Assembly (NCBI RefSeq): GCF_001999905.1
Contig: NZ_CP019640.1
Coordinates: forward strand, 3,328,001 to 3,392,000
Reading direction: 5' to 3'
Source of the DNA: Planococcus lenghuensis
GTDB taxonomy: Bacteria > Bacillota > Bacilli > Bacillales_A > Planococcaceae
Length of the DNA: 64,000 nt
Position 1 is the first letter of the stretch, and the number at the start of each line of letters is the position of its first letter. This document shows positions 1 through 64,000 of the stretch, piece by piece. The notes under the pieces are model-generated. The model was not told where the DNA came from and did not search any database. It saw nothing but the letters and a program-made list of their open reading frames with translations. A program made the translations under genes and the position numbers.

Positions 1-241
1 TCAGTTTTGCCGTCGTGAAGCCTGTTGTTCCGTTCAGCATACGATCTGCCTCGATGAGTGCAATGCGGTATCCTTTTCGAGTGAGCTGGTAAGCAGTCAT
101 AATCCCGGAAATGCCTCCGCCGGTGATGACCACATCCGCCTTTCGATCTTCCGTCAAGGAAGGAAAAGTGGGCAATTCTGTGGAATTGAGCCAGTAAGAT
201 TCCGAAGCATCAGGCATCTTTTCAATATGCTTGTTAGTCAT
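1..241 (-). CDS. FAD-dependent oxidoreductase, N-terminal part (YhfW-like), cut by window edge
   Basis: The first 80 codons of a gene that runs off the left edge. After a short leader (SESYWLNSTELPTFPSL) comes a Rossmann FAD-binding motif, ADVVITGGGISGIMTAYQL, and the acidic end of the second strand, ALIEADRML, followed by NGTTGFTTAK. This layout fits the DadA/YhfW group of FAD oxidoreductases, which in Bacillales usually carry a C-terminal Rieske 2Fe-2S domain; that part lies outside the window, so the Rieske assignment is inference. The start is ATG at 241, with GAGGAGG seven bases upstream. An ATG at 248 would stop after four codons and is rejected. Confidence 0.75.
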   Translation of the reverse strand, partial: MTNKHIEKMPDASESYWLNSTELPTFPSLTEDRKADVVITGGGISGIMTAYQLTRKGYRIALIEADRMLNGTTGFTTAKL

Positions 242-588
242 CAAACATCCTCCTCGAGTTGGTATGGATTTCGATTTACCGGGATAAACAACGGCGGCCG
301 GCTGATACGCTTAACATACCCGGTCAGACAGCTTTCACTGTTTGAATCTCCATATGCCATTTCTGCTGTTTACTGTTATATTTTTTCCTTTTACCCTTCG
401 GTTCCGCCTTCAAACTGTTAAACATCAGAATAGTAATAAGGCAGTTTCCGAAGTATGATGCAATTTGCCGAACCATCAAGTGCATGGCGGCAAGCCAACT
501 TACGGTTTTGTTCAAGTTTATCCCTAATTTGCCAGTGGTAAAGTTACGATACAAAGAAAAACTCCAGCAGAAAAGAAGGGATGATCAT
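242..588. other. Intergenic, no gene seen
   Basis: Divergent spacer between the FAD oxidoreductase (minus) and the helical protein (plus). Short open frames on both strands have no ribosome binding site or recognisable product. It must hold both promoters, but I see no convincing -35/-10 pair or operator. Confidence 0.4.
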
Positions 589-1113
589 ATGTTACTGCCA
601 GCTGCCGACTTAGGTCTGATCAGCTCACATTTATCTTCGCACGATGGCATTATCAGAAAAACGAAGATGCAGTTAAAGAAAGTGGAAAATCCGGTGTTGA
701 AACAATTGTTTGATGCCCAACTTGAAGCATTGCGCAACCATGTAGCCGTTATGCTTGAAATGATTGATCCGGATAAAGAAGACTTTGCTGAAGTGCCCTC
801 CGTGGATAAACTGAGCGGCGATTCAAAAGCAAAGAAAAAAGATGCGGAAACAGGTCGCAAGCTGGAGATTCACCTGGCACTGGAAGCAAAAGCCACCGCC
901 CAGCAAATGGCTGTGGATAACATGTTTTCAGCAATGAAGATGAAAGAACCGAAAGTGAAACAGGCACATTTGGATATGGCACATCAGCAAGTCGAATTAG
1001 CGAAAGGAATCACCGCATTCCTGAAAGAAAACAATGCTGAGGTTACACCAGTCAGCAGCGCAGAGGAGCAAAAGAAAGTTCTGGATCATTTCAAGCATAT
1101 GAAAAAAGAATGA
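589..1113 (+). CDS. Hypothetical helical protein, ferritin-like/CotF-like
   Basis: A 174-residue soluble protein predicted to be mostly helical. The N-terminal half (LLPAADLGLISSHLSSHDGI, then a charged helix KTKMQLKKVENPVLKQLF) and the C-terminal helices (LALEAKATAQQMAVDNMFSA, QAHLDMAHQQVELAKGITAF) have heptad-like spacing of a ferritin-like bundle. A lysine-rich linker (GDSKAKKKDAETGRK) joins them. Spore-coat CotF-type proteins have this general plan, but I do not recognise a signature, so function is open. The open frame extends back to 484; ATG 589 is chosen because AGAAGGG lies eight bases upstream and the stretch before it is not protein-like. No signal peptide or membrane segment. Confidence 0.65.
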   Translation: MLLPAADLGLISSHLSSHDGIIRKTKMQLKKVENPVLKQLFDAQLEALRNHVAVMLEMIDPDKEDFAEVPSVDKLSGDSKAKKKDAETGRKLEIHLALEAKATAQQMAVDNMFSAMKMKEPKVKQAHLDMAHQQVELAKGITAFLKENNAEVTPVSSAEEQKKVLDHFKHMKKE

Positions 1114-1442
1114 TCCTGCAGGCTGAGCGCAATCCATCAAAGCAAGCGCTTTGCCACTCGCGCTTCCATATCTTGTTTAAGTTCAATTCCGCTGATTTAC
1201 TTAGCCCATTTTCAATCGGCGGGCATAACTCTGTATGTGCCCGCCTACTGTTGTCATCTATCGGTGGAATCCCGCGAAAGAGAATAGTCCATGCATGCGC
1301 TTTTCATGAAAAACGGCCATCCCGGTTACCGGATGGCCGTTTTTTGTGTCATTGATGTGCTAATGCAGCACAGCCAGACTCCCTGCTTTCAAATCGTTCT
1401 GTATACCGATTATCAACTCAGAGGCAGGGGCTTTGCTGATTC
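1114..1442. other. Convergent intergenic spacer holding a terminator
   Basis: Spacer between two convergent genes (helical protein on plus, DUF305 protein on minus). Its only clear element is the hairpin at 1309-1346, annotated separately. Short open frames here have no ribosome binding site. Confidence 0.4.
1309..1346. terminator. Rho-independent terminator, bidirectional
   Basis: A perfect stem AACGGCCATCC / GGATGGCCGTT with an eight-base loop (CGGTTACC), A-rich on the left and T-rich (TTTTTT) on the right, so it can stop transcription from both convergent neighbours. Confidence 0.85.
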
Positions 1443-1901
1443 CTATTCGTCTTCCGTTTCTTCAAGGTCGTCAATCAGTTTTTTCATTTCCTCGATTTCC
1501 CTGCGCTGTGCTTTAATAATATCCTGTGCCAGTTGTTCCACACGGGGATCCGAAATTTCAGCACGCTCACTTGTCAGGATTGCAATCGAATGATGGGGAA
1601 TCATCGCCTGCATATAGTCCACGTCATCAATCGTCGCTTGGCTGCGGGCAAGCCAGAACGGAACAATAATTAAAAGTGCGCTGACCACATAAATGGTAAT
1701 ATTCTTTTTCTTATCTTTATACATATGCTGCATGAATGCCAGCATAACAATTGCCATGACAGCTCCCATGTACAGAGCCATATACGTCCGCATTTCACTG
1801 AAGAAAACATGATCCCAGCGGTATACCGTGGAATACATGAGCCCGTACATGATTACAGTGGCTGTCAGGACCATCAAAATGAACCGGATATACATTTTCA
1901 T
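1443..1901 (-). CDS. DUF305 domain membrane protein
   Basis: A 152-residue protein with three N-terminal membrane segments (around residues 5-25, 38-55 and 65-85) and a C-terminal DUF305 region: DDVDYMQAMIPHHSIAIL, then SDPRVEQLAQDIIKAQRREI and an acidic tail. The family hallmark MIPHH is intact. DUF305 proteins often sit near copper or redox genes, but the biochemical role is not established. The frame runs further upstream to 2111 but that stretch is not protein-like; ATG 1901 follows AGGAAGAGGGAC, and ATG 1895 two codons later is almost as good. Transcription probably ends at the hairpin 1309-1346. Confidence 0.8.
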   Translation of the reverse strand: MKMYIRFILMVLTATVIMYGLMYSTVYRWDHVFFSEMRTYMALYMGAVMAIVMLAFMQHMYKDKKKNITIYVVSALLIIVPFWLARSQATIDDVDYMQAMIPHHSIAILTSERAEISDPRVEQLAQDIIKAQRREIEEMKKLIDDLEETEDE

Positions 1902-2116
1902 GTCCCTCTTCCTTTCTTCATCATGGTTATTTCCTCTTTCCCCTCTTTTCTTCTTTTGAAAACAGTTTAAGTAGAAAATCCGTAAAATCCGCACACTCCA
2001 GAGAAGCACATCGTTTCTCATTCCCTGAAAAACTTCGTTTGATTGACCGGAATACCAGGCAACCAAATGCAGTTCAGAAACAATGTATCCAGCTCCGGAA
2101 TCAAAGCCCAATCAAA

Positions 2117-2145
2117 GAAAAAAGCCATCAGCTTGACGGCTTTTT
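2117..2145 (-). terminator. Terminator of the DUF421 gene
   Basis: Read on the minus strand, AAAAAGCCGTCA - AGC - TGATGGCTTTTTT forms a hairpin with a T run. It overlaps the last codons and stop of the DUF421 gene. Confidence 0.75.
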
Positions 2146-2634
2146 GACGTTTGACAGGGTATCCCCCACTTTTTTCTTGATGATCGACATGCTGCCGTCC
2201 GTTTCCAGGACCACTGCCTTCACTTCATCCAAAGAACCGATTCCCTGCTTACGGATGGACTGCAGAATTTCCACTTCCTTCACCCGTTCGCTTTTCATGG
2301 CATCCCGATAATACTGTCCTTCTGAATACAGCAATTTTGGTTCCGCCTTGATCAGCGAAGTGAATTTATCTGACCGAAAAGAGATGAACGTGACAATAAA
2401 TTGAGAGAAAATCAGCACCGCAAACCCTAATAACCCTTCCAGAAGACTGACACTTGAACTTAAAATGACAGACGCCATGGCAGAACCGAAAGCGATGGTG
2501 ATGACAAAATCAAACATATTCAGCTGCGAAAGAGTCCGTTTTTTGGAGACCCGCAATAGAATAATCAGACCGACATATGCAAGAACCCCGCCTAAAACAA
2601 TTTGAACAAAACTGTCCCATGTAATATCAAACAT
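2128..2634 (-). CDS. DUF421 (YetF/YrbG-type) membrane protein
   Basis: A 168-residue protein with three N-terminal hydrophobic segments (residues about 8-28, 40-62, 65-85) and a soluble C-terminal domain with FRSDKFTSLIKAEPKLLY and GIGSLDEVKAVVLETDGSMS. These are the DUF421 core motifs: the pair RTLSQLNMFDFVITIAFGSA and the L-E-T-D-G-S-M-S-I-I strand. In B. subtilis relatives (YetF, YrbG and others) are membrane proteins, some linked to sporulation, of unknown biochemistry. It is shorter than the usual 210-230 residues because it ends just after the D-G-S strand. The ATG start has AAGGAAGATTAG upstream. Confidence 0.8.
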   Translation of the reverse strand: MFDITWDSFVQIVLGGVLAYVGLIILLRVSKKRTLSQLNMFDFVITIAFGSAMASVILSSSVSLLEGLLGFAVLIFSQFIVTFISFRSDKFTSLIKAEPKLLYSEGQYYRDAMKSERVKEVEILQSIRKQGIGSLDEVKAVVLETDGSMSIIKKKVGDTLSNVKKPSS

Positions 2635-2799
2635 CTAATCTTCCTTTCATAAAGTATTATGGCTCTCCGCCAAGAAATGTACTTGATTTCTTTCCGGTAA
2701 CAAGGGGAATAGCAATAGAATTTAATGAGGGGAAGAGTGGCCGCAACCCAACCTGAAAGAAAGAATCGCAAGCGGCGAAAGAGCAGGACAAACGCAGTT

Positions 2800-2945
2800 T
2801 GAACTGGTCTTTTGCGACGAGTTTGCGCAGGAGCAACGGTTTTTGGCGGGATCAGCGGGCCAAGCGAGCCCCTGCAGATTGCGTAAGCGTACGAAGCGGC
2901 TTGCGACTGCCCGCGGGAAGCGTCCGCTTCGAAGCGATTTCTTTT
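2800..2945. repeat. Interspersed intergenic repeat, copy 1
   Basis: A GC-rich block in an otherwise AT-rich spacer. It carries TTTGCGACGAGTTTGCGCAG (about 2813-2832), also found near 5789 and 6393 with small changes. On the minus strand it contains GCGGACGCTTCCCGCGGGCA, which matches the start of the repeat at 41861 with one base different. Such blocks are typical of Bacillales interspersed repeats. No coding capacity. Confidence 0.55.
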
Positions 2946-3024
2946 TGATAAGTGCAGACGTTGACGAAGAGCCATTCTATATCCATGGTGAAATCGTACA
3001 GGCGACAAAGTAAATGTGTTTTGT

Positions 3025-3327
3025 TCAGGAGATGAGACCCTTGTCCCGTGTGTCAATAATGGAATTTTCATTTCCTGTAAAAAACAGTGTCCATCCAGCC
3101 CAAAGTAACAGCACCCATGTAAACAAGATGCCAACCAGAATGACCGGTCCTGCACTGCCATCCGCTCACAAGGTTGCCTGAAAAAGAGCTATCGTTGTCT
3201 CAATGAGCAGGATAGCTCCCACAACCCGGTAAAGTCGTTCCGCAGTACTGCCTCCTAACTTAATTGATTGGTGTTTTTGTAAGTAAGAGCTCCATTTCCC
3301 GCGCTTCCAATAGCGTATATAGATGTA
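3025..3327 (-). pseudogene. Decayed membrane-protein gene (no start, internal TGA)
   Basis: One reading frame on the minus strand encodes a membrane-like sequence in two blocks, ERLYRVVGAILLIETTIALF and VILVGILFTWVLLLWAGWTL, that remain in the same frame but are separated by a TGA at 3166-3168. Upstream, YIRYWKRGKWSSYLQKHQ follows directly after a TAA at 3328-3330, so no start codon remains. It ends at TGA 3025-3027. Two hydrophobic helices with charged flanks make chance unlikely. I do not recognise the parent family. Confidence 0.4.
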
Positions 3328-3436
3328 TTACCCTAATATTTCAGAAGAAACAGATAAAAGAAGCGGAATTTAGTTTTTCTTGGGTAAGAAACGTGGGTGG
3401 ATACCCGTAATCGTTCCTTTTACAGGGGCATAAACC

Positions 3437-3484
3437 AAAAAACATGCGGACACATCCCGGTTAAGATGTGTCCGCATGTTTTTA
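3437..3484. terminator. Terminator after psuG
   Basis: A perfect 16-bp stem AACATGCGGACACATC / GATGTGTCCGCATGTT around a short loop CCGGTTAA. A and T runs flank both sides, so it can work in both directions; it lies 12 bases past the psuG stop. Confidence 0.9.
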
Positions 3485-3495
3485 GAATGCCTGCT

Positions 3496-4413
3496 TCACT
3501 GATTCATTGAATTGAAGCTTACCGCTATTTTTGATCCAATCACTGCATTGTGTTTAACCAGCGCAATGTTTGCATCCAGGCTCTTGCCTTCTGTTAATTC
3601 TTTTACTTTGCCAAGCATGAACGGCGTAACGTCCTTGCCGGAAATGTTTCGCTCTGCCGCTTCTTGCAACGCCGAAGCGATGACGCTGTCGATAAACGCC
3701 TCATTCAGCGCATGTTCTTCTGGAATCGGGTTCGCAATGACAGCGCCCCCTCTGAGATTCAAGTCCCATTTCACCTTCAGCGTTGACGCAACTTCTTCCG
3801 GGTTTTGTGCATTGATTTGCAAAGCAAATTCGCTGGTGCGTGTAAAGAATGCTGGAAGCACATCAGTTTGGTAGCCGATGACAGGCACCCCTTTTGTTTC
3901 AAGATATTCCATCGTCAAGCCCAGATCCAAAATCGATTTGGCGCCGGCACAGATGACCGCTACATTCGTTTGCGCGAGTTCTTCTAAATCCGCCGAGATA
4001 TCCATCGTCGTTTCAGCACCTCGGTGAACGCCCCCGATGCCGCCGGTTACGAAAATATGGATATCTGCGAGTTCAGCGCAAATCATTGTTGCGGCTACAG
4101 TTGTGGCACCCATTTTTTTAGTCGCGAGCAGGTAAGCGAGGTCACGTCTGGACACTTTTGCCACATCCTCGCTTTTCCCGAATATTTCCAGTTCTTCGTC
4201 GGTCAAGCCGATTTTTATTTTTCCATCGATCAAAGCAATCGTAGCCGGAACCGCACCATTTTCACGGATAATCTCCTCTACTGCCCGAGCGGTTTCCACG
4301 TTTTGCGGATAAGGCATGCCATGAGAGATGATGGTGGATTCAAGAGCGACGATCGGTTTTCCCTGTTCTTTCGCAGTCTGTACTTCTTCAGAAAATGTAA
4401 GGTGCTGTCTCAT
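3496..4413 (-). CDS. psuG: Pseudouridine-5'-phosphate glycosidase
   Basis: PsuG reversibly splits pseudouridine 5'-phosphate into uracil and ribose 5-phosphate, breaking the C-glycosidic bond. The 305-residue length is that of the family. Visible hallmarks: [17 protein letters not shown] near the N-terminus (with the catalytic-region Glu), [20 protein letters not shown], the lysine strand [20 protein letters not shown] and the tail [18 protein letters not shown] 4413 overlaps the psuK stop by four bases (ATGA), with GGAGG upstream, showing translational coupling. Cytoplasmic. Together with PsuK it salvages pseudouridine from RNA turnover. Confidence 0.95.
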
Positions 4414-5519
4414 ATTAATTCCTCCAAGTTTTTTTGTAATTGTTCTGCTGATAAATCCTGTCTCACTGTATAAGGTGATTCCAAAGTTTTAATCGCATTT
4501 GCACTTCCGGCTTTCGCTATGTCGATCAACGATTTACCTGCCAGCCATGAATGGATCACAGCGGATGAAAAAGCGTCCCCTGCGCCCGTGACATCTTTGA
4601 CTTCTCTTGCTGTAAATGCAGGGACGTGAAAAATCCCTTCTGCTTCATTGCCGATCATGGATCCTTCTTTTCCATTAGTGATGATCACATTCTCAACTCC
4701 GCGTGACAGCCAATTGTCCACCGCTTTTCGCCAGTCCTCGTCATTCCGGATTTCCTGCTGAAAAAAAGTTTCCGATTCATCCCGGTTGGTGATCAGCCAA
4801 GTGACGCCATCCAAATCCTCCGGCAACCGATTCATTTTCGGCCCCGAAACAGAAATCAGGAAAATCGGCACTTGATGCTTTCTGGCACACTGGCACAAGA
4901 ACTGAACGGAATCCTTCGGACAATTCAAATCAGCGACGATACTTTTCGAGCGGCTCAATAGACTTTCATACTGCTGCAGCAATTCAGGGGTGATGGCATC
5001 ATAGATTTCCATATTCGCCAATGCGATAATCATTTCACCCTCTGTATCCAGTACCGCTGTATACGAGCCGGTTGAACTTCCCATAAGCTGTGTCACCATA
5101 TCCAGATTCATGTATGATTCTGATGCCTCTTCGATAATCGACCAATCCTTATCGGTGCCGCTTGCAGAAATCAGAGATACATCCATACCGAGGCGGCCGA
5201 GGTTCTCTGCGATATTGCGGGCTACGCCACCTACGGTCCTTCTTACATTGACGGGATTCGACGTGCCTAATTGCGCTTTGTCCTTGATATGGAATTTCTG
5301 ATCAATATTCGCGCCGCCAACACAAATCACCGGGTCCGAGCCACTTAAAATATAAGCCCTGCCAAAAATATACCCTTTACGCGTCAAACCGGAAATGATG
5401 TTGGCAATCGACGGACGGGACAGGCCCACCGCTGTCGCAAGCTCCTGCTGGGAAACATAAGGGTCCTTCCGGATCAGTTCCAATACAGCTTGCTCGTTGT
5501 CATTAAGTTTTTCAGGCAT
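4410..5519 (-). CDS. psuK: Pseudouridine kinase with N-terminal winged-helix domain
   Basis: A 369-residue two-part protein. Residues about 5-55 form a winged helix-turn-helix ([20 protein letters not shown], then a wing [12 protein letters not shown]). From about residue 60 it is a PfkB-family sugar kinase, with the anion-hole signature [17 protein letters not shown] near the C-terminus and the N-terminal [10 protein letters not shown] / [15 protein letters not shown] motifs. This YeiI-like architecture belongs to pseudouridine kinases, which make pseudouridine 5'-phosphate for PsuG. ATG 5519 is preferred over GTG 5528 because AGAGGTGA sits at proper distance from it. The DNA-binding domain and the palindrome at 5575-5606 suggest self-regulation, which is inference. 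Confidence 0.9.
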
Positions 5520-5574
5520 CCACTTCACCTCTTCCCATCTGACAATTTCCTTCTCTTTACCCTATCATTAGTTT

Positions 5575-5606
5575 AAACAAAAGTTCTTATATATAAACTT
5601 ATGTTT
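5575..5606. promoter_or_regulatory. Operator-like palindrome upstream of psuK
   Basis: AAACAAAAGTT (5575-5585) and AACTTATGTTT (5596-5606) are inverted repeats matching at 10 of 11 positions, separated by ten bases. They lie about 55 bases before the psuK start, where a promoter would be expected. A likely target for the winged-helix domain of PsuK or another regulator. Confidence 0.5.
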
Positions 5607-5739
5607 ACAGTGTACGTTTTATCCTGTGTTTCGTCAAACATATTGCATTAAGAATAAAAAAACCATTGCATGGGAGTAAGCGCTGAAATGTATATGAGTT
5701 GAGGTAACCATTCACCATCCCTTCTGACATCGGAAGGAG

Positions 5740-5840
5740 TAAATGCTAGACGCCTGTGAACCGCCGCGGTAATGCAGTTGCCGCGGTTATTTGCGACGAG
5801 TAATCGCAGGAGCAGTAAGACGGATCAAGACCCCGCATGC
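5740..5840. repeat. Interspersed intergenic repeat, copy 2
   Basis: Contains AGACGCCTGTGAACCGCCGC, then TTGCCGCGGTTATTTGCGAC and GAGTAATCGCAGGAGCAG. Its order of blocks matches the copy at 6350-6440 (AGACGCCTGCGAGTTGCCGA ... TTGCGACGAGCTTGCGCAGG). The spacer 5520-6490 around these two copies has no supported gene. A weak A-rich hairpin AAACACCT...AGGTGTTT at about 6087-6137 could be a terminator. Confidence 0.5.
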
Positions 5841-6344
5841 CGGTCTTAAAAAAATGTAAATCCTATAGATCGACTTATGTAGATACTTCAAAAATCGGGG
5901 AATGCCGATTTAGTTTCTGATAACGCAAAACAAAATCAGAAGAATGGACCAGAGAGATTACCAAGTGACCAATTTACATTGCTGAAAATAAGAAAGACAA
6001 TAGGCGATGTCACTCCCGATACTTTTTTTAGGATTTCAATCTCAATTTTTATCTTCACTTGAGTTTATGTTTTTGCCCATGCAAAAACACCTCCGATTTC
6101 TATACCTGTCTCCAGTGTATCTGCACGAAGGTGTTTGATTATAATCCATTAGTCCGTTTCAGAACTTGCTGCCGCTTCTTCATCTGATGAATCTTCCGCT
6201 GTCCGCGCAGTCTCTTAATCAATAAGGGGAAATTTTTTATATTCCCCACCGCTTTATTGCATAAAGCGTCCGCTTAGCAAACAATATCAAACTATATAAA
6301 TTGAGCTAAATACTCTGCATTGAAAACAGCGTTAAAAAGGGAAA

Positions 6345-6440
6345 AACGCGAGACGCCTGCGAGTTGCCGAGGCAAAGCAATTGCCGCGGCGGTTTGCGAC
6401 GAGCTTGCGCAGGAGCAAGCGAGCGTTGGTGCCTTGAATA
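6345..6440. repeat. Interspersed intergenic repeat, copy 3
   Basis: Related to copies 1 and 2: GAGACGCCTGCGAGTTGCCG, CAATTGCCGCGGCGGTTTGC, then GACGAGCTTGCGCAGGAGCA. The GCTTGC-GCAGGA-GCAAGC part is itself an inverted repeat. It lies just past the end of the glycosidase operon. Confidence 0.55.
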
Positions 6441-6490
6441 CCAGTAACCGAAAAATGCTGGTTTTTTAACTCAATCTATATATATGGCAA

Positions 6491-8614
6491 TTAGTAAGTC
6501 AATCCATGGCCAAGCGTATAAACATTTCCTTCTTCATCTCTATAGGCATACTTAAGGCCTTCCGGCATATAGAGATCCTTATCATACCCCGGCACGTCAT
6601 TCCTTGATATACAATTTCCATTTTCATCAACGGCAATGACCGCTTCACTGGCTGGCAATGTAAGCGGCAGGACGCCTGTCGGATGACCCGCTCCTGCCAT
6701 GACTTCAAACTGCGCTTTAAAGAAAGTATCATATCCGGCGATCAAAGCATCCGCCAGCGGTTCAATACTTCCAAGAATCCATGGCAGAGTGACATTCACA
6801 CTTATGACCACCTTGCCCCCGCGGTCGCGAAGGTTCGATGTGATTTCATCAAGACGGCTCATATCGCTTAAGGTCGTCTCTTCATAAGGTTTCCCGTCCA
6901 GTGCAGTTAATGGTTTATTTTCACATACTTCAAGTTCCAGCAATCCTGGCGTTGCGGAAAAATACGACCCCGATTTAGGATGTAAAAACAAAATGGCGAC
7001 ATCCGCTTCTTCGTAGTCGGATGTCTGGTTAAACTGCCCGAGTTCCTGACATTCTTTTCTGGCTTCTTCGGTATATGAGGCGGCCCGTTCCGGCTCTTTA
7101 TGAAACACTTCCACATAGACCTTCTGCCCGGTCAGTTTCTCTGCGGTCAAGGGCAGAACCTGTCGCTTATTTTTCAGTAGGGTGACTGATTTCTTATGGC
7201 CTTCATAAGCCGCTTCCCAATGCGCCGGCGTACTCACGACCGAATCGGCGCGTTCAGGTGATACATACGTGCGGTCATCAAACAAGCCCAAGGTGAACAT
7301 CTCCGTGAGCAGTCGGATATTCGCTTCATCGATTCGTTTTTCACTGATCCAGCCATTACTGATAGCCAATTTAAGATTTTCGATATCATTCGTGTCCGCT
7401 ATGAGATCGGTCCCCGCGTTGATGGCCTTTGCGAACCGTTCCGCTTCACTCAGTCCTTCAACTCCCCATGCCATTTTATTCACGATTCCGCTGTCACTGT
7501 TCACATAGCCCTTGAATCCGAGCTGTCCTCTGAGAATGTGATTCAGGAAATAATGATTGAACGTGAAACCGACTTCCTCAAACGGAATGTCTTCCCCTTC
7601 AACTTCCTGTACGACACTTTTTTTGATGCTTGGAATCGAGTAATATGGCATGATGGATGATGTCCCGTGATCTGCCGCTGTCTTGAATGGCGGCAGATGG
7701 TATTTTTCCAGGCTTCCCGGAGTCGGGTACAGGTTCCACTTGCCTTCCTCATAATGCGGATCAAATCCGTTCTCCCTGGCACCGCCGCCTGGGAAATGCT
7801 TGGTTGTCATGGCGATGCTGTGGTTTCCCAGTTCCTTGCCTTGAAAGCCGTCGATGATGCGGCCGATCGCCTCGGAAATAAACGCAGGATCCTCACCGAA
7901 GGTTCCGTATGTCCGCTGCCACCGGGGATCGGTGACTGTATCCGCCATGTACATATAGCCTTTCCGCAAGCCCACTGCATCCCATTCGTCATGCGCAATT
8001 TCGGCAAATCGGCTGATCAGAGACGCATCTCCGCCGTTTTTCATATCCCCTTTTGCTGCTGCCGCAAGGCCTAAAGTACCTGGCCATGTCGAAAAAATAC
8101 CGGACGCATCATTCATGCCAAATATAGCTTCCGCATGCTCATTTCTGGAATTGGACGCAATCAGGCAGGGAATCCCGAGGCGGGTGCCTTCACATACTTC
8201 GTTCATTGCATTGACCCACTCAGCCATCTGATCCGGGCTCCAATTGTCCCGTAAAATGAAATGCCGCAAATGCATCTGTTCAATGGTATGTGTTGTTCCA
8301 TAGATTTTGGAAGCGGCGAATATACTTTCACCCTTCTCGACAATCCCTTCATCCAGCCTGCCGTCATGGCTCGTCTTGTCCTTGTCCTTTTGTGAAAGTC
8401 CCATCTGCCGGGTATTGATAAGCATCATCCCGACCTTTTCATCGACCGTCATCAGGGAGACCAGATTTTCCGCCCGCTCTTTCGGGCTCAAACGCCAATC
8501 CTCATAGGGATCGAGCCGACCGTTGCCATTCAAATCCTTGAACTTCAATCCGTCCGCTTCGATGATTGCCTTGGCTCTGACTTCTAATTTCGGCTGTTGA
8601 TCATCCATTCTCAC
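6491..8614 (-). CDS. Glycoside hydrolase family 3 (beta-glucosidase/xylosidase type)
   Basis: A roughly 707-residue GH3 enzyme, last gene of the hexuronate operon. An EF-hand-like loop DLNGNGRLDPYEDWR precedes the TIM-barrel domain, which holds RWQRTYGTFGEDP, the loop TTKHFPGGGARENG and the nucleophile region GYVNSDSGIV (Asp). A C-terminal alpha/beta sandwich follows (VTLLKNKRQVLPL; APTLP-like end ALIAGYDTF). There is no signal peptide, so it should cleave imported oligosaccharides. Substrate is unknown; context points to glucuronosides or xylo-oligosaccharides. GTG 8614 is chosen because AGGAGG lies seven bases before it; a TTG at 8659, overlapping the uxuA stop, is the alternative. Confidence 0.85.
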   Translation of the reverse strand: MRMDDQQPKLEVRAKAIIEADGLKFKDLNGNGRLDPYEDWRLSPKERAENLVSLMTVDEKVGMMLINTRQMGLSQKDKDKTSHDGRLDEGIVEKGESIFAASKIYGTTHTIEQMHLRHFILRDNWSPDQMAEWVNAMNEVCEGTRLGIPCLIASNSRNEHAEAIFGMNDASGIFSTWPGTLGLAAAAKGDMKNGGDASLISRFAEIAHDEWDAVGLRKGYMYMADTVTDPRWQRTYGTFGEDPAFISEAIGRIIDGFQGKELGNHSIAMTTKHFPGGGARENGFDPHYEEGKWNLYPTPGSLEKYHLPPFKTAADHGTSSIMPYYSIPSIKKSVVQEVEGEDIPFEEVGFTFNHYFLNHILRGQLGFKGYVNSDSGIVNKMAWGVEGLSEAERFAKAINAGTDLIADTNDIENLKLAISNGWISEKRIDEANIRLLTEMFTLGLFDDRTYVSPERADSVVSTPAHWEAAYEGHKKSVTLLKNKRQVLPLTAEKLTGQKVYVEVFHKEPERAASYTEEARKECQELGQFNQTSDYEEADVAILFLHPKSGSYFSATPGLLELEVCENKPLTALDGKPYEETTLSDMSRLDEITSNLRDRGGKVVISVNVTLPWILGSIEPLADALIAGYDTFFKAQFEVMAGAGHPTGVLPLTLPASEAVIAVDENGNCISRNDVPGYDKDLYMPEGLKYAYRDEEGNVYTLGHGLTY

Positions 8615-8655
8615 TTTCATTCCTCCTAAATCCACTGACGAATCCAACCGATTTT

Positions 8656-9735
8656 TCAAGAACCGGCATTTTCCTCCCGGGTGGCTTCATAGGCATCCCA
8701 CAGCCCGAGCAGATACATGATTCCAAGCGCACGGTCATACAAGCCATAACCCGGCCGGCAGACTTCACCCCAGATATGGCGGCCATGGTCCGGCCGCACG
8801 TATCCCGTATAATTTTGCTCATGCAGTTCCTTTACAATTCCTTTTACATCAATCGACCCATCTCGGGTATAATGGGAGGTTTCCGTAAAATTGCCGTTCT
8901 CATAAATCTGCACATTGCGGATATGCGCAAATGGCGCCCGGTTGGCATATCTTTTTGCGACGGCAACCATATCGTTCGATGGACTCGCCCCCATCGACCC
9001 CGAGCAGAATGTGAAGGCATTCGACGGTGAATCCGAGATACGGATCAATTTCTCATAACTTTTTTCACTGGTGATAATGCGGGGCAAACCGAAGATCGAA
9101 TATGGCGGATCGTCCGGATGAATCGCCATTTTAATACCCGCGGCTTCTGCCACCGGTAAAATCTCTTTGAGGAAAATCTCCAGATTCGTCCATAATTGCC
9201 CTTCATCAACTTCCTTATAGGCTTCGAATAACTCGGTGATGCGGTCCAGTTTTTCCGGCTCCCAGCCGGGAAGCGTCAAATCCGATGCTTCGCTTACAGT
9301 GCGGATCAGTTCTTTCGGGTCCAGTCGCTCCACTTTCGTCTTCTCAAAGAACAATGCAGTGGAACCGTCTGCTAGCGGATGGAACATTTCCGTCCGTGTC
9401 CAGTCAAAGATCGGCATGAAATTATAGCAGATCACTTTAACTCCAAACTCCGCCAGGTTCCGGATGGATTCCTTGTAGTTTTCAATGTACCGGTCGCGGT
9501 CCTGATTGCCGAGTTTGATCGATTCATGGATATTGACGCTCTCCACCACTTCCGCGTGGAAACCATGGGACTCGATAGCTTCCACTTCTCTTCGGATTTC
9601 CTCTTTCGTCCACACCTCTCCAGCCGGTTTGTCATGAAGTGCCCAGACGATGCCTTTGACACCCGGAATCTGTTTTATATGTTCAAGCGTAACGGTGTCA
9701 TTGTCCCGACCGTACCAGCGAAATGTCATATTCAT
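8656..9735 (-). CDS. uxuA: D-mannonate dehydratase
   Basis: Converts D-mannonate to 2-keto-3-deoxy-D-gluconate. The 359-residue length is typical. Metal-binding and active-site stretches are visible: VICYNFMPIFDWTRT, KMAIHPDDPPYSIFG, TFCSGSMGASPSND, FAHIRNVQIY and the C-terminal VRPDHGRHIWGE. Cytoplasmic. ATG 9735 has AAGGAGAG upstream. It sits between kdgA (15 bases upstream) and the GH3 gene downstream, so it is the third step of the glucuronate route encoded here: UxaC, UxuB, UxuA, KdgK, KdgA. Confidence 0.95.
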   Translation of the reverse strand: MNMTFRWYGRDNDTVTLEHIKQIPGVKGIVWALHDKPAGEVWTKEEIRREVEAIESHGFHAEVVESVNIHESIKLGNQDRDRYIENYKESIRNLAEFGVKVICYNFMPIFDWTRTEMFHPLADGSTALFFEKTKVERLDPKELIRTVSEASDLTLPGWEPEKLDRITELFEAYKEVDEGQLWTNLEIFLKEILPVAEAAGIKMAIHPDDPPYSIFGLPRIITSEKSYEKLIRISDSPSNAFTFCSGSMGASPSNDMVAVAKRYANRAPFAHIRNVQIYENGNFTETSHYTRDGSIDVKGIVKELHEQNYTGYVRPDHGRHIWGEVCRPGYGLYDRALGIMYLLGLWDAYEATREENAGS

Positions 9736-9749
9736 CGTAGTCTCTCCTT

Positions 9750-10370
9750 TTATTGCACGCTTTTTTGCATGTACTGTCGGCTGAGTTCAACAGCCGCTTC
9801 AAAACCGCCGGCTGCATATGCTTTGTTCAAATCACTGCCGATTCCGACAGCTACCGCACCACTTGCCAACCAAGTTTGGATGTTATCCAGGTTAATTCCG
9901 CCTGTCGGCATGATGCGGACATGCGGCAGCGGTCCATTGACCGATTTAATGAAAGATGGTTCGAAGCTATTGGCCGGGAACAGCTTGATGATATCACTTC
10001 CCCATTCCAACGCCTTGACCATCTCACGGATTGTCATACAGCCCGGCAAGTAGGGAATGCCATAACGGTTACAGACAGGTGCGATTTGTTCATTAAAATG
10101 CGGACTGACGATGAATTTGGCACCGGCCAGGATGGCATGGCGCGCCGTCTCAGGATCGAGTACCGAACCCGCGCCGAGCAGGATATCTTCGTGATCGAGC
10201 GCCCCGAATACCTTATGGATGGAAGGGGTCGTGTAAGTCAATTCAACCGTGCGGATTCCGCCTTTGGCCGCCGCTTTTGTTAGTTCGATCGCTTCTTCCG
10301 GACTCGCGCCACGGATGACCGCCACCACTTTTGCGTCAGTCAATTGAGATAAGATGGAGTGTTTTAACAA
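9750..10370 (-). CDS. kdgA: 2-keto-3-deoxy-6-phosphogluconate aldolase
   Basis: A 206-residue class I aldolase of the KDPG/KHG family, splitting KDPG to pyruvate and glyceraldehyde 3-phosphate. The Schiff-base lysine is in DIIKLFPANSF, the catalytic-acid region is TVELTYTTPS, and the phosphate-binding loop is MPTGGINLDNI. The TTG start at 10370 is supported by GAGGAGG at proper distance. It follows kdgK by about 20 bases in the same operon and completes conversion of hexuronates to central metabolites. Confidence 0.93.
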   Translation of the reverse strand: MLKHSILSQLTDAKVVAVIRGASPEEAIELTKAAAKGGIRTVELTYTTPSIHKVFGALDHEDILLGAGSVLDPETARHAILAGAKFIVSPHFNEQIAPVCNRYGIPYLPGCMTIREMVKALEWGSDIIKLFPANSFEPSFIKSVNGPLPHVRIMPTGGINLDNIQTWLASGAVAVGIGSDLNKAYAAGGFEAAVELSRQYMQKSVQ

Positions 10371-10390
10371 GCGCTGCTTCCTCCTCTGGA

Positions 10391-11347
10391 TTAACGTTCG
10401 ATAATTTTTTCTTTCCGGATTAACGCCAATACTTCTTCCAGGTACGGTAATCCCTCATTATCACCGGAGACAGTCGTCACGAGAGCGCCGACCCCATTGG
10501 CAAATTCCAGTGTTTCTTCCGGTGACCAGTCATGCAGCACACCATAAATATAACCGGCATCAAAACCGTCTCCTGCACCAACCGTATCAATCGGAGTGAC
10601 GCTGAACGCTTCTTTTTGATGCCATACACCATCTGTGTAGACACGCGCCCCGTTACCGCCGTCTTTGATGACCAATTGTCCGATGCCGAACCGGGTGGCA
10701 CAGTGCTCCAGCGATTCCTTCGAGGTATCACCGATGATCAATTCGAATTCATCAAGCCCCGTCAATAAAATATCCACTGATGGCAGAATCTCCATATATG
10801 CGGCTTTTGCCTGTTCCAGCGTCCAAAGCTTAAGCCGGATGTTGGGATCAAACGAAATGGGAATGGCCCTTTTTTCTGCAATCTTCAGTACTCTCCTGAC
10901 GATTGCGAGATTCTCAGAGTCGATGGCCAGGAAAACACCTGTCAGATGGATCAGGTCGATCCCTTCGAACATCTTTTCCGTGATGTCTTCAGGTGCCATC
11001 GTCAAAATTGGGGACTGATACCGGTAATAGAACGTTTTGCCGGATCCGTCTTCCCGAATTTCTTTAAAGTTCAATGAAGTCGGATAGCCTTCGACAAATT
11101 CAACATCGGTCATGTCAACACCTTCTCCGCGCGCAAAATTATAAATGACACGGCCGAATTCATCGCCGCCCAGCCGGCTCGCCCATTTGGAACGCAACCC
11201 GAGGCGCGAACAGCCGATAGCGAAATTCAGCTCGGCACCGCCAACTTTGCGGGTAAAGTTTGGGACATACCGAAGAGGGCCGGTATCCGATGGGTTAAAT
11301 GTGATGAGTGCATCACCCAATGTAAAAACACCAAAGTTTTCTGGCAA
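10391..11347 (-). CDS. kdgK: 2-keto-3-deoxygluconate kinase
   Basis: A PfkB-family sugar kinase of 318 residues that phosphorylates KDG to KDPG. The N-terminal substrate motif RKVGGAELNFAIGCSRLG and the C-terminal anion-hole signature DTVGAGDGFDAGYIYG are intact. TTG 11347 with AGAGGAG upstream is the start. It lies between uxuB and kdgA; substrate follows from these neighbours as well as from the family. Cytoplasmic. Confidence 0.93.
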   Translation of the reverse strand: MPENFGVFTLGDALITFNPSDTGPLRYVPNFTRKVGGAELNFAIGCSRLGLRSKWASRLGGDEFGRVIYNFARGEGVDMTDVEFVEGYPTSLNFKEIREDGSGKTFYYRYQSPILTMAPEDITEKMFEGIDLIHLTGVFLAIDSENLAIVRRVLKIAEKRAIPISFDPNIRLKLWTLEQAKAAYMEILPSVDILLTGLDEFELIIGDTSKESLEHCATRFGIGQLVIKDGGNGARVYTDGVWHQKEAFSVTPIDTVGAGDGFDAGYIYGVLHDWSPEETLEFANGVGALVTTVSGDNEGLPYLEEVLALIRKEKIIER

Positions 11348-11391
11348 AACAATTGCTCCTCTCTTGATCGCTGTGCAGTCTTTATAAAAGC

Positions 11392-12162
11392 TTAGATTGT
11401 CATACTTCCAAAGCCGCCGTCCACGCGGAGCAGCGAGCCGGTCACGAAGCCGGAAGCCTTATCAGAAGCGAGATAGACTGCCGCTCCCTGGAGTTCTTCC
11501 GGTTCACCGAAACGATCCATCGGTGTATGGTTTAAAATCGATGCAATCCGGTCTTCACTTAAAATTTTCCGGTTTTGTTCAGCCGGAAAGAATCCCGGGA
11601 TGATTGCGTTGACACGAATTCCGTAAGGCGCGAATTCTCTCGCCAGGAACTGGGTCACACTGTTTACACCGGCTTTTGAAGCGGAGTACGTAAACACTTT
11701 GGACAGTGGCGTCGTGGAAGAGACAGAAGAAATGTTAATGATACTGCCTTTTCTTTTTTGTTCGATCATTCGCTTCGCAAAGACCTGGGTTGTAAACACA
11801 AGCCCTTTTAAGTTCACGTCCATGATTTCGTCCCATTCGTCAGGCTCAAGCTCGAAGAAAGGAGTGGAACTGTTTTTCCCGGGGGCATTGAGCACAATAT
11901 CCCATCCGCCGGCCCATGCTTCGACTTCCTCGGCAAGGTTCTGTATCGACTCGAGCGAGCTTACATCCGCCTGAAAGGATTCAGCCGATCCGCCGGCTGC
12001 TTCGATTTCTTTCGCCACACTTCCCGCTTTTTCCATGTCCCGTCCAACGATGGCGATTCTTGCGCCCTGTTCAGCCAGTCCTTTAGCTATTGAACTCCCT
12101 AATACACTGCTTCCGCCCAGAATTACCGCTGTCTTTCCTGTCAAATCGAATAAGTTTCCCAA
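11392..12162 (-). CDS. uxuB: SDR-family D-mannonate oxidoreductase (YjmF-type UxuB)
   Basis: A 256-residue short-chain dehydrogenase. The NAD-binding GGSSVLGSSIAKGLAEQG, the LNAPGKN strand and the catalytic SSVS...YSASK (Tyr-x3-Lys) are present, and the C-terminus GFVTGSLLRVDGGFG is typical. In Bacillus the same position of the uxu operon holds YjmF/UxuB, an SDR that reduces D-fructuronate to D-mannonate and is unrelated to E. coli UxuB. Placement between symporter and kdgK/uxuA supports that role. TTG 12162 is preceded by GGAGG. Confidence 0.85.
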   Translation of the reverse strand: MGNLFDLTGKTAVILGGSSVLGSSIAKGLAEQGARIAIVGRDMEKAGSVAKEIEAAGGSAESFQADVSSLESIQNLAEEVEAWAGGWDIVLNAPGKNSSTPFFELEPDEWDEIMDVNLKGLVFTTQVFAKRMIEQKRKGSIINISSVSSTTPLSKVFTYSASKAGVNSVTQFLAREFAPYGIRVNAIIPGFFPAEQNRKILSEDRIASILNHTPMDRFGEPEELQGAAVYLASDKASGFVTGSLLRVDGGFGSMTI

Positions 12163-12411
12163 TTATTGTACCTCCAGTTTATTCTTGATTTCCCGATTGC
12201 CTTCACCGGGTAGCGACCGGGTTGAATTTCACACATGGTTCACAGCACTGCTGGAAGCTTGCCTGCTCTTACGGAAAATGAGCTGTGCAAAAAAATCCGC
12301 ACAGCCATTCTCCTCACTTGATTCCATTCCAGTCGCTCGGGTTATGGTCAATCTTCACCATTTCCCATTTCTATGAACGGACCGGCAAATGAAGAAATGG
12401 AGCATCCAATG

Positions 12412-12450
12412 AAAAATACCGTTCTCGGTCAAGATGAGAACGGTGTTTTT
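12412..12450. terminator. Terminator between symporter gene and uxuB
   Basis: AAAATACCGTTCTC / GAGAACGGTGTTTT stem with an eleven-base loop. On the minus strand T-rich sequence follows, directly after the symporter stop. It would partly separate the symporter from uxuB; the 290-base spacer to uxuB may contain a second promoter, though I see no clear one. Confidence 0.75.
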
Positions 12451-12451
12451 C

Positions 12452-13984
12452 TCATTTCGGACTCGTGATAGGATTGAGGGCGTCTTTGCTTCTTTCAACC
12501 TGATCGGGTGAAGTGATGACGACTCCTTCTCTTTCCGCTTTTTCTTTAACATCTGCAATCGTCCGTTGAATTTCTTCCATTCTCTCACTGTTCAAGTGAT
12601 AGAATTTCATTGCAATAAGAGACGCAATCCAGCCAAGCACCGGGATGCCGAACGCCAGGAAGATGGTCATTCCATATAAAGGAGCGGTCAAAGGCTCTCC
12701 GATTTCCGGAAATTCATTTCTGAAACCGATCAGTGCAACGGCGAAACCGACCAGTGCCGGCGCCAGTGACGAAATCAGCTTATCAACGAATGAGAACAGG
12801 GTTCCGATCATGCCAGGGACATACCGGCCTGATTTATACGTCTCATAATCCGATACGTCCGCGATCATCGGAATGACCAGCGCAGAAGGAAGTCCTCCGA
12901 ATCCCATTCCAAGCGCATAAAGTATGAGAAAACCGATAGTGGCAAAGCCAAGGTTTTCAAGAGAAATGGTTCTTGGATCTACAAGGAAAAGAAGTGCAAT
13001 CAGTAGTCCGAATGAGACGAGGCCGATCCATGTCGATGCCACAAACGATTTTTTCAAATCCGTTTTTCTTGCATACCATACACCCGCAAAAGTAATCAGC
13101 AAGGTCGGAACAATGATAATCATCGAAACAGTTCCGCTTAACTCATAGTCTCCGAGTAAAATTCCGAATAACATAACCACCACTACAGCATGACGGAGAA
13201 CACTCAATGTTAATTTGTCACTGGAAGCTGCAATAATCAGCATCAGCAGCGGGCGATTCCCTTTCAGAATCGGCCAGTAATCACGGAAATTCGTTTGAAC
13301 GTTCAGGTCCGCCAAACCAAAATACTCTTTCCGGTCCTTCGGCCAGATTCCGATTACCGCCAACCCAGTGAAGATGAATCCCAGGACAATTGCATAGGTG
13401 TTTAATTCAGTAAACAGGGGCATTGTAAATCCGCCGTGTTTTGCAACGAGAACGGAAGCGACAAAAACCTGTCCGCCGACAAACAACAAGGTGTTGTAGA
13501 CGCCATCGAATACAGCGAAGAGCGGCCGCTGCTTCGGATCGTTCGTCAGTACAGTCTGCGCCGCTTTCGTGCAGGCAGTCTGGAATGTGTAACCGATAAT
13601 GTAGATGCCGTAGATTGCGATGAAAAACACAAGCTGCAAAGATTCAGGCAATAAATGCGTAAAATTGTACATAACCAGGATAGAGCCGGCTAAAATAATA
13701 TTCCCCATGACCATCAGCGGCCGGAATTTACCAAACTTCGATTCGGTCTTGTCAATGACAAAGCCGATGATCGGATCGGTGATTCCATCAAATACCCGCA
13801 TGAATGTCAGGATCATACTGACTACAACCACCGTCAGTCCAGCAACACCGGTAGCGTAATATGTGACAAAAGCCAAAATGAACATATATAGATTTGTGGC
13901 TGTATTATTCAGTGCAAAAAATCCGATTCGCCAAACCTGCGCCTTGTGATATTCATTGATGTTGCCTGCTGCTGTGCCAGTCAT
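12452..13984 (-). CDS. GPH-family sugar:cation symporter (MFS; hexuronide uptake)
   Basis: A 510-residue integral membrane protein with about twelve segments. It shows the family signature after the second helix, RVFDGITDPIIGFVIDKTES, and KFGKFRPLMVMGNI, which is the glycoside-pentoside-hexuronide (GPH; YjmB/UidB/XynB-like) hallmark. The C-terminus is a charged cytoplasmic tail (HLNSERMEEIQRTIADVKEK). Substrate is probably glucuronate or a glucuronide, from operon context. ATG 13984 has AAAAGGGGAA upstream. A long XylR-type operator and a cre-like site lie 120-180 bases upstream. Confidence 0.88.
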   Translation of the reverse strand: MTGTAAGNINEYHKAQVWRIGFFALNNTATNLYMFILAFVTYYATGVAGLTVVVVSMILTFMRVFDGITDPIIGFVIDKTESKFGKFRPLMVMGNIILAGSILVMYNFTHLLPESLQLVFFIAIYGIYIIGYTFQTACTKAAQTVLTNDPKQRPLFAVFDGVYNTLLFVGGQVFVASVLVAKHGGFTMPLFTELNTYAIVLGFIFTGLAVIGIWPKDRKEYFGLADLNVQTNFRDYWPILKGNRPLLMLIIAASSDKLTLSVLRHAVVVVMLFGILLGDYELSGTVSMIIIVPTLLITFAGVWYARKTDLKKSFVASTWIGLVSFGLLIALLFLVDPRTISLENLGFATIGFLILYALGMGFGGLPSALVIPMIADVSDYETYKSGRYVPGMIGTLFSFVDKLISSLAPALVGFAVALIGFRNEFPEIGEPLTAPLYGMTIFLAFGIPVLGWIASLIAMKFYHLNSERMEEIQRTIADVKEKAEREGVVITSPDQVERSKDALNPITSPK

Positions 13985-14100
13985 AAGAATTCCCCTTTTC
14001 CTATAAATAGTGTGTCCATCGCCGAGTTTTCAATCATCACTTGGATACGCTTTCAAAATCGGTTGTCGTTCCCTTGGCTGTTTCGATCGGAATATTTGCT

Positions 14101-14142
14101 GTTAATTAAATATTTGTTTGGCCAACAAACTATTTAATTAAC
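14101..14142. promoter_or_regulatory. ROK/XylR-type operator before the symporter operon
   Basis: A 42-base near-perfect palindrome centred on TTTGTTTGGCCAACAAAC, with outer arms GTTAATTAAATA and TATTTAATTAAC. The core matches the known Bacillus XylR operator plan (TTTGTTTGGGCAACAAAC). The ROK protein at 19768-20982 is the natural candidate to bind it. Confidence 0.75.
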
Positions 14143-14150
14143 AATATATA

Positions 14151-14164
14151 TGAAAGCGCTTTAT
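14151..14164. promoter_or_regulatory. CcpA cre-like site
   Basis: TGAAAGCGCTTTAT fits the catabolite-responsive element consensus at most positions, including the central CG with flanking A/T arms. It lies nine bases from the ROK operator, so the symporter-uxu operon is probably both induced by substrate and repressed by preferred sugars. Confidence 0.55.
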
Positions 14165-14301
14165 TAATCAACACTTTTTCGTAACTTTTAGAAAACTTTT
14201 TGCTTATCGGTAATCCGGCCCTGTCATCCGACGCGATTGCCGGTAAACCCAGCTGTTTTTTGTTGAGTGGTCCCGGCGACGGGAAAAGGGAAATGCAACG
14301 G

Positions 14302-15375
14302 TTATGGAGTTACAACCACCGCTTGTTCTTGAGCTTTAAGACATAGTTCCGCCGCCTTGAATGCATGCTCTTGAGTCATGGCATTCTCTGTCCGATTGAG
14401 GCAATCCTTTATGAACTCCCCAAAGAAAGGGAAGCCGACTTCACCTGCCAGTTCATAATGCTTTTCTCCTTCTTTATTGACCAGATAAAGATGGTCTCCT
14501 GATTCTTCTCTCGCCACGTCGATGTATTTACGGATTTCGATTGTGCCTTCCGTTCCTGTGATGAATGTGCGGCCATCTCCCCATGTCCGCAGTCCTTCAG
14601 GCGTAAACCAATCCACTTTGAAGATTTGTGTGGCGCCATTATCCCCAAGAAGGGTCGCGTCACCGTAGTCCTCCAGTTCAGGGTGTTCCGGATTATTGTA
14701 ATTACCCACTTTGCTGTGGAGAACTTTCGCATTCTTACATCCGGCATAGTACAGAAACTGCTCGATCTGATGACTGCCGATATCACAGAGGATTCCGCCA
14801 TACTGTTCTTTTTCAAAGAACCAGTCCGGGCGGCTCGACGCGTTCAGTCGGTGAGGCCCGAATCCGGTCACTTGAATGACCTGGCCGATCGCCCCGCCTT
14901 TGATCAGGTCTCCGGCGAATACGGCTCCTTCCACGTGCAGGCGTTCACTGAAATAGACCATGTACTTCTGCCCGGTTTTTTCCACGACCTGTTTCGTCTC
15001 TTCCAATTGCGCCATGGTGGTGAAAGGCGTCTTATCTGTAAAATAATCTTTTCCGGATTCCATCACCCGGTTTCCAAGCGCACTTCGTTTTGAAGGAACG
15101 GCAGCTGCGGCAATCAATTTAACCGTTTCGTCTTCCAGTACCTGCTCTAACGACCCGGCGATTTCCACTTCCGGAAATTTTCCCTTAAACTCTTTCACTT
15201 TATCCGGATCCGGATCATATACCCATTTTAAAGTAGCACCGGCTTCCACCAGCCCATTAACCATTCCGTAAATATGGCCATGATCCAAGGCGACAGCCGC
15301 AATCGGAAATTCCCCTTCTCGCACGACAGGATTCGGCTTTCCTTTCGGCGCATATGTCATTCCGTCTTTGCTCAT
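14302..15375 (-). CDS. Gfo/Idh/MocA-family dehydrogenase A
   Basis: A 357-residue NAD(P)-dependent oxidoreductase. The N-terminal Rossmann fold begins unusually, with FPIAAVALDHGHIYGMVNGL instead of GxGxxG; the lysine motif corresponds to DKTPFTTMAQL, and the catalytic His region is ILCDIGSHQIEQFLYY. The C-terminal domain gives the family's sheet (GAVFAGDLIKGGAIGQVIQV). Substrate unknown. It is the last gene of a four-gene run with an isomerase and two further Gfo/Idh proteins. ATG has GGGGAGAT upstream. The unusual glycine motif is seen in some family members. Confidence 0.85.
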   Translation of the reverse strand: MSKDGMTYAPKGKPNPVVREGEFPIAAVALDHGHIYGMVNGLVEAGATLKWVYDPDPDKVKEFKGKFPEVEIAGSLEQVLEDETVKLIAAAAVPSKRSALGNRVMESGKDYFTDKTPFTTMAQLEETKQVVEKTGQKYMVYFSERLHVEGAVFAGDLIKGGAIGQVIQVTGFGPHRLNASSRPDWFFEKEQYGGILCDIGSHQIEQFLYYAGCKNAKVLHSKVGNYNNPEHPELEDYGDATLLGDNGATQIFKVDWFTPEGLRTWGDGRTFITGTEGTIEIRKYIDVAREESGDHLYLVNKEGEKHYELAGEVGFPFFGEFIKDCLNRTENAMTQEHAFKAAELCLKAQEQAVVVTP

Positions 15376-15412
15376 TTGTTTTCGATCTCCCCAAAAAATT
15401 TCATCTGTGTCA

Positions 15413-16273
15413 TTAAAACCAGTCCGAATAGCCGAGTTGGCGTAGATTTTCTGCTGAAGTCTTCAGACAATCGAATGGATCACGGCCATATGTGTCATCC
15501 TGTTCCACGAAAAAGTACCGGACACCGCTGCTCTTTCCGGCTTCGATCGCCGATTGGATGTCCATGTTCCCTTCGCCCACTTCCGCAAACTCTATCAGGT
15601 TCATGAATTTTCCGAAAAACTTACCCATATCTTTGAAATCTTCATCATCCACTTCCAAGCTGCCAATCCGGTAATCCTTTAAGTGCAGCAGGGAAATCCG
15701 GTCCTTATACCGGTTGATAATATTCACCGGATTTTCCCCTGCCCGCTGGATCCAGTGAATATCCAATTCAAACCCCAATTTGGTCGTGTTGTTCTTGATC
15801 AAATCAAGCAAATATTCGCCGTCATACTTCTGGAATTCAATATGATGCGTATGATAATAGAGTTCGATTCCCTGTTCCGCTAACCGGTGTGCCATTTCTT
15901 CCGCTTTTGCGATAAAATCCATGATCTTTTCTTTATCACCCATGACCGTAAATGGAAGCATCCCGATGCGCAGAAAGCGACAATCAAGTGTTTTGCAGTC
16001 CGCAACAATCTTGTCGAAGTCGGCAGTCAGCGTTTCACCAGGCATGCCAGGCAGCATCGGTTCAAGCGGTGCGGACAACGCTGCAATTTCAATATCAAAA
16101 TCACCGCTTGCCCGTTTCAGCTCTGCCACGTTTGCTTCAGTCATCGGAATCTGCGACACTTCCACTGCCCGGTACCCGAGTTCATTGATGTTCCGCATTG
16201 TGTCATAGACGCCGATCTCTTCCACCTTTTCCTTGAGCATCATCATTTGCACACCGATTTTTCCATTCGTCAT
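15413..16273 (-). CDS. Sugar phosphate isomerase/epimerase-like TIM barrel
   Basis: A 286-residue AP-endonuclease-2/xylose-isomerase-like barrel. Metal-binding residues fall in ELYYHTHHIEF, LGFELDIHWIQRAGENP, ISLLHLKDYRIG and FAEVGEGNMDIQSAIEAG. The terminal RYFFVEQDDTYGRDPFDC is typical for the IolE/IolH-like COG1082 group. It overlaps the next gene upstream by four bases (ATGA) with GGAGG before the ATG, so it is translationally coupled to dehydrogenase B. Such pairs oxidise and isomerise inositols, keto-sugars or glycosides. The actual substrate cannot be read from sequence. Confidence 0.85.
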   Translation of the reverse strand: MTNGKIGVQMMMLKEKVEEIGVYDTMRNINELGYRAVEVSQIPMTEANVAELKRASGDFDIEIAALSAPLEPMLPGMPGETLTADFDKIVADCKTLDCRFLRIGMLPFTVMGDKEKIMDFIAKAEEMAHRLAEQGIELYYHTHHIEFQKYDGEYLLDLIKNNTTKLGFELDIHWIQRAGENPVNIINRYKDRISLLHLKDYRIGSLEVDDEDFKDMGKFFGKFMNLIEFAEVGEGNMDIQSAIEAGKSSGVRYFFVEQDDTYGRDPFDCLKTSAENLRQLGYSDWF

Positions 16274-17280
16274 TGATAAACCTCCATTGCTATCTCTTTT
16301 TTTGTGTCACTCGACTGGCGGATTGCATCAATCACTTCCATTGACTGCAATGCGTCGTACGCGTGGATGTAATCATCCGTGTCATTCAAAATGCATTGAT
16401 AGAACTGATTGATCAGTTTCATATGGCTTGCTCCATAGTAAAACTTGCTGCCGGGTAATTTTTCGTCTTCGATGATCTTTTCTTTTTCGCCCTGATCATT
16501 CAGCTTTGTCAAAATACTATCCTTAATGGTGAATTTCCCATTCTCGAAAAGGACTTGGAGCTCCACCGACGAATTCACCGCATTTGCATTGGTCGCAAAA
16601 AACAGCCCCGTCGCCCCGCTTTCAAATCGGAAAGAAGCGACTGCTGTATCTTCCACTTCAATGCCATAATCCAGCAGCTGGTCCACCGACCCTTTAATGG
16701 CCGTCATTTTTCCGCCGATCAGCTGCATCAGATCCACCGTATGAAGGGACTGATTGATCATCACTCCACCGCCGGAGAGATCCATCTTTCCGCGCCAAGG
16801 TTTAACATCGTAATATTCTTTCGGGCGGAACCATGTCACTAATCCTTTTATTCCCGTGACTTTGCCGTATTCCCCGCTCGCGGTGATTTTAAGCAATTCT
16901 TCGACCGTCTCATTAAAACGGTTTTGAAGACAGATACAAATTTTAACGTTTTCATACCGCTCTTCCAGTTCGACCAATGCCGCTCCTTCGTTTGCATCCA
17001 ACGCCAACGGCTTTTCCTGAAAAACGTGGATTCCCTTTTCAACACACGCTTTTGTGACCGGGTAATGAAGATGATGAGGCAGACAGATATGAACGCAATC
17101 GAGTGCTTCTTTCTCAAGCATTTCATTGAAATCCGTGTAGAAGGCGACTCCGGTAAAGGCTTCCGCGGCTTTTTCATCAATATCACAAACTGCCGTCAAC
17201 ATCGCATGGGGGTTATTTTCAATGGCTTGGATATGGATCGTTGAAATGTCACCAAGTCCGATTACGCCTATTTTCAGCAT
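16270..17280 (-). CDS. Gfo/Idh/MocA-family dehydrogenase B
   Basis: A 336-residue NAD(P)-dependent oxidoreductase. The Rossmann motif KIGVIGLGDISTIHIQAI opens the protein, the catalytic lysine is in HVFQEKPLALDANEG, and GGVMINQSLHTVDLMQLIGG marks the C-terminal domain with its active-site His. The frame extends back to 17307, but ATG 17280 places the family start M-L-K-I-G-V-I-G at residue 1 and has GAGGAG upstream. Coupled to the TIM-barrel gene downstream by a four-base overlap. Substrate unknown. Confidence 0.88.
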   Translation of the reverse strand: MLKIGVIGLGDISTIHIQAIENNPHAMLTAVCDIDEKAAEAFTGVAFYTDFNEMLEKEALDCVHICLPHHLHYPVTKACVEKGIHVFQEKPLALDANEGAALVELEERYENVKICICLQNRFNETVEELLKITASGEYGKVTGIKGLVTWFRPKEYYDVKPWRGKMDLSGGGVMINQSLHTVDLMQLIGGKMTAIKGSVDQLLDYGIEVEDTAVASFRFESGATGLFFATNANAVNSSVELQVLFENGKFTIKDSILTKLNDQGEKEKIIEDEKLPGSKFYYGASHMKLINQFYQCILNDTDDYIHAYDALQSMEVIDAIRQSSDTKKEIAMEVYQ

Positions 17281-17342
17281 AAGACATAAGCTCCTCTTGA
17301 AAAACAACTCATAGCCGGATCGGCAATGAGTTAGTTTTCAGA

Positions 17343-18503
17343 TTATTTGTTCGCAGGCACGCCTTTTTCTTCCTCAATCTTCTTTGTAAGTTCAGCAAAG
17401 TACAGGTCTTCGTCGATCGGAAGCTCCACTTCTTTGCCCAGCCAGCTCGACAGATGAATGGCATTTGCCAATGCCACTCCCTGTATGCCATCGCTGCCAG
17501 GCGCGAGTAACGGCGTCCCGTCCAGAATATTAGCGGCGAAATTCTCCATGACGGATGTATGCTGGGCACCCCATACACTTTCGAATTCGATGATTTCCTC
17601 GTTGTAAATATCGTCGGTTCCTCCGCCCATGAAAATCTTCATGACATCCTGCATATCCATCTCAGCGCTCATTTCAGCTTCCGGCCGTTTCAGCCGCTTA
17701 ATGGTCACTTTCCTGCTGTCATCCACAACGATTTTTCCCTTGTCCCCCAAAATTTCAAAACGATCGGTGCCCATGATATCATGCGTGGCAGTGATGAAGA
17801 CGCCTGTCGCGCCATTTCCGTAATCGAGAACTGCTGTCACTTCATCTTCCACCGCAATATCCCGCTGGTACCCGTACTTTACGTTGGAGTAGACTTTTTT
17901 CGGCATTCCGGCAATCCATTGCAGCAGATCCAGCTGATGCGGTGCCTGATTGACAAGCACACCACCGCCCTCGCCTTCCCAGGTAGCTCTCCATGCACTT
18001 TGGTCGTAATAGCCCTGTGGTCTCCACCACGTAGTAATGATCCAGTTCGTCCGGCGGATCCCTCCGATTTCACCGTTGTCGATAACCGCCTTGACTTTCT
18101 GATACAGCTCGTTGGTTCTCTGGTTGAACATGATTCCGAATGTCAGCTCAGGTTTCGTCTTCGCGAATTCGTTCAGTTCCCGGACTTGCTTCGTATAGAC
18201 ACCAGCCGGCTTTTCCAATAACGCATGGACATCTCTTTGCAGTGCATTGATCCCCATCTCCGGATGCAGATAATGTGGCACACAGGTAACGATGGCGTCC
18301 ACGTCACCGCTGTCCAGCATGGCAATATAATCGTCATAAAACGGAACTGCCGGATACTTTTCTGCTGCAACCGCTTTCTTTTCAGGATCAATATCGCAAA
18401 TCGCACCGATTTCCATATTGGATACCCGTCCTTCTGCGATAAATCCAGCGTAAGCTCCTCCCTGTGCACCCAATCCGATAATGCCTAATCTCACTTTTTT
18501 CAT
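17343..18503 (-). CDS. Gfo/Idh/MocA-family dehydrogenase C
   Basis: A 386-residue paralogue of A and B: RLGIIGLGAQGGAYAGFIAE (Rossmann), HALLEKPAGVYTKQVREL (lysine motif) and GGVLVNQAPHQLDLLQWIAG (catalytic His). It is longer at the C-terminus, with NAIHLSSWLGKEVELPIDED. First gene of the run C-B-isomerase-A, 17 bases downstream of the AraC regulator gene. Three different dehydrogenases with one isomerase suggest stepwise oxidation and reduction of a sugar or cyclitol via a keto intermediate; this is inference. ATG 18503 has GAGGAG upstream. Confidence 0.88.
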   Translation of the reverse strand: MKKVRLGIIGLGAQGGAYAGFIAEGRVSNMEIGAICDIDPEKKAVAAEKYPAVPFYDDYIAMLDSGDVDAIVTCVPHYLHPEMGINALQRDVHALLEKPAGVYTKQVRELNEFAKTKPELTFGIMFNQRTNELYQKVKAVIDNGEIGGIRRTNWIITTWWRPQGYYDQSAWRATWEGEGGGVLVNQAPHQLDLLQWIAGMPKKVYSNVKYGYQRDIAVEDEVTAVLDYGNGATGVFITATHDIMGTDRFEILGDKGKIVVDDSRKVTIKRLKRPEAEMSAEMDMQDVMKIFMGGGTDDIYNEEIIEFESVWGAQHTSVMENFAANILDGTPLLAPGSDGIQGVALANAIHLSSWLGKEVELPIDEDLYFAELTKKIEEEKGVPANK

Positions 18504-18520
18504 AGCTTATTCTCCTCGCT

Positions 18521-19381
18521 TCACTTTTTCTGACGCAACTCCCGGTAAACTTTCGGAGTTACACCGACTTTCTCACGGAAATAACGACTGAAATGAGAAA
18601 TGCTCTCGAAACCGCTTTCATGCGCAACTTCCTTCAGCGCCTTGTCCGGCTCTGTTTCGAGCAAATATTTCACCCTGTTCAGCCGGCAGCCCATGACGTA
18701 TTCCATGATGGTAAAACCCGTCATTTCCTTGAAAATATGGGACGTATATGACTTACTCAGACTCAACGCATCCGCAATTGAAGCCACCGATAATTTCCGG
18801 CTGTAATTCCCCTGAATGTATGAGGCGATATTTTCCGCGTGTTCCTCTTTTTCCGCTTTCTTGCCCGGCAGTTTCAGGGAGTCCGCTTCACCGAGATGGT
18901 TAACGTTGACCAGAATTTGCAGCAAGAGAATTTTCATCTCAGCTTCTTTTCGATTGTCAGCCATATTGGCGCTTCGATATACTTCCTCCAGCCGGCTGAT
19001 CAGCTTTTCCAACTGTTTGGACCCTTCATTTTCACTTGTCCGGATCAGGCAGTAATGCAGTTGCCGGAAGACATCCAGCAAATGCAGGCCGTCCAGTTCC
19101 TTCAATGCGTTCTCGATCCACTGCGGCGAAAAGTGCACATGGCTGCGAATATATTCGCTGTTCGGAGGAATATTGGGCTTATGAAGCGCCATCCCATCCA
19201 TCAGCAGAATATCGCCTGCTTTCAACTCGTAAATCTGATCATGGATCAGGTACCTGCATGAACCGGCATGAAAAAAATAGATCTCGTATTCCTGGTGTGA
19301 ATGGTAATCGATATGCTGCCAATGCTTGTCCATCCGGTAATTTACCATCAATGGCTGATTGATCATTACTCTGCCTTGCAT
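18521..19381 (-). CDS. AraC-family transcriptional regulator
   Basis: A 286-residue regulator with an N-terminal cupin sensor (WQHIDYHSHQEYEIYFFHAG, then YELKAGDILLMDGMALHKP) and two C-terminal helix-turn-helix units, SVASIADALSLSKSYTSHIF and EVAHESGFESISHFSRYFRE, ending in KVGVTPKVYREL. It heads the dehydrogenase operon and probably activates it in response to a sugar. ATG 19381 is preferred to GTG 19390 since AGAAGGTG is correctly spaced from it. The divergent ROK gene lies 386 bases away. Confidence 0.9.
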   Translation of the reverse strand: MQGRVMINQPLMVNYRMDKHWQHIDYHSHQEYEIYFFHAGSCRYLIHDQIYELKAGDILLMDGMALHKPNIPPNSEYIRSHVHFSPQWIENALKELDGLHLLDVFRQLHYCLIRTSENEGSKQLEKLISRLEEVYRSANMADNRKEAEMKILLLQILVNVNHLGEADSLKLPGKKAEKEEHAENIASYIQGNYSRKLSVASIADALSLSKSYTSHIFKEMTGFTIMEYVMGCRLNRVKYLLETEPDKALKEVAHESGFESISHFSRYFREKVGVTPKVYRELRQKK

Positions 19382-19767
19382 TTGATTCACCTTCTATTCT
19401 AAACTTTTTTCAGATAATTTCATTGCCTGTAAATGCTTACATTTCACCTTTTATTATCTGAGAGTGCTTTAAATTAAACTTCATTAGACAATACCACATA
19501 CCAAGACTTTCTTTCCTTATCATAAAGGATAGCTTGGAAGCGTATAATTTATTTAACCAAAAGATGTAAATTTTTTTCTTTATGGTATTCTTTATATGAG
19601 AAGAAGTTTGGCAAGCAAACAAACAAACTCCTGCCAGTCTTTAACTGACAAGCAGCGGCAGTGAGTTTAATGCTGCTCAACCTTCTTGTGGCTGCTGTGC
19701 TTTACTGTGTTCCAGCAGATATGTGATTCACCGACAGCTGCAAAACTATTACTGTGGGGGAAACAAA
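19382..19767. other. Divergent araC-ROK promoter region
   Basis: AT-rich on the araC side, with the ROK-type box at 19605-19626 near the middle (annotated separately). No coding sequence is supported here. Confidence 0.4.
19605..19626. promoter_or_regulatory. ROK operator in the araC-ROK intergenic region
   Basis: AGTTTGGCAAGCAAACAAAC closely matches the box before uxaC (minus strand AGTTTGGCAAACAAACAAA). Its place between the divergent araC and ROK genes suggests autoregulation and co-control of the dehydrogenase operon. Confidence 0.6.
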
Positions 19768-20982
19768 ATGGTTACTGGCGATGGCTCCTATATAAAAAAA
19801 ATAAACAGAAGTCTGATTCTGCAAACGATCATCGGGCACGGAATAATTTCAAGGGCCGACCTATCAAAAGTGGTTGGACTGAACAAAGCTACGATATCCG
19901 TTCAGGTTTCGGACCTGCTGGATGAAGAATTGATCATTGAAACCCAGCAGGAACATTCCGGCGTTGGCAGAAAACCAATCATGCTCTCCCTCAACCGGGA
20001 TTGCGGATACGCATTGGGAATCGACTTGGATTATAAACATATTACATTCACTTTATCCGACTTGTTAGGACACCCCGTTCTGGCAGAGACTTTACCGCTC
20101 ACGACTTCAGATTATGACACGATCGTCAGTTTGCTGACGGACCGGATCAAAAAATACGAACAGAAATGCTCAGACAGCCGCTATGGAATGATAGGCGTCG
20201 TCATTGGGATACATGGCACAGTCGGTAAGGACGAAAAAGTATATTTCGTTCCACAGCACCAGTGGCGTGATAAGGATTTAAAGGCTGACTTGGCAAAAGA
20301 GATTGAAGCAAGTATCCATATTGAAAATAATGCCAACCTGTCGGCATTTGCTGAAAAAGTGTTTAATTATCATGACAGCGATAACCTGCTGTGTGTTACC
20401 ATGTATTCCGGCATGGGACTCGGTATCATCATGAATGGCGATTTGCTGAAAGGATATGATGGTTTCGCGGGTGAGATGGGCCACATGGTCATATTTCCAC
20501 ATGGTAAACCTTGTCCGTGCGGCAATAGAGGCTGCTGGGAACTATATGCTTCGGAATCGAAGCTGCTGGCTCAGCTTGCAGAGCTAAAAAACAAGCCTGA
20601 TATCACCTATAAAGATGTACGAAATTGGATAGCGGACGAAGACCCTGCTGTCTGTGGGCATCTTGACCAGTTTTTCGAGTACTTGGCAATCGGTTTGAAT
20701 AATATCATTAATCTCTATAACCCGGAATCACTCATCCTCAACAGTGATATCCTGAAAATGCAGCCGAATGCGATCGACAAAATCAGAGGCCATCTCCATT
20801 CCAAAATGAGTCATTACCGGGAGCTGAGCATCTCTGTACTTGGCAAAGACGCTTGTGTAATGGGCGCCTGCGCAATGGCGCTCAAGAACTTCCTGGAAGT
20901 ACCCGAACTGCGTCTGGAACTGCCGAGCCAACAGCTTCCCTTGACTGTCAGCAATGGTTCAGGCACGACAGCCGCCCTATAA
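19768..20982 (+). CDS. ROK-family transcriptional repressor (XylR-type)
   Basis: A 404-residue regulator. The N-terminal winged helix (residues about 10-65: GIISRADLSKVVGLNKATIS) precedes a ROK sugar-kinase-like domain, with GYALGIDLDYKHITFTLSDL and the zinc-binding stretch PCPCGNRGCWELYA following GEMGHMVIFPHG. This is the plan of XylR/NagC-type repressors that release DNA on binding a sugar. ATG 19768 has GGGGGA upstream; an in-frame ATG at 19723 lacks one. Palindromic TTTGTTTGGCCAACAAAC-like boxes before the symporter, araC/ROK and uxaC mark the likely regulon, hence a hexuronate or glucuronide inducer rather than xylose. Confidence 0.9.
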   Translation: MVTGDGSYIKKINRSLILQTIIGHGIISRADLSKVVGLNKATISVQVSDLLDEELIIETQQEHSGVGRKPIMLSLNRDCGYALGIDLDYKHITFTLSDLLGHPVLAETLPLTTSDYDTIVSLLTDRIKKYEQKCSDSRYGMIGVVIGIHGTVGKDEKVYFVPQHQWRDKDLKADLAKEIEASIHIENNANLSAFAEKVFNYHDSDNLLCVTMYSGMGLGIIMNGDLLKGYDGFAGEMGHMVIFPHGKPCPCGNRGCWELYASESKLLAQLAELKNKPDITYKDVRNWIADEDPAVCGHLDQFFEYLAIGLNNIINLYNPESLILNSDILKMQPNAIDKIRGHLHSKMSHYRELSISVLGKDACVMGACAMALKNFLEVPELRLELPSQQLPLTVSNGSGTTAAL

Positions 20983-21023
20983 AAAAATCCCCTCTTCTTT
21001 AATGGAAGCAGAGGGGATTTTTG
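20982..21023. terminator. Bidirectional terminator between ROK gene and uxaC
   Basis: AAAATCCCCTCT / AGAGGGGATTTTT stem between two convergent genes, with A run on the left and T run on the right. Confidence 0.88.
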
Positions 21024-21028
21024 TTTAC

Positions 21029-22459
21029 TTAAAGAAGACCGGAAGAACTAACCGCTTTTTCCTTGATATCAAAAAAACGTCTGGCGTTGTAGTAACAGAT
21101 ATTTTCCACGTATTTTCCAAGCAGTTCCATATCTCTTGGCACTTTGCCTTCTTCTGCCCATGAACCCAATAGATTGCATAAAATTCTTCTGAAGTATTCA
21201 TGTCTGGAAAATGACAGAAAGCTTCTGGAATCTGTCAGCATGCCGATGAAATTGCTGATCAGGCCGATGTTTGCCAAGGTCTTCATCTGGTCTTCCATTC
21301 CGTCAATATGGTCATTGAACCACCAGGCGGTTCCTGCCTGCACTTTCCCCGGAGTTTCCGCGTTCTGAAAATTGCCCGCCATGGCAGCAATGACATTATT
21401 ATCCCTCGAATTGAGACTGTACAGGACAGTTTTCGGCAACTCATCCTTCACGTCCATGGCATCCAGCAAGCCTGAGAGCTTATCGGCCAGCAGAAGATCC
21501 CCGATGGAGTCAAAGCCGCTATCCGGTCCAAGCCGATTGAACATTTTTGTATTATTATTACGGAGCGGGCTCAAGTGCAATTGCATGACCCACCGTTTTT
21601 TCGTATACAGACCGCCCAATGTCAATAATGTGTATGTCTTGAACTGGTCCACTTCCTTCATCGTGAGCGCTTCTCCCCGCAACCGCTTCTGGAAAACAGC
21701 CGCGACATCTTCTTTTTCCGCTTTTTCAAAGAACAGCACACTGATCCCGTGATCTGAGCTTCGGCAGCCGTGCCGGTCAAAATAGTCCACCCTGTCTGAC
21801 AGCGCTTCCAAAAAATCGCTGTAGTTTGCGATGGATGAACCGACCGCTTCCCCGAGTTTTTTCACCCATGGCAAGAACTCGTCTTTTTCAATGCCCAAGC
21901 CCTTATCCGGCCGGAAAGACGGAGATACATCACTGCTGAAATCCTCTTTTGCCAGTTTTTGATGAATGGCTAAATCATCTGTCGGATCATCCGTCGTTCC
22001 CACAAATTCCACCTTGTCTTTTTTCAAAATGGATCTGACCGACAATTCCGGCGCAGCCAGTTTACGATTGGCTTCTTCCCATATGGCAGGAGCCGTCTCT
22101 TCATTCAGAAGCTCATCAATCCCGAAGTAGCGCAACAGCTCCAGATGCGTCCAGTGGTACAGCGGATTGCCGAACATATTGGGAACCGTTTTGGCCCATG
22201 CCAGAAATTTCTCATAATCGCTTTTGTCCCCGGTAATATACTCTTCGCTTATCCCGTTGGCCCGCATGGCCCGCCATTTATAATGGTCGCCCCCAAGCCA
22301 GATTTCGGTTATATTTGTGTAATTTTTATCTTCATAAATCTCTTCCGGACTCAAGTGATTATGATAATCAACAATCGGCAAATGTTTGGCGATGTCGTGA
22401 TAAAGGGTTTTTGCTGTCTCGTTATACAATAAAAAGTCATCGGTGATGAATGTTTTCAT
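21029..22459 (-). CDS. uxaC: Glucuronate isomerase
   Basis: A 476-residue amidohydrolase-superfamily enzyme converting D-glucuronate to D-fructuronate (and galacturonate to tagaturonate). The metal-site HxH is in PIVDYHNHLSPEEIYEDKN, and GNPLYHWTHLELLRYFGI, SILKKDKVEFVGTTDDPTDD and SFSRHEYFRRILCNLLG are family stretches. Length is normal. It is monocistronic: the terminator at 20982-21023 follows and a ROK-type operator lies about 50-75 bases upstream of ATG 22459, which has AAGGGG. It supplies the first step for the uxu/kdg operon at 6.5-14 kb. Confidence 0.96.
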   Translation of the reverse strand: MKTFITDDFLLYNETAKTLYHDIAKHLPIVDYHNHLSPEEIYEDKNYTNITEIWLGGDHYKWRAMRANGISEEYITGDKSDYEKFLAWAKTVPNMFGNPLYHWTHLELLRYFGIDELLNEETAPAIWEEANRKLAAPELSVRSILKKDKVEFVGTTDDPTDDLAIHQKLAKEDFSSDVSPSFRPDKGLGIEKDEFLPWVKKLGEAVGSSIANYSDFLEALSDRVDYFDRHGCRSSDHGISVLFFEKAEKEDVAAVFQKRLRGEALTMKEVDQFKTYTLLTLGGLYTKKRWVMQLHLSPLRNNNTKMFNRLGPDSGFDSIGDLLLADKLSGLLDAMDVKDELPKTVLYSLNSRDNNVIAAMAGNFQNAETPGKVQAGTAWWFNDHIDGMEDQMKTLANIGLISNFIGMLTDSRSFLSFSRHEYFRRILCNLLGSWAEEGKVPRDMELLGKYVENICYYNARRFFDIKEKAVSSSGLL

Positions 22460-22507
22460 TCTTGTTTATCCCCTTTTCGGTTTATTCGCGTCTTTACGGT
22501 CGCTGAT

Positions 22508-22535
22508 AATTTGTTTGTTTGCCAAACTAATTATT
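22508..22535. promoter_or_regulatory. ROK-type operator before uxaC
   Basis: TTTGTTTGTTTGCCAAACTA with A/T-rich flanks. On the minus strand it shares AGTTTGGCAA-CAAACAAA with the araC/ROK box. This places uxaC under the same repressor as the distant uxu operon. Confidence 0.6.
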
Positions 22536-22854
22536 ACTTTCTATCATAGAGCGAAGCCAGAGAAACTTCAAGCCATGCCTTATTATTTTCTGAATTTATG
22601 TATCTTTCCGGTATCTTAATAGTTGAGCTAACTTCATAAATTACCTGTTTAAAAAAGTACAGACTGCTTTTCCGATCAATTTTCCTCTAAAAAATGGATG
22701 AGGCCCGCTGAAGGAGGGCCAGGGGACCGGACTTTATCGGACCCCTTCCTCTCAAGCCTCACCGCCCGTTCCTTGCGGCGGACTTACCTGCCAGTGCTGT
22801 TTTCAATGTAGAATGTTTAACTCAACCTATATACTAATCTCTAATAAACTCCTC
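22536..22854. other. Intergenic, possible structured element
   Basis: No gene. Around 22691-22765 a GC-rich piece can fold: GGGGACCGG / CGGACCCC around ACTTTAT, bracketed by GAGGC...GCCTC. It could be a terminator remnant or a small structured RNA; there is no T run and I recognise no family. Confidence 0.25.
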
Positions 22855-23589
22855 TTACTGCCCCAAGTGGCCTGAACGCTTTATTTTTGTCTGGAGGTAG
22901 TTTACGTTAAATTCCGATATATCACCCCATAGCGACTGTCTACTGGAAAGTTTTAATCCGGCATTCTCCAACGCCTCCAGTTTTTTCGGGTTGTTCGTCA
23001 TCAAGGTGACCGGCTTGGACCGGAGGGTTTTCAGCACCCGGACCGCATCGTCGTAATTCCGCGAATCGTCCACGAACCCTAGGCTTTCATTGGCCTCGAC
23101 CGTGTCCTGGCCATTTTCCTGCAGGAGATACGCCAGGGCCTTGCTGAACAGACCGATGCCTCTTCCTTCGTGGTTGGCCAGATAAAACAAAGCGCCTGCG
23201 CCGTGTTCCGCAATCATTTTCATGGAATGCTTCAATTGAAATCCGCAGTCACATCGTTTGCTGCCGAAGATATCGCCTGTATGGCAGATGGAATGCATCC
23301 GGATGAGCGCATCATCCGCTTCTGTAAAATTCCCGTAGACCAGCACGCTGGACTGCTGCAGTTCAGCCAGATTCACCTTCGATAATTTTCCGATCATCTC
23401 TTCATAACCGGCCGTGCCTTCCCCGTAATTCAGCCAGCAGTACCACTCGAAGACGACCGTCTCTCCATCCAGGTCGACCGGCAGCCGGACAGGTCCGACC
23501 AAGTAAATGGCGCCATTTTCCGTATCGATTAACCGGATTTTATCTTCCAGGGCAGCAAGGACATCTGAATGAAGCGCTGTTTTCATCAT
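22855..23589 (-). CDS. GTP cyclohydrolase II, stand-alone
   Basis: A 244-residue RibA-type enzyme that converts GTP to 2,5-diamino-6-ribosylamino-4-pyrimidinone 5'-phosphate. The zinc Cys cluster CHTGDIFGSKRCDCGFQL, the catalytic NHEGRGIGLFSKALAYLLQE and the C-terminal PVTLMTNNPKKLEALENAGL are present. Unlike the main Bacillales riboflavin enzyme it has no RibB (DHBP synthase) domain, so it is probably a second copy outside the rib operon. No FMN riboswitch is visible upstream. ATG 23589 (or the next ATG) follows GGGGGAATATAA. It stands alone, so its role in flavin or deazaflavin supply is uncertain. Confidence 0.88.
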   Translation of the reverse strand: MMKTALHSDVLAALEDKIRLIDTENGAIYLVGPVRLPVDLDGETVVFEWYCWLNYGEGTAGYEEMIGKLSKVNLAELQQSSVLVYGNFTEADDALIRMHSICHTGDIFGSKRCDCGFQLKHSMKMIAEHGAGALFYLANHEGRGIGLFSKALAYLLQENGQDTVEANESLGFVDDSRNYDDAVRVLKTLRSKPVTLMTNNPKKLEALENAGLKLSSRQSLWGDISEFNVNYLQTKIKRSGHLGQ

Positions 23590-23677
23590 TTATATTCCCC
23601 CTTATTTGTTTTCATCCACTTATTCCGGCATCCCGCTTTTCAATATGCCTCCGGCCGCATAGCGGTTCCAGGCAATA

Positions 23678-23714
23678 AAAGAAAGCATTACTCCCATTTG
23701 TGAAGTAATGCCCG
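23678..23714 (-). terminator. Terminator after the doxX gene
   Basis: On the minus strand GCATTACT-TCACAAATGGG-AGTAATGC is followed by TTTCTTTTATT, shortly past the doxX stop. Confidence 0.65.
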
Positions 23715-23740
23715 TTTGGCTCGTGATTCTCATATAAGAA

Positions 23741-24169
23741 TCAATTTACTGAAACTGCCTTCTCCTTGCCTCGTTCCTTAGCGATATACCAGTCCAGTGC
23801 AAAGGCCTTCGATCCGGTAATGGCAAGGGAGACGGCTATTGCCAGGAACGCCAAATCCAATTCATACCCGGCCATCTGCCCATTTCCTAAAAAACCGACA
23901 GCCAGTTTCACTTTCAGAATAGCGCCGAGCATCAATACGCCGAGCAAGACGGAAACCCAGCGCGTAAGCAACCCAAGGACCAATGCGATGCCGCCTGCGA
24001 CTTCCAGTGAGGCGACTCCGTACGCGAGAACCCCCGGCAGTCCGATGCTTGTAAACCAGCCGACGGTGTTTTCAATCCCGCCCTGGAACTTCACCATTCC
24101 GTGAATAAAAAACGTCATCCCCAATACCAGCCGTAAAATCAATGCACTCACTTCGTACTTATTATACAT
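23741..24169 (-). CDS. DoxX-family membrane protein (MhqP/CatD-like)
   Basis: A 142-residue protein with four membrane helices (residues about 8-28, 45-65, 72-92, 105-125) and the family motif LRLVLGMTFFIHGMVKFQGG. Relatives include B. subtilis MhqP and CatD, which stand beside ring-cleaving dioxygenases and are induced by catechol and quinones. Last gene of a three-gene operon with a DODA dioxygenase and a carboxylesterase-like hydrolase. GGAGGGGA precedes ATG 24169. Molecular function of DoxX proteins is unclear (membrane redox or quinone handling). Confidence 0.85.
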   Translation of the reverse strand: MYNKYEVSALILRLVLGMTFFIHGMVKFQGGIENTVGWFTSIGLPGVLAYGVASLEVAGGIALVLGLLTRWVSVLLGVLMLGAILKVKLAVGFLGNGQMAGYELDLAFLAIAVSLAITGSKAFALDWYIAKERGKEKAVSVN

Positions 24170-24205
24170 TTTTAATCCCCTCCGTGTTTTGTGATTTATA
24201 TCGGT

Positions 24206-25012
24206 TCACTGATTGCCCGCTTGCTCCGGTCTCCCGAATTGCCATACACTGTGACTCAAGTTTCCATACCGGTAACTGCGGTACAGGAGTTGCGCCTGTT
24301 TTTCCCGGTCCGCTGCCCCCATCGCGTAGAAGAGCGGGATGAAATGCTCGTTTCCGCGTGGTGGTACCGCCAGTCCAACGGCGGGTGCCAATGCCTCATA
24401 CCGGAACAAGGAGTCCGTGTTCCAATCGGTGAGGTTATCCTCGAGCCATTTATCGAAATCCACCGCCCATTGGTCGACCGTTCCATCCCCGCCTGCCATC
24501 CGCAGCGCCCCGAGATTATGGACTGTCCCGCCGCTCGCGATGATCAGCACGTCCCGTTCCCTCAGGGGAGCTAATGAAGCGCCGATCGTGTATTGTTCCG
24601 CGGGCGTTAAGTGCGGATTTACGGACAGGGAAATGACCGGAATATCGGCAGCCGGATACAGCATCTTCAGAACCACCCAAGCCCCGTGATCCAAGCCGCG
24701 CGCGGATTCCACTTCTGCGGGCACACCTTGTGCCGTCAGTAACGCCATTATTTCCTCCGTGACAGCGGTGTCCCCTTCAGCCGGATAGTTGATCCGGTAT
24801 AACGCCTCCGGAAACCCGCCAAAATCATAGATCGTCTCGAATCGCTCCACATCGCTCACCTGCTGGACGGCTGATTCCCAATGTGCCGAAAACAGCAAGA
24901 TCGCCCTTGGCTTCGGAAATTCCGTCCCCAGTGAATGCAGGAATTGCGTATAGTCGTTGTTCTCAATAGCCAATAATGGTGCGCCGTGCGCCACGAATAA
25001 AGCTGGCAGCAT
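24206..25012 (-). CDS. Class III extradiol (DODA/YgiD-type) dioxygenase
   Basis: A 268-residue LigB-fold protein. The metal-binding and catalytic His are in FVAHGAPLLAIEN, AILLFSAHWES and LDHGAWVVLKMLYPAADIPV, and it ends with a conserved LAVPPRGNEHFIPLFYAMGA. Bacterial relatives cleave catecholic rings such as L-DOPA at the 4,5-bond; the physiological substrate is unknown. It starts four bases after the upstream hydrolase stop, with AGGAGG within that gene's end, so the genes are translationally linked. Context suggests breakdown of reactive catechols or quinones. Confidence 0.87.
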   Translation of the reverse strand: MLPALFVAHGAPLLAIENNDYTQFLHSLGTEFPKPRAILLFSAHWESAVQQVSDVERFETIYDFGGFPEALYRINYPAEGDTAVTEEIMALLTAQGVPAEVESARGLDHGAWVVLKMLYPAADIPVISLSVNPHLTPAEQYTIGASLAPLRERDVLIIASGGTVHNLGALRMAGGDGTVDQWAVDFDKWLEDNLTDWNTDSLFRYEALAPAVGLAVPPRGNEHFIPLFYAMGAADREKQAQLLYRSYRYGNLSHSVWQFGRPEQAGNQ

Positions 25013-25015
25013 TCC

Positions 25016-25684
25016 TTATTCCTCCTTTTCCTTGTTTTTCGGTTTCCTGAGATCTTCCAGTACCCATTCCGTGAACGCCTGCTTGTTTTCTGCTGAAACG
25101 GTGTGACTCTCCGGATAATGGCGGAATGCGACTTGCGCGCCTTGGCCTTCGAAGAAATCTCTGCTTTCAAGTCCCCATCCGTAAGGCAGGACGTTGTCGG
25201 ATTCCCCATGGGAAATGAACACGGAAAGCTGATCGACCGGTCTGATTGGGTACTGTTCCTTTACGAAATCGGGGATGTAGCCACTGAACGCTGCGATTCC
25301 TCTGATCCCGCTTCCAAGTGTCAGGCCGAGTGTCATGGCGAGGATGGCGCCTTGGCTGAATCCTGTTATATACAGCCGGTCTTGATCTACCGGATATCGC
25401 TCCGTGGCATAGTCGATAAAGCCGGTCAGCTGGCCGATCGCATGGTCGAATACATCCTGGTGCGGTTTTCCGTAACCTTCGATGGTGAAATAGGCGAAAC
25501 CCGGCGGCTGCCGTAAAGGGCCGCGAATGCTGAAAATGTAAAACCGGTCTTCCAATCCCTCAACGAGCTGCAGCATGTTCTGTTCGTTACTGCCGATCCC
25601 GTGGAGGACAAAGATGGCGGGATAACTCTCACCGGCTTCAGTCTGCTTCGGTTTTTGCAGCTCATAAATCATGGGTGCATCCAC
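25016..25684 (-). CDS. Alpha/beta hydrolase, phospholipase/carboxylesterase family (MhqD-like)
   Basis: A 222-residue esterase-like enzyme: the oxyanion strand AIFVLHGIGSNEQNML, the nucleophile elbow YITGFSQGAILAMTLGL (Ser), the Asp in VFISHGESDNVLPYGW and the His in HYPESHTVSAENK complete the triad. It resembles MhqD of the B. subtilis MhqR regulon, a hydrolase induced by methylhydroquinone. First gene of the operon hydrolase-dioxygenase-DoxX. GTG 25684 is chosen because AAGGGATG is eight bases before it; ATG 25672 is possible. Confidence 0.85.
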   Translation of the reverse strand: MDAPMIYELQKPKQTEAGESYPAIFVLHGIGSNEQNMLQLVEGLEDRFYIFSIRGPLRQPPGFAYFTIEGYGKPHQDVFDHAIGQLTGFIDYATERYPVDQDRLYITGFSQGAILAMTLGLTLGSGIRGIAAFSGYIPDFVKEQYPIRPVDQLSVFISHGESDNVLPYGWGLESRDFFEGQGAQVAFRHYPESHTVSAENKQAFTEWVLEDLRKPKNKEKEE

Positions 25685-25750
25685 TTTACATCATCCCTTC
25701 CTGGTCACGGCTCTGGATAAGTAACCGCATTTTAATTAATATAGAACTAT

Positions 25751-25813
25751 TATTCTTATTTGAAAACATAAAGGTAAAAATAAAAGCCATTCATTTGTTT
25801 CCCAATAAGAATA
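25751..25813. promoter_or_regulatory. Inverted repeat in the divergent promoter region
   Basis: TATTCTTATT (25751-25760) and AATAAGAATA (25804-25813) are perfect inverted repeats, 43 bases apart, between the hydrolase operon and the XRE-cupin gene. They may be operators for the latter. Confidence 0.4.
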
Positions 25814-25913
25814 TTAGTTACATAAAAGATAACTATTAGTCAATGGAATGTCAAGCGCTTATTTGTTAATATATAAATAAGTTTCTTAAAAGAAAACTTC
25901 AGAGGTGAAGAAA

Positions 25914-26453
25914 ATGGAAATCGGAACAAAGATCCGGGCCATACGGAACAGAAAAAAGATGACCATTGCTCAGATGTGTGAAGCGACCGGTCTGTCCAAA
26001 GGCTTTATAAGCAATATCGAGAACAACAATACTTCCCCTTCTATCAACACGCTCGGCACAATCGCGGAATTCTTGGACGTCCCGCTGCCGTATTTGCTGC
26101 TCGAGAAGAAACAGCATATGCGCGTGGTGCGGAAAGACGGGCGGACCAGCACGTCATTCAACCAGCTGAAGATCGAACATTTGGCTTCAAAAGGCGGGCT
26201 CCGGACTATGATTGTCGAATTTCCACCGGGTGCTTCGATCGGGGAACCGCACGCACATGAAGGGGAAGAATGCCATCTGGTGTTGGAAGGAAAGATTCTG
26301 GCCGAGCAGGGAGAGGACTCCATCGTTGTCGAAGAAGGGGATTCCTTTAGCTGGAACGCCAGTGTCCCACATTTCGTGAAAAATGTCGGAGATGGTAACG
26401 CCACGGTGTTCATTTCGATTTACTCGGATATCGAATTGAAGGATGTGCTGTAG
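25914..26453 (+). CDS. XRE-family regulator with C-terminal cupin
   Basis: A 179-residue protein. Residues about 5-60 form an XRE helix-turn-helix (TIAQMCEATGLSKGFISNIE NNNTSPS region) and residues about 110-175 a cupin (GEPHAHEGEECHLVLEGKIL, then SFSWNASVPHFVKNVGD) with the usual His/Glu/His metal set. Such HTH-cupin proteins sense small molecules such as amino acids or aromatics. ATG 25914 with AGAGGTGA is the start; a GTG nine bases earlier overlaps that ribosome binding site. Divergent from the hydrolase-dioxygenase-DoxX operon, which it probably controls. Confidence 0.88.
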   Translation: MEIGTKIRAIRNRKKMTIAQMCEATGLSKGFISNIENNNTSPSINTLGTIAEFLDVPLPYLLLEKKQHMRVVRKDGRTSTSFNQLKIEHLASKGGLRTMIVEFPPGASIGEPHAHEGEECHLVLEGKILAEQGEDSIVVEEGDSFSWNASVPHFVKNVGDGNATVFISIYSDIELKDVL

Positions 26454-26494
26454 CCGGGAAACACTGTTTTACAGAAAAAGAAAATTAAACTTCC

Positions 26495-26530
26495 ACAAAA
26501 AAGCAACCCGATGGCTGGGTTGCTTTATTT
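26495..26530 (+). terminator. Terminator of the XRE-cupin gene
   Basis: AAAGCAACCC - GATG - GCTGGGTTGCTTT, followed by ATTTCT. A strong short stem about 45 bases after the stop codon. Confidence 0.8.
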
Positions 26531-26967
26531 CTCGGCGGTAAATCCGGTAATTGATCATTGAGTCGGACGACATTGGTTATGATTTGACACGTTCGCTAAA
26601 CCAACCCTTTCCCTCCAACCCACGGAAGACTTCTTTTGCTGAACTCTGTATCATGGGATAAAGCGCTGTATCGGCTACCGTGTTATCATCAGCAGCAGTG
26701 GATGCCGGAAATGCAATGTTTTTCTTCCATCGCATCGAATTCAATTGGCAATTTCACTCAAGATCCTGGATATGCCAATACTGGGTGAGCCTAAGAAAGT
26801 GGCTAAAGCTGAACAAGAACCGAGCAGACGCTTTATCAATCCGTTTTTGCCCCTTGGATTACCAATTGCAGCATTCTCCTGCATATATAAGCCGCCTTTA
26901 AAAACCCTTTGATCTCTGAAAATCCATACATCATCGGGCATTTGCATTGTATCGAGTGATTCGCGTA
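26531..26967 (-). other. Gene-poor stretch with possible frameshifted remnant
   Basis: Two adjoining minus-strand frames are open. One starts at a GTG overlapping the amidohydrolase stop (26971) and ends at 26741; the second continues one frame over with RWKKNIAFPASTAADDNTVA and ends near 26580 with GKGWFSERVKS. Neither resembles a family I know and no ribosome binding site supports the second. They may be one decayed gene or chance. Confidence 0.2.
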
Positions 26968-28161
26968 TCACAATTCGTTAGTGCCGAGATACCGGCAGAC
27001 GACCTGTCCGACCGACTTGGCTGCCACCAGGATCGCCGCTTCATCGATATCGAATTTCGGATGATGGTTAAAGTAAGGTTTCTCCGCTCCTTTTGGCGTA
27101 CAGCCAACGAAGAAGTAGGAGCCTGGAATTTTCTCCAGATAGTACGCAAAGTCCTCGGACGGTGACATTTTGGGAAATTCCTTCACTTCCCTGATCTCTT
27201 CATCCTTCGCTTCATCCAGTGTCATCGCCACAAATGCCGTGAGTTCGGGATTATTGTATAAAGGCGGGTAATCCGGCGTATACGTAAGTTCACACCGGAC
27301 ATCGAACATTCCTTCCAATCCGTTCACCATCCGGCGGATCTCTTTATCGATCGCCTCCTGTGTCTCCGTATCCGAATAGCGGATATCCCCTTCCAGCTCA
27401 ACGCTGTCTTTAATGACGTTGAAACTGCCTTTCCCATCAAACGAACCGATCGTCACCACTCCTGCAGCGAGCGGATCCACCCGCCGGCTGACGATCGTCT
27501 GGGCTGCCGTTACAAAATAGGCTCCCGCGACAATGGCATCATTCGCTTTATGAGGTGAAGAACCGTGTCCGCCGGTCGCCTGTATCCGCAATTTGAAATA
27601 CGTGCGGCCGTTAAAGGCATACCCGCTGCGGTAGCCGACTGTTCCCGCGGGAGCCACCGGCAGGAGGTGGACACCAAAAATCGCATCCAGGTCACCCAAT
27701 TTACCGGTTTCGACTATGCTTTTCGCACCGCCAGGCGGCTGTTCCTCCGCATGCTGGTGGATGATTTTGACCGTTCCGCTGATTTTATCCTTCAACCGGA
27801 TCAGGCAATCAGCCAGCACCAGCAAATAAGCGGTGTGCGCGTCATGTCCGCACGCATGCATGACCCCTTTATTGACCGACTTGAACGGGACCGTCGTTTC
27901 TTCAGTGATCGGCAGTGCATCGAAATCCGCACGAAGTCCGACTGTCCTGCCCGGCAGTGCTCCTTTGATCGTCACGATAATCCCATGCCCGTTCCCCACT
28001 TCCGTTTCGACTTCAGCTTCCTTGCCCTTGTAAAAGTCAGCAATGTAGGCGGCTGTCTGTTCTTCCTGGAACGACAGCTCGGGATGAGCGTGCAAATAGC
28101 GGCGGATGGCAATCATCTCATCTTCTCTTCGTTCCAGCATCTTCATCAATTCATCCTTCAC
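26968..28161 (-). CDS. M20-family amidohydrolase (N-acyl amino acid/hippurate hydrolase type)
   Basis: A 397-residue zinc amidohydrolase. Metal-site stretches are MHACGHDAHTAYLLVLAD, HQHAEEQPPGGAKSI, IFGVHLLPVAPAG and the C-terminal YFNHHPKFDIDEAAI. The dimerisation domain contains ATGGHGSSPHKANDAI. The family deacylates N-acyl amino acids or related amides; the substrate is not deducible. GTG 28161 is taken as start because AAAGGAG lies at correct distance, while the longer frame (to 28197) would put its start before the site. It may be cotranscribed with the YkvI-like gene 155 bases upstream. Confidence 0.9.
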   Translation of the reverse strand: MKDELMKMLERREDEMIAIRRYLHAHPELSFQEEQTAAYIADFYKGKEAEVETEVGNGHGIIVTIKGALPGRTVGLRADFDALPITEETTVPFKSVNKGVMHACGHDAHTAYLLVLADCLIRLKDKISGTVKIIHQHAEEQPPGGAKSIVETGKLGDLDAIFGVHLLPVAPAGTVGYRSGYAFNGRTYFKLRIQATGGHGSSPHKANDAIVAGAYFVTAAQTIVSRRVDPLAAGVVTIGSFDGKGSFNVIKDSVELEGDIRYSDTETQEAIDKEIRRMVNGLEGMFDVRCELTYTPDYPPLYNNPELTAFVAMTLDEAKDEEIREVKEFPKMSPSEDFAYYLEKIPGSYFFVGCTPKGAEKPYFNHHPKFDIDEAAILVAAKSVGQVVCRYLGTNEL

Positions 28162-28316
28162 TGTTAGGACTCCTTTCTTTATCATGGAGACGGGCATATT
28201 GAATGTCGCATCATTACTTACACAGCGTGTCTGGCCGGGGACAGGATCATTATGCCGTCGGTCCGGCTATGCAGCAGTGTTGAAAACGAATCGACTGCCG
28301 GTAGACAGCATTGTAT

Positions 28317-29384
28317 TCATGCAGATAGCTTCCCCCGGGCCCCGCTCGGCAGCTGAATCGATGCATAGATGAGTGCCGCGATAAGGAACAGCCCCAAATA
28401 ACCGATGAGGGGATAGAAAAAGGCGACCAGTTTGGTGAATCCTGCAAAACTTGCGAAGAACGCAACCGCCAATGCAGCGGCAATGAACCGTTTGAACTTG
28501 CCGGTCCCTATTTTTGTGAAGCGGGCACCGAATGCATAAAACATGCTGACAGCGGTATTGAAAATCATGCCGCACAGAATGAGGGCATACACGCTTCCCA
28601 GTACTGGAGAAATGCGATCGACGATTTCGAGCATCGGCATCTCGAAGCTGGCTACGGTCCCGATTTTCGAGAAGATGGCAAGATGGCTCAGTATGATCAG
28701 GACACCGATCCCTAAACCGCCGACGAGCCCGCCAAGCGCCGCTGTCCGTTCATCCCGCTCCGTTCCGCCCATGACGAGCGCCATCGCTGCCCCCACGGCG
28801 ATGTTGAAGGAAACGTAATTGATGGCTGAGACGATCCAGTTGGGCAATGCGGTCGGCTGCTCTTTTGCGATGGGATCCAGTGCGGCGAACGAACCATCCA
28901 TCGCCGAAAAACTGTAAACAGATACAATAATTACAGCCAGGATAAGAAATGGCGTGAGGCTTCCGATGATTCCGACCACCCGATCGATATTGAACATCAC
29001 CGCCAAGAGGACCAAAAAGGTCATGACCGAGATGCCGATGAACGAAGGCAAGCCGAATTGCTGTGATACAATGGATCCCGCTCCTGCAAGCATCACCATA
29101 CCGACACCAAAAAGGGTAAAGATGATGACCGCATCGACAATTTTGCCCAGATGGTGCCCGCTTATTTTATAGACCGCTTCCTTATGGGAAGTTGTCTGCA
29201 GCCTGCTGCCCAGCCTTGTAAGTGTCATGCCCAGATAAGCGAACAGGATGGCCGCGACTGCGGCTCCGACTGTTCCGATGAGCCCGAAACTGGTGAAATA
29301 CTGCAGCACTTCCTGACCTGAAGCGAATCCCGCGCCGACGATGATTCCGATAAATGCACTTCCGATCTGTAAAATTTTCTTCAT
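28317..29384 (-). CDS. YkvI-family membrane transporter-like protein
   Basis: A 355-residue integral membrane protein with roughly ten hydrophobic segments. It opens IGSAFIGIIVGAGFASGQEV, a glycine-rich unwound helix typical of APC/LeuT-fold carriers, and matches the YkvI family of Bacillales. ILCGMIFNTAVSMFYAFGAR is repeated in a decayed copy at 49536-49626. Substrate unknown; the neighbouring amidohydrolase suggests an amino acid or acylamide. ATG 29384 follows AAGGGAG, and the upstream extension to 29576 is not protein-like. Confidence 0.82.
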   Translation of the reverse strand: MKKILQIGSAFIGIIVGAGFASGQEVLQYFTSFGLIGTVGAAVAAILFAYLGMTLTRLGSRLQTTSHKEAVYKISGHHLGKIVDAVIIFTLFGVGMVMLAGAGSIVSQQFGLPSFIGISVMTFLVLLAVMFNIDRVVGIIGSLTPFLILAVIIVSVYSFSAMDGSFAALDPIAKEQPTALPNWIVSAINYVSFNIAVGAAMALVMGGTERDERTAALGGLVGGLGIGVLIILSHLAIFSKIGTVASFEMPMLEIVDRISPVLGSVYALILCGMIFNTAVSMFYAFGARFTKIGTGKFKRFIAAALAVAFFASFAGFTKLVAFFYPLIGYLGLFLIAALIYASIQLPSGARGKLSA

Positions 29385-29654
29385 GATAGCTCCCTTTCCA
29401 ATCAAAAAGATATAGAACGCCTTGTTCCACTTGCCTCCAGCAGACGGCAAGCGGACTGATTGCAAGGCTTTTCGCCTTATACTGTAAACCGAAGAACTTT
29501 TCTGTCCCCCTCCCTTTGACAGCTGTAAAATCAGGTCATCCCCCTGACTTGGGAACCAGATGAGTTCATGCACCAAGTTCCTCGCTCACCGACTGTCTTC
29601 CTTATTTTTCAGGCTCTGTTAAAAGAGCAATGTTGATTTTTCACTGCAAAAATA

Positions 29655-29715
29655 CGGAGCAAACAGCAGAAACTCCTGCGGGAAAGCTTGCGGAAAGTGG
29701 AGCTGTTTTGCGGAA
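29655..29715. repeat. Interspersed intergenic repeat fragment, copy 4
   Basis: AACAGCAGAAACTCCTGCGG followed by GAAAGCTTGCGG resembles the ACTCCTGCGGGA end of the repeat family (compare minus strand near 41935). The spacer 29385-29914 around it holds nothing else I can support. Confidence 0.35.
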
Positions 29716-29914
29716 GTTCAACAGAGAGATTTAACACAGCTTTTAAAAAACGGCAGGCCGGGCCTTCTCCCCCTTCCGAGCAGGGGCGGCACTTCCAAAG
29801 GCATCTTTTTCATAATCCGCCATTCGCCCATTATGCTGCAGTAAATCTATAAGTATTCCGTCATCAACTTCAATGGAGCCGGATGAATAAACTGCTTTTC
29901 CAGCGATAACCACC

Positions 29915-30158
29915 TTAAACATGCCGGAACGGCAGCTGCCATTTGTATAGGGCAGATGAAACCCGCAATGCCGTGATCAGGACGAACAGGATGATAAGGC
30001 CCACATCGGCGCGCACAATCTCCAGTCCGATCATGAGGCCGGCCAGCACCGCCCAATATGAATACGCCGGAAATATCGTATTTTTCCTCCATCGCAATGA
30101 ACGCGCCTGAAATGGCGAATGCCACCGTGCCGATCATGCTGAGCAGTTCCCACGCCAT
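29915..30158 (-). pseudogene. TRIC-channel/UPF0126 membrane protein gene with internal deletion
   Basis: The first about 35 residues (WELLSMIGTVAFAISGAFIA, MEEKYDISGVFILG) are the N-terminus of the UPF0126/TRIC family (YvgT-like). Then the reading frame changes, and the C-terminal part appears: AVLAGLMIGLEIVRADVGLI, ILFVLITALRVSSALYKWQL, PFR. About 110 residues of the normal 200-plus are missing between them, so the gene is dead. The ATG is at 30158 with GGAGGC upstream. Confidence 0.75.
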
Positions 30159-30226
30159 CCGGACGCCTCCCTCTGATAACAGTGAAATAAGGCGCCTATG
30201 TAGTTATTGTAGCAATCTTCCGGTTA

Positions 30227-30270
30227 GAAAAAAGCCGGCTGATGTTAAATTGCCAGCAACCGGCTTTTTT
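30227..30270. terminator. Terminator after the catechol operon
   Basis: AAAAAAGCCGG / CCGGCTTTTTT stem with inner CTG/CAG pairs. Bidirectional; about 105 bases past the thiolase stop. Confidence 0.82.
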
Positions 30271-30374
30271 GAATTCTTCGATCCGCCTTTCTTGGGGCAG
30301 ACTGATCAATCGCAGCCCTGCGGAAATTCAACGGTACGCCCGAATTTCCTTGCCCGCTTTCCGGAACCCAATGT

Positions 30375-31568
30375 TTATACCTGCCGGTTCTCGATTATCG
30401 TCGAAACGCCCATCCCGCCCGCAATACACAGCGTGACGAGTCCATAGCGCTTGCCGGTGCGTTCGAGTTCATGGAGCAGTTTGGTAAGCAGGATGGCACC
30501 TGTTGCGCCGATCGGATGCCCCATTGCGATGGCTCCGCCATTCGGATTAACTTTCCTCCGGTCCAGTCCCAGCTCATTGATGCAGGCAATGGCTTGGGCG
30601 GCGAAGGCTTCATTCAATTCGATGATATCCAGGTCATTAATGGACAGATCCGTTTGTTTCAGCGCTTTTAATGTCGACTGGACAGGCCCCATGCCCATCA
30701 ATACCGGTGAAACACCTGCTGCCGCCTGGGCGAGAATGCGCGCTTTCGGCTTATAACCGTGTTTCACCGCCTCTTCTTCCGACATAACCAGCAGCGCTGC
30801 TGCTCCGTCGTTGCGTCCGCTGGCGTTCCCCGCTGTCACAGTGCCGCCTTCTTTGAATACCGGTTTCAGCGAAGCCAATTTTTCAAGTGACGTTTCACGC
30901 GGATGTTCATCTGTCCTGAATTCCGTAATGCCTTTTTTTGTCTTCACCGGGTATGGTGTGATCTGCGACTCGAAGTAACCGCTCTCGATTGCATGCGCCG
31001 CCCGCCGCTGGCTTTCCAGCGCGAACTCGTCCTGCTCTTCCCGGGAAATGCCGTATTTTTCCGCGATATTTTCGGCCGTGATGCCCATGTTCAAATCGCC
31101 ATATGTCTCGGTCGGCTGCGAGCCGGGCTGGCTGGCGGTGTTCGGATCTTTCAAAAGCACGTCACCGGACTTCGTGCCGAACCGGACATTATTGACATAG
31201 TAGGGCGCCGTGCTCATCGATTCGGCCCCGCCCGCGATGATGATATCGCTGAGACCCGTCTGGATCTGCTGCGCCGCTGAATTTACGGCTTGCACCCCGG
31301 AACCGCATTGGCGATGCAACGTGTAGCCCGGCACTTCAACCGGAAGCCCCGCGCGCAGCAAGGCCAGTCTGGCCAGGTTTGAAATGTCCGGATTTTGCTT
31401 GGCCTGCCCCATGATGACTTCTTCAACAGCGCCTTTATCCAGGTCCGTCCGGCGGATCAATTCCCCGATGACATGCGCACCGAGAAAGTCGGCGGGTTCA
31501 TTGCCAAGACTGCCGCCGAGCTTGCCGACCGCCGTACGGACCGAATCTACGATAACTGGTTTCTTCAA
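30375..31568 (-). CDS. pcaF: Thiolase (3-oxoadipyl-CoA/acetyl-CoA acyltransferase)
   Basis: A 397-residue thiolase. The nucleophilic Cys is in TLHRQCGSGVQAVNSAAQQI, the His in IIELNEAFAAQA / GGAIAMGHPIGATGAIL, and the second Cys in LVTLCIAGGMGVSTIIENR. Last gene of the catechol operon, so it most probably splits 3-oxoadipyl-CoA into succinyl-CoA and acetyl-CoA. General acetyl-CoA acetyltransferase activity cannot be excluded by sequence. TTG 31568 overlaps the catB stop (TTGA), with GGAGATGAGAG upstream. Confidence 0.85.
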   Translation of the reverse strand: MKKPVIVDSVRTAVGKLGGSLGNEPADFLGAHVIGELIRRTDLDKGAVEEVIMGQAKQNPDISNLARLALLRAGLPVEVPGYTLHRQCGSGVQAVNSAAQQIQTGLSDIIIAGGAESMSTAPYYVNNVRFGTKSGDVLLKDPNTASQPGSQPTETYGDLNMGITAENIAEKYGISREEQDEFALESQRRAAHAIESGYFESQITPYPVKTKKGITEFRTDEHPRETSLEKLASLKPVFKEGGTVTAGNASGRNDGAAALLVMSEEEAVKHGYKPKARILAQAAAGVSPVLMGMGPVQSTLKALKQTDLSINDLDIIELNEAFAAQAIACINELGLDRRKVNPNGGAIAMGHPIGATGAILLTKLLHELERTGKRYGLVTLCIAGGMGVSTIIENRQV

Positions 31569-32704
31569 ACTCTCATCTCCGTTTCTGACTGGAACTCACG
31601 TGCGTAATGCTTCACTTTTTCTTTATCGATTTCCATACCGAATCCAGGCCCGTCGGGAATAATGACTTCAAAGTCCGCGAATTCGATGTCGTTGACCGTG
31701 ATGTTGTCTTTGAATAATAGCGGTCCGAAAATTTCCGTACCGAACTTCATTTCCGGGATGGTCGCATACAATTGTGCGCAGATGGCCGTCCCAAGGCTCG
31801 ATTCGATCATCGTGCCGCCATATAGGCCAAGGCCGGCCGCTTCCGCGATGCCGGCCGCCTTTTTTGTCTGCGTCAATCCGCCATGCTTGCACGGTTTCAG
31901 GGCGATGGAGTTTCCGGCACGGGTCTTGGCGATGCGAAAGACTTCCTGGATGCCTGTCGCCGCTTCGTCTGCCATGACCGGCACATCGAATTTCGCCGTC
32001 AGCCGGGACATGCCTTCGAAATCCCAAGCTGCGAGCGGCTGCTCGACCATTGATACACCGGCATCCTGAAGGGCGGCGATGCAATAATTCGCTGTATCTT
32101 CATCCCATGCCTGATTGATATCGACCGTGATGCGCGCTTCATCGCCCACTGCCTGTTTGATCTTGCGGACATGTTCCACATTTTTGAACGGATCGCCTTT
32201 CCCGATTTTCAGTTTGAAGATGTTATGGCGTTTTTTCTCAAGCATTCCCCGGGCTTCTTCAATATCGGCCGCCGTATCGCCGCTCGCCAATGTCCAGGCG
32301 ACGGGCAGGGATTTATGGATTTGGCCGCCGAACAATTCGAAAGCCGGCACACCTTTACTGCGTGCCGCCAAATCGATAATTGCCGCTTCAACGACGGTTT
32401 TCGCGAAAGTATTGCCGCGTACCTGCTTCGATACATCCATCATGATCTTATCGAAATGAATCGGATCCCGCCCGATGACCAATGGCGTGATATACGCATC
32501 GATATTGGCTTTGATCGCTTCAGGTGTGGATTCGCCGTACGAAGCGCCGCCGATGGTCGCCACTTCCGACCAGCCTTCCCGCCCCTCTTCGTCCATCACC
32601 CGGCCGACGACAACCGACTGCGCCGTGATTGTATGCATCGCCAGTTGATGGGGACGGATGATCGGCAAATCCAGAATATATGTGTCAAAAGAACGGATTT
32701 TCAT
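31565..32704 (-). CDS. catB: Muconate cycloisomerase
   Basis: A 379-residue enolase-superfamily enzyme converting cis,cis-muconate to muconolactone. Catalytic lysines are in IFKLKIGKGDPF, metal ligands in ARITVDINQAWDED, SMVEQPLAAWD and VPVMADEAATGIQE, and SIALKPCKHGGLTQTKKAAG and LYGGTMIESSLGTA follow in the usual order. The N-terminal capping domain starts IRSFDTYILDLPIIRPHQLA, typical of muconate-lactonizing enzymes. It lies between pcaJ and the thiolase. ATG 32704 has GGAAAG upstream. Confidence 0.92.
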   Translation of the reverse strand: MKIRSFDTYILDLPIIRPHQLAMHTITAQSVVVGRVMDEEGREGWSEVATIGGASYGESTPEAIKANIDAYITPLVIGRDPIHFDKIMMDVSKQVRGNTFAKTVVEAAIIDLAARSKGVPAFELFGGQIHKSLPVAWTLASGDTAADIEEARGMLEKKRHNIFKLKIGKGDPFKNVEHVRKIKQAVGDEARITVDINQAWDEDTANYCIAALQDAGVSMVEQPLAAWDFEGMSRLTAKFDVPVMADEAATGIQEVFRIAKTRAGNSIALKPCKHGGLTQTKKAAGIAEAAGLGLYGGTMIESSLGTAICAQLYATIPEMKFGTEIFGPLLFKDNITVNDIEFADFEVIIPDGPGFGMEIDKEKVKHYAREFQSETEMRV

Positions 32705-32728
32705 ACTCGGATACCTGCTTTCCGGAAG

Positions 32729-33373
32729 TTATTTTTCACTGAACGCCGCTTCTGTCTTCTCCCGGACTTCTTCAATCGTTGCGCCCGGCATCAGATCCAC
32801 GAGTATCAGCCCGCCCTCTTCCACGCTGAAGACTGCAAGCTCTGTGAAAATCATATCCACTTGGCGGGTTGAGGTAATGGGATAGGTGCATTCCCTCAAT
32901 AATTTCGGACTGCCGTCTTTCGATGTATGGCTCATCGTCACGAACACTTTTTTCGCGCCGACCAGGAGATCCATTGCGCCGCCGACGCCCATGATGTTTT
33001 TTCCGGGGACCGCCCAGTTGGCGATGACACCTGTCTCATCGACTTGCAGGGCACCGAGGATCGCGACATCGACATGGCCGCCCCGGATCATGGCGAAGGA
33101 ATCAGCGCTGTTGAAAAAAGACGCACCCACCGCTTCGCCGACCGGTAATTTTCCGGCATTGACCAGATTCGGATCCACGCCTTCTTCCTCGACGTCTGTA
33201 ACACCCAACAAGCCATTTTCGGTATGGAGATAAATATTGTCCGCTTCCATATATTCCGCTACCAGTGTCGGAATGCCGATGCCCAGATTGACGATAGCGG
33301 GACCGTGGAGTTCGCGTGCCACCCGCTCTGCGATCATATGTTGCATTTCGGTTTTACTCATCCCGACCGTCAT
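32729..33373 (-). CDS. pcaJ: 3-oxoadipate CoA-transferase subunit B
   Basis: A 214-residue class I CoA-transferase beta subunit. The covalent-intermediate Glu is in YLHTENGLLGVTD; IVNLGIGIPTLVAEYM opens the fold and MGVGGAMDLLVGAKKVFVTM follows. With PcaI it transfers CoA from succinyl-CoA to 3-oxoadipate. The start ATG overlaps the pcaI stop (ATGA), so the two subunits are coupled. Sequence alone would also fit succinyl-CoA:3-ketoacid transferase; the operon decides for oxoadipate. Confidence 0.88.
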   Translation of the reverse strand: MTVGMSKTEMQHMIAERVARELHGPAIVNLGIGIPTLVAEYMEADNIYLHTENGLLGVTDVEEEGVDPNLVNAGKLPVGEAVGASFFNSADSFAMIRGGHVDVAILGALQVDETGVIANWAVPGKNIMGVGGAMDLLVGAKKVFVTMSHTSKDGSPKLLRECTYPITSTRQVDMIFTELAVFSVEEGGLILVDLMPGATIEEVREKTEAAFSEK

Positions 33374-34056
33374 ACATTTACCACCCCTTCTTTCGTCAGC
33401 ACCTGCTGCGCCGTAACCAGCGTATCCACGTAGATGAATGGCGTAACGATTTCCTCCGGATCCAGTTCACCGGGTTCAACGATTTCATCGACTTCCGCAA
33501 TCACTGTCTTTGCAGCCGTCGCCATGAGTGGATTGAAGTTCCGGGCTGTCTTGTAGTAAGTAAGATTACCGAGTGTATCCGCTTTATGGGCGCGAATCAG
33601 GGCCACATCCCCACGGATTGCTTTTTCCATAATATACCTGACACCGTCGATTTCCCGTTCTTCTTTGCCTTTGGCGAGGTCTGTCCCGACGCCGGTCGTT
33701 GTGTAATAACCCCCGAGTCCGGCGCCGCCCGCGCGGAGTGATTCCGCAAGCGTGCCCTGCGGCAGCAGTTCCAGTTCGATTTCACCTTTCTGATACTTGT
33801 CCCCGACGTCGCGGTTGCTGGTGAAATAAGAACCGATGCCTTTTTTGATTTTGTTCTGATTCAGTAAAATCCCGAGTCCCTTTCCGGATTCCCCGAGGTT
33901 ATTGCTGACAACGGTCAAGTCTTCCACATCCCGTTCAGTCAGTCCGTCGATCAGCGAAAGCGGCGCGCCAATCAGCCCGAAACCGCCGACCAATACCGTA
34001 TCCCCTGTTTTGACGCAGGATAAAGCTTCAGTTATGTCATGTTGTACGTTAGCCAT
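33370..34056 (-). CDS. pcaI: 3-oxoadipate CoA-transferase subunit A
   Basis: A 228-residue CoA-transferase alpha subunit, with DTVLVGGFGLIGAPLSLIDG near the start, LTVVSNNLGESGKGLGILL, and GAGLGGYYTTTGVGTDLAKG in the middle, all family hallmarks. GGGGGATAAGAG precedes ATG 34056. Forms the heteromeric transferase with the overlapping downstream PcaJ. Confidence 0.88.
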   Translation of the reverse strand: MANVQHDITEALSCVKTGDTVLVGGFGLIGAPLSLIDGLTERDVEDLTVVSNNLGESGKGLGILLNQNKIKKGIGSYFTSNRDVGDKYQKGEIELELLPQGTLAESLRAGGAGLGGYYTTTGVGTDLAKGKEEREIDGVRYIMEKAIRGDVALIRAHKADTLGNLTYYKTARNFNPLMATAAKTVIAEVDEIVEPGELDPEEIVTPFIYVDTLVTAQQVLTKEGVVNV

Positions 34057-34075
34057 CTCTTATCCCCCGTTTTCT

Positions 34076-34795
34076 TCACTCAATTGTGTTCAATGAATCA
34101 CTCAGCTCAAACCAGGCCGGGATGCCGGCCGTCAGGATGCAGATATACCCCATATCCGCCAGCTCAGCTTCCGATGCACCTGCATTCCGGGATTTCACGA
34201 TCCATGGAGCAGCGCCTTTACCATCCAGTTCCATGATGTGATTGCCTGCCATGTTCAATTGCTTCAACCTTGAAGACACCTGTCCATCCGACAGTATTTC
34301 AGCTGCCGTTTTTTCAGTATTCCCCTGCTCGATGGCAGCCAGTACTCGCTCCAGATAAGCCGTATCTTCGCCATCGAGCCAGGCCAGTATGAGCCGGAGT
34401 GAATCCGCGGCAGCGTTCGGCGTCTGTTCCGTCCGTTTCACTGTCTTTCCCTTCAACTCCAGTGCATAGGCAACGGCTTCAAGCGACAGCGCCAGGGCTT
34501 GATCGCCCCGGTACAGATACGCTGTCAGGAAAAATTCGGCCAGTTCCGGAACGGAATATCCGAAATCGATTGCGCCTTTTGTATGGAACAGCATGCTGCG
34601 TTCATACAGACGGGCGGCATTCATGCTGGCGATCAATGCATCTTTTTCCTTTCGCGACAGCGCCCGGTCCTGCATGATGCCGCCCCGTATTTTCGTGTAG
34701 TTATCGAGTACATCCGGGCCATAGTCGTGCATTTTCTGCACCCAGCCCGGCACTTCGTCATAAACTTCCTTGAAATAATCGAGAGACTTTCTCAT
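34076..34795 (-). CDS. Carboxymuconolactone decarboxylase-family protein
   Basis: A 239-residue all-helical AhpD/CMD-fold protein made of two similar halves (around EKDALIASMNAARLYERSML and EAELADMGYICILTAGIPAW). The redox motif ExxCxxC of AhpD is absent: the equivalent stretch reads YERSMLFHTKGA, so peroxidase function is unlikely. In this operon the position between transporter and pcaI would suit the missing muconolactone isomerase or a related lactone step; that is inference. GGAGGGAAAAG precedes ATG 34795. Confidence 0.75.
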   Translation of the reverse strand: MRKSLDYFKEVYDEVPGWVQKMHDYGPDVLDNYTKIRGGIMQDRALSRKEKDALIASMNAARLYERSMLFHTKGAIDFGYSVPELAEFFLTAYLYRGDQALALSLEAVAYALELKGKTVKRTEQTPNAAADSLRLILAWLDGEDTAYLERVLAAIEQGNTEKTAAEILSDGQVSSRLKQLNMAGNHIMELDGKGAAPWIVKSRNAGASEAELADMGYICILTAGIPAWFELSDSLNTIE

Positions 34796-34816
34796 CTTTT
34801 CCCTCCTGTCGGCAAT

Positions 34817-36472
34817 TTATCTCAATGCGTCCGGATATTCGAATTGATTGATCCCGAACACAAACGGCAATACAAAATAGACGAATATAATGATCAGTGC
34901 AAACGCAAGAACAGTCAGCCATGTGCCTTTCCGCACCATATCAACCATTGTAATTTTGCCTGTTGCAAAGATGATGGCATTAGAAGGCGTGCCGATCGGC
35001 AACATGAATGCAAATCCGGCCCCCATTGCCACGGCGGTCATCAGCGGCAGCGGGTGGACATTGATGGCCATCGCAAGCGCGGCAGTGATCGGAATCAGAA
35101 TGGTCACCGTCGCTGTATTCGATGTCATTTGGGTCATGCCAATTCCGAGGAGCACCGTTACAGCCAGCACCAGCAGATACGAAGTGCCTTCAAGCAGCAG
35201 CAGCTGATTGCCGATCCAGCCAGCCAGATCCGTGCCATTGAAGCCGGCAGCGAGCGCCAGCCCCCCGCCGACCAGCAGCAGGACCCCCCATGGCATCTGT
35301 TTCAAGGAATCCCCGCCGAGGATGCGTTCCCCGTCATTGCCTGAAGACGGAATCAGGTGGAGCAGAATGGCTGCGACCATGGCGATCATCGTATCACTCA
35401 ATCCTGGAATGAGATCGGACCAGATAAAGGTTCTCGTCACCCACATAAAAGCTGTAACGCTGAAAATCGCCAGCACCACTTTTTCTTCGTATGACATTTT
35501 TCCAAGTTGTTTTTTTCTGTCGCGGACGAACTGCTGGCCATTCGTGATTTTCTTGACTTTCATCGGATAAGCGATTTTTGTAATATAAAAAATTGCGAAC
35601 AGCATCAACACGGTAATCAGCGGAAACGCGAACAGGAAAAACTGACCGAAGGAAATGTCGATTCCTAGTAATTCGCCTGCAAGTCCTGCCAGGACGAGAT
35701 TTGTCGGTGTGCCGATCAATGTTGCGCTTCCTCCGATCGTACCGCCGAATCCGATGGCAAAAATTATTGATTTTGTAAACTTCGTCTCTTCCTCTTCTGT
35801 GTATACCCCGTCTTCTTTCATGAGTCCCACGACTTTTGTTATGATGGCGAGACCAATCGGAATCATCAGCATAACCGTCGCCATATTGGATACCCACATA
35901 GACAGAAAACCGGTTGCCAACATGAAACCGAGGACAAGACCCGGCGTGCTGGCGCCGACCGCGCTGATGATCGTAATCGCGATGCGCTCATGAAGATTCC
36001 AGCGCTCAAGTGCCAGTGCCAATGCAAAGCCGCCGATAAACAGAAAAATCAGTGATGCGCCGTAACTGGAAGCGGCGACGTTGCCGTCGACAGCCCCGAG
36101 CAGCGGCAGTAAAACAAGCGGCATTAATGAGGTAATGCCGAGCGGAATGGCTTCTGTAACCCACCAGGCGGCCATCCAGGCTGTCGTTGCCAGGACAGCC
36201 TGGCCCTCAAAACTGAGACCGGGCAAAGGCAGGGCGAACAATATCAGAAGAAACAGCACCGGTCCAAGCAAGAGGCCGATCAATTGCATCGTGCTGTACG
36301 AATTATTTCCGCCCATGTCTGTCCGGCTAAAACCGGTTCCCGTGTCCTCTACATCAGCAGTCGCCACCCCCGCACTGCTGTATTGACGGAGTTCCGCCAT
36401 AGTGATCAGGTCCTTCGTTTCCTTGTGTGACTTCCAGGCACCCCGATTTAACGATCTGAGCGAAAACTTCAT
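34817..36472 (-). CDS. DASS/SLC13-family carboxylate transporter
   Basis: A 551-residue membrane protein with a long polar N-terminus (about 60 residues) and some twelve hydrophobic segments. The two substrate/sodium motifs are visible: WVSNMATVMLMIPIGLAI in the first half and MTSNTATVTILIPITAALA in the second; GTPTNLVLAGLAGELLG and GTPSNAIIFATGKITM are the matching hairpin loops. Members take up di- and tricarboxylates. Inside the catechol operon it may import muconate, oxoadipate or an aromatic acid. ATG 36472 has a strong AAGGAGG six bases upstream; a later ATG (36400) has a weaker one. Confidence 0.88.
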   Translation of the reverse strand: MKFSLRSLNRGAWKSHKETKDLITMAELRQYSSAGVATADVEDTGTGFSRTDMGGNNSYSTMQLIGLLLGPVLFLLILFALPLPGLSFEGQAVLATTAWMAAWWVTEAIPLGITSLMPLVLLPLLGAVDGNVAASSYGASLIFLFIGGFALALALERWNLHERIAITIISAVGASTPGLVLGFMLATGFLSMWVSNMATVMLMIPIGLAIITKVVGLMKEDGVYTEEEETKFTKSIIFAIGFGGTIGGSATLIGTPTNLVLAGLAGELLGIDISFGQFFLFAFPLITVLMLFAIFYITKIAYPMKVKKITNGQQFVRDRKKQLGKMSYEEKVVLAIFSVTAFMWVTRTFIWSDLIPGLSDTMIAMVAAILLHLIPSSGNDGERILGGDSLKQMPWGVLLLVGGGLALAAGFNGTDLAGWIGNQLLLLEGTSYLLVLAVTVLLGIGMTQMTSNTATVTILIPITAALAMAINVHPLPLMTAVAMGAGFAFMLPIGTPSNAIIFATGKITMVDMVRKGTWLTVLAFALIIIFVYFVLPFVFGINQFEYPDALR

Positions 36473-36504
36473 CTTTTTCCTCCTTCTCAGTCCTTTGGTT
36501 TTCT

Positions 36505-37338
36505 TTAATTATTTTCCAGGAATTTATCCATCGCCCTGTAGATGTCCTCGCGCTGTTCAAACACCATCGTGTAATGACTCGAGTCGGAAATGAAGATCTC
36601 CAAGTCTTTCAACGCATCCTTCGTCTTGTCGTAATCCGACAAATAAAACAGCGGCGGCATCGCGCCGATTCCACTCTCTGCATAGACGAGCAGAACCGGA
36701 CAATCAATCCCGGCGCACACCTGCTCGGGCCTGAATTCATAGAAGCTGTCGAAATCGGCGAGAATGCCGGCTTCATCCGACTTGTTTTCCCAGTGATCAC
36801 CGATTTTCTCCACCTCGTACTCGACTGTCTTTTGCATCGTGTCGTTCCAGCTGATGCCGAGTTTTGCATAAATCGCTCTGATTTCTTCCACATACTGTTC
36901 TTTGGATCCGTATTCCTTACTTAATCGGCCGAGTGACGGCTTGACGATCTCCTGCTGGTGCTCTGACATTTCTGCCGCGCCATCCAGCAGCACTACGGCC
37001 TGTACGGAATCCAGTTCACTTGCAACCAGCGCTGAAATGAATGCACCCATTGAATGGCCGACCAAAATCGGATTTTCGATCTGCATTACCCGGAGCAGAC
37101 CGATAATATCCGCCGCGTGCTTGAAGATAGAGGGCTCCCTGTCCAGCGGGTCACTGTTCCCGCGTCCTCTCAGATCGAGTGACACGACGCGATAATGCCT
37201 CTTATAGCGCTCTGCGTAATAATGCATGTTGCGATGGGTTCCAGTCAGACCATGAATCATTACGATCGTTCCTCCATCTCCCGGATAGTCCATCACTTGA
37301 ATATCATTTCCATCTACATTCACCTGATAAGATTCCAT
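36505..37338 (-). CDS. catD: Alpha/beta hydrolase, 3-oxoadipate enol-lactonase type
   Basis: A 277-residue hydrolase with TIVMIHGLTGTHRNMHYY (oxyanion), RVVSLDLRGRGNSDPLD, the nucleophile elbow PILVGHSMGAFISALVA (Ser), LLVYAESGIG (Asp region) and ISDSSHYTMVFEQRED (His). Its place between catA and the transporter fits the enol-lactonase step that makes 3-oxoadipate. Sequence alone gives only the superfamily, so the gene name is tentative. AGGTGG precedes ATG 37338. Confidence 0.75.
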   Translation of the reverse strand: MESYQVNVDGNDIQVMDYPGDGGTIVMIHGLTGTHRNMHYYAERYKRHYRVVSLDLRGRGNSDPLDREPSIFKHAADIIGLLRVMQIENPILVGHSMGAFISALVASELDSVQAVVLLDGAAEMSEHQQEIVKPSLGRLSKEYGSKEQYVEEIRAIYAKLGISWNDTMQKTVEYEVEKIGDHWENKSDEAGILADFDSFYEFRPEQVCAGIDCPVLLVYAESGIGAMPPLFYLSDYDKTKDALKDLEIFISDSSHYTMVFEQREDIYRAMDKFLENN

Positions 37339-37426
37339 TTATGCCACCTCTATTTCTTTGTATCTGACTGAATTGATGTCCTGAAAACAGTAAGCTGCCA
37401 AGATTTCTTGACAGCTGTGAAAGTTT

Positions 37427-38194
37427 TTATTCAGGACGCATGATGAAATTCAGGGAAGCCTCTTTGTGATCACCTTTATCTTCGAGCTTTGTCAGGAGTG
37501 AAGAGCGGACACCGCTGGCCACGTCCGTCTCCAGCCATTTATCGCCTTCAAAGAACACTTGCGTGATCAGTGTTTCGTGTCCTTCGTGCTCGAACTTGAT
37601 ATGGATGTGAGCCGGTCGATATGCATGATAACCTGCTGCGAATGTGAATTCACCCGTCGGCCCGTCTGTCGGAATCTGATAAGGGATCGGTACAATCGAC
37701 TGGACTTCGAAGTCACCGTTATCATCTGTATAAAATTGACCTCTCAAGTTAAAAGCGGGCGCCGGAGAATCGTAATTCGAATAGAGGCCTTCCGCGTCAT
37801 CCTGCCACCATTCGACTTTCGTGTTGGCAAGCGGTCCATCGACCGAGCTCACATTTCCCCGGAACACCAATTTATCCCCTGGTTCATCCGGCCGTTGCGG
37901 CATGACTTTCGTCGCCCCCTCAATGAGCGGCGATCCTTCATCATAATAAGGTCCAAGCAAAGAAGGTTCTGTGCCCGGCAGGCCTTTGTATTTCGATTCC
38001 AGTACGTACGTTTCGACGAATACATCAAGGAACAGCGGGATTTCACCGCTGCGGCCGAGCCGGTCCGCCCATTTCACAAAATTCGTGTACTCTTCATGAT
38101 TGAACTGCTGTTCGTCGAGAAAGTTTTTCATGTGTTTAACGAATCCCTCATAAGCTTTCGCTACTCGTTCATTCTTCGTTACCGTCTCCGTCAT
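37427..38194 (-). CDS. catA: Catechol 1,2-dioxygenase
   Basis: A 255-residue non-heme iron(III) intradiol dioxygenase that opens catechol to cis,cis-muconate. The four iron ligands can be placed: Tyr in EGLYSNYDSPAP, Tyr in VPIPYQIPTDGP and two His in YRPAHIHIKFEHEGHE. The N-terminal helical dimerisation domain and the substrate-strand LLGPYYDEGSP are present. First gene of the operon, 185 bases from the divergent IclR regulator, with operator-like repeats in between. GGGGGAGG precedes ATG 38194. Shorter than proteobacterial CatA (about 300). Confidence 0.93.
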   Translation of the reverse strand: MTETVTKNERVAKAYEGFVKHMKNFLDEQQFNHEEYTNFVKWADRLGRSGEIPLFLDVFVETYVLESKYKGLPGTEPSLLGPYYDEGSPLIEGATKVMPQRPDEPGDKLVFRGNVSSVDGPLANTKVEWWQDDAEGLYSNYDSPAPAFNLRGQFYTDDNGDFEVQSIVPIPYQIPTDGPTGEFTFAAGYHAYRPAHIHIKFEHEGHETLITQVFFEGDKWLETDVASGVRSSLLTKLEDKGDHKEASLNFIMRPE

Positions 38195-38315
38195 TTTAAT
38201 TTCCTCCCCCTGCTTGTTTTGGTCTCAATGAATTCTTTTCTTGCAGAAAACCAATGTAAACGCCTTCATTGTTCCATAAAATTTTTACCTGCTGCTTGAT
38301 TATCTACGAATTCTA

Positions 38316-38353
38316 TTGTACGATATACGTACAATTATTTGTTATTCGTACAA
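38316..38353. promoter_or_regulatory. IclR-type operator in the catA-iclR region
   Basis: TTGTACG-ATATA-CGTACAA (38316-38334) is a perfect inverted repeat, and a third half-site CGTACAA follows at 38347-38353. It lies about 30-65 bases from the IclR start and 120 from catA, so it can serve both divergent promoters. Confidence 0.65.
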
Positions 38354-38381
38354 ATATATCTTAGCATAGGGGGTATTGACA

Positions 38382-39188
38382 TTGTCAACAAAAAAATCAG
38401 ATAATTTTAAAAAGACGGGGGATTATATTCAATCGCTGGAACGGGGACTTGAAGTGATCCAAGCCTTCTCCCAGAAGGATCCTGCTTTGACTGTCAGCGA
38501 GGCAGCCAAAAAAACCGGGCTCAGCAGGCCGACGGCGCGGCGGATTTTGCTGACACTGGAGCATCTGGGATTTGTCGAATCCAGAAATAATGCTTTTCTG
38601 CTGACTCCCAAGACGCTGTCACTCGGATTCGCCTACCTTTCCTCCAACAACACGTGGAGCATCGCACATCCAATCATGCGGGATTTTGTGTCCCGGACAG
38701 GTGAATCATGTTCCATCTCGATTTTGGACGGTGCAGATATTTTATATGTTGCCCGGGTTTCAGCCAAACGGATCATGTCTATCAACCTGGATGTCGGTTC
38801 CCGGCTTCCGGCTTATGCCACATCGATGGGGCATGTGCTGCTCGCCGGGCTGTCTGAACAGGAATTGGACGAGTACTTCGAATCCGTGCAGCTTGAGAAA
38901 TTCACGGACAGGACCATCACTGATGAAGAGCAGCTTCGGCATACACTTGCTGAAGTACGGCAAAAAGGCTGGGGCGGGGTGGATCAGCAGTTCGAAGAAG
39001 GGCTCCGGTCAATTGCTGTGCCAATTTCCAGTCCGGATGGAAAAGTAATTGCGGCGATCAATTGCTCTGCACATGCAGGCCGGATTTCAAAACAAGTACT
39101 GCGCGAAGAATTTTTGCCGATTCTCCAAAACACGGCGGAGAAAATCAGCCAATCGATTGCGGCTGCCACTAATTCCGCTTATTTATAG
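38382..39188 (+). CDS. IclR-family regulator of the catechol operon
   Basis: A 268-residue regulator with an N-terminal winged helix (VSEAAKKTGLSRPTARRILL TLEHLGF region, residues about 30-65) and a C-terminal GAF-like effector domain (RTGESCSISILDGADILYVA, then LPAYATSMGHVLLAG and GWGGVDQQFEEGLRSIAVPI). Relatives PcaR, PobR and CatR-like IclR proteins sense protocatechuate, muconate or oxoadipate. TTG 38382 is chosen since ATAGGGGGT lies eight bases upstream; TTG 38376 is too close to it. Confidence 0.88.
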   Translation: MSTKKSDNFKKTGDYIQSLERGLEVIQAFSQKDPALTVSEAAKKTGLSRPTARRILLTLEHLGFVESRNNAFLLTPKTLSLGFAYLSSNNTWSIAHPIMRDFVSRTGESCSISILDGADILYVARVSAKRIMSINLDVGSRLPAYATSMGHVLLAGLSEQELDEYFESVQLEKFTDRTITDEEQLRHTLAEVRQKGWGGVDQQFEEGLRSIAVPISSPDGKVIAAINCSAHAGRISKQVLREEFLPILQNTAEKISQSIAAATNSAYL

Positions 39189-39217
39189 TTCCGGAAGATA
39201 TAGAACCGTCAATACAT

Positions 39218-39278
39218 CAAAGGCGTTTCCTGTAACGCATGCCCAGCGGCTGCAAATGTTACAGGAAACGCCTTATTT
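39218..39278. terminator. Long inverted repeat / terminator
   Basis: AAGGCGTTTCCTGTAAC pairs fully with GTTACAGGAAACGCCTT across a 21-base loop, with TATTTG following. It separates the convergent IclR and MocR genes. Confidence 0.7.
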
Positions 39279-39312
39279 GTCGCGGACCTCTAAACCGCGG
39301 ATTTCCGGTCTG

Positions 39313-40701
39313 TCATTTAAGAATTTGGCCAAGCAATGCGATGCCTTTCCTTATCTCTGCCGTCGATATCAGACTATAGGATAAGCGGAAGGTCTGCCCC
39401 GGACGCGAAGTGAACCCGTTGCCCGGACTTACCGCTATGCCCTTTGCTTGGGCTTTTTGAAACAGCAGCCGATCCTGGCTGTCCGGATTCACCCGCACCC
39501 AGATATAATATCCACCGGCCGGTTCCGTCCAGACGGCACGTCCGGTCAAATGTTCTTCCAGTGCTTCAAGAGCCACTTCCCTCCTGAGACGCAGTTGTCT
39601 TCTCAAATAATCCAGATGCTGTCCGTGAAGTTCGCTTGCCAGCCATTTCGCGGCGGCAAGCTGCTGCAGTAGGCTTGTGCCGCCGTCCATCTCCGCCTTT
39701 ACTGCGGCAAGACGGTCAATGACCGCTTTCGGCCCGACTGTCCAGCCGATCCTGAAATCAGGGCCAAGCACCTGTGACAAGCTTCCGATATACAGGACAT
39801 TTCCGAAGGTATCCCGCGTTTTCAGTGACAGAGGCGGCGGTGAATCAATCCATAAATCTCCGAAAGAATCGTCTTCGATGATCGAAATCTGCTCACGCTG
39901 TCCCAGTCGGATCAATTCCGCGCGGCGCTCTTCCGGCATCAGCGATCCTGTCGGATTCTGGAAAGCCGGCATCGCGTATAATACAGCACGCCGTTTTTCA
40001 TATGGCGGGAGACTCTCCGGCCGGAGACCGGCTTCATCCACCGGCAGCCGGACAAGCCGCATGCCGGCGTCCCGCAGTCCAGCTGAACGGGATAGCGGAG
40101 AGGGATCTTCGGTTATCAGCATCTCGCCCGGTCGGACAAGCGCTGTGGTGATCAGATGCAGCGCTTGTGTGGCCCCTGATGTGACAAGGACAGATTCCGG
40201 AGATGTCTGGATGCCTTTTTCCTTCAAGTGATTGCAGATAGCTTTCCGCAATACCGGATCTCCATTTGGTCCTCCCGCAGACGTGCCTTGCCAATCTGCA
40301 AGCACCCCCCTCATGATCACTTGCATATCCCGAGCTGGAAACATTGTCCGCACCAGCTCATCCCGATCTAATCGGATCAGCTTGTTTCCCGTTTCATCCA
40401 TTTGAACTCTTTCAGCAGTTTCCGTCCCTCTATGAAGAAGGCCTGAAATCCAGTTCAGCGGCACGCCTTCATCCCTCAGTGTCCAGCTGTTATTGGCGAC
40501 AATCGTGCCTTTTCCTGTAATCGTTCTAAGTAGACCATCCGCCTTCAGCTCGTCCAATGCGGCGACTACCGTACTCCGGTTCATGCCACACCGCTTCGCC
40601 AAATCTCGTTGACTGGGGATCATGCTGCCGATCGCCCATTCTCCGTCCGAAATTTTCCCTTTCACGAGATCCACCAATTGTCTGTGTTTTGTCTTCCGCA
40701 T
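39313..40701 (-). CDS. MocR-type regulator (GntR HTH + aminotransferase fold), PLP lysine replaced
   Basis: A 462-residue fusion. Residues 1-70 form a GntR winged helix (DLAKRCGMNRSTVVAALDEL, DGLLRTITGKGTIVAN); the rest is a fold-type I aminotransferase domain with VTSGATQALHLITTALV, YAMPAFQNPTGSLMP and ISIIEDDSFGDLW. The motif that normally holds the PLP Schiff-base lysine (S-x-S-K-x-L-x-P) reads IGSLSQVLGPDFRIGW, with Gln (CAG) for Lys. Cofactor binding would then be non-covalent or lost. Divergent from the EamA exporter, which it probably controls. AGGTGAAGAGGG precedes ATG 40701. Confidence 0.85.
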   Translation of the reverse strand: MRKTKHRQLVDLVKGKISDGEWAIGSMIPSQRDLAKRCGMNRSTVVAALDELKADGLLRTITGKGTIVANNSWTLRDEGVPLNWISGLLHRGTETAERVQMDETGNKLIRLDRDELVRTMFPARDMQVIMRGVLADWQGTSAGGPNGDPVLRKAICNHLKEKGIQTSPESVLVTSGATQALHLITTALVRPGEMLITEDPSPLSRSAGLRDAGMRLVRLPVDEAGLRPESLPPYEKRRAVLYAMPAFQNPTGSLMPEERRAELIRLGQREQISIIEDDSFGDLWIDSPPPLSLKTRDTFGNVLYIGSLSQVLGPDFRIGWTVGPKAVIDRLAAVKAEMDGGTSLLQQLAAAKWLASELHGQHLDYLRRQLRLRREVALEALEEHLTGRAVWTEPAGGYYIWVRVNPDSQDRLLFQKAQAKGIAVSPGNGFTSRPGQTFRLSYSLISTAEIRKGIALLGQILK

Positions 40702-40840
40702 CCCTCTTCACCTCTCTAACTGGTTGGATAAAAATCCGCTGACTGGTTGGAGACATTATAGCAAAGCCTTCCTACAATAGGATATAGCCAGGATACGACG
40801 AATCATCGGCTGGATTCATTGCTTGGGAGGTGGAAAACGG

Positions 40841-41758
40841 ATGAATACAAAAGCGTGGACAATGGCCTTGTTGACTGTTCTGATCTGGGGGACGACATTC
40901 GCGGCAATCCGAGTTAGCCTGCACGGCGGTTACGAAGCGGGACATCTTGTACTGGTGCGGTACCTCATTGCATCCGCCCTGTTCCTGCTATATGCCCTTT
41001 GGCCCGGCGTGCGGTTCCGGCTGCCGCACCGGAAGGATCTGCCAAAGATTTTCGGGCTCAGTCTCATTGGTATCAGTGTTTACCATATCGGCATCACATT
41101 CGGTGAACAGACGATTTCAGCCGGAACCGCCGGCATGCTAATCGGTTCCGCTCCGATTTTCACGGCCATCATTGCGATGTTGGTCCTGAAGGAACGCCCC
41201 GGCACAGCGGGCTGGCTTGGGCTCGTTACTGGCTTCATTGGTATCCTGCTCATCATGTTCGGCACAGAAGGCGGTGCTTTTTCACTTGAATGGGGCGCAA
41301 TTCTCGTGCTCATCTCCGCTCTCGCCGCATCGATTTTTTTCGTTTTTCAGAAAGGACTGCTCACCCGCTACACGTCGATTGAATTGACCGCCTATTTTAC
41401 CTGGGCTGGTACGATCCCGTTTTTCCTGTTCGCACCCGGCGTGGCGGATTCCATCTCGGCAGCAACAGCGGAGGCGAACTGGGCGGCGCTGTACGTCGGA
41501 ATCTTCCCGGCTGCAATCGGTTATGCCCTGTGGGCCACGGCCCTTTCTGCAGGCAATGCCGGTTCCGTTGCAAGCGTTCTTTACCTTGAGCCGGCGGTCG
41601 CCGTATTCACCGCCTGGCTGCTGCTTGGCGAATGGCCGACTGCTCTGTCCGTCACGGGCGGGATCATCGCGCTTTTCGGAGTGCTCCTAGTGAACAGCTT
41701 CGGTCCGAAACGGAAGGAACAGCGTGTGCAGGAGGAATGGTCACACCAAAATTCTTAA
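40841..41758 (+). CDS. EamA-family exporter
   Basis: A 305-residue membrane protein with ten helices in two EamA repeats. The first carries AVLIWGTTFAAIRVSL-like sequence (TVLIWGTTFAAIRVSLHGGY) and GTAGMLIGSAPIFTAIIAML; the second LYVGIFPAAIGYALWATALS and AGNAGSVASVLYLEPAVAVF. Such proteins export amino acids, metabolites or drugs. ATG 40841 has GGGAGG eight bases upstream. Pairing with a divergent MocR regulator is a common arrangement for this family. Confidence 0.88.
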   Translation: MNTKAWTMALLTVLIWGTTFAAIRVSLHGGYEAGHLVLVRYLIASALFLLYALWPGVRFRLPHRKDLPKIFGLSLIGISVYHIGITFGEQTISAGTAGMLIGSAPIFTAIIAMLVLKERPGTAGWLGLVTGFIGILLIMFGTEGGAFSLEWGAILVLISALAASIFFVFQKGLLTRYTSIELTAYFTWAGTIPFFLFAPGVADSISAATAEANWAALYVGIFPAAIGYALWATALSAGNAGSVASVLYLEPAVAVFTAWLLLGEWPTALSVTGGIIALFGVLLVNSFGPKRKEQRVQEEWSHQNS

Positions 41759-41854
41759 TGGAATAAGGATAAAGAGGGGCTGTCCCGAAAGGTCATGAAA
41801 AATGACCTCGAGGGGCAGTTCCTTTTTCTATTCGTAAAGAAGTAGCTGGGGTTC

Positions 41855-41960
41855 GGCCCGGCGGACGCTTTCCGCGGGCACGGCTTCAGACGCTTCCCTC
41901 GCTGGGCTCGGTCCAGGGTCTTCAGCTCGTGTTGGTCCCGCAGGAGTCGCCGCCGGCCTT
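41855..41960. repeat. Interspersed Bacillales-type repeat, copy 5
   Basis: Begins GGCGGACGCTTTCCGCGGGC and ends TCCCGCAGGAGTCGCCGCC; the two ends are imperfect inverted repeats. The middle holds GGGTCTTCAGCTCGTGTTGG. This form is common in Bacillus/Planococcus intergenic DNA and is partly shared by copy 1 (minus strand, about 2905-2925). Confidence 0.6.
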
Positions 41961-42049
41961 CCCGCTAGTCAAGTCATCAATGCATACAAAAATCGTCCGT
42001 TTCTGTAAAATGGGAGTTACCACACAACCACTCAGAAAGGACGATTTTT

Positions 42050-43900
42050 ATGCGCAATCCAACGATTGCTTCTACCGATTATACCATGCAACCACCTCTT
42101 CCGTCAGGTGAATTACTTGAACATGAAATCGTAGTCTCCACCCAAGGGCGCCCGCCGGCGCCCGCATTCAAACCGTATGATCCGACCCAGGCCTTATCCA
42201 TTCCTGATATTGGCGCCCTGATTCCCGACCATCATGTGGCTCGTGTGGTGGATCAGTTGGTTGAGGCTTTCCCCGATGAGGTGTTGACCGCCTGCTACCC
42301 TGGCGGGGGGCGACCACCCTTTCACCCGAAACTGATGCTCAAAGTTATTCTCTATGCCTATTCCCAAAAAGTTTATTCCTGCCGGGGCATCGCCACGATG
42401 CTGCACGAGGATCTTCCGGCGATCTGGCTGGCGGCGATGCAGAAACCGGATTTCCGGACCATCAACCATTTCCGGAGCGTCCGAATGGGAGCGGTCATCG
42501 ATCAGTTATTCGAGTTCACTGTTTTGGAACTTCACCGGCAAGGGTTTGTCGAGTTTGAGAACTATTTCCTGGACGGGACGAAGATGGAAGCGGACGCCAA
42601 TAAGTATAGCTTTGTCTTCTGTAAGGCGGTGACGGGGCGGGAAGCGAAACTGAAAATCAGAATCCAGGAAACGCTTCAGGAAATCCAGGAGATTGCCAAG
42701 GCGGAGGGATTGGAACTGGGCCAGCTGGCCGAGGAGCCGGCGGCTGTGGAATTGGCTTCAGTTGCGAACCGGCTGGAAGACCAAGTGGATATCCTGACGG
42801 ATCTCATCGCTGAGGAAAAGCTCGTGGAAAACAGAAAAGGACTCCGCAAACGGCACAGTCTCCTGAAAAAGAAAGTGAAACTGATTCGTGAAAACTTCAT
42901 TCCTCGCCAAGAAACGTATGCGGAACAGCTCGCCGTCTGTGGAGAGCGCAACAGCTTCTCGAAGACGGACCCGGACGCCACATTCATGCGGATGAAGGAA
43001 GATCATATGAAGAATGGCCAGCTGAAACCCGGATACAATATCCAGATGGCGACCGAGAATCAATTTGTACTGTTCTATACCATTCATCAGCGCCCAGGAG
43101 ATGCTCGCTGCCTGATTCCACATCTGGAAGAGCTGCAGGCATCTGCCCTGCCTATGCCGAAGACCATCGTCGCGGATGCCGGCTATGGAAGCGAAGAGAA
43201 CTACCTCTACCTGATCGGGGATGAAAAAGAACCACTTGCCGGCTTCCTGATCCCGTATGGCACCTATCTGAAAGAGCAGACGAAGAAGTTTAAAAACAAT
43301 GAATGGAACGCGAAAAACTGGACGTATGAAGAAGCGGATGACCGATTCATCTGTCCAAACGGCCGCCGCGTCGTTTTCAAAAGGTATCAGGAGAAGAAAA
43401 ATGCATCGGGCTTTGTTCAGTCCTATAGAATCTACGAATGTGAAGACTGTACCGGATGTCCGCTGAAAGAATCGTGTACCAAGGCGAAAGGGAACCGTCA
43501 GGTTCACTGGAACCCGGTCTACGAGGAATTGAAAATGAAAGCGAAAGAAGCCCTTGAATGTGAGGACCGAAAACTGGTATACGCCCGAAGAAAAATCGAG
43601 GTGGAAACCGGTTTCGGCGATATCAAGGGCAATTTGGCGTTCCGCCGGTTCCATCTCCGGGGGCTTCAGAAAGTGCACATCGAATTCGGACTCATCGCCA
43701 TGGCGCATAATTTTCGGAAAGTGGCCGGTTTCCTCCGGTCACTTTCCGAAAAAGCGAACTTTAAAAAAACAGGGAGAGAACAACCGATTGGTTATTCTCT
43801 CCCTGTTTTTAATTTAGGGGGCTTTTTGGACAGCCCCTTCCATGTGTTTCAGCTCTTATCCGAATTGCCGGAAAGGTTGATCCCGTTTCAGTGTACTTAA
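42050..43900 (+). CDS. IS1182-family transposase
   Basis: A 616-residue DDE transposase. The N-terminal domain (FHPKLMLKVILYAYSQKVYS CRGIATML region) is the DUF772/IS1182 hallmark; the first catalytic Asp is in YFLDGTKMEADANKYSF, the second in TIVADAGYGSEENYLYL, and the Glu in RKIEVETGFGDIKGNLAFRR. A coiled segment lies between about residues 190 and 290. The stop lies 60 bases beyond the right inverted repeat, so the last 20 or so residues (from DSPFHVFQ) are read from flanking DNA. ATG 42050 has AGAAAGGA upstream. The gene looks intact. Confidence 0.9.
   Translation: MRNPTIASTDYTMQPPLPSGELLEHEIVVSTQGRPPAPAFKPYDPTQALSIPDIGALIPDHHVARVVDQLVEAFPDEVLTACYPGGGRPPFHPKLMLKVILYAYSQKVYSCRGIATMLHEDLPAIWLAAMQKPDFRTINHFRSVRMGAVIDQLFEFTVLELHRQGFVEFENYFLDGTKMEADANKYSFVFCKAVTGREAKLKIRIQETLQEIQEIAKAEGLELGQLAEEPAAVELASVANRLEDQVDILTDLIAEEKLVENRKGLRKRHSLLKKKVKLIRENFIPRQETYAEQLAVCGERNSFSKTDPDATFMRMKEDHMKNGQLKPGYNIQMATENQFVLFYTIHQRPGDARCLIPHLEELQASALPMPKTIVADAGYGSEENYLYLIGDEKEPLAGFLIPYGTYLKEQTKKFKNNEWNAKNWTYEEADDRFICPNGRRVVFKRYQEKKNASGFVQSYRIYECEDCTGCPLKESCTKAKGNRQVHWNPVYEELKMKAKEALECEDRKLVYARRKIEVETGFGDIKGNLAFRRFHLRGLQKVHIEFGLIAMAHNFRKVAGFLRSLSEKANFKKTGREQPIGYSLPVFNLGGFLDSPFHVFQLLSELPERLIPFQCT
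43764..43810. terminator. Hairpin at the 3' end of the IS
   Basis: AAAACAGGGAGAGAA pairs with TTCTCTCCCTGTTTT around CAACCGATTGGTTA (which can fold further). It lies inside the last codons of the transposase and is T-rich on both strands, so it probably limits readthrough into or out of the element. Confidence 0.7.
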
Positions 43901-44165
43901 GCGGATTCCTTGAACAGGCAGGAAGAGACCGCAGCGTGGTGGTCGGGCCGGACAAAATCATAAGCTGCGTATCGGTGCAGATAAATGTCCAATCCAGTCA
44001 AGAGACTGACCGGCACAGTCCCGGTTAATCCATGCAGGAACCGGTCAATACAGCTGACAGCATGACGGTCGGCAATGCCATATCCAATTCAATTGCACGG
44101 ATTAGGCCTTAAATGGTGAATGCCGCCGTGCCAACATACTTAGCAATTCCTATGCCAACCGAATG
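43897..44165 (-). pseudogene. Relic region, including a decayed second TRIC/UPF0126 copy
   Basis: On the minus strand 44107-44160 reads like the start of the TRIC relic at 30158: TTGCTAAGTATGTTGGCACG compares with CTGCTCAGCATGATCGGCAC, and GGCATTCACCATTT with GGCATTCGCCATTT. Downstream an open stretch GLIRAIELDMALPTVMLSAV may be its C-terminal helix. A neighbouring frame ending at 43897 (HRYAAYDFVRPDHHAAVSS) is open but not recognised. All is disrupted; nothing here is functional. Confidence 0.4.
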
Positions 44166-44332
44166 CTCCTGCTAAGAACCCGGTGCATCCTCTTTTTAAT
44201 GATTGCAGCAGTTCAACTGGCAGGAATAACTCACCGAAGCAATCTTTATTGGTTCTCCTTCGACTTAACCGACCTTTCGGGAGGAAAGTGATCGAAGCGA
44301 AAGGTTCAACATTCACTTTTGTCAATACACCA
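44166..44332. other. Intergenic, nothing seen
   Basis: Spacer between the relic region and the FMN reductase terminator. No ribosome binding site, open frame or repeat of note. Confidence 0.3.
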
Positions 44333-44374
44333 GAAAAAGCCGGCAGATGTCATTTCAACATCTGCCAGCTTTTC
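44333..44374. terminator. Terminator after the FMN reductase gene
   Basis: AAAGCCGGCAGATGT / ACATCTGCCAGCTTTT with one mismatch and a loop CATTTCA; A and T runs on both sides. Confidence 0.8.
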
Positions 44375-44406
44375 GGTTCTTCCATCAGGCTTACTGTCCG
44401 TCCGTC

Positions 44407-44982
44407 TTACTGGACGTCCGCTGTTTCCTTTTCTTTGCGAGTCGGAATCGTTTTTAGAGCCGCCGACCAGTCAATCAGCTGATCAAGCATCTGTCCGACT
44501 GAATCCGCCTGGACATCCGCCGGCTTGAATTCAGCCATATTTTCAAAATCCGTGAACAGGGACAGGGCCGGATGCACCCGCACATCAGCAACCAGCAATT
44601 CGCCGAGGATGCCGCGGAGATGCTCTGCTGCACGCGCACCGCCGACCGAGCCATACGACACAATGCCTGCCGCTTTATTGTTCCATTCATCACGCAGGTA
44701 ATCGAGCGCATTCTTCAATGCTCCTGTAATGGAGTGGTTGTATTCCTGGACGATGAAGACGAAGCCGTCCTGTTTGGCAATGACTTCAGACCAGGCAGCG
44801 GCGCCTGATGCGTCGCCCTCCGGCTCACCGAGAAGCGGCAATTTATAATCCGCGATATCGATCACTGTATAATTTGCATCACCGCGCTGATCCGCGATTT
44901 CTTTTACCCACTGGCCGACTTGCGGGCTGAGGCGCCCTTCGCGTGTGGATCCTAAAATGATGCCGATGTTGAGTTTTGTCAT
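44407..44982 (-). CDS. NADPH-dependent FMN reductase (azo/quinone reductase type)
   Basis: A 191-residue flavodoxin-like protein. The FMN phosphate loop is IGIILGSTREGRLSPQVGQW; GFVFIVQEYNHSITGALKNA and the following DEWNNKAAGIVSYGSVGGAR are the family signatures. Proteins of this type reduce quinones, azo dyes or chromate using NAD(P)H. It directly follows the mhqO-like gene (59 bases), as nitro- and azoreductases do in the MhqR regulon. ATG 44982 has AGGAGG upstream; the longer frame to 45060 overlaps the dioxygenase end without a site. Confidence 0.88.
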   Translation of the reverse strand: MTKLNIGIILGSTREGRLSPQVGQWVKEIADQRGDANYTVIDIADYKLPLLGEPEGDASGAAAWSEVIAKQDGFVFIVQEYNHSITGALKNALDYLRDEWNNKAAGIVSYGSVGGARAAEHLRGILGELLVADVRVHPALSLFTDFENMAEFKPADVQADSVGQMLDQLIDWSAALKTIPTRKEKETADVQ

Positions 44983-45040
44983 GTCTGATTCCTCCTGGTT
45001 TTTAGTGGTTTTTCCTCCGAAAAATTGATTAATATTCATA

Positions 45041-45563
45041 TTACAGATACTCCTTTTCAATGTTTCTGGTGCTGCGGACCGTATCGATCGGTCTCACCAG
45101 CCGTTCGATTTCCGTGCGGTTCGGTTCAAGGAACGGCGGCAGTGACAGGGCCTCCCCAATCGTTTCGTACGGCTCATCACCCATGAAGCCGGGGCCGTCG
45201 GTCGCCCATTCAAACAGAATGCCGGGTGCGACGCGGGCGTAGAGTGATTCGAAGAAGAAGCGGTCGACGTATCCTGACGTGCGGAAACCTGATTGTTGCA
45301 GATGGCGGATCCAGTCATTCAGCACGTCCGTGTCCGCCACGCGGAACGCAGCATGATGTACGGTGCCATACCCTTGCAGGCCGGCCGGCAGGATCGTATT
45401 GTATTCGACGATGACACGGGCGCCGTTTCCGCCTTCCCCGAATTCGAATAAGTGAAGCGATCCTTCCTTCGCCACCTCACGCATACCCATCGTATTTTCC
45501 AGTACATTCTTAAATGCATCGAACCGGGCAATCCGGATATGCAGCGGCCCGAGACCGGTAATG
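45041..45563 (-). CDS. mhqO: Ring-cleaving dioxygenase (MhqO-like), 3' exon
   Basis: C-terminal part of a VOC-fold dioxygenase. It begins with the codon pieces for ITGLGPLHIRIARFDAF and has the second glyoxalase-like module: GEGGNGARVIVEYNTILP, GTVHHAAFRVADTDVLND (His ligand), FFFESLYARVAPGILFEWAT (Glu) and the ending DEPYETIGEALSLPPFLEPN. The open frame continues upstream into intron sequence to 45745, but that stretch is not protein. Joined to 48475-48935 by splicing of the group II intron it gives 984 bases, 327 residues, in frame, as expected for the MhqO/MhqA/YkcA family. Confidence 0.85.
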
Positions 45564-45612
45564 ATAGGAATAGGTAAACTTTTGAAGTAATCTCCAGCTT
45601 TTCCCCTCCTGA

Positions 45613-45646
45613 GTACCGTGCGTGCGATTTTCACCGCACACGGCAC
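45613..45646 (-). ncRNA. Group II intron domain V
   Basis: A 34-base hairpin that pairs GTGCCGT with ACGGTAC at the base. Against the common form (GAGCCGT/ACGGTTC) the second base is T instead of A and its partner is changed to A, so pairing is kept while the first base of the catalytic AGC triad is altered. Confidence 0.75.
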
Positions 45647-45731
45647 GCCATCGATTCTAATTAATCCTGTTTTATGGGATTCAATCCAAGGATTATCAAT
45701 CCTTAGACGAGATAGTGCCATACTATACGTC

Positions 45732-47666
45732 TTAGCTAATGTCACCTATGAGTTTCGCTCTGTATTTCTCGACTTTCTTCGCTATTTTTGTGTCCTCCGG
45801 CACGGAAGTGCCATGTACTAGTTCATGACATTTCTTGTGGAGGCTAGCGAGATTAGTAATTTTGTTTACTTCGTCGAGTGGTAAGGTAGGGCTGATATGG
45901 TGGCATTGTAGCTCCACTGGTAAAATATCGCCGGCACATACTTTACATTTTCCTCTATCTCTGTTGAACGCATATTCCCTGTTCATATAGAATTCAAAGT
46001 TATACTTTCTAAGATTCTTTTTATCGGATTTCAGCATGTTTCGTTTGGCTATTCGGAATACGTCTTCGTTCTTGTCATAGAGTGGGAGTCTGTTAAGACT
46101 CTGATTCTTTTTCGCATTCTTGTAGTAAAGTTCTCGTCCTTCAACCGTATAAGGGGTTAAATTCTGATTAAAGCACTGTGGGTCTTCCGATTTCGTGTGT
46201 AGGAATTTTGTAATTCCAACCCATTCTCCTTCTACTTCCACTGCATGAGTTTCGGCGGTATAGCCTTCGTGTCTCTTGCGTCGGTTAGAAAGTTCGGAAT
46301 ATCTTTTCAGTTTAGCTTTATTTTTACCATTGTTCTGGTTGCGATAGAGTTTCTTCCACGTGTAGTGACTGGTAACGAAGACTTTATGGTCTAAGGAGTC
46401 AAAAATTTCTGTCCAGACCGCTGTCTTGTAATATTCAGATAAACCAACGATTTTAGAGTTCACTTTCTCGATTATCACAGCTTTCTGATAGTCGCATTGT
46501 GTTCTCCTAATCTGCTTAATGTCCTTTAGAATCTCTGCCGTTTTTGTTCTAACCTTTTTCATATCAGGTAGAATTCTGGCATATAACTCATGTTTCTTAG
46601 CATTTCCAGTTCTGCCTATGCTCTTTCGAGGTTTGGCCAATTCAACTTGGAAGCCGAGAAATTTCATTCTATTTTCTTTAAGGTCAGTGATGACAGTCTT
46701 TTCTTCCGAAAGTTCAAGATTCAATTTCGCCTTGAAGTATCTTTTCAGATACTCCAATTGCTTTTCGGCTTGTTCTTTCGTTTTCGTGAAGATCACCCAG
46801 TCATCTGCGTATCTAACTAGAAATACAGGTTGCCTACCTACCTTCCGAAATTTCCTACGAGCATTTTTGACGTTCGAGAATTCATCCGCAAAGTATGGAT
46901 TTTCATACCTGCTGGAGACAGTCCAATCAAAATCGTTCAAATACACATTTGCGAGAATAGGGCTGATAATACCACCTTGCGGTGTACCTTTGTCGGTATC
47001 GTGGAATTTGAAATCTTCCTCGATAATCCCCGATTTCAGCATTTTCTTGATTAACGCGAGAACGCGTTTATCAATAATCCCAATTTTGTGCAATTTACGC
47101 ATTAGCACAGCATGGTCAATATTATCGAAGTAGCCTTTTATATCTCCTTCAATGACGTATTCATATCTCCCAATGTTAATTAGATGAGCAACTCTTGCGA
47201 TAGCATGGTGTGTAGACCTGTAAGGTCTAAATCCGTAACTATGCTCGTAGAGTTTTGCCTCTATTATGGGTTCTATAACAATTTTAATGCACTGTTGGAT
47301 GATTCTATCCAACATAGTTGGAATACCGAGGGGTCTAGTTTTACCCGTATTTCCTTTCGGAATATGTTTTCTTCTGGCGGGTTGAGGATTATAGTTCTCC
47401 ATCGCTCTCCGTACCGTCCGAATGAGTTTCTCTCTGGGCATTTGTAGAAAATGGTTGATGGTCTTATTATCAATGCCCGCTGTCATACTGCCCTTATTCG
47501 ACTTTATGTCGTGTATTGCAGTTATGATAGTTTGGTCATTAATAATGACTTCATACAATCCATTTAGGGATTTTCCCTCTTTGGACTCTTGATACATGGA
47601 GTCCAGAGTCAGCTTCAAGTCCTTTTCGGACTTGATTTGGCAATTAACCTCCACCTTTGTACACAC
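45732..47666 (-). CDS. ltrA: Group II intron reverse transcriptase/maturase (LtrA-like)
   Basis: A 644-residue intron-encoded protein that helps splicing and copies the intron into new sites. The RT domain runs from RT0 to RT7: KTRPLGIPTMLDRIIQQCI, YGFRPYRSTHHAIARV, VIEGDIKGYFDNIDHAVL, GTPQGGIISPILANVYLND and the catalytic FLVRYADDWVIFTKTKEQAE (YADD). The maturase X domain follows (residues about 420-520) and a C-terminal HNH-type endonuclease with CKVCAGD...LQCHHISP...LHKKCHEL. All key residues are present, so it may be active. GTG/ATG start near 47666 lies inside intron domain IV. Confidence 0.93.
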   Translation of the reverse strand: MCTKVEVNCQIKSEKDLKLTLDSMYQESKEGKSLNGLYEVIINDQTIITAIHDIKSNKGSMTAGIDNKTINHFLQMPREKLIRTVRRAMENYNPQPARRKHIPKGNTGKTRPLGIPTMLDRIIQQCIKIVIEPIIEAKLYEHSYGFRPYRSTHHAIARVAHLINIGRYEYVIEGDIKGYFDNIDHAVLMRKLHKIGIIDKRVLALIKKMLKSGIIEEDFKFHDTDKGTPQGGIISPILANVYLNDFDWTVSSRYENPYFADEFSNVKNARRKFRKVGRQPVFLVRYADDWVIFTKTKEQAEKQLEYLKRYFKAKLNLELSEEKTVITDLKENRMKFLGFQVELAKPRKSIGRTGNAKKHELYARILPDMKKVRTKTAEILKDIKQIRRTQCDYQKAVIIEKVNSKIVGLSEYYKTAVWTEIFDSLDHKVFVTSHYTWKKLYRNQNNGKNKAKLKRYSELSNRRKRHEGYTAETHAVEVEGEWVGITKFLHTKSEDPQCFNQNLTPYTVEGRELYYKNAKKNQSLNRLPLYDKNEDVFRIAKRNMLKSDKKNLRKYNFEFYMNREYAFNRDRGKCKVCAGDILPVELQCHHISPTLPLDEVNKITNLASLHKKCHELVHGTSVPEDTKIAKKVEKYRAKLIGDIS

Positions 47667-48474
47667 AACCTTCCTGAGAAATACGAGGCTAGGTTATAGG
47701 TGGATTAGCGATTATTATGAGTACTGTACAATACCCATAACGTTAACCAAATGACGTTTTGTATAGTCTTTATTTTTCTTTTAAGTGAAAAAGTCTATCT
47801 CTTAGAACCGACTTCCCCCCTTCGCTCCACAGACATTACATCTGCTTCAACACTACTATGAGGGACCTGACTTCCTATCAGTTATCATAAGGCTGACACC
47901 CTTCTTCTGACAGGCTCTCTCACGTTCCCTAACATCTATCCCTTTATTTACTTATCCTTAGACTCTCACCCTATCCCGGTAATCCTTAATACAGCTCTGA
48001 ATCTTTAGTTAAGTGCTGTATTTCCCACCCTGTTTCAAGGAATGGGGCAGTAAGTTGAACACACAACAACAAACCGCTGATTACTTTCAAACTCGTTTCC
48101 GAATTAAATCTACGTAACGAGACTGCATGAGTTCCCACTAAAGTTGGTAGCCATAGACAAAGTTTTTAAGGAGTCCCGCACCACTTTCGCCATATCTTTT
48201 ACGACTTAGGTTACTTGGGCTACGACCTCACCTAGCTTCACACGGTTTCAATTGTCAGATTGTCGCCGCATGTAGGGGTATTAGACTGCGCACACGTAAA
48301 TTTTCTTAAACGTCCATAAGGAGGTAGGTTAATTAAATTTACGCAAGATTCTGTGCGATTCTCGGTTTTCACGAGAAAATTCAATGTTAGAGTTCTTGAT
48401 TTCTTCTATAATACTTAGTAGGAGAAATCCGCTGCTGTTCCCACAAATTCGTGGTTAGGCAGAACGTGACGCAC
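47667..48474 (-). ncRNA. Group II intron domains I-III
   Basis: The 808 bases between the intron 5' end and its protein gene have no coding capacity and should form domains I-III of the ribozyme. Exon-binding sites are proposed at 48057-48064 (EBS1) and 48097-48101 (EBS2). Confidence 0.65.
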
Positions 48475-48935
48475 GCGTATTCAAGCGGAACGGGGCCGTT
48501 CTGCCAAGGCGTACCGGACGCAACTCCTTCGTTGCCTTCATCCGAAATCAGCATATACTGCTGGTCATCAAAATCGGTGAACGACACCGTCTTCCGGCCG
48601 AACACTTCCTTGATCCCTTTGTTCTTCACTTCGTACTTGGCGAACCGTTTCAGCCAGTAGTCCAGCGCGGCATTATCCGGCACCCGGAACGCCGTTTTGT
48701 AGATCTCATTCGTCCCGTGCGTCCCTTTCGGAATTCCCGGAAAATCGAAAAACGTCATATCCGTTCCCGCCGAGCCTTTGTCGTCTGCGAAGAATAAGTG
48801 ATACGTCTGGATATCATCCTGATTGACCGTTTTCTTCACAAGCCGCATGCCGAGCACATAGGTGAAAAACTCGTAATTCTTTTCCGCGCTGCTCGTAATT
48901 GCCGTCACATGATGGATTCCTTTAATCTCTTCCAT
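48475..48935 (-). CDS. mhqO: Ring-cleaving dioxygenase (MhqO-like), 5' exon
   Basis: N-terminal part of the split gene: IKGIHHVTAITSSAEKNYEF (His ligand), VLGMRLVKKTVNQDDIQTYH, SAGTDMTFFDFPGIPKGTHG and the end GTPWQNGPVPLEYA, where the intron enters within the Ala codon (GC|C). Unspliced, translation runs on into intron sequence and stops after about 28 foreign residues, at 48387. MhqO-type enzymes open hydroquinone or catechol rings in the cytoplasm during quinone stress. ATG 48935 has GAGGGG upstream. An MhqR-type operator lies 16 bases before it. Confidence 0.88.
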
Positions 48936-48950
48936 TTGCCCCTCCTCTTT

Positions 48951-48969
48951 TATCTCGAATTCGAGATTT
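48951..48969. promoter_or_regulatory. MhqR-type operator
   Basis: TATCTCGAATTCGAGATTTA includes a perfect palindrome ATCTCGAATTCGAGAT. This matches the operator described for the B. subtilis MarR-type repressor MhqR, and lies directly before the mhqO-like gene. Further half-sites (ATCTCGAATTAAAT, ATCTCACATTAAAT) lie at about 49070-49097. Confidence 0.72.
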
Positions 48970-49170
48970 ATGTGTAAAAATAATGCGGCTTTCGCCGTTC
49001 CGTCATCCTGCCTTCCGTTGGCCCATGATCAATAAACTTCTGAAACCAGGAACTGGAAACTGAAATTATCTCGAATTAAATTATCTCACATTAAATACTC
49101 TAACAGGGTCATTTTTAGCTGTCAACGGATCAAATCGGTGACTTTTCTTTTCATATCCCCTCCAAAAACA

Positions 49171-49209
49171 GAAAAATCGGTTCTCCTCCCATAAGAGAAC
49201 CGATTTTTC
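49171..49209. terminator. Terminator-like hairpin
   Basis: AAAAATCGGTTCTC / GAGAACCGATTTTT with loop CTCCCATAA. It isolates the dioxygenase promoter from the relic region upstream. Confidence 0.8.
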
Positions 49210-49236
49210 TGAAAAAACACAGCATGGAAAACCCGA

Positions 49237-49545
49237 TTATTCAGGGAGAGGGACTACCAGCACATCGCATTGGGATGAACGGACAATCGCTTCAGATACG
49301 GAGCCCGGCAGAAACGAAACCGTTCCACTCCGCCATGACCGGCGGCACCGCAAACGATCAGATCGGCCATTTGCCAGCTCCGCCTGTTCCTGTGCAATGG
49401 CAGTTCCCTATAGCCATCCACCAACTCCTCCGATTGCTGCTGGGCATGATCGAATATTGATCGCAAGAATCCGGTGTATTGAACGGAGGATTGGATCCAT
49501 GGAATTGCCGTGGCGGTAAACCGTCTGGAATTACCTGCCTCCATT
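49237..49545 (-). pseudogene. Universal stress protein (UspA) relic
   Basis: The C-terminal half of a Usp domain is recognisable in two frames: QMADLIVCGAAGHGGVERF, then after a frameshift near 49318 LPGSVSEAIVRSSQCDVLVV and the stop. These are the usual ADLIVxGxxGxxG and GSVSxxVxxxxxCxVLVV motifs. N-terminal residues are degenerate, so the gene is not functional. Confidence 0.7.
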
Positions 49546-49626
49546 TTTGTAAAAAGATCCGAACGTATAAAATACGCTTATTCCTGTGTCGAAAATCATG
49601 CCGCACAGGATGCCAGCATAAAAGGA
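49536..49626 (-). pseudogene. YkvI-like gene fragment
   Basis: On the minus strand FYAGILCGMIFDTGISVFYT, FGSFYKNGG matches the intact YkvI-like protein at 28317-29384 (VYALILCGMIFNTAVSMFYAFGARFTKIG). Only about 30 codons remain, joined to the Usp relic. The rest of 49627-49839 shows nothing. Confidence 0.6.
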
Positions 49627-49839
49627 TGGAAGGATTACTTTGTTTAAGGATGTTGGTGTTTAAGGATGTTGGTCCTGTGAGTACAAAAAAAACAGAGCTG
49701 TCCTGTTGAGCCAGCCCCGTCTTGCCATAAGAAATATAGAAACAATCAGCAAAGCCATACATTCCTACAGAAATAAACTTAAATACTCTGATACATATCG
49801 ATATCTATATCCTGGGATTGATAAAAATTGATTTCTCTT

Positions 49840-51285
49840 TTAAAAGTTAAGAACGAGCACTTTGTCGCGCAGCATAGAATCAATACTTCTACCGATGCCC
49901 TGTACACCTTGTCCAGAGTTCTTCACTCCCAGGAATGGGAAGTGATCCGGTCCACGGGAGGTTTTGCCGTTCACTTGGATAGTTCCTACATTCAGCTTGT
50001 CTGAAATAGAGAAGGCATTCTCCAGATTATTTGTGAAGACGCTGACTTGGAGGCCATACTGGTTGCGCTTTTCAAGCGCGATTGCTTCCCGTTCATTCTC
50101 AATCCGCATAAATGGAAGCACTGGTCCAAACTGTTCTTTCCAAGCGATCTCCATTTCTTCCGTTACATGGTCAAGAAGAGTCGGGCCGAGCAGATTCTTT
50201 TCCTTAATACCTTCCAGCACTACAGTAGCTCCTTTATTCCGGGCGTCTTCGATCAGATTCGTAACAAAATCCGCTGATTTCTGATCGATCATAGGAGTCA
50301 CACTCGCGTCTTCACTGGATCTTCCCACTTTCAGTCCGGACACCATTTCTTTCACTTTGCCAATGAGTTCGTCCGCAACACTGTCAACCACCATAACACG
50401 CTTTATGGCTGTGCAGCGTTGTCCGGAATAGCTGAGCGCTCCATTGACAATTTCTTTTGCTGCTTTATTCAAATCTGCATCTTCCAGTACAATGGCGGAA
50501 TCTTTGCCGCCGAGCTCAAGCACAATCGGAATCATAGACGCTTTTTTAGAGATATGCTTCCCGGTTGCCGTTCCTCCAGTAAAAGTAATCATATCTATAA
50601 GAGGATGAGTAACAATGAAGTCACCGATAACAGCGCCCCGACCCGTTACTACGTTTACTACTCCCTCCGGCAGACCCGCTTTCACCAGAGCTTGCACCAT
50701 TAACAGTCCACTGATTGACCCCTGGGTAGCAGGCTTAAAGATAACGGTGTTGCCTGTAATAAGCGCCGGCGCAATTTTAGAAGCTGCCAGGTTTACCGGG
50801 TAGTTAAATGGCGAAATGGCCAGCACTACGCCATGAGGGACTTTCTGCACTATGGCTTTTGTCTGTTTCGTGGCTCCCGGAAACGCGTCGCCTTGGATAA
50901 AACTCCCTTGTGTACGAAGGCCTTCTTCTGCCGTATAACGAATCAGCTGGGCAGTACGCTCCACTTCACTTTTTCCTGCTGCAAAAGTCTTGCCTACTTC
51001 TTTATGGATCATTTCGCCGATTTCATCGGTCATCTTTTCTAATTCTTCCGCCCAACGATGGAGAAGTGCAGAGCGTTCATGGATTTCTTTCGCTTCCCAC
51101 GTTTCCTGCACGTCAGCTGTTTTTTGAATTGCAGCAGCAACTTCCTCTTGACTTAAAGCGGGAACTTCACCCACTACTTCATTATCATCCGGAGAATAAA
51201 TCTGTATAGTTTCCCCACTGCCGCTTCCCATCCACTTATTATTAAGTAACGTATAAAACAAATTTTCAGCTTGACGTACTGTCAT
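49840..51285 (-). CDS. gapN: NADP-dependent glyceraldehyde-3-phosphate dehydrogenase (GapN-like ALDH)
   Basis: A 481-residue aldehyde dehydrogenase. The catalytic Cys lies in SYSGQRCTAIKRVMVVD and the general-base Glu in PIVLELGGKDSAIVLED; LAISPFNYPVNLAASKIAPA, TFTGGTATGKHISKKA and KEQFGPVLPF follow the ALDH order. The RCTAIKR stretch and the N-terminus are characteristic of non-phosphorylating GapN, which oxidises glyceraldehyde 3-phosphate to 3-phosphoglycerate with NADP, bypassing ATP formation. A broader aldehyde role cannot be ruled out. ATG 51285 has GTGAAGAGAA upstream; a ROK/XylR-like box lies 460 bases upstream. Confidence 0.82.
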   Translation of the reverse strand: MTVRQAENLFYTLLNNKWMGSGSGETIQIYSPDDNEVVGEVPALSQEEVAAAIQKTADVQETWEAKEIHERSALLHRWAEELEKMTDEIGEMIHKEVGKTFAAGKSEVERTAQLIRYTAEEGLRTQGSFIQGDAFPGATKQTKAIVQKVPHGVVLAISPFNYPVNLAASKIAPALITGNTVIFKPATQGSISGLLMVQALVKAGLPEGVVNVVTGRGAVIGDFIVTHPLIDMITFTGGTATGKHISKKASMIPIVLELGGKDSAIVLEDADLNKAAKEIVNGALSYSGQRCTAIKRVMVVDSVADELIGKVKEMVSGLKVGRSSEDASVTPMIDQKSADFVTNLIEDARNKGATVVLEGIKEKNLLGPTLLDHVTEEMEIAWKEQFGPVLPFMRIENEREAIALEKRNQYGLQVSVFTNNLENAFSISDKLNVGTIQVNGKTSRGPDHFPFLGVKNSGQGVQGIGRSIDSMLRDKVLVLNF

Positions 51286-51345
51286 GTTCTCTTCACACTC
51301 CGTTTCTTTTTAAATCATGAAAAACTAATGTTATCTATCAAACTA

Positions 51346-51541
51346 AAGGTAATCTCTTTCAAGCAAGGCTTTGTTAAAACCAAGAATTATGGCTGACGAT
51401 TCTAAATCTTTCCACTCGAGCTGCTGTTCAACCCAGTGATCACTGGTGTCTGGGTCGATGCCAAGTGCAAATCCGGCTTTCCAGTTGAGCGGCAGAATAA
51501 TAGACTTTCTTCTTAATCCAAGATGCTCTTGCTGAATTTGA
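51346..51541 (-). pseudogene. Unrecognised coding remnant upstream of gapN
   Basis: A start-less open frame with protein-like sequence: IQQEHLGLRRKSIILPLNWK, AGFALGIDPDTSDHWVEQQL, EWKDLESSAIILGFNKALLE, ending at TAG 51346-51348. It begins right after a TGA. No ribosome binding site. The parent family is not known to me. Confidence 0.3.
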
Positions 51542-51744
51542 TAAAATCAATCCCTCATTAAGGAAATGTGCAGCCTGGACGGAAGTTCCGCTTCACTGAA
51601 TCGGCTATTATTGAAGGGCGGCAGTCGTGACAAAACATTGGTCAATGATCTTTTGAAGAATCAACCCTCTTCTCAGTTTTTTAGTATAAGATTCATCGCT
51701 AATAACCCCATTTATTTAAGCGACGCATGTTATATTGTTCATTA

Positions 51745-51777
51745 TATAATTTGTTTACCCAACAAACAATTAAATTA
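51745..51777. promoter_or_regulatory. ROK/XylR-type operator, distant copy
   Basis: TTTGTTTACCCAACAAAC flanked by A/T arms (ATAA.../...AATTAAATTAT), the same core as the operator at 14101-14142. It lies upstream of the coding remnant and gapN, and just beyond the terminator of the alcohol dehydrogenase gene. No other gene is seen in 51286-51985. Confidence 0.55.
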
Positions 51778-51915
51778 TTCTTTTATTTAAACCTTTCTGA
51801 TAACTTACTTAAAATGGATTCCTGTGTTTTTATTTGTGTATTAAATTCATCAACAAGCCAAGTTTTCAAGACATTTCAAATTTTTCTGTTGTCAAAGGGA
51901 GCGTATTTACTTAAA

Positions 51916-51955
51916 CAGCAAAAAAGCGCCCTTCAAGCAGCTTGAAAGGCGCATC
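51916..51955 (-). terminator. Terminator of the alcohol dehydrogenase gene
   Basis: On the minus strand GCGCCTTTCAAG - CTG - CTTGAAGGGCGC followed by TTTTTT. Confidence 0.85.
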
Positions 51956-51985
51956 TCCCGTATTTCAATTTCGTACAATTAACGT

Positions 51986-53059
51986 TTAGTGATTCATCTT
52001 TAAAACAGGCTTGATGACTGAACCATTCTCTGATTCTTCAAAGGCTTTATTTATTTGATCAAACTCATAGAACTTTACCATCCGGTCAAACGGGAATTGT
52101 CCCTTCTTGTAGTAAGAAATCATTTCCGGAATGAATGTTTGCGGCGTTGCATCGCCCTGACTGGTTCCTACAATGCTGGCGCCTCTTAATGCCAGGATTT
52201 CCAGAGGGATTGAAAGATGATAATCTGTGACGACAGTAGCCAGTTTCCCAAAAGAATCTAGTGCCGCGATTGCTTGTGCAACCACTGAGTCCACGCCGGT
52301 CGTATCGAGTGCATGCTGCACTCCTCCGCCGGTGATTTCTTTGATCTTCTCAGCAATATCCACGTCTTTGCCACTTTTTATAGAAGCTGTCGCGCCCAGC
52401 TCTTCAGCCAGCTCTAATCGATTTTCATGGAGATCAATGGCAATGATATTTTTGCAACCGGCGATTTTAGCGGCCATAATCGCACTTAATCCAACGGCTC
52501 CGACTCCATACACCGCGATGGAACTGCCAGCTTCAGGCTTTAGCACATTCAATACACTGCTGGCTCCTGTTTGCAGGCCGCAACCCAGTGGTGCCGCTAA
52601 AGCCAAGTCCATGTCCTCATCGATTTTCACAACATTCCTTTGGTTAACGAGTGAGTATGTTGCAAAGGAAGATTGCCCAAAGAATCTGGAAACCAATTTA
52701 TTGGTGTCTTGATCTATATGGCTGTTTAAATTCAATTCACCGTAATGCCTGCAATGTGCAGGATGGCCGGTCATGCAATTATCGCAATGCCCGCAACTTG
52801 CAAATGAGACGACCACGTGATCCCCTTTTTGGAGATCGGTAACTTCAAAGCCTGTCTCTTCAACGATTCCAGCGCCTTCATGGCCAAGAACTGCAGGCGG
52901 ATCGACCATCCCTGTGTCTCTCCCTGAAACATCCGTATGGCAAATACCGGATGCTATCACTTTGATTAACACATCTTTCGACTCAAGTTCAGGCAATTCA
53001 ATATCAGTCATTTCAAAAGGCTGTCCCGTTTGTGGGGTGACTGCAGCTTTAATTTTCAT
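51986..53059 (-). CDS. Zinc-dependent alcohol dehydrogenase (aryl-alcohol type)
   Basis: A 357-residue medium-chain dehydrogenase. Catalytic zinc: GICHTDVSGRD (Cys) and VLGHEGAGIVEETG (His-Glu). Structural zinc: four Cys in SCGHCDNCMTGHPAHCRHYG. The NAD site is VYGVGAVGLSAIMAAKIAG followed by AIDLHENRLEL (Asp, NAD preference). FFGQSSFATYSLVNQRNVVK and GCGLQTGASSVLNV match benzyl-alcohol dehydrogenases (XylB/AreB). ATG 53059 is preferred because GGGGAG lies nine bases before; the longer frame to 53080 has none. Single gene with its own terminator. Confidence 0.88.
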   Translation of the reverse strand: MKIKAAVTPQTGQPFEMTDIELPELESKDVLIKVIASGICHTDVSGRDTGMVDPPAVLGHEGAGIVEETGFEVTDLQKGDHVVVSFASCGHCDNCMTGHPAHCRHYGELNLNSHIDQDTNKLVSRFFGQSSFATYSLVNQRNVVKIDEDMDLALAAPLGCGLQTGASSVLNVLKPEAGSSIAVYGVGAVGLSAIMAAKIAGCKNIIAIDLHENRLELAEELGATASIKSGKDVDIAEKIKEITGGGVQHALDTTGVDSVVAQAIAALDSFGKLATVVTDYHLSIPLEILALRGASIVGTSQGDATPQTFIPEMISYYKKGQFPFDRMVKFYEFDQINKAFEESENGSVIKPVLKMNH

Positions 53060-53199
53060 GATTATGCTCTCCCCTTCCATAAATTATGTATTCGTTTTCT
53101 TCCGACAATTAATTATAACAATAGATTTATACCCAATCCAAACATCGGCCTGGTGGTTATTGATATGCAGTTCTTTTAATTTAATTCATGTCTGTCCTT

Positions 53200-53310
53200 T
53201 CCCTGTCTTGAAAGTCGTTCGAACGCACTGCGGATGAATACTTCCCACCACTCCTGCTGGTGCAGGCTTGAAGTGGGGGCTTCCCACTTCGAAAGCCGAC
53301 ACCTTTGCCA
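53200..53310 (-). mobile_element. Candidate solo right end of an IS200/IS605-type (tnpB) element
   Basis: On the minus strand a perfect hairpin AAGTGGG-AAGCC-CCCACTT (53271-53289) is followed by CCTGC-ACCA-GCAGG (53253-53266) and GTGGTGGGAAG. This CCCCCAC...GGTGGG layout is typical of the right end/omega-RNA region of IS1341-type tnpB elements. No tnpB or tnpA coding sequence is present nearby, so it would be a remnant. Confidence 0.4.
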
Positions 53311-53330
53311 CCTGTATTCCTTCTAAGCAA

Positions 53331-54659
53331 TCACCCTCTTCGGGCCGCCTGCTGCACCGGATCCCATGTCCCGTTAAACGGCGGTGCATACGCGAGATCC
53401 AGATCTTCCAGTTCATGAAGCCGCATGCCGACATAGAGAGCTGTCGCCAGCACATCGATCCGCTTATCCGCCCCGTTTTCCCCGATGACCTGCCCGCCGA
53501 GCAGCAGCTCATCATGCGCGCCATATACGAGTTTGACGTGCAGCGGTTTCGGATTTGGATAATAGCCGGCGATGTCTTTCGCTTTTACAGTCATAGCCTT
53601 CACCGGAATCCCCATCGCTTCCACCTCTTTTTCAGAAAGACCCGTCCGGGCAAGCGTAAGATCCATGAACTTCAGGATGGAAGTGCCGACGATCCCCTCG
53701 AATGTCTTAGGTATGCCAATCATATTGAGTCCCGCAATCCGGCCCTGTTTATTCGCTGTCGTGCCTAGCGGAATGTAATCGTCTTTCTTCTCTACGCGAT
53801 GGTATTGAACGGCACAGTCACCGGCCGCGTAAATATCCGGCACGTTCGTCTTCATGTAACGGTCGACCTGGATGGCGCCGCGCACGCTCGTGACAATGCC
53901 GGTGTCCGCAAGAAATTTCGTGTTCGGGTAGGCGCCGACCGATAGCAAAACAAGCTCCGCGGGATACGTTCCCTTATCTGTTTGGATGCTTTCCGCTTTG
54001 CCGTCGCCTATGACCGCTTCCACATTCTCTTCTGTGTGCACGTGAATGCCGTGCCGGTCCGCTTCCGCATGGATGTGCTCCGCCATGTCGGCATCGAAGA
54101 TTTTCGCGAGATGTCTGCCGCGCTCAATGATGTGCACTTCCTTTCCGAGTCCGCGGAACACTTCCGCCATCTCGAGTCCGATTGCGCCTCCGCCGACAAT
54201 GGCGACATGTTTTACGTCGTTTTCCAGGTTTCCCATGATGCTGTGGGCATCCGGAATGGTCTTCAGTACATGGACGCCCGGCAGATCATTGCCTTCGATC
54301 TGCGGTATGACCGGACTGGCACCTGTCGCGATAAGCAGCTTGTCATAGCTGTATTCGAACGGTTCCCCGGTCGCTGTCCGGGTCCCGGAAACTGTCTTTT
54401 CAATTGGATTGACTTCTTCAACGAGATGACCGGTTCTCGCATCGATTCCGTATTTTTCGCGGAACGTCTCCGGCGTGCGGGCGATGAGCCGGTCTGTTGA
54501 TGGAATCTGCCCGCTGATCGTATATGGAAGCCCGCACTGGCCGTAGGAGTAGGTTTCCCCTTTCTCGAGCGTCAGCACTTCCGCATTTTCACCTTTTCGC
54601 ACGATCTGCATGGCGGCACTCATGCCTGCCGCGTCACCGCCGATAATTACATATTTCAT
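53331..54659 (-). CDS. cdr: CoA-disulfide reductase / FAD-dependent disulfide oxidoreductase
   Basis: A 442-residue flavoprotein with two nucleotide sites, [20 protein letters not shown] (FAD) and [20 protein letters not shown] (NADPH), a redox-active single Cys in [12 protein letters not shown] (about residue 43), and [14 protein letters not shown]. Length and single-Cys motif are those of CoA-disulfide/persulfide reductases, which reduce CoA disulfides and, in sulfur clusters, CoA-persulfide or polysulfide. No C-terminal rhodanese is fused. Last gene of the sulfur cluster; AGAAGGATG lies before ATG 54659. Confidence 0.88.
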
Positions 54660-54759
54660 GGCTGCATCCTTCTCTTATCGTCATCTTCAGTTTTATCCCG
54701 CTGGTTATTCCTTTACTTACCCTGTTGCCGACTGTACACACGTATGGACACGCCGTGCT

Positions 54760-55536
54760 TCACAAAATATCAAGCCAAATCTTGACCGCTGTCGCCAGAA
54801 TCAGGAGTGCCAAGAGCCATTGGAGGAATTTCGTATTCGCTTTCTGGCCGACTTTCGCGCCGAGCGGAGCCGCAAGGAGGCTGGCCACGACCATGACAGC
54901 TGCCGGTCCGTACAGCACCTGATCGGTCAGTACTTTCCCGATCGTCGATCCGATCGACGAAATGAACGTGATGGCAAGTGATGTGGCGATGGTCATGCGG
55001 GTCGGAATCTTGAGCACCGTCAGCATAATCGGCACCAGGATGAAGGCACCGGCCGCCCCGACGATGCCGGCTGCGACACCGACAGCGAATGCGAGCCCCG
55101 CCGCGAGCCATTTATTAAACTTAACTTGATCTGCGGGGATATCATCCAGCCCTTTTTTCGGAATGAACATCATGACGACGGCAATCGTCGCCAGAATGGC
55201 GTACACCGTATTGATCGCAGCAGCCGACAGCAGGGTCGACCCGTAGCCGCCGATGAAACTCCCAATCAGGATGGCGCCGCCCATATAGGCGATCAGTGTC
55301 TTGTTCAGCAGCCCACTCTTCCGGTACGCCCAGACGCCGGCGATGGTTGCAAAGAATACCTGCACGGCACTGATGCCGGCCACTTCATGGGCGCCGAACG
55401 CGGCAAAGCCGAGCAGCGGCGGAATGTATAAGAGCATCGGATACTTGATGATCGAGCCGCCGATGCCGACCATGCCGGACAAAAAGGAGCCGACAAAACC
55501 GATCAGGAAAAGCACAATAATAAAATCGATGGACAT
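54760..55536 (-). CDS. TauE/SafE-family sulfite/thiosulfate exporter
   Basis: A 258-residue membrane protein with about eight helices in two repeats: [20 protein letters not shown] and [20 protein letters not shown], each carrying the family's G-x-x-G-x-G-G loop. In CstR-regulated operons this transporter exports sulfite or thiosulfate made by persulfide dioxygenases. It stands between tusA and cdr. AAGAAGGGGTAG precedes ATG 55536. Confidence 0.87.
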
Positions 55537-55598
55537 ACTACCCCTTCTTTCACATAAAAATAGCGGGACATCTGTGCGATGCCCCGCCGTCCCTGAAT

Positions 55599-55826
55599 TT
55601 AGCCTTTACGGATCCAGAACTTCAGGACGTCTCCTTCTTCACGCGTTTCAAGCAGCTCATGGCCGCCGGATTTTGACCAGGCGGCGAGGTCCGCTTTCGC
55701 TCCTTTGTCGGTTGCGTGGATTTCCAGCACCTGGCCGGATTCCATGTCTTTCATTTCTTTCCGTGTCTTGACGATCGGCATCGGGCAAGCGAGCCCTTTT
55801 GCGTCGAGTACTTTATCTGCATTCAT
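55599..55826 (-). CDS. tusA: TusA-family sulfur carrier
   Basis: A 75-residue carrier with the hallmark [20 protein letters not shown], whose Cys takes over persulfide sulfur. The second half ([20 protein letters not shown], then [19 protein letters not shown]) matches the N-terminal domain of the TusA-rhodanese protein at 57486-58055, so they are paralogues. ATG 55826 has AAGGAG ten bases upstream. Confidence 0.9.
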
Positions 55827-55874
55827 CAATAAATCGCTCCTTTTATATGGTAGTTGATTGTTAGTTCTTTTGAA

Positions 55875-57002
55875 TTACCTTACTGCACAGCGGTTCGGTC
55901 CGATTTCCATTTCCCGCTGACTTTCCTCATCCGGTGTGATTTTCCCCATATTCATCTGTCGGATTTCACCATAGGCGTTCGGCTGCGGCGGCAGGTTCTT
56001 TGTCACCATGTCCCGGAATGTCTGCTCATCTCCTACATTCAGTCCGTGGTTTTCTTCGAACAGCTCACCCAATTTTTTCGCGACCGAGCCATCTTCATTC
56101 AGTTCATCCATGATCATGAAATGGGCCGGCAGCACGATCAGTTCATCCGAAAGCTCACGATAGCGGCTGTACAGCGTCTCCCGCAGATCACCCACCCAGT
56201 CTTCCGCCAGGCCGGCGAGGTCGGGACGCCCGATCGAATCGATGAACAGAATATCACCTGTCATCAGGTATTTATGGTCGACGATGAATGACGTCGAGCC
56301 GATCGTGTGGCCCGGTGAATAGAGTGCCTGTACGGCAATCGGTGTACCGCCGACTGTCACTTCCAGCCCATCTTCCAGCGGTGCGTATTCGAATACGACT
56401 TCTTCCGCGTCTTTCGGCGGCAAATAGTACGTCGCCCCTGTCGCTTCCGCGATTTCGCGGCCGCCGGAAATGTGGTCGGCGTGGAGGTGCGTGTCGAACA
56501 CATGCTTGATCTGCGCATTTTTTTCTTTCGCAAAATCCAGGAATGTATCAGCCATGCGGGTAGCATCGATGATTGCCGCTTCCCCGCCGGAAATCGCCAT
56601 ATATGACAGGCAGCCTTTTCCGAGACGGACAAACTGGTACAGTTCGCCCCCGTCTTTCAAGTCCCCGATTTTCACGGGTTCCAGGTATTCACTCCATGCT
56701 TTCATGCCGCCTTCCAGATACGCAACATCCAGCCCCTCATCCGACAGCATTTCCGCCACCATCTGAGAAGAGCCGACTTTCGCGCAGACCACGAGGATTT
56801 CGCGGTCCTTCGGCAGTTTCTCCATGATTTCTTCCACCCCGTCGAGCAAGTCGAAGTACGGGACGTTCAAGTAATCGACCGTATAGCCTTCGATTTTCCA
56901 ATCCGCATAGGCATCTTCATTGCGGACATCCAAGATGAATAAGGGTGAGCGGCCCAGTACTTTCCGGGCCACTTCTTTTGCTGTCCAAGCTGTTACTGTC
57001 AT
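55875..57002 (-). CDS. Rhodanese-persulfide dioxygenase fusion (CstB/Blh-like)
   Basis: A 375-residue fusion. Residues 1-105 form a rhodanese with [17 protein letters not shown] and the active-site loop [17 protein letters not shown]; residues about 120-350 form a metallo-beta-lactamase fold with [48 protein letters not shown] and [10 protein letters not shown]. Such ETHE1-like enzymes oxidise persulfide to sulfite; the rhodanese supplies or takes sulfane sulfur. The order is opposite to S. aureus CstB, where the dioxygenase comes first. A CstR-type box overlaps its ribosome binding site. Confidence 0.88.
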
Positions 57003-57009
57003 ATCTAAA

Positions 57010-57025
57010 TTACCTCCCGGGGTAT
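57010..57025. promoter_or_regulatory. CstR-type box overlapping the fusion gene's ribosome binding site
   Basis: TTACCTCCCGGGGTAT has the ATACC...GGTAT plan of the boxes before cstR. The GGGAGGT ribosome binding site of the gene starting at 57002 lies within it, so repressor binding here could block an internal promoter. Confidence 0.5.
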
Positions 57026-57053
57026 ATTATTCGTTAAAAATTTTTTATTCCAC

Positions 57054-57449
57054 TTAAAATGTCAGCGTGACATCCGCGTCTTTTGCGAATTCCAGAAATG
57101 TCACAGCGCCGCCGACTTCAATGCCGTCAATAAAAGCTTCCTGCTCCAATTCCAATACGTCCATCGTCATCTGACAGCCGATGAACCGCACGCCGAGTTC
57201 CCGGGCCATTTCCACCAGTTCGGGAATCGCCGGCACGTTCGCTTTCTTGAATCCTTCAGCGATCCCTTCCTTGCCTTCAGGCAGCGCCAGCTGGCCGTAT
57301 GCTTCCTTATTAATGAGATTCAGGCCTTCGAATGTGAAGAAGATGGCGACTTCATGATCGCTCGCCGCTGCCGCCGTCGCGATATTGTACACTTTATACG
57401 CATCGAATAACGTCCCGTTTGATGCGATGATTGCTGTTTTTCCTGCCAT
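57054..57449 (-). CDS. DsrE/DsrF-like sulfur-transfer protein
   Basis: A 131-residue DsrE-fold protein: KTAIIASNGTLFDAYKVYNI, IFFTFEGLNLINKEAYGQLA and the conserved Cys stretch RFIGCQMTMDVLELEQEAF. The C-x-M-T-M-D motif recurs in the larger DsrE-like protein at 58797. Family members bind persulfide on this Cys and hand sulfur to TusA-like partners, two of which are encoded beside it. AGGAGG precedes ATG 57449. Confidence 0.85.
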   Translation of the reverse strand: MAGKTAIIASNGTLFDAYKVYNIATAAAASDHEVAIFFTFEGLNLINKEAYGQLALPEGKEGIAEGFKKANVPAIPELVEMARELGVRFIGCQMTMDVLELEQEAFIDGIEVGGAVTFLEFAKDADVTLTF

Positions 57450-57485
57450 GTTGAATTCCTCCTGTACTGATCGATTTCCTGATTT

Positions 57486-58055
57486 TCAGGCTTCGCTTTT
57501 TTCTGTGGGGCCATTCCATTCCGTCATGCCGTCCACGGCATTTTTGACCCGGTTGAATCCGTTATCCGCCAGCTGTTTCGCGGCAAAATCGCTTCGGTTG
57601 CCGGTCCGGCAGATGACGATGATCTCTTTATCCGTTTCCAGTTCTCCTGTGCGGCTTTCCAGTTCACCGAGCGGAATGGAAACAGCGCCCGGAATGTGGC
57701 CGAATGCGTATTCCGCGGGCTCCCGGACGTCCAACACAAGGATATCCTCACGGTTCAGCCGGTCCTGCAGATCTTCGTTCGTCACCGTGTGCGGGAACTG
57801 TTTTTCTTCTTTTTCTTCCGTTTCGCTCGCTTTGCGGAGGTAATGCTTCAGCGCGTCCCCTTCTTCTGTGGTGCCGAGGTATTGATGGCCGCTGGATTTT
57901 GCCCATGCCTTGATGTCCGCGAGCGACCCTTTATCCGTCGCCTGCACTTCGATCACCTGACCCGGTTCAAGCTCTACCATCGCTTTTTTCGTCCGCACGA
58001 TCGGCATCGGGCAGGCAAGTCCTTTCGCATCAAGCACTTTATCGGTCTGAATCAT
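57486..58055 (-). CDS. TusA-rhodanese fusion sulfurtransferase
   Basis: A 189-residue two-domain protein. Residues 1-75 are TusA ([20 protein letters not shown]); after a charged linker (SETEEKEEKQFP) residues about 95-185 form a rhodanese with ILVLDVREPAEYAFGHIPGA and the active loop IIVICRTGNRSDFAAKQL. The fusion implies direct sulfur transfer from rhodanese Cys to TusA Cys. AGGAGG precedes ATG 58055. Genes on both sides are within 40 bases. Confidence 0.9.
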   Translation of the reverse strand: MIQTDKVLDAKGLACPMPIVRTKKAMVELEPGQVIEVQATDKGSLADIKAWAKSSGHQYLGTTEEGDALKHYLRKASETEEKEEKQFPHTVTNEDLQDRLNREDILVLDVREPAEYAFGHIPGAVSIPLGELESRTGELETDKEIIVICRTGNRSDFAAKQLADNGFNRVKNAVDGMTEWNGPTEKSEA

Positions 58056-58094
58056 ACTAATTCCTCCTGTTTGGTTTCTTGCATTTAATGTCGT

Positions 58095-58391
58095 TTAAAC
58101 CGTGGGACCGTCCCATTCCAGCATACCGCCGGCCATGTTGATGATCCGGTATCCTCTCGCTTCAAGGAAACGTCCTGCCATTCCACTCCGTTTGCCGGAA
58201 CGGCAAACGAGAATGTGCTCTTTCGATTTGTCGAAATCCTGTATCCGGAATTCCACCAACCCAAGCGGAATGTTCACTGCCTGCGGAATCTTGCCGGCCC
58301 GGACTTCCGCCGTTTCCCGGACATCGATCACCGATGCTTCCGGATTACTCTCCAGATACGCCTGTACTTCCTGCGGTGTCATTTCTTTCAT
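58095..58391 (-). CDS. Single-domain rhodanese
   Basis: A 98-residue rhodanese: ASVIDVRETAEVRAGKIPQA, VNIPLGLVEFRI, and the active loop ILVCRSGKRSGMAGRFLEAR. No signal or membrane part, so cytoplasmic. ATG 58391 is chosen because GGGGGAG lies seven bases before it; ATG 58397 overlaps that site, and the longer frame to 58487 runs into the next gene. Confidence 0.87.
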   Translation of the reverse strand: MKEMTPQEVQAYLESNPEASVIDVRETAEVRAGKIPQAVNIPLGLVEFRIQDFDKSKEHILVCRSGKRSGMAGRFLEARGYRIINMAGGMLEWDGPTV

Positions 58392-58414
58392 GTCCATTCT
58401 CCCCCTGTTGCTGA

Positions 58415-58777
58415 TCAGCGCCATGCACCCATGCCGCCTCTGATATTTGTCACTTGGCTGAATCCATTCTTCTTTAATATGACGCACGCCCGATTGCTCC
58501 GCGCTCCGCTCTGGCAGATGACAACCGTTTCTTTTCCGCTGTCAAGTTCATCAAGCCGCTTCGGCAGTTCATTCAGCGGGATGTTTTTGAATGCCTTCAG
58601 TCCGTTCATCCGGTATTCCCCCCATGTCCGCACATCGATGAATTGCTTGTCTTTTGTCTTCAGCATCGGTTTCACTTCATCGGGCGTCACCGAAGAGATG
58701 CCTTTTGCCGGTCCGATGACCTTATAGACCAGCCAAACAGCGAGCGCACCGATAGCCAGCCAGCTTATAATCTCCAT
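58415..58777 (-). CDS. Membrane-anchored rhodanese
   Basis: A 120-residue protein. The N-terminal helix ISWLAIGALAVWLVYKVIG anchors it in the membrane; the rhodanese has FIDVRTWGEYRMNGLKAFKN and the loop TVVICQSGARSNRACVIL. Single-anchor rhodaneses of this kind occur in cst-like operons. The start at 58777 has AGAGGGATCG upstream; the frame continuing to 58870 overlaps the DsrE-like gene and is rejected. Confidence 0.87.
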   Translation of the reverse strand: MEIISWLAIGALAVWLVYKVIGPAKGISSVTPDEVKPMLKTKDKQFIDVRTWGEYRMNGLKAFKNIPLNELPKRLDELDSGKETVVICQSGARSNRACVILKKNGFSQVTNIRGGMGAWR

Positions 58778-58796
58778 TCGATCCCTCTTTCTTTGA

Positions 58797-59276
58797 TTAG
58801 ATGAACAGATTGACATTCCCATCTTCCGCATCCGCCAGATACGCGGCGACACCGGCGTAAGTGATATCATCGAGCAATTCCTCCTGCCGGAGACCGAGCA
58901 GGTCCATCGTCATCGTGCAAGCCACCAGGTTGATCTCCTGTTCCTGCGCCATTTCAACCAGTTGCGGCAAGGTCATGGCGTTGTGCTTCTTGATGACCTG
59001 TTTGATCATCTTCGGTCCCATGCCGTTCATATTCAGTTTGGATAACGGCAGTCTGTCCGCTCCCCGCGGCATCATTCTGGCAAACTGCCGTTCCAGGAAC
59101 CCTTTTTTCAATTCCGGCGGATGTTCTTTCCGCAGTGCATTCAGTCCCCAGAATGTATGGAAGATGGTGACTTCATGATCATAAGCCGCCGCTCCGTTCG
59201 CGATGATGTATGCAGCCATCACTTTATCGTAATCTCCACTAAAAAGGATAACGTTGGTCGTCTTTTTCTGTTCCAT
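58797..59276 (-). CDS. DsrE/DsrF/DrsH-like family protein
   Basis: A 159-residue protein: NVILFSGDYDKVMAAYIIAN, VTIFHTFWGLNALRKEHPPE, then MMPRGADRLPLSKLNMNGMG and the Cys stretch NLVACTMTMDLLGLRQEELL. It is the long form of the DsrE family seen in persulfide operons and a paralogue of the 131-residue protein at 57054. First structural gene after the CstR boxes. AGAAGGAG precedes ATG 59276. Confidence 0.87.
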   Translation of the reverse strand: MEQKKTTNVILFSGDYDKVMAAYIIANGAAAYDHEVTIFHTFWGLNALRKEHPPELKKGFLERQFARMMPRGADRLPLSKLNMNGMGPKMIKQVIKKHNAMTLPQLVEMAQEQEINLVACTMTMDLLGLRQEELLDDITYAGVAAYLADAEDGNVNLFI

Positions 59277-59296
59277 TCCGATTCTCCTTCTAATTA

Positions 59297-59312
59297 TACC
59301 CTCCGGGGTATA
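59297..59312. promoter_or_regulatory. CstR-type box before the sulfur operon
   Basis: ATACCCTCCGGGGTAT, an inverted repeat with GC core and ATACC/GGTAT ends, 20 bases upstream of the DsrE-like gene. It fits the operator type of CsoR/CstR repressors. Confidence 0.7.
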
Positions 59313-59356
59313 TTTTAAATTAAAAAAATAATGCGATTGACGATACGATGAGTAAT

Positions 59357-59372
59357 ACCACCAGGGGTATGT
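59357..59372. promoter_or_regulatory. CstR-type box, second copy before the sulfur operon
   Basis: ATACCACCAGGGGTAT, 60 bases from the first box. Two boxes suggest cooperative repression of the promoter between cstR and the DsrE-like gene. Confidence 0.65.
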
Positions 59373-59419
59373 TATCAAGCAAAACCAAATCCGTCAACAA
59401 TGACGTCTGACGGATTCGG

Positions 59420-59680
59420 TTATCTGCTTCGGACGAGCAGTTCCACGGCTTCCTTCACAACTTTATCCGTATCTTCGCCGCTTTCGACACTTTCACGCAC
59501 ACATTGTTCCAGGTTTTCGCTGACGATGACCCCGATTGTACGATCCACTGCACTGCGGACAGCCGACAGCTGCATGACCACATCGCGGCAGTCGCCGTCT
59601 TTCTCCATCATTTGGAGTACGCCGCGGATTTGACCCTCAATCCGTTTCAGCCGATTTTCGACTTTTTTATCATACTGCAT
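59420..59680 (-). CDS. cstR: CstR-like persulfide-sensing repressor (CsoR family)
   Basis: An 86-residue all-helical repressor: VENRLKRIEGQIRGVLQMME, Cys in DGDCRDVVMQLSAVRSAVD and Cys in SENLEQCVRESVE. Copper-sensing CsoR has a His three residues before the second Cys region (HLxxC); here it is Asn, as in CstR, which senses persulfides through its two Cys. It heads the sulfur operon and has its own box at 59734-59749. AAAGGAG precedes ATG 59680. Confidence 0.87.
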   Translation of the reverse strand: MQYDKKVENRLKRIEGQIRGVLQMMEKDGDCRDVVMQLSAVRSAVDRTIGVIVSENLEQCVRESVESGEDTDKVVKEAVELLVRSR

Positions 59681-59733
59681 CTGGAATCGTTCTCCTTTTT
59701 AAAGTGGAATCTCTTGCTTACATCCCCTATAAT

Positions 59734-59749
59734 ATACCCCTTTGGGTAT
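59734..59749. promoter_or_regulatory. CstR-type box before cstR
   Basis: ATACCCCTTTGGGTAT, a near-perfect inverted repeat about 55 bases before cstR, suggesting autoregulation. Confidence 0.7.
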
Positions 59750-59791
59750 GCAAGCAAGTATTATGCTCCACTCAGGAGAACATGAATCGTT

Positions 59792-60106
59792 TTAGTGTTG
59801 GCCACCTTCATGGTGCTGATCATGCAGAGCTTCCATCTCCTCAAAGTCCATCGAATCCATATGCTCCATCATCTGTGTATGATGGCCTTTCATCAACTGC
59901 TCGCCGTTTCCATTCATCATGCCATGCATCATGTTCATCATGCCATCGCCATTTCCATTCATCATGCCGTTCATCATATTGACCATGCCGCCATCTTCCG
60001 GCATTCCATTTTCTGCGCCATTGCCGTGTGCCATTCCCACTGTACCCGTCACTAGTAAAGCGGCCAAAGCGGTTGATGCGATGAGTGTATATTTTCTGCG
60101 TTTCAC
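59792..60106 (-). CDS. Met/His-rich secreted low-complexity protein
   Basis: A 104-residue protein with a signal peptide (RRKYTLIASTALAALLVTGTV, cleavage probably after MAHG) and a mature part of about 80 residues, in which nearly one residue in four is Met and many others are Gly, Asn, His, Glu. The unit MMNGNG repeats within NMMNGMMNGNGDGMMNMM; the tail EALHDQHHEGGQH is His-rich. Such composition is known from extracellular copper/silver-binding proteins; metal binding here is inference. GTG 60106 has AAAGGACGG upstream. At DNA level the repeat region 59915-59990 is tandem. Confidence 0.72.
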   Translation of the reverse strand: MKRRKYTLIASTALAALLVTGTVGMAHGNGAENGMPEDGGMVNMMNGMMNGNGDGMMNMMHGMMNGNGEQLMKGHHTQMMEHMDSMDFEEMEALHDQHHEGGQH

Positions 60107-60183
60107 CGGTATCCGTCCTTTCGTTATGATTACCGTTTAAAATAATTTCTTTAGCGAAAAACCAAGCATTTCATCGATCAAAT

Positions 60184-60197
60184 TACCTGTACGGGTA
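60184..60197. promoter_or_regulatory. Possible CsoR/CstR-type box before the Met-rich gene
   Basis: TACCTGTACGGGTA is an imperfect version of the ATACC...GGTAT boxes, about 80 bases before the Met-rich gene. Its position fits an operator, but the match is weaker. Confidence 0.35.
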
Positions 60198-60217
60198 TAG
60201 GGTTCTGCAAAAAAAAA

Positions 60218-60601
60218 TTACGCCGACCGATCAATGCAGGTTTTTAGCCGCTGTTCGATGTCTTCCGCGATCGCCTTCAGTTTATCATTTTCAACCATGT
60301 CGATGAGCGCGGTCGGTCTTGGCATCCCGATTTTCGTCGTATCCCCATCTTCATATACGACGATTTTGCATGGCAGGAAGTACCCGACGAGCAGTTCCTC
60401 AGACAGCACTTTATTCGCCTCTTGAGGGTTGCACACTTCAAGCACCGTGAACGGTGTATCAAAATCCTCCCCTTTTTCCTGCAGCTTCGCCGTCAGGTCA
60501 AAGTTCCAAAGGACGCCGAACTTTTCTTCCTTTAAATTCTCCTCGAGCGCCCGGACAGCTTCATCCTTACTTTTCGCTGTTTCTACTGTGTAATTAAACA
60601 T
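60218..60601 (-). CDS. DUF302 domain protein
   Basis: A 127-residue cytoplasmic protein: FNYTVETAKSKDEAVRALEE, FGVLWNFDLTAKLQEKG, FTVLEVCNPQEANKVL and LPCKIVVYEDGDTTKIGMPR. These are DUF302 hallmarks. The family is common beside sulfur, copper and thioredoxin genes but has no defined activity. Two Cys (EVCNP, LPCK) could be functional. AAGAAGGGTAA precedes ATG 60601. Confidence 0.87.
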   Translation of the reverse strand: MFNYTVETAKSKDEAVRALEENLKEEKFGVLWNFDLTAKLQEKGEDFDTPFTVLEVCNPQEANKVLSEELLVGYFLPCKIVVYEDGDTTKIGMPRPTALIDMVENDKLKAIAEDIEQRLKTCIDRSA

Positions 60602-60706
60602 CGGTTACCCTTCTTTCTCATTTTGAATGATTTCCTCATTAATCCTTTTCCCTGTTCAGCCCGCTACAAAACTTGCCCTGCAGCCATATACTCAACTTCT
60701 GACACT

Positions 60707-61354
60707 CTAACCGAAGTTTCCAAGACAGTCTCTTTCCGTCGAACGGAACGTTTCCCTGCACAGTTTCTGATGGAGGATCCCTTCTTCGGCAGGCACTGCA
60801 TGAATCGCATAATGGACAGGATTCAAGCGCGTCACTTTCACATCGAATCCATTCAGCTGCAGAACCGGAACAATTTCTTCGATCGGGATCTTCCCCAGGA
60901 AGGGCGGTCCGTTTTGTGTCATCACAGATTCCCATTCAATGATCAGCAACTGGCCGGCAGGTTTTAAGATCCGCTTCGCTTCCCGGACCGCCCGATTCAG
61001 ATCGTCAGCCTCGTGGATAGAGAAAGCCGCGAGTATTTTATCGGCCGTATTGGCTCCCAGCGGAATTTCTTCCAGGCTGCTTTCTACGTATGCAATGTTA
61101 TCCAGCCCTTCTTTTTCCGCCTGCCGCTTCAGCAATGCGATCATTTCCGGCTGAATATCAACAGCCGTGACCACTTCCGGCATCCGCTTTGCCAAAGGAA
61201 TGGTAAAGTAACCGTTTCCTGCCCCCAATTCCAGCACTCGGTCTGTCGGACGAATAGCCAGCTGGTCAATGACCGTATCCGGCGGAAGCAGTGCTTTTCG
61301 CTCTTCACTCAACAGAACGTGGGCTCGCGCCGGATCCATCCGCTTTTGAATCAT
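60707..61354 (-). CDS. Class I SAM-dependent methyltransferase
   Basis: A 215-residue methyltransferase with motif I VLELGAGNGYFTIPLAKRM, VTAVDIQPEMIALLKRQ (acidic motif), ILAAFSIHEADDL and LKPAGQLLIIEWE. It resembles the ubiE/arsM-like group near metal and sulfur genes. After HYAIHAVPAEEG a 25-residue tail (HQKLCRETFRSTERDCLGN) continues beyond the usual end; it may be a read-on after loss of the original stop. Substrate unknown. AAAGGGTG precedes ATG 61354. Confidence 0.83.
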   Translation of the reverse strand: MIQKRMDPARAHVLLSEERKALLPPDTVIDQLAIRPTDRVLELGAGNGYFTIPLAKRMPEVVTAVDIQPEMIALLKRQAEKEGLDNIAYVESSLEEIPLGANTADKILAAFSIHEADDLNRAVREAKRILKPAGQLLIIEWESVMTQNGPPFLGKIPIEEIVPVLQLNGFDVKVTRLNPVHYAIHAVPAEEGILHQKLCRETFRSTERDCLGNFG

Positions 61355-61428
61355 GCGATTTTCACCCTTTCCACTTTCCTTAATTAGGAGAACGTTGGAG
61401 AAATCTTTTCTAAAAAATGTTAAAACTT

Positions 61429-61668
61429 TTATCCGTTTCGCCGGTTTTGGAGGAATTCTTTCCGTCTTTCGTATTCTTCTTCATCGATTTCCCCGCGGGC
61501 GAATCTTTCCCGCAAGATTTCCATCGACGTGTCCTGCCGCTTTTCAGGAGCGGATTTTCCCGGATCACGCCTTGTCAGCAGTGCCACCAAACCGTATACG
61601 AAGAGTCCGATCACAATGATCCAAATGATTGTATTCAGTCACATGCCGCCACCCATCATTGTCATCAT
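61429..61668 (-). pseudogene. SHOCT-domain membrane protein with premature TGA
   Basis: A strong ribosome binding site (GGAGGTG) precedes ATG 61668, which begins MMTMMGGGM; codon 10 is TGA (61639-61641), and the same frame then continues LNTIIWIIVIGLFVYGLVAL (membrane helix) and MEILRERFARGEIDEEEYER (SHOCT domain). Intact relatives have a residue, often Trp or Gly, at this place; one TGG to TGA change would explain it. A shorter product from an internal start (for instance 61614) is conceivable but lacks a ribosome binding site. Confidence 0.65.
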
Positions 61669-61693
61669 TATCTTCACCTCCTCCACTGATTAT

Positions 61694-61954
61694 TCACTTG
61701 CTTCGGATGAGCAAATCAACCGCTTCTTTCATGACTGCAGCGGATTCCTCTCCATTTGTTAACCGCTTGACGAGGCATTGCTGTAAATTTCCACCGACCA
61801 CGGTACCAATTGCTTCATCTACCGTGTTCCTGATGACCACTAACTCTTCTGCGACGTTCTTACATTCCGCTTCGTTTTCCATCAAATGAAGAATGCTTTT
61901 GATCCCTCCTTCAATTTGCCGCAGCTTGTCCATTACTTCACCATCGTATTTCAA
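61694..61954 (-). CDS. Second CstR/CsoR-family repressor
   Basis: An 86-residue paralogue of CstR: EVMDKLRQIEGGIKSILHLM, Cys in ENEAECKNVAEELVVIRN and Cys in GGNLQQCLVKRL. The copper-site His is Asn here too, so thiol sensing is more likely than copper. TTG 61954 is taken as start: AAGGAGGAG lies just upstream, and a longer frame to 62044 would run through the operator at 62006-62021. Probably controls itself and the SHOCT and methyltransferase genes downstream. Confidence 0.8.
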   Translation of the reverse strand: MKYDGEVMDKLRQIEGGIKSILHLMENEAECKNVAEELVVIRNTVDEAIGTVVGGNLQQCLVKRLTNGEESAAVMKEAVDLLIRSK

Positions 61955-62005
61955 ATCAGCTTCTCCTCCTTCTGTGTTTACCTGAACTGCTTTCACCCCA
62001 AGAGT

Positions 62006-62021
62006 ATACCCCCGGGTGTAT
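62006..62021. promoter_or_regulatory. CsoR/CstR-type box before the second repressor
   Basis: ATACCCCCGGGTGTAT, the same ATACC...GTAT plan with a GC core, 52 bases upstream of the TTG start. Confidence 0.65.
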
Positions 62022-62293
62022 GATGTCAATGGATTGAATTCCATGCAAGCCCATGGAGGACAAATCGGAGTTGGCAGAAAAGCAGAGACTCTACGTGTGT
62101 GTATTCGCGCGTATTAAGGAAACTTTCACTTTCCCCATCATTTCGCAGTCCCGGTTCTGATTTACTGACCATAGAATCGCAAGGAGTATAGAGTACGTGC
62201 TAAAGTTTAGCTTTTTTCTATTCGGGGAATGGAAGGTTATACAAAAATAAAAACCGGATGTACAAAAAGTGCATTGAAGGGAGGTGACGCAGC

Positions 62294-62527
62294 ATGAGAA
62301 CAGAGGAAACTGGCACAGACCGCAGCGGAATGGCTTGGGCTGGATGGCTTGGAATTATTTTAGGGATCATCGGATTGTTTTTCCTTCCAGTCTGGATGGG
62401 TATTGCGGCGATCATTCTCGGTATCGTCGCTTTGAATTCGCCAAGCAGAGGACTCGGTTGGGCGGCTATTATTCTCGGTGTTATTGACCTGTTATTGGTC
62501 TTTGTAGTCGGCGGAGAACTATGGTAG
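62294..62527 (+). CDS. Small membrane protein, DUF4190-like
   Basis: A 77-residue protein with two or three hydrophobic helices: WAGWLGIILGIIGLFFLPVW, MGIAAIILGIVALNSPSRGL and GWAAIILGVIDLLLVFVVGG. Glycine-rich helix pairs around a short polar loop (NSPSRG) are typical of the DUF4190 family of small Gram-positive membrane proteins; no function is known. GGGAGGTG lies before ATG 62294. Followed by the terminator at 62537. Single gene. Confidence 0.75.
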   Translation: MRTEETGTDRSGMAWAGWLGIILGIIGLFFLPVWMGIAAIILGIVALNSPSRGLGWAAIILGVIDLLLVFVVGGELW

Positions 62528-62536
62528 AAACTTTAT

Positions 62537-62576
62537 ATAAGCCCCCGAGCTTACTGACAGGCTCGGGGGCTTATAT
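62537..62576. terminator. Terminator after the small membrane protein gene
   Basis: ATAAGCCCCCGAGC / GCTCGGGGGCTTAT around TTACTGACAG. A very stable stem; the T run is short (TTATAT). Confidence 0.75.
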
Positions 62577-62613
62577 ATTGGCTGTAACGGAAGGATTCAA
62601 TTGAATCCAGACA

Positions 62614-62668
62614 GAAAACACCTCCAGCATCGCTCTTATTCGGCGCGGTGCTGAAGGTGTTTTTTTAT
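62614..62668. terminator. Terminator, convergent end of ABC operon
   Basis: AAAACACCTCCAGCAT pairs with GTGCTGAAGGTGTTTTTTT (small mismatch inside). It lies between the convergent small membrane protein gene and the ABC operon. Confidence 0.7.
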
Positions 62669-62683
62669 CCATGCACACTGTTC

Positions 62684-63427
62684 TCAAGAAGAGTGAATTC
62701 GCCTGTTATCCAGGTTCAAGTCCTCCAGTATTCCGGCTTTCAGATTCGCAAGTTCCCGGCTTCCTCTGGGGCGGGGCCGTTGTTGTTCAATGGTCAGTTC
62801 CCGGGCGATCTCTCCGGGTTCCCCCCTTAAAATAATAATCCGGTCGCACAGATACAACGCTTCATCGATATCATGCGTCACCAGGACGACGGTTGACCGG
62901 TATTCCTCCCAGACATCCAGCAGCAAGTCCTGAAGCTGCATTTTCGTAAACGCATCGAGTGCACTGAACGGCTCATCGAGCAGCAGGATTTCCGGTGACG
63001 TGACGAGCGCCCGGGCAATCGCCACCCGCTGCGCCATCCCGCCTGACAATTCCCGCGGATAAAGGGCATCACTGTCCGAAAGGCCTACGCTTCTTAAATA
63101 TCGTTTGGCGAGCGCCTGGTTGTCTCCTTTTTTCCCTTTCAGCCCGAACGTCACATTTTCCAGGACGTTTAGCCAAGGCAGCAGCCGCGGTTCCTGAAAG
63201 ATGAACCCGGTGGTGTCATGAACTTGTTTCCGGGTATCCCCGTTGATGGAAACGGTTCCGTCGTAATCGGTATCGAGGCCGGAAATCGCGCGAAGCAAGG
63301 TGCTTTTTCCGCAGCCGCTCGTACCGAGCAGCCCGATGATCTCCCCTGGTTCGGCGGTTAATGAAATGTTGTGGATCGCTTTCTTGCCGTTGAACGTCCG
63401 GCTCACATGTTGCAGCTGCAGACTCAT
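62684..63427 (-). CDS. ABC transporter ATP-binding protein (SsuB/TauB/NrtD type)
   Basis: A 247-residue ATPase: Walker A IGLLGTSGCGKSTLLRAISG, Q-loop TGFIFQEPRLLPWLNVLENV, signature YPRELSGGMAQRVAIARAL, Walker B ILLLDEPFSALDAFT and H-loop VVLVTHDIDEALYLCD. The Q-loop plus C-terminus (RIIILRGEPGEIARELTIEQ) fits the nitrate/sulfonate/taurine subfamily. It energises the permease encoded just upstream. AAGAGGAGG precedes ATG 63427. Sulfonate uptake would fit the sulfur genes next door, but the substrate is not fixed by sequence. Confidence 0.9.
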   Translation of the reverse strand: MSLQLQHVSRTFNGKKAIHNISLTAEPGEIIGLLGTSGCGKSTLLRAISGLDTDYDGTVSINGDTRKQVHDTTGFIFQEPRLLPWLNVLENVTFGLKGKKGDNQALAKRYLRSVGLSDSDALYPRELSGGMAQRVAIARALVTSPEILLLDEPFSALDAFTKMQLQDLLLDVWEEYRSTVVLVTHDIDEALYLCDRIIILRGEPGEIARELTIEQQRPRPRGSRELANLKAGILEDLNLDNRRIHSS

Positions 63428-63442
63428 GGTTCCGCCTCCTCT

Positions 63443-64000
63443 TTATGATTTCGCAACGCGGTCCTGCCAGTGCAGCGTCCTGATTTCAATTTTCTTCAAT
63501 CCCCAATCAGACAGCTTTCCGATGACCGCAAATAAAATGATGCTCGCAAGAATGGTTTCCGGTGACAAGGTGTTTTGCCCGACGACGAGCAGATACCCGA
63601 GTCCTTGGCTTGCACCCATCAATTCAGCCGCCACCACGAACATCCAGCCAAGGCCAAGACCGCTCCGCAAGCCTACCAAAAAGGAAGGAAGCGACGCCGG
63701 CAGGATGATCCGTCTAATCAGCTGATACGTATTCAAACCGTACATCTTTCCAACTTCGATCAATTTTCTGTCCACGCCGGTGATTCCGCTGACGACATTC
63801 AAGTAGACCGGGAAAAAGACGCCGACGGCAATCATCGTAATTTTCGCCGGCTCCCCGATGCCCATCCACAGGATGAACAGCGGTACCCAGGCAAGCGACG
63901 GAATCGAACGGAATGCCTGGATGAGCGGATCGAAAAATTGCTCCGCTTTCGTGTAGAATCCGACAAGGGATCCGAGGATGACGGCTGTTGCCGTGCCGAG
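63443..64000 (-). CDS. ABC transporter permease (SsuC/TauC type), cut by window edge
   Basis: About 186 C-terminal residues of a permease whose 5' end lies beyond the right edge. Helices alternate with loops: AVILGSLVGFYTKAEQFFDP, FRSIPSLAWVPLFILWMGIG, VGVFFPVYLNVVSGITGVD, then the EAA motif KLIEVGKMYGLNTYQLIRRI and ILPASLPSFLVGLRSGLGLG WMFVVAAEL. This is the sulfonate/nitrate/taurine permease family. It ends 15 bases before the ATPase gene. A substrate-binding protein gene, if present, lies outside the window. Confidence 0.88.
   Translation of the reverse strand, partial: LGTATAVILGSLVGFYTKAEQFFDPLIQAFRSIPSLAWVPLFILWMGIGEPAKITMIAVGVFFPVYLNVVSGITGVDRKLIEVGKMYGLNTYQLIRRIILPASLPSFLVGLRSGLGLGWMFVVAAELMGASQGLGYLLVVGQNTLSPETILASIILFAVIGKLSDWGLKKIEIRTLHWQDRVAKS

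Follow-up and report, generated by a model that had tools for sequence, protein, structure and literature searches.

A ten-gene cluster on the minus strand of the Planococcus lenghuensis genome probably serves to remove sulfane sulfur (persulfide, polysulfide) under the control of CstR. Gene content and order make it an extended version of the yrkDEFHIJ cassette known from Bacillales.

Layout and predicted control of the cluster

We analysed a window of 64,000 nucleotides from the 4.15-Mb P. lenghuensis genome (NZ_CP019640.1; positions are in window numbering), assigning domains with Pfam profiles and with NCBIfam models at curated cut-offs and inspecting start codons and upstream bases. As read from the window sequence, the ten genes occupy 53331-59680 on one strand, and all reading frames are open:

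60218-60601, minus: DUF302 protein, likely associated upstream gene (PF03625, 1.8e-19)
59734-59749, no strand: predicted CstR-type operator palindrome upstream of cstR, 0 mismatches (pattern scan)
59420-59680, minus: CstR/YrkD-type repressor, 86 aa (Pfam Trns_repr_metal, 1.4e-25)
59355-59370, no strand: operator-like palindrome in the cstR-dsrE gap, 1 mismatch (pattern scan)
59296-59311, no strand: predicted operator palindrome directly upstream of the first dsrE, 0 mismatches (pattern scan)
58797-59276, minus: DsrE2-like carrier a, YrkE type (PF13686, 2.2e-65; Cys120 in CTMTMD)
58415-58777, minus: single-domain rhodanese with hydrophobic N-terminal stretch (PF00581, 6.8e-16)
58095-58397, minus: single-domain soluble rhodanese (PF00581, 2.7e-15)
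57486-58055, minus: TusA-rhodanese fusion, YrkF type (PF01206, 6.5e-23; PF00581, 1.8e-21)
57054-57449, minus: DsrE2-like carrier b, shorter accessory paralogue (PF13686, 7.8e-33; Cys92 in CQMTMD)
55875-57002, minus: rhodanese-first persulfide dioxygenase-like protein (PDO), YrkH type (Pfam Rhodanese, then Lactamase_B)
55599-55829, minus: free TusA, YrkI type (PF01206, 2e-24)
55562-55588, minus: terminator-like hairpin between tusA and tauE, 11 pairs, then ATTTTTATGT
54760-55536, minus: TauE/SafE exporter, YrkJ type (PF01925, 3.3e-43)
53331-54659, minus: CoA-disulfide-reductase-like protein (Cdr) without a rhodanese domain (Pyr_redox_2; NF007123, 2.4e-134)

Pfam bears out the gene families and order listed in an earlier note, together with its domain count of four rhodanese, two TusA and two DsrE. 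A genome search places every TusA match (two, the free TusA being one) and every DsrE/DsrE2 match (two genes) inside the cluster. The right end given earlier, 59749, is the end of the perfect palindrome ATACCCCTTTGGGTAT (59734-59749), beyond the ten genes. A gene for a Met/His-rich protein lies just upstream of the cluster, beside a weak operator-like site with 2 mismatches. Downstream, tauE is followed by cdr and then an alcohol dehydrogenase gene.

CstR has C31 in a fraction of 0.99 and C60 in 1.0 of 70 relatives, and N56 in at least 97%. With two cysteines and no metal-ligand His between C31 and C60, it carries the predicted fingerprint of a persulfide sensor; Asn56 stands at what we take to be the position of the metal-ligand His in CsoR. 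The palindrome ATACCCnnnnGGGTAT has only two perfect copies in the genome, both flanking cstR (59734, 59296). Allowing one mismatch, the operator pattern occurs at 7 places, against 0 for the reversed pattern, and 4 of the 7, including both perfect ones, are inside the cluster locus. In B. licheniformis, the IR2 site bound by YrkD lies in the gap that corresponds to that of the 59296 copy. A promoter-like match at 59397-59369 overlaps the 59355 palindrome, in a generic scan of the region that gave fewer such sites than shuffles (2 versus 7.0).

Under a rule drawn up once the hairpin between tusA and tauE had been seen, 47 of 67 relatives have a similar one, where simple shuffles predict 0.8; the generic region scan gave 10 terminator-like sites versus 7.9 in shuffles and lends no support of its own. 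Because of this hairpin and a 100 bp tauE-cdr gap, a single transcription unit is not confirmed.

Relation to the yrk and cst systems

The window holds CstR, DsrE2, TusA-rhodanese, rhodanese-MBL, TusA and TauE in that order, matching in all six protein kinds and in their arrangement both B. subtilis yrkDEFHIJ and the yrkD-pdo cluster (11 genes) of B. licheniformis MW3, as far as the available part of PMC9918477 describes them. Common to these systems and the window are a CstR-type repressor, operators (predicted, in the window) upstream of cstR (yrkD) and between cstR and dsrE (yrkE), and a tusA-tauE hairpin; a B. licheniformis sequence record agrees with the window in the order of its yrk genes and has operators in the two corresponding gaps. 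The window differs in its two extra rhodaneses and second DsrE, and has a cdr-like gene in the place where yrkJ of B. licheniformis is followed by nreBC, sqr and another pdo. An eight-gene version in identical order is annotated on a Priestia plasmid.

In B. licheniformis, according to the same partial text (PMC9918477), the core-set genes share a transcript and are repressed by YrkD until elemental sulfur lifts the repression; YrkD binds two upstream regions, elemental-sulfur-treated YrkD does not, and under cysteine or sulfane-sulfur stress the cluster is protective. That text leaves YrkE, YrkF and YrkI without known function and calls YrkH hypothetical or a likely PDO.

The staphylococcal cst operon, as in an S. 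equorum plasmid record, shares CstR and TauE homologues (about 46% and 41% identity; 46.5% for CstR), and its cstR-cstA gap contains the same palindrome with one mismatch. Its CstA joins rhodanese, TusA and DsrE2 in one chain, whereas the window has separate genes, and its CstB places the MBL domain first and the rhodanese last, whereas the window PDO begins with the rhodanese.

The C-x-M-T-M-D motif reported earlier for both DsrE proteins reads C120-T-M-T-M-D in the first and C92-Q-M-T-M-D in the second, and its cysteine is invariant (C120 in 75/75 relatives of DsrE a, Cys92 in 18/18 of DsrE b). DsrE a shares 49% identity with residues 201-355 of S. equorum CstA. Against the NCBIfam model SulfCarrDsrE2 (NF047629; cut-off 210) the two score 87.0 and 98.3 bits: they are relatives of that family, not members by its cut-off. 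The 58415-58777 rhodanese has a membrane anchor predicted from its hydrophobic N-terminal stretch and keeps C88 in 35/35 relatives; the soluble rhodanese keeps C65 in 63/63 and most likely starts at 58397 (ATG after GGGGGAG), not at the longer ORF start. C15 and C149 of the TusA-rhodanese fusion are each present in 0.99 of 80. Per family, the expected catalytic cysteines are kept in at least 79 of 80 relatives (CstR C31, 0.99 of 70).

Cdr (442 aa) has a CoADR-like part and scores under the curated NCBIfam cut-offs (448.3 bits, cut-off 458, NF007123; 444.7, cut-off 578.8). The E. faecalis cst-like operon, in the available portion of PMC9405070, shares single rhodaneses and a CoA-disulfide-reductase-family gene with the window; its CoAPR, a CstR-controlled flavoenzyme of that family, needs the Cys of a C-terminal rhodanese domain. 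The window Cdr lacks this domain and so departs from the CoAPR architecture of a CoADR domain with catalytic Cys plus C-terminal rhodanese.

The rhodanese-first dioxygenase and its neighbours

The PDO consists of a rhodanese at residues 9-105 (Cys73) and an MBL domain, with GRPDL, Cys131 and Cys372. Its predicted metal network is H172-x-H174-x-D176-H177, H232, D250 and H294, with the His, His, Asp iron ligands expected of a PDO. All five histidines are present in 80/80 relatives, D176 and D250 in at least 97% of the 80 and in 37/37, and all seven residues in 11/11 haloarchaeal proteins; the three cysteines are kept in 80/80 loci and in the same 11/11. In structure comparison the MBL domain matches PDOs at Z 19.4-22.8, and glyoxalase II comes next at 16.6.

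The MBL fold and 2-His-1-Asp set are common to type III (CstB/3TP9) and type I/II PDOs (ETHE1, BpPRF, SdoA), and GRPDL is shared with CstB. Type III enzymes replace the third motif His with Phe or Tyr and carry a C-terminal rhodanese (PMC6060420); the window PDO, unlike CstB, keeps this His (H177 of T-H-x-H-A-D-H), and its rhodanese is N-terminal. We used type I as our own label, not a published rule, for GRTDF as in the aligned single-domain rows with no N-terminal rhodanese; the window PDO has GRPDL and such a rhodanese. Cys131 is conserved in the window type and absent from the aligned CstB-like and single-domain rows. Cys372 is also conserved, and might correspond to the C-terminal Cys that type I enzymes have (C224/C247). 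Blh of the bigR operon (DUF442-ETHE1), in the available text of PMC5823870, likewise has its sulfurtransferase domain before the dioxygenase domain, with coupled activities, and a TauE-related neighbour. There the first domain is DUF442, of protein-tyrosine-phosphatase fold rather than a Pfam rhodanese, and the repressor BigR is a winged-helix protein rather than of CstR type.

The window genome has one PDO-like match at E <= 1e-5, and close relatives (E <= 1e-100) occur in 121 of the 151 genomes of the host's family. Haloarchaea hold full-length relatives too: the YrkH-type branch is widespread and shared with salt-loving archaea. This frequency, and the TusA-rhodanese fusion in 80/80 loci found by their PDO, speak against the earlier description of the domain order as unusual.

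We surveyed 80 named loci located by PDO, some truncated by contig ends. The gene-neighbourhood survey that the earlier note had suggested recovered the six-gene core in 65/80 and the nine-gene set in 14/80. By visual comparison of coordinates, the window genome is the only one of 74 family genomes with the reductase in which it lies within 3 kb of the PDO, and the closest named relative has no such gene behind tauE. Cdr is thus a positional neighbour outside the conserved cassette. Free TusA is kept in 79/80 loci; PDO is near TusA in 79/80 and near DsrE2 in 75/80. DsrE b was found in 18/80, and the DUF302 gene in 39/80, with an operator upstream of it in 13 of the 39. In haloarchaea, PDO is adjoined by both TusA and DsrE2 in 10/11 loci, the eleventh being without TusA/DsrE. 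Haloarchaeal neighbours also include YeeE/YedE-type transporters, and therefore thiosulfate may be the substrate there.

Proposed sulfur flow and competing explanations

By analogy with B. licheniformis YrkD, a build-up of sulfane sulfur would modify both CstR cysteines, and CstR would leave the palindromes upstream of cstR and dsrE, allowing expression. The rhodaneses and DsrE2 carriers would take up the sulfur and hand it on through TusA, a role suggested by their families, with the direction of flow not settled by sequence. Sulfur would then pass from the N-terminal rhodanese of the YrkH-type enzyme to the MBL iron site, yielding sulfite or thiosulfate, which TauE, at lower expression behind a partial terminator, would export. 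The neighbouring Cdr-like protein may repair CoA persulfides. Of the full sulfur chain proposed earlier, CstR control, capture, carriage, oxidation and export stand, in keeping with the B. licheniformis core as its partial text gives it; the Cdr step falls outside the conserved unit (near PDO in 1 of 74 genomes).

Sulfide oxidation by an SQR-PDO pair, with SQR making persulfide from H2S for the PDO to oxidise, is improbable here. In its favour, the yrk transcript of B. licheniformis continues into sqr and a second pdo, in the portion of the source available. Against it, one SQOR-type query (E <= 1e-40) found no SQOR-type SQR in the window genome and only 15 among the 151 family genomes, so that 111 of the 121 PDO-bearing genomes lack one and 10 have one (overlap counted by hand). 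Three PF07992 frames of suitable length in the window genome (L111, L112, L113) score weakly against NF049943, a model for type III SQR (67.5, 59.1 and 50.7 bits; cut-off 525), and the two compared by structure, L111 and L112, are far closer to NDH-2 NADH dehydrogenases. A role mainly in sulfur supply, in which TusA, DsrE and rhodaneses serve tRNA thiolation or cofactors and the dioxygenase drains the excess, would suit the presence of both genome TusA matches in the cluster; it is nonetheless highly improbable, given that a CstR-type repressor and operators suggest induction by excess sulfur rather than constitutive supply, that dioxygenase and exporter remove sulfur, and that the B. licheniformis cluster, in the text available, gives protection from cysteine and sulfane-sulfur stress.

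A general thiol or metal stress operon, with sulfane sulfur one of several inducers, is unlikely. B. subtilis yrkEFHIJ rises 6.5-11 log2 with allicin and DAS4, but these compounds themselves yield persulfides (both from the available part of PMC6943732). Papers on mercury and on a gold compound reportedly mention yrk genes, and the Met/His-rich protein with its weak site also fits such an operon; the enzyme content is sulfur-specific, and CstR lacks the metal-ligand His presumed for the fingerprint. The earlier idea of dedicated partner pairs among the duplicated rhodanese, TusA and DsrE genes is quite unlikely to hold. Among 70 loci with complete flanks, all 34 that have the membrane rhodanese also have the soluble one, and the membrane rhodanese tends to occur together with the second DsrE (p 0.002, kinship uncorrected), which sits between tusA-rhodanese and PDO in 17/18 loci. 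Yet while the fusion and TusA are kept almost throughout, DsrE b was not found in 62/80 loci and the membrane rhodanese in 45/80 (some cut by contig ends); the 10 haloarchaeal loci with TusA and DsrE have one TusA each, with one DsrE gene in 9 and two in the tenth; and nothing in this analysis links a given paralogue to a partner. Accessory genes vary too freely for obligatory pairs.

Returning to the CstR-controlled clearance cassette, it is mostly ordinary, and a good example of variation in a common Bacillales reactive-sulfur cassette. With PDO in most family genomes, mostly without SQOR-type SQR and with TusA and DsrE2, the textbook SQR plus PDO pair does not fit this family; the sulfur source need not be an SQOR-type SQR, and the PDO may instead be fed by protein carriers. 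We tentatively suggest, at somewhat less than even chance, that the YrkH type (rhodanese-first, three-Cys MBL) is a fourth PDO class of Bacillota and haloarchaea, SQR-free and fed by TusA/DsrE2 via its own rhodanese. Carrier persulfide would then pass to Cys73, on to Cys131 and/or Cys372, and to the iron site. The fate of TusA/DsrE sulfur in non-lithotrophs thereby becomes testable with five small purified proteins. If true, a carrier-fed PDO would mean protein-to-protein oxidation of sulfane sulfur beside the known low-molecular-weight persulfide route.

Gene content and distribution of the sulfur cassette

Open reading frames and domain searches place ten minus-strand genes between 59680 and 53331. 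The list of domains in the earlier note holds for all ten, as does the C-x-M-T-M-D motif it described for the DsrE-like proteins of the window. In order of transcription, the genes are:

minus strand, CstR-type repressor (cstR)
58797-59276, minus strand, DsrE2-like protein a
minus strand, rhodanese with a hydrophobic N-terminus
minus strand, soluble rhodanese
minus strand, TusA-rhodanese protein
57054-57449, minus strand, DsrE2-like protein b
55875-57002, minus strand, rhodanese-MBL protein, the persulfide dioxygenase-like PDO
minus strand, TusA
minus strand, TauE
53331-54659, minus strand, CoA-disulfide-reductase-like protein

The gaps between them measure, in the same order, 143, 19, 17, 39, 36, 51, 45, 62 and 100 bp, the 17-bp gap assuming that the soluble rhodanese starts at 58397. 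The cluster is real and belongs to an already described kind, the yrkDEFHIJ cassette of Bacillales. Downstream of it, an IS-type transposase (42050-43900) and a group II intron-type reverse transcriptase/maturase (45732-47666) that adjoins glyoxalase-like frames were recognized by eye, and both are signs of a rearranged region.

A contig scan with the PDO as query confirmed 196 loci, and we counted genes in the best 80 of these, nearly all labelled Bacillales, as best phmmer matches on the same strand within 8 kb and with a score of at least 50. Gene absences are over-counted because some loci stop at contig ends, and the frequency of the PDO itself is uninformative because it was used to pick the loci. 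By this count TusA-rhodanese occurs in 80 loci, TusA in 79, DsrE a in 75, TauE in 74, CstR in 70, the soluble rhodanese in 63, DUF302 in 39, the membrane rhodanese in 35, DsrE b in 18 and the CoA-disulfide reductase in 2. The complete six-gene core is found in 65/80 and the nine-gene set (all genes except the reductase) in 14/80. This distribution of the accessory genes does not support the idea that the several rhodanese, TusA and DsrE proteins form dedicated partner pairs; our tests of gene co-occurrence ignore relatedness and give hints only. Among 151 whole genomes of the host's family, 121 contain a PDO match at E <= 1e-100. The cassette is not confined to chromosomes, since an eight-gene form is annotated on a Priestia plasmid and 17 plasmid records contain a PDO at 60-80% identity.

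Upstream of cstR, the window contains a DUF302 gene (60218-60601). In Planococcus-type clusters, a second rhodanese-first PDO, 56-59% identical, lies between DUF302 and cstR (5979-7124 in the relative's locus L003, and others); the window cluster has no second PDO at this position. A small protein encoded between DUF302 and cstR of the window (59792-60106) is secreted-looking by eye and rich in Met, His, Gly and Asn; it matched no Pfam family, gave no score-50 match in the clusters of the best 80 of 196 loci, and is possibly metal-binding. DUF302 genes are found near two haloarchaeal clusters too, and a role in sulfane-sulfur handling is a lead for this family. Among the papers listed for DUF302, the one with the word in it is a genome report (PMC5037610). 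None of 20 of 39 titles and abstracts on Planococcus/Sporosarcina and 10 of 95 on Haloferax concerned this cluster, which does not disprove that such a paper exists.

Operator-like sites and the hairpin before tauE

The palindrome ATACCCnnnnGGGTAT occurs in perfect form at 59734, upstream of cstR, and at 59296, upstream of the first dsrE; one-mismatch copies lie at 59355 and 62006. Seven places in the 4.15-Mb genome match with at most one mismatch, as against none for the reversed pattern, and this locus holds four of the seven, including both perfect ones. By eye, the three one-mismatch places outside the locus fall within a pyridoxal-enzyme-like frame, within a Mur-ligase-like frame and immediately ahead of a lexA-like frame; we judged them to be chance or a LexA box, not members of a second regulon. 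Two-mismatch sites at 57010, which overlaps the ribosome-binding site of the dioxygenase, and at 60183 are weak and were not counted as operators.

In the best 80 of 196 loci (1.59 Mb), 236 operator-like sites were found versus 14 control sites. They lie upstream of cstR in 51/70, of dsrE a in 55/75, of DUF302 in 13/39 and of the PDO in 5/80 cases, and upstream of 32/85 copies of tusA-rhodanese and 9/88 of TusA; none precedes the membrane rhodanese (0/35) or DsrE b (0/18). The CstR relatives of these loci conserve C31 (a fraction of 0.99 of 70), C60 (70/70) and N56 (at least 97%). According to excerpts of PMC9918477, the CstR-like repressor YrkD of B. licheniformis binds regions upstream of yrkD and of yrkE, and does not bind after treatment with elemental sulfur. 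A B. licheniformis record from a plasmid collection carries the yrk genes without a change of order; its palindrome is perfect between yrkD and yrkE and has one mismatch upstream of yrkD. The record is 75 kb long, linear and equipped with housekeeping genes, perhaps a piece of chromosome, and its broken frames were compared piecewise. With 2 promoter-like sites versus 7.0 in shuffles and 10 terminator-like sites versus 7.9, a generic scan of 53000-60700 is, as a whole, no evidence.

The window also encodes a second CsoR/CstR-like repressor with two cysteines (61694-61996). The one-mismatch operator-like site at 62006-62021 stands directly before its likely GTG start, and SHOCT, methyltransferase and DUF302 genes follow it.

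A terminator-like hairpin with a T tract (55562-55588) separates tusA from tauE. Under a rule written after this hairpin was known, the same gap contains one in 47/67 relatives from the best 80 of 196 loci, versus 0.8 expected from single-base shuffles, and none in 20/67. Eight of ten other gaps tested had no such hairpin; those that did were the TusA-rhodanese/PDO gap (3/50) and the cstR-dsrE gap (12/48), where the hairpins may reflect the operator palindromes. Behind tauE a hairpin is present in 39/78 relatives and absent from the window. The consulted parts of PMC9918477 place a hairpin between yrkI and yrkJ of B. licheniformis, report that the genes are co-transcribed despite it, and give a transcriptional change of yrkH that is 5.3-fold larger than that of nreC, behind the hairpin. 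The conserved tusA-tauE hairpin suggests conserved attenuation of the exporter. Because of it, the ten genes that the earlier note had described as one cluster are better viewed as an eight-gene unit with an attenuated tauE, to which the reductase is unproven as a member.

The CoA-disulfide-reductase-like neighbour

The reductase (53331-54659) scores 448.3 bits with the best NCBIfam model, just below the curated cut-off of 458, and 444.7 bits with the next, well below its cut-off of 578.8. A match at E <= 1e-120 is present in 74/151 family genomes. Only in the window genome does it lie within 3 kb of a PDO; the next-nearest distance, about 10-14 kb, occurs in five genomes of one genus (coordinates compared by eye). 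We therefore regard the reductase, previously listed as part of the cluster, as a neighbour only. In Indiicoccus explosivorum, the closest named relative, a strong hairpin comes after tauE, and then a convergent gene that is LysR-like by eye. Among the best 80 of 196 loci, L042 and L069 carry a longer reductase (567- and 658-aa frames) upstream on the same strand with an operator-like site, and L049 a 638-aa reductase just behind tauE on the opposite strand. CstR of E. faecalis also controls a CoA-disulfide reductase, one that has a rhodanese domain (PMC9405070, in part). The window reductase has none. The functional association of reductase and cassette thus recurs, and the window arrangement is local.

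A second CoA-disulfide-reductase-like gene, 87% identical to that at 53331-54659, lies elsewhere in the P. lenghuensis genome (C1:3629689-3631014; handles L105 and L158) and adjoins a methyltransferase 47% identical to that at 60707-61354. We claim no recent duplication of the reductase, because three copies, those of the window, of the second locus and of the related genome G012, are about equidistant (86-87% identical), and the second and G012 copies have no other neighbour frame in common.

A rhodanese-first dioxygenase-like protein in bacteria and archaea

The PDO has a rhodanese domain at residues 9-105 and an MBL domain at about 117-366. The best structure matches of its model (Z 20.9-22.8) are 3TP9, hETHE1, 3R2U from S. 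aureus, which we take to be CstB, Beggiatoa PDO, BpPRF, M. xanthus ETHE1 and SdoA; P. aeruginosa PDO reaches Z 19.4 and glyoxalase II Z 16.6. These matches mostly span residues 104-356; the rhodanese part is assigned from Pfam and sequence. Mean pLDDT is 79.7, with values below 50 at residues 229-235, 261-265 and 368-375, and for this reason we claim no distances from Cys73, Cys131 or Cys372 to the metal.

The active-site residue set of the PDO is complete. By motif, the PDO stands outside the three described types: like types I and II it retains the third His (T-H-L-H-A-D-H), but it shares GRPDL with CstB and its rhodanese comes first. Cys73, Cys131 and Cys372 are kept in all of the best 80 of 196 loci and in 11/11 haloarchaeal proteins, while aligned CstB-like and single-domain rows have other residues at the position of Cys131. 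Cys372 may or may not be new, since type I enzymes keep a C-terminal Cys, C224/C247 (PMC6060420, in part). In the PDO the rhodanese loop reads CAKxGSS, unlike the C-x-x-G-x-R-S loops in the cluster's three other rhodaneses; CAKxGS as a mark of a special substrate was dropped, as other rhodaneses are known to have Ser-ending loops and a CAK start (PMC8533005, in part). A sulfurtransferase-first order as such has a precedent in Blh, where a DUF442 domain (residues 1-141) precedes the dioxygenase (PMC5823870, in part). The portions of the cited literature consulted contain no assay of a rhodanese-first dioxygenase.

In the PDO tree, the Bacillota rhodanese-first clade is supported at 100/99, and the haloarchaeal rows, which have long branches, remain unplaced. 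What ties the two together is therefore domain order, the three cysteines and the neighbours, not the tree. Neighbourhoods were examined for 11 of the 15 listed full-length archaeal rows. In 10/11 a TusA-DsrE2 pair and the rhodanese-first MBL gene are divergently oriented, and YeeE/YedE-type transporter genes follow the MBL gene; the exception is a second copy, and its organism has the usual arrangement as well. For comparison, TusA lies near the PDO in 79/80 and DsrE a in 75/80 of the best 80 of 196 loci. Five of the ten archaeal stretches also include TauE, two include another rhodanese and two DUF302.

A single SQR query, taken from a Priestia plasmid and best matched by SQOR structures, was searched at E <= 1e-40. 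Homologues of this type occur in 15/151 family genomes and not in that of the window. By hand count, 10/121 PDO-bearing genomes have one and 111/121 do not, and 5 family genomes have this SQR and no PDO. Three PF07992 frames of suitable size in the P. lenghuensis genome give weak matches to a type III SQR model (50.7-67.5 bits against a cut-off of 525), and the two that were compared with structures resemble NDH-2 far more closely. Pyr_redox_2 frames of 551-552 aa lie on two contigs of this genome (C1:1734074, C1:1783004 and C2:212360), two of the three followed by a 464-aa one. As far as the SQOR-type query goes, this PDO cassette would not need an SQR. The part worth specialist time is a putative rhodanese-first dioxygenase that occurs across domains of life and comes with protein sulfur carriers in place of SQR.
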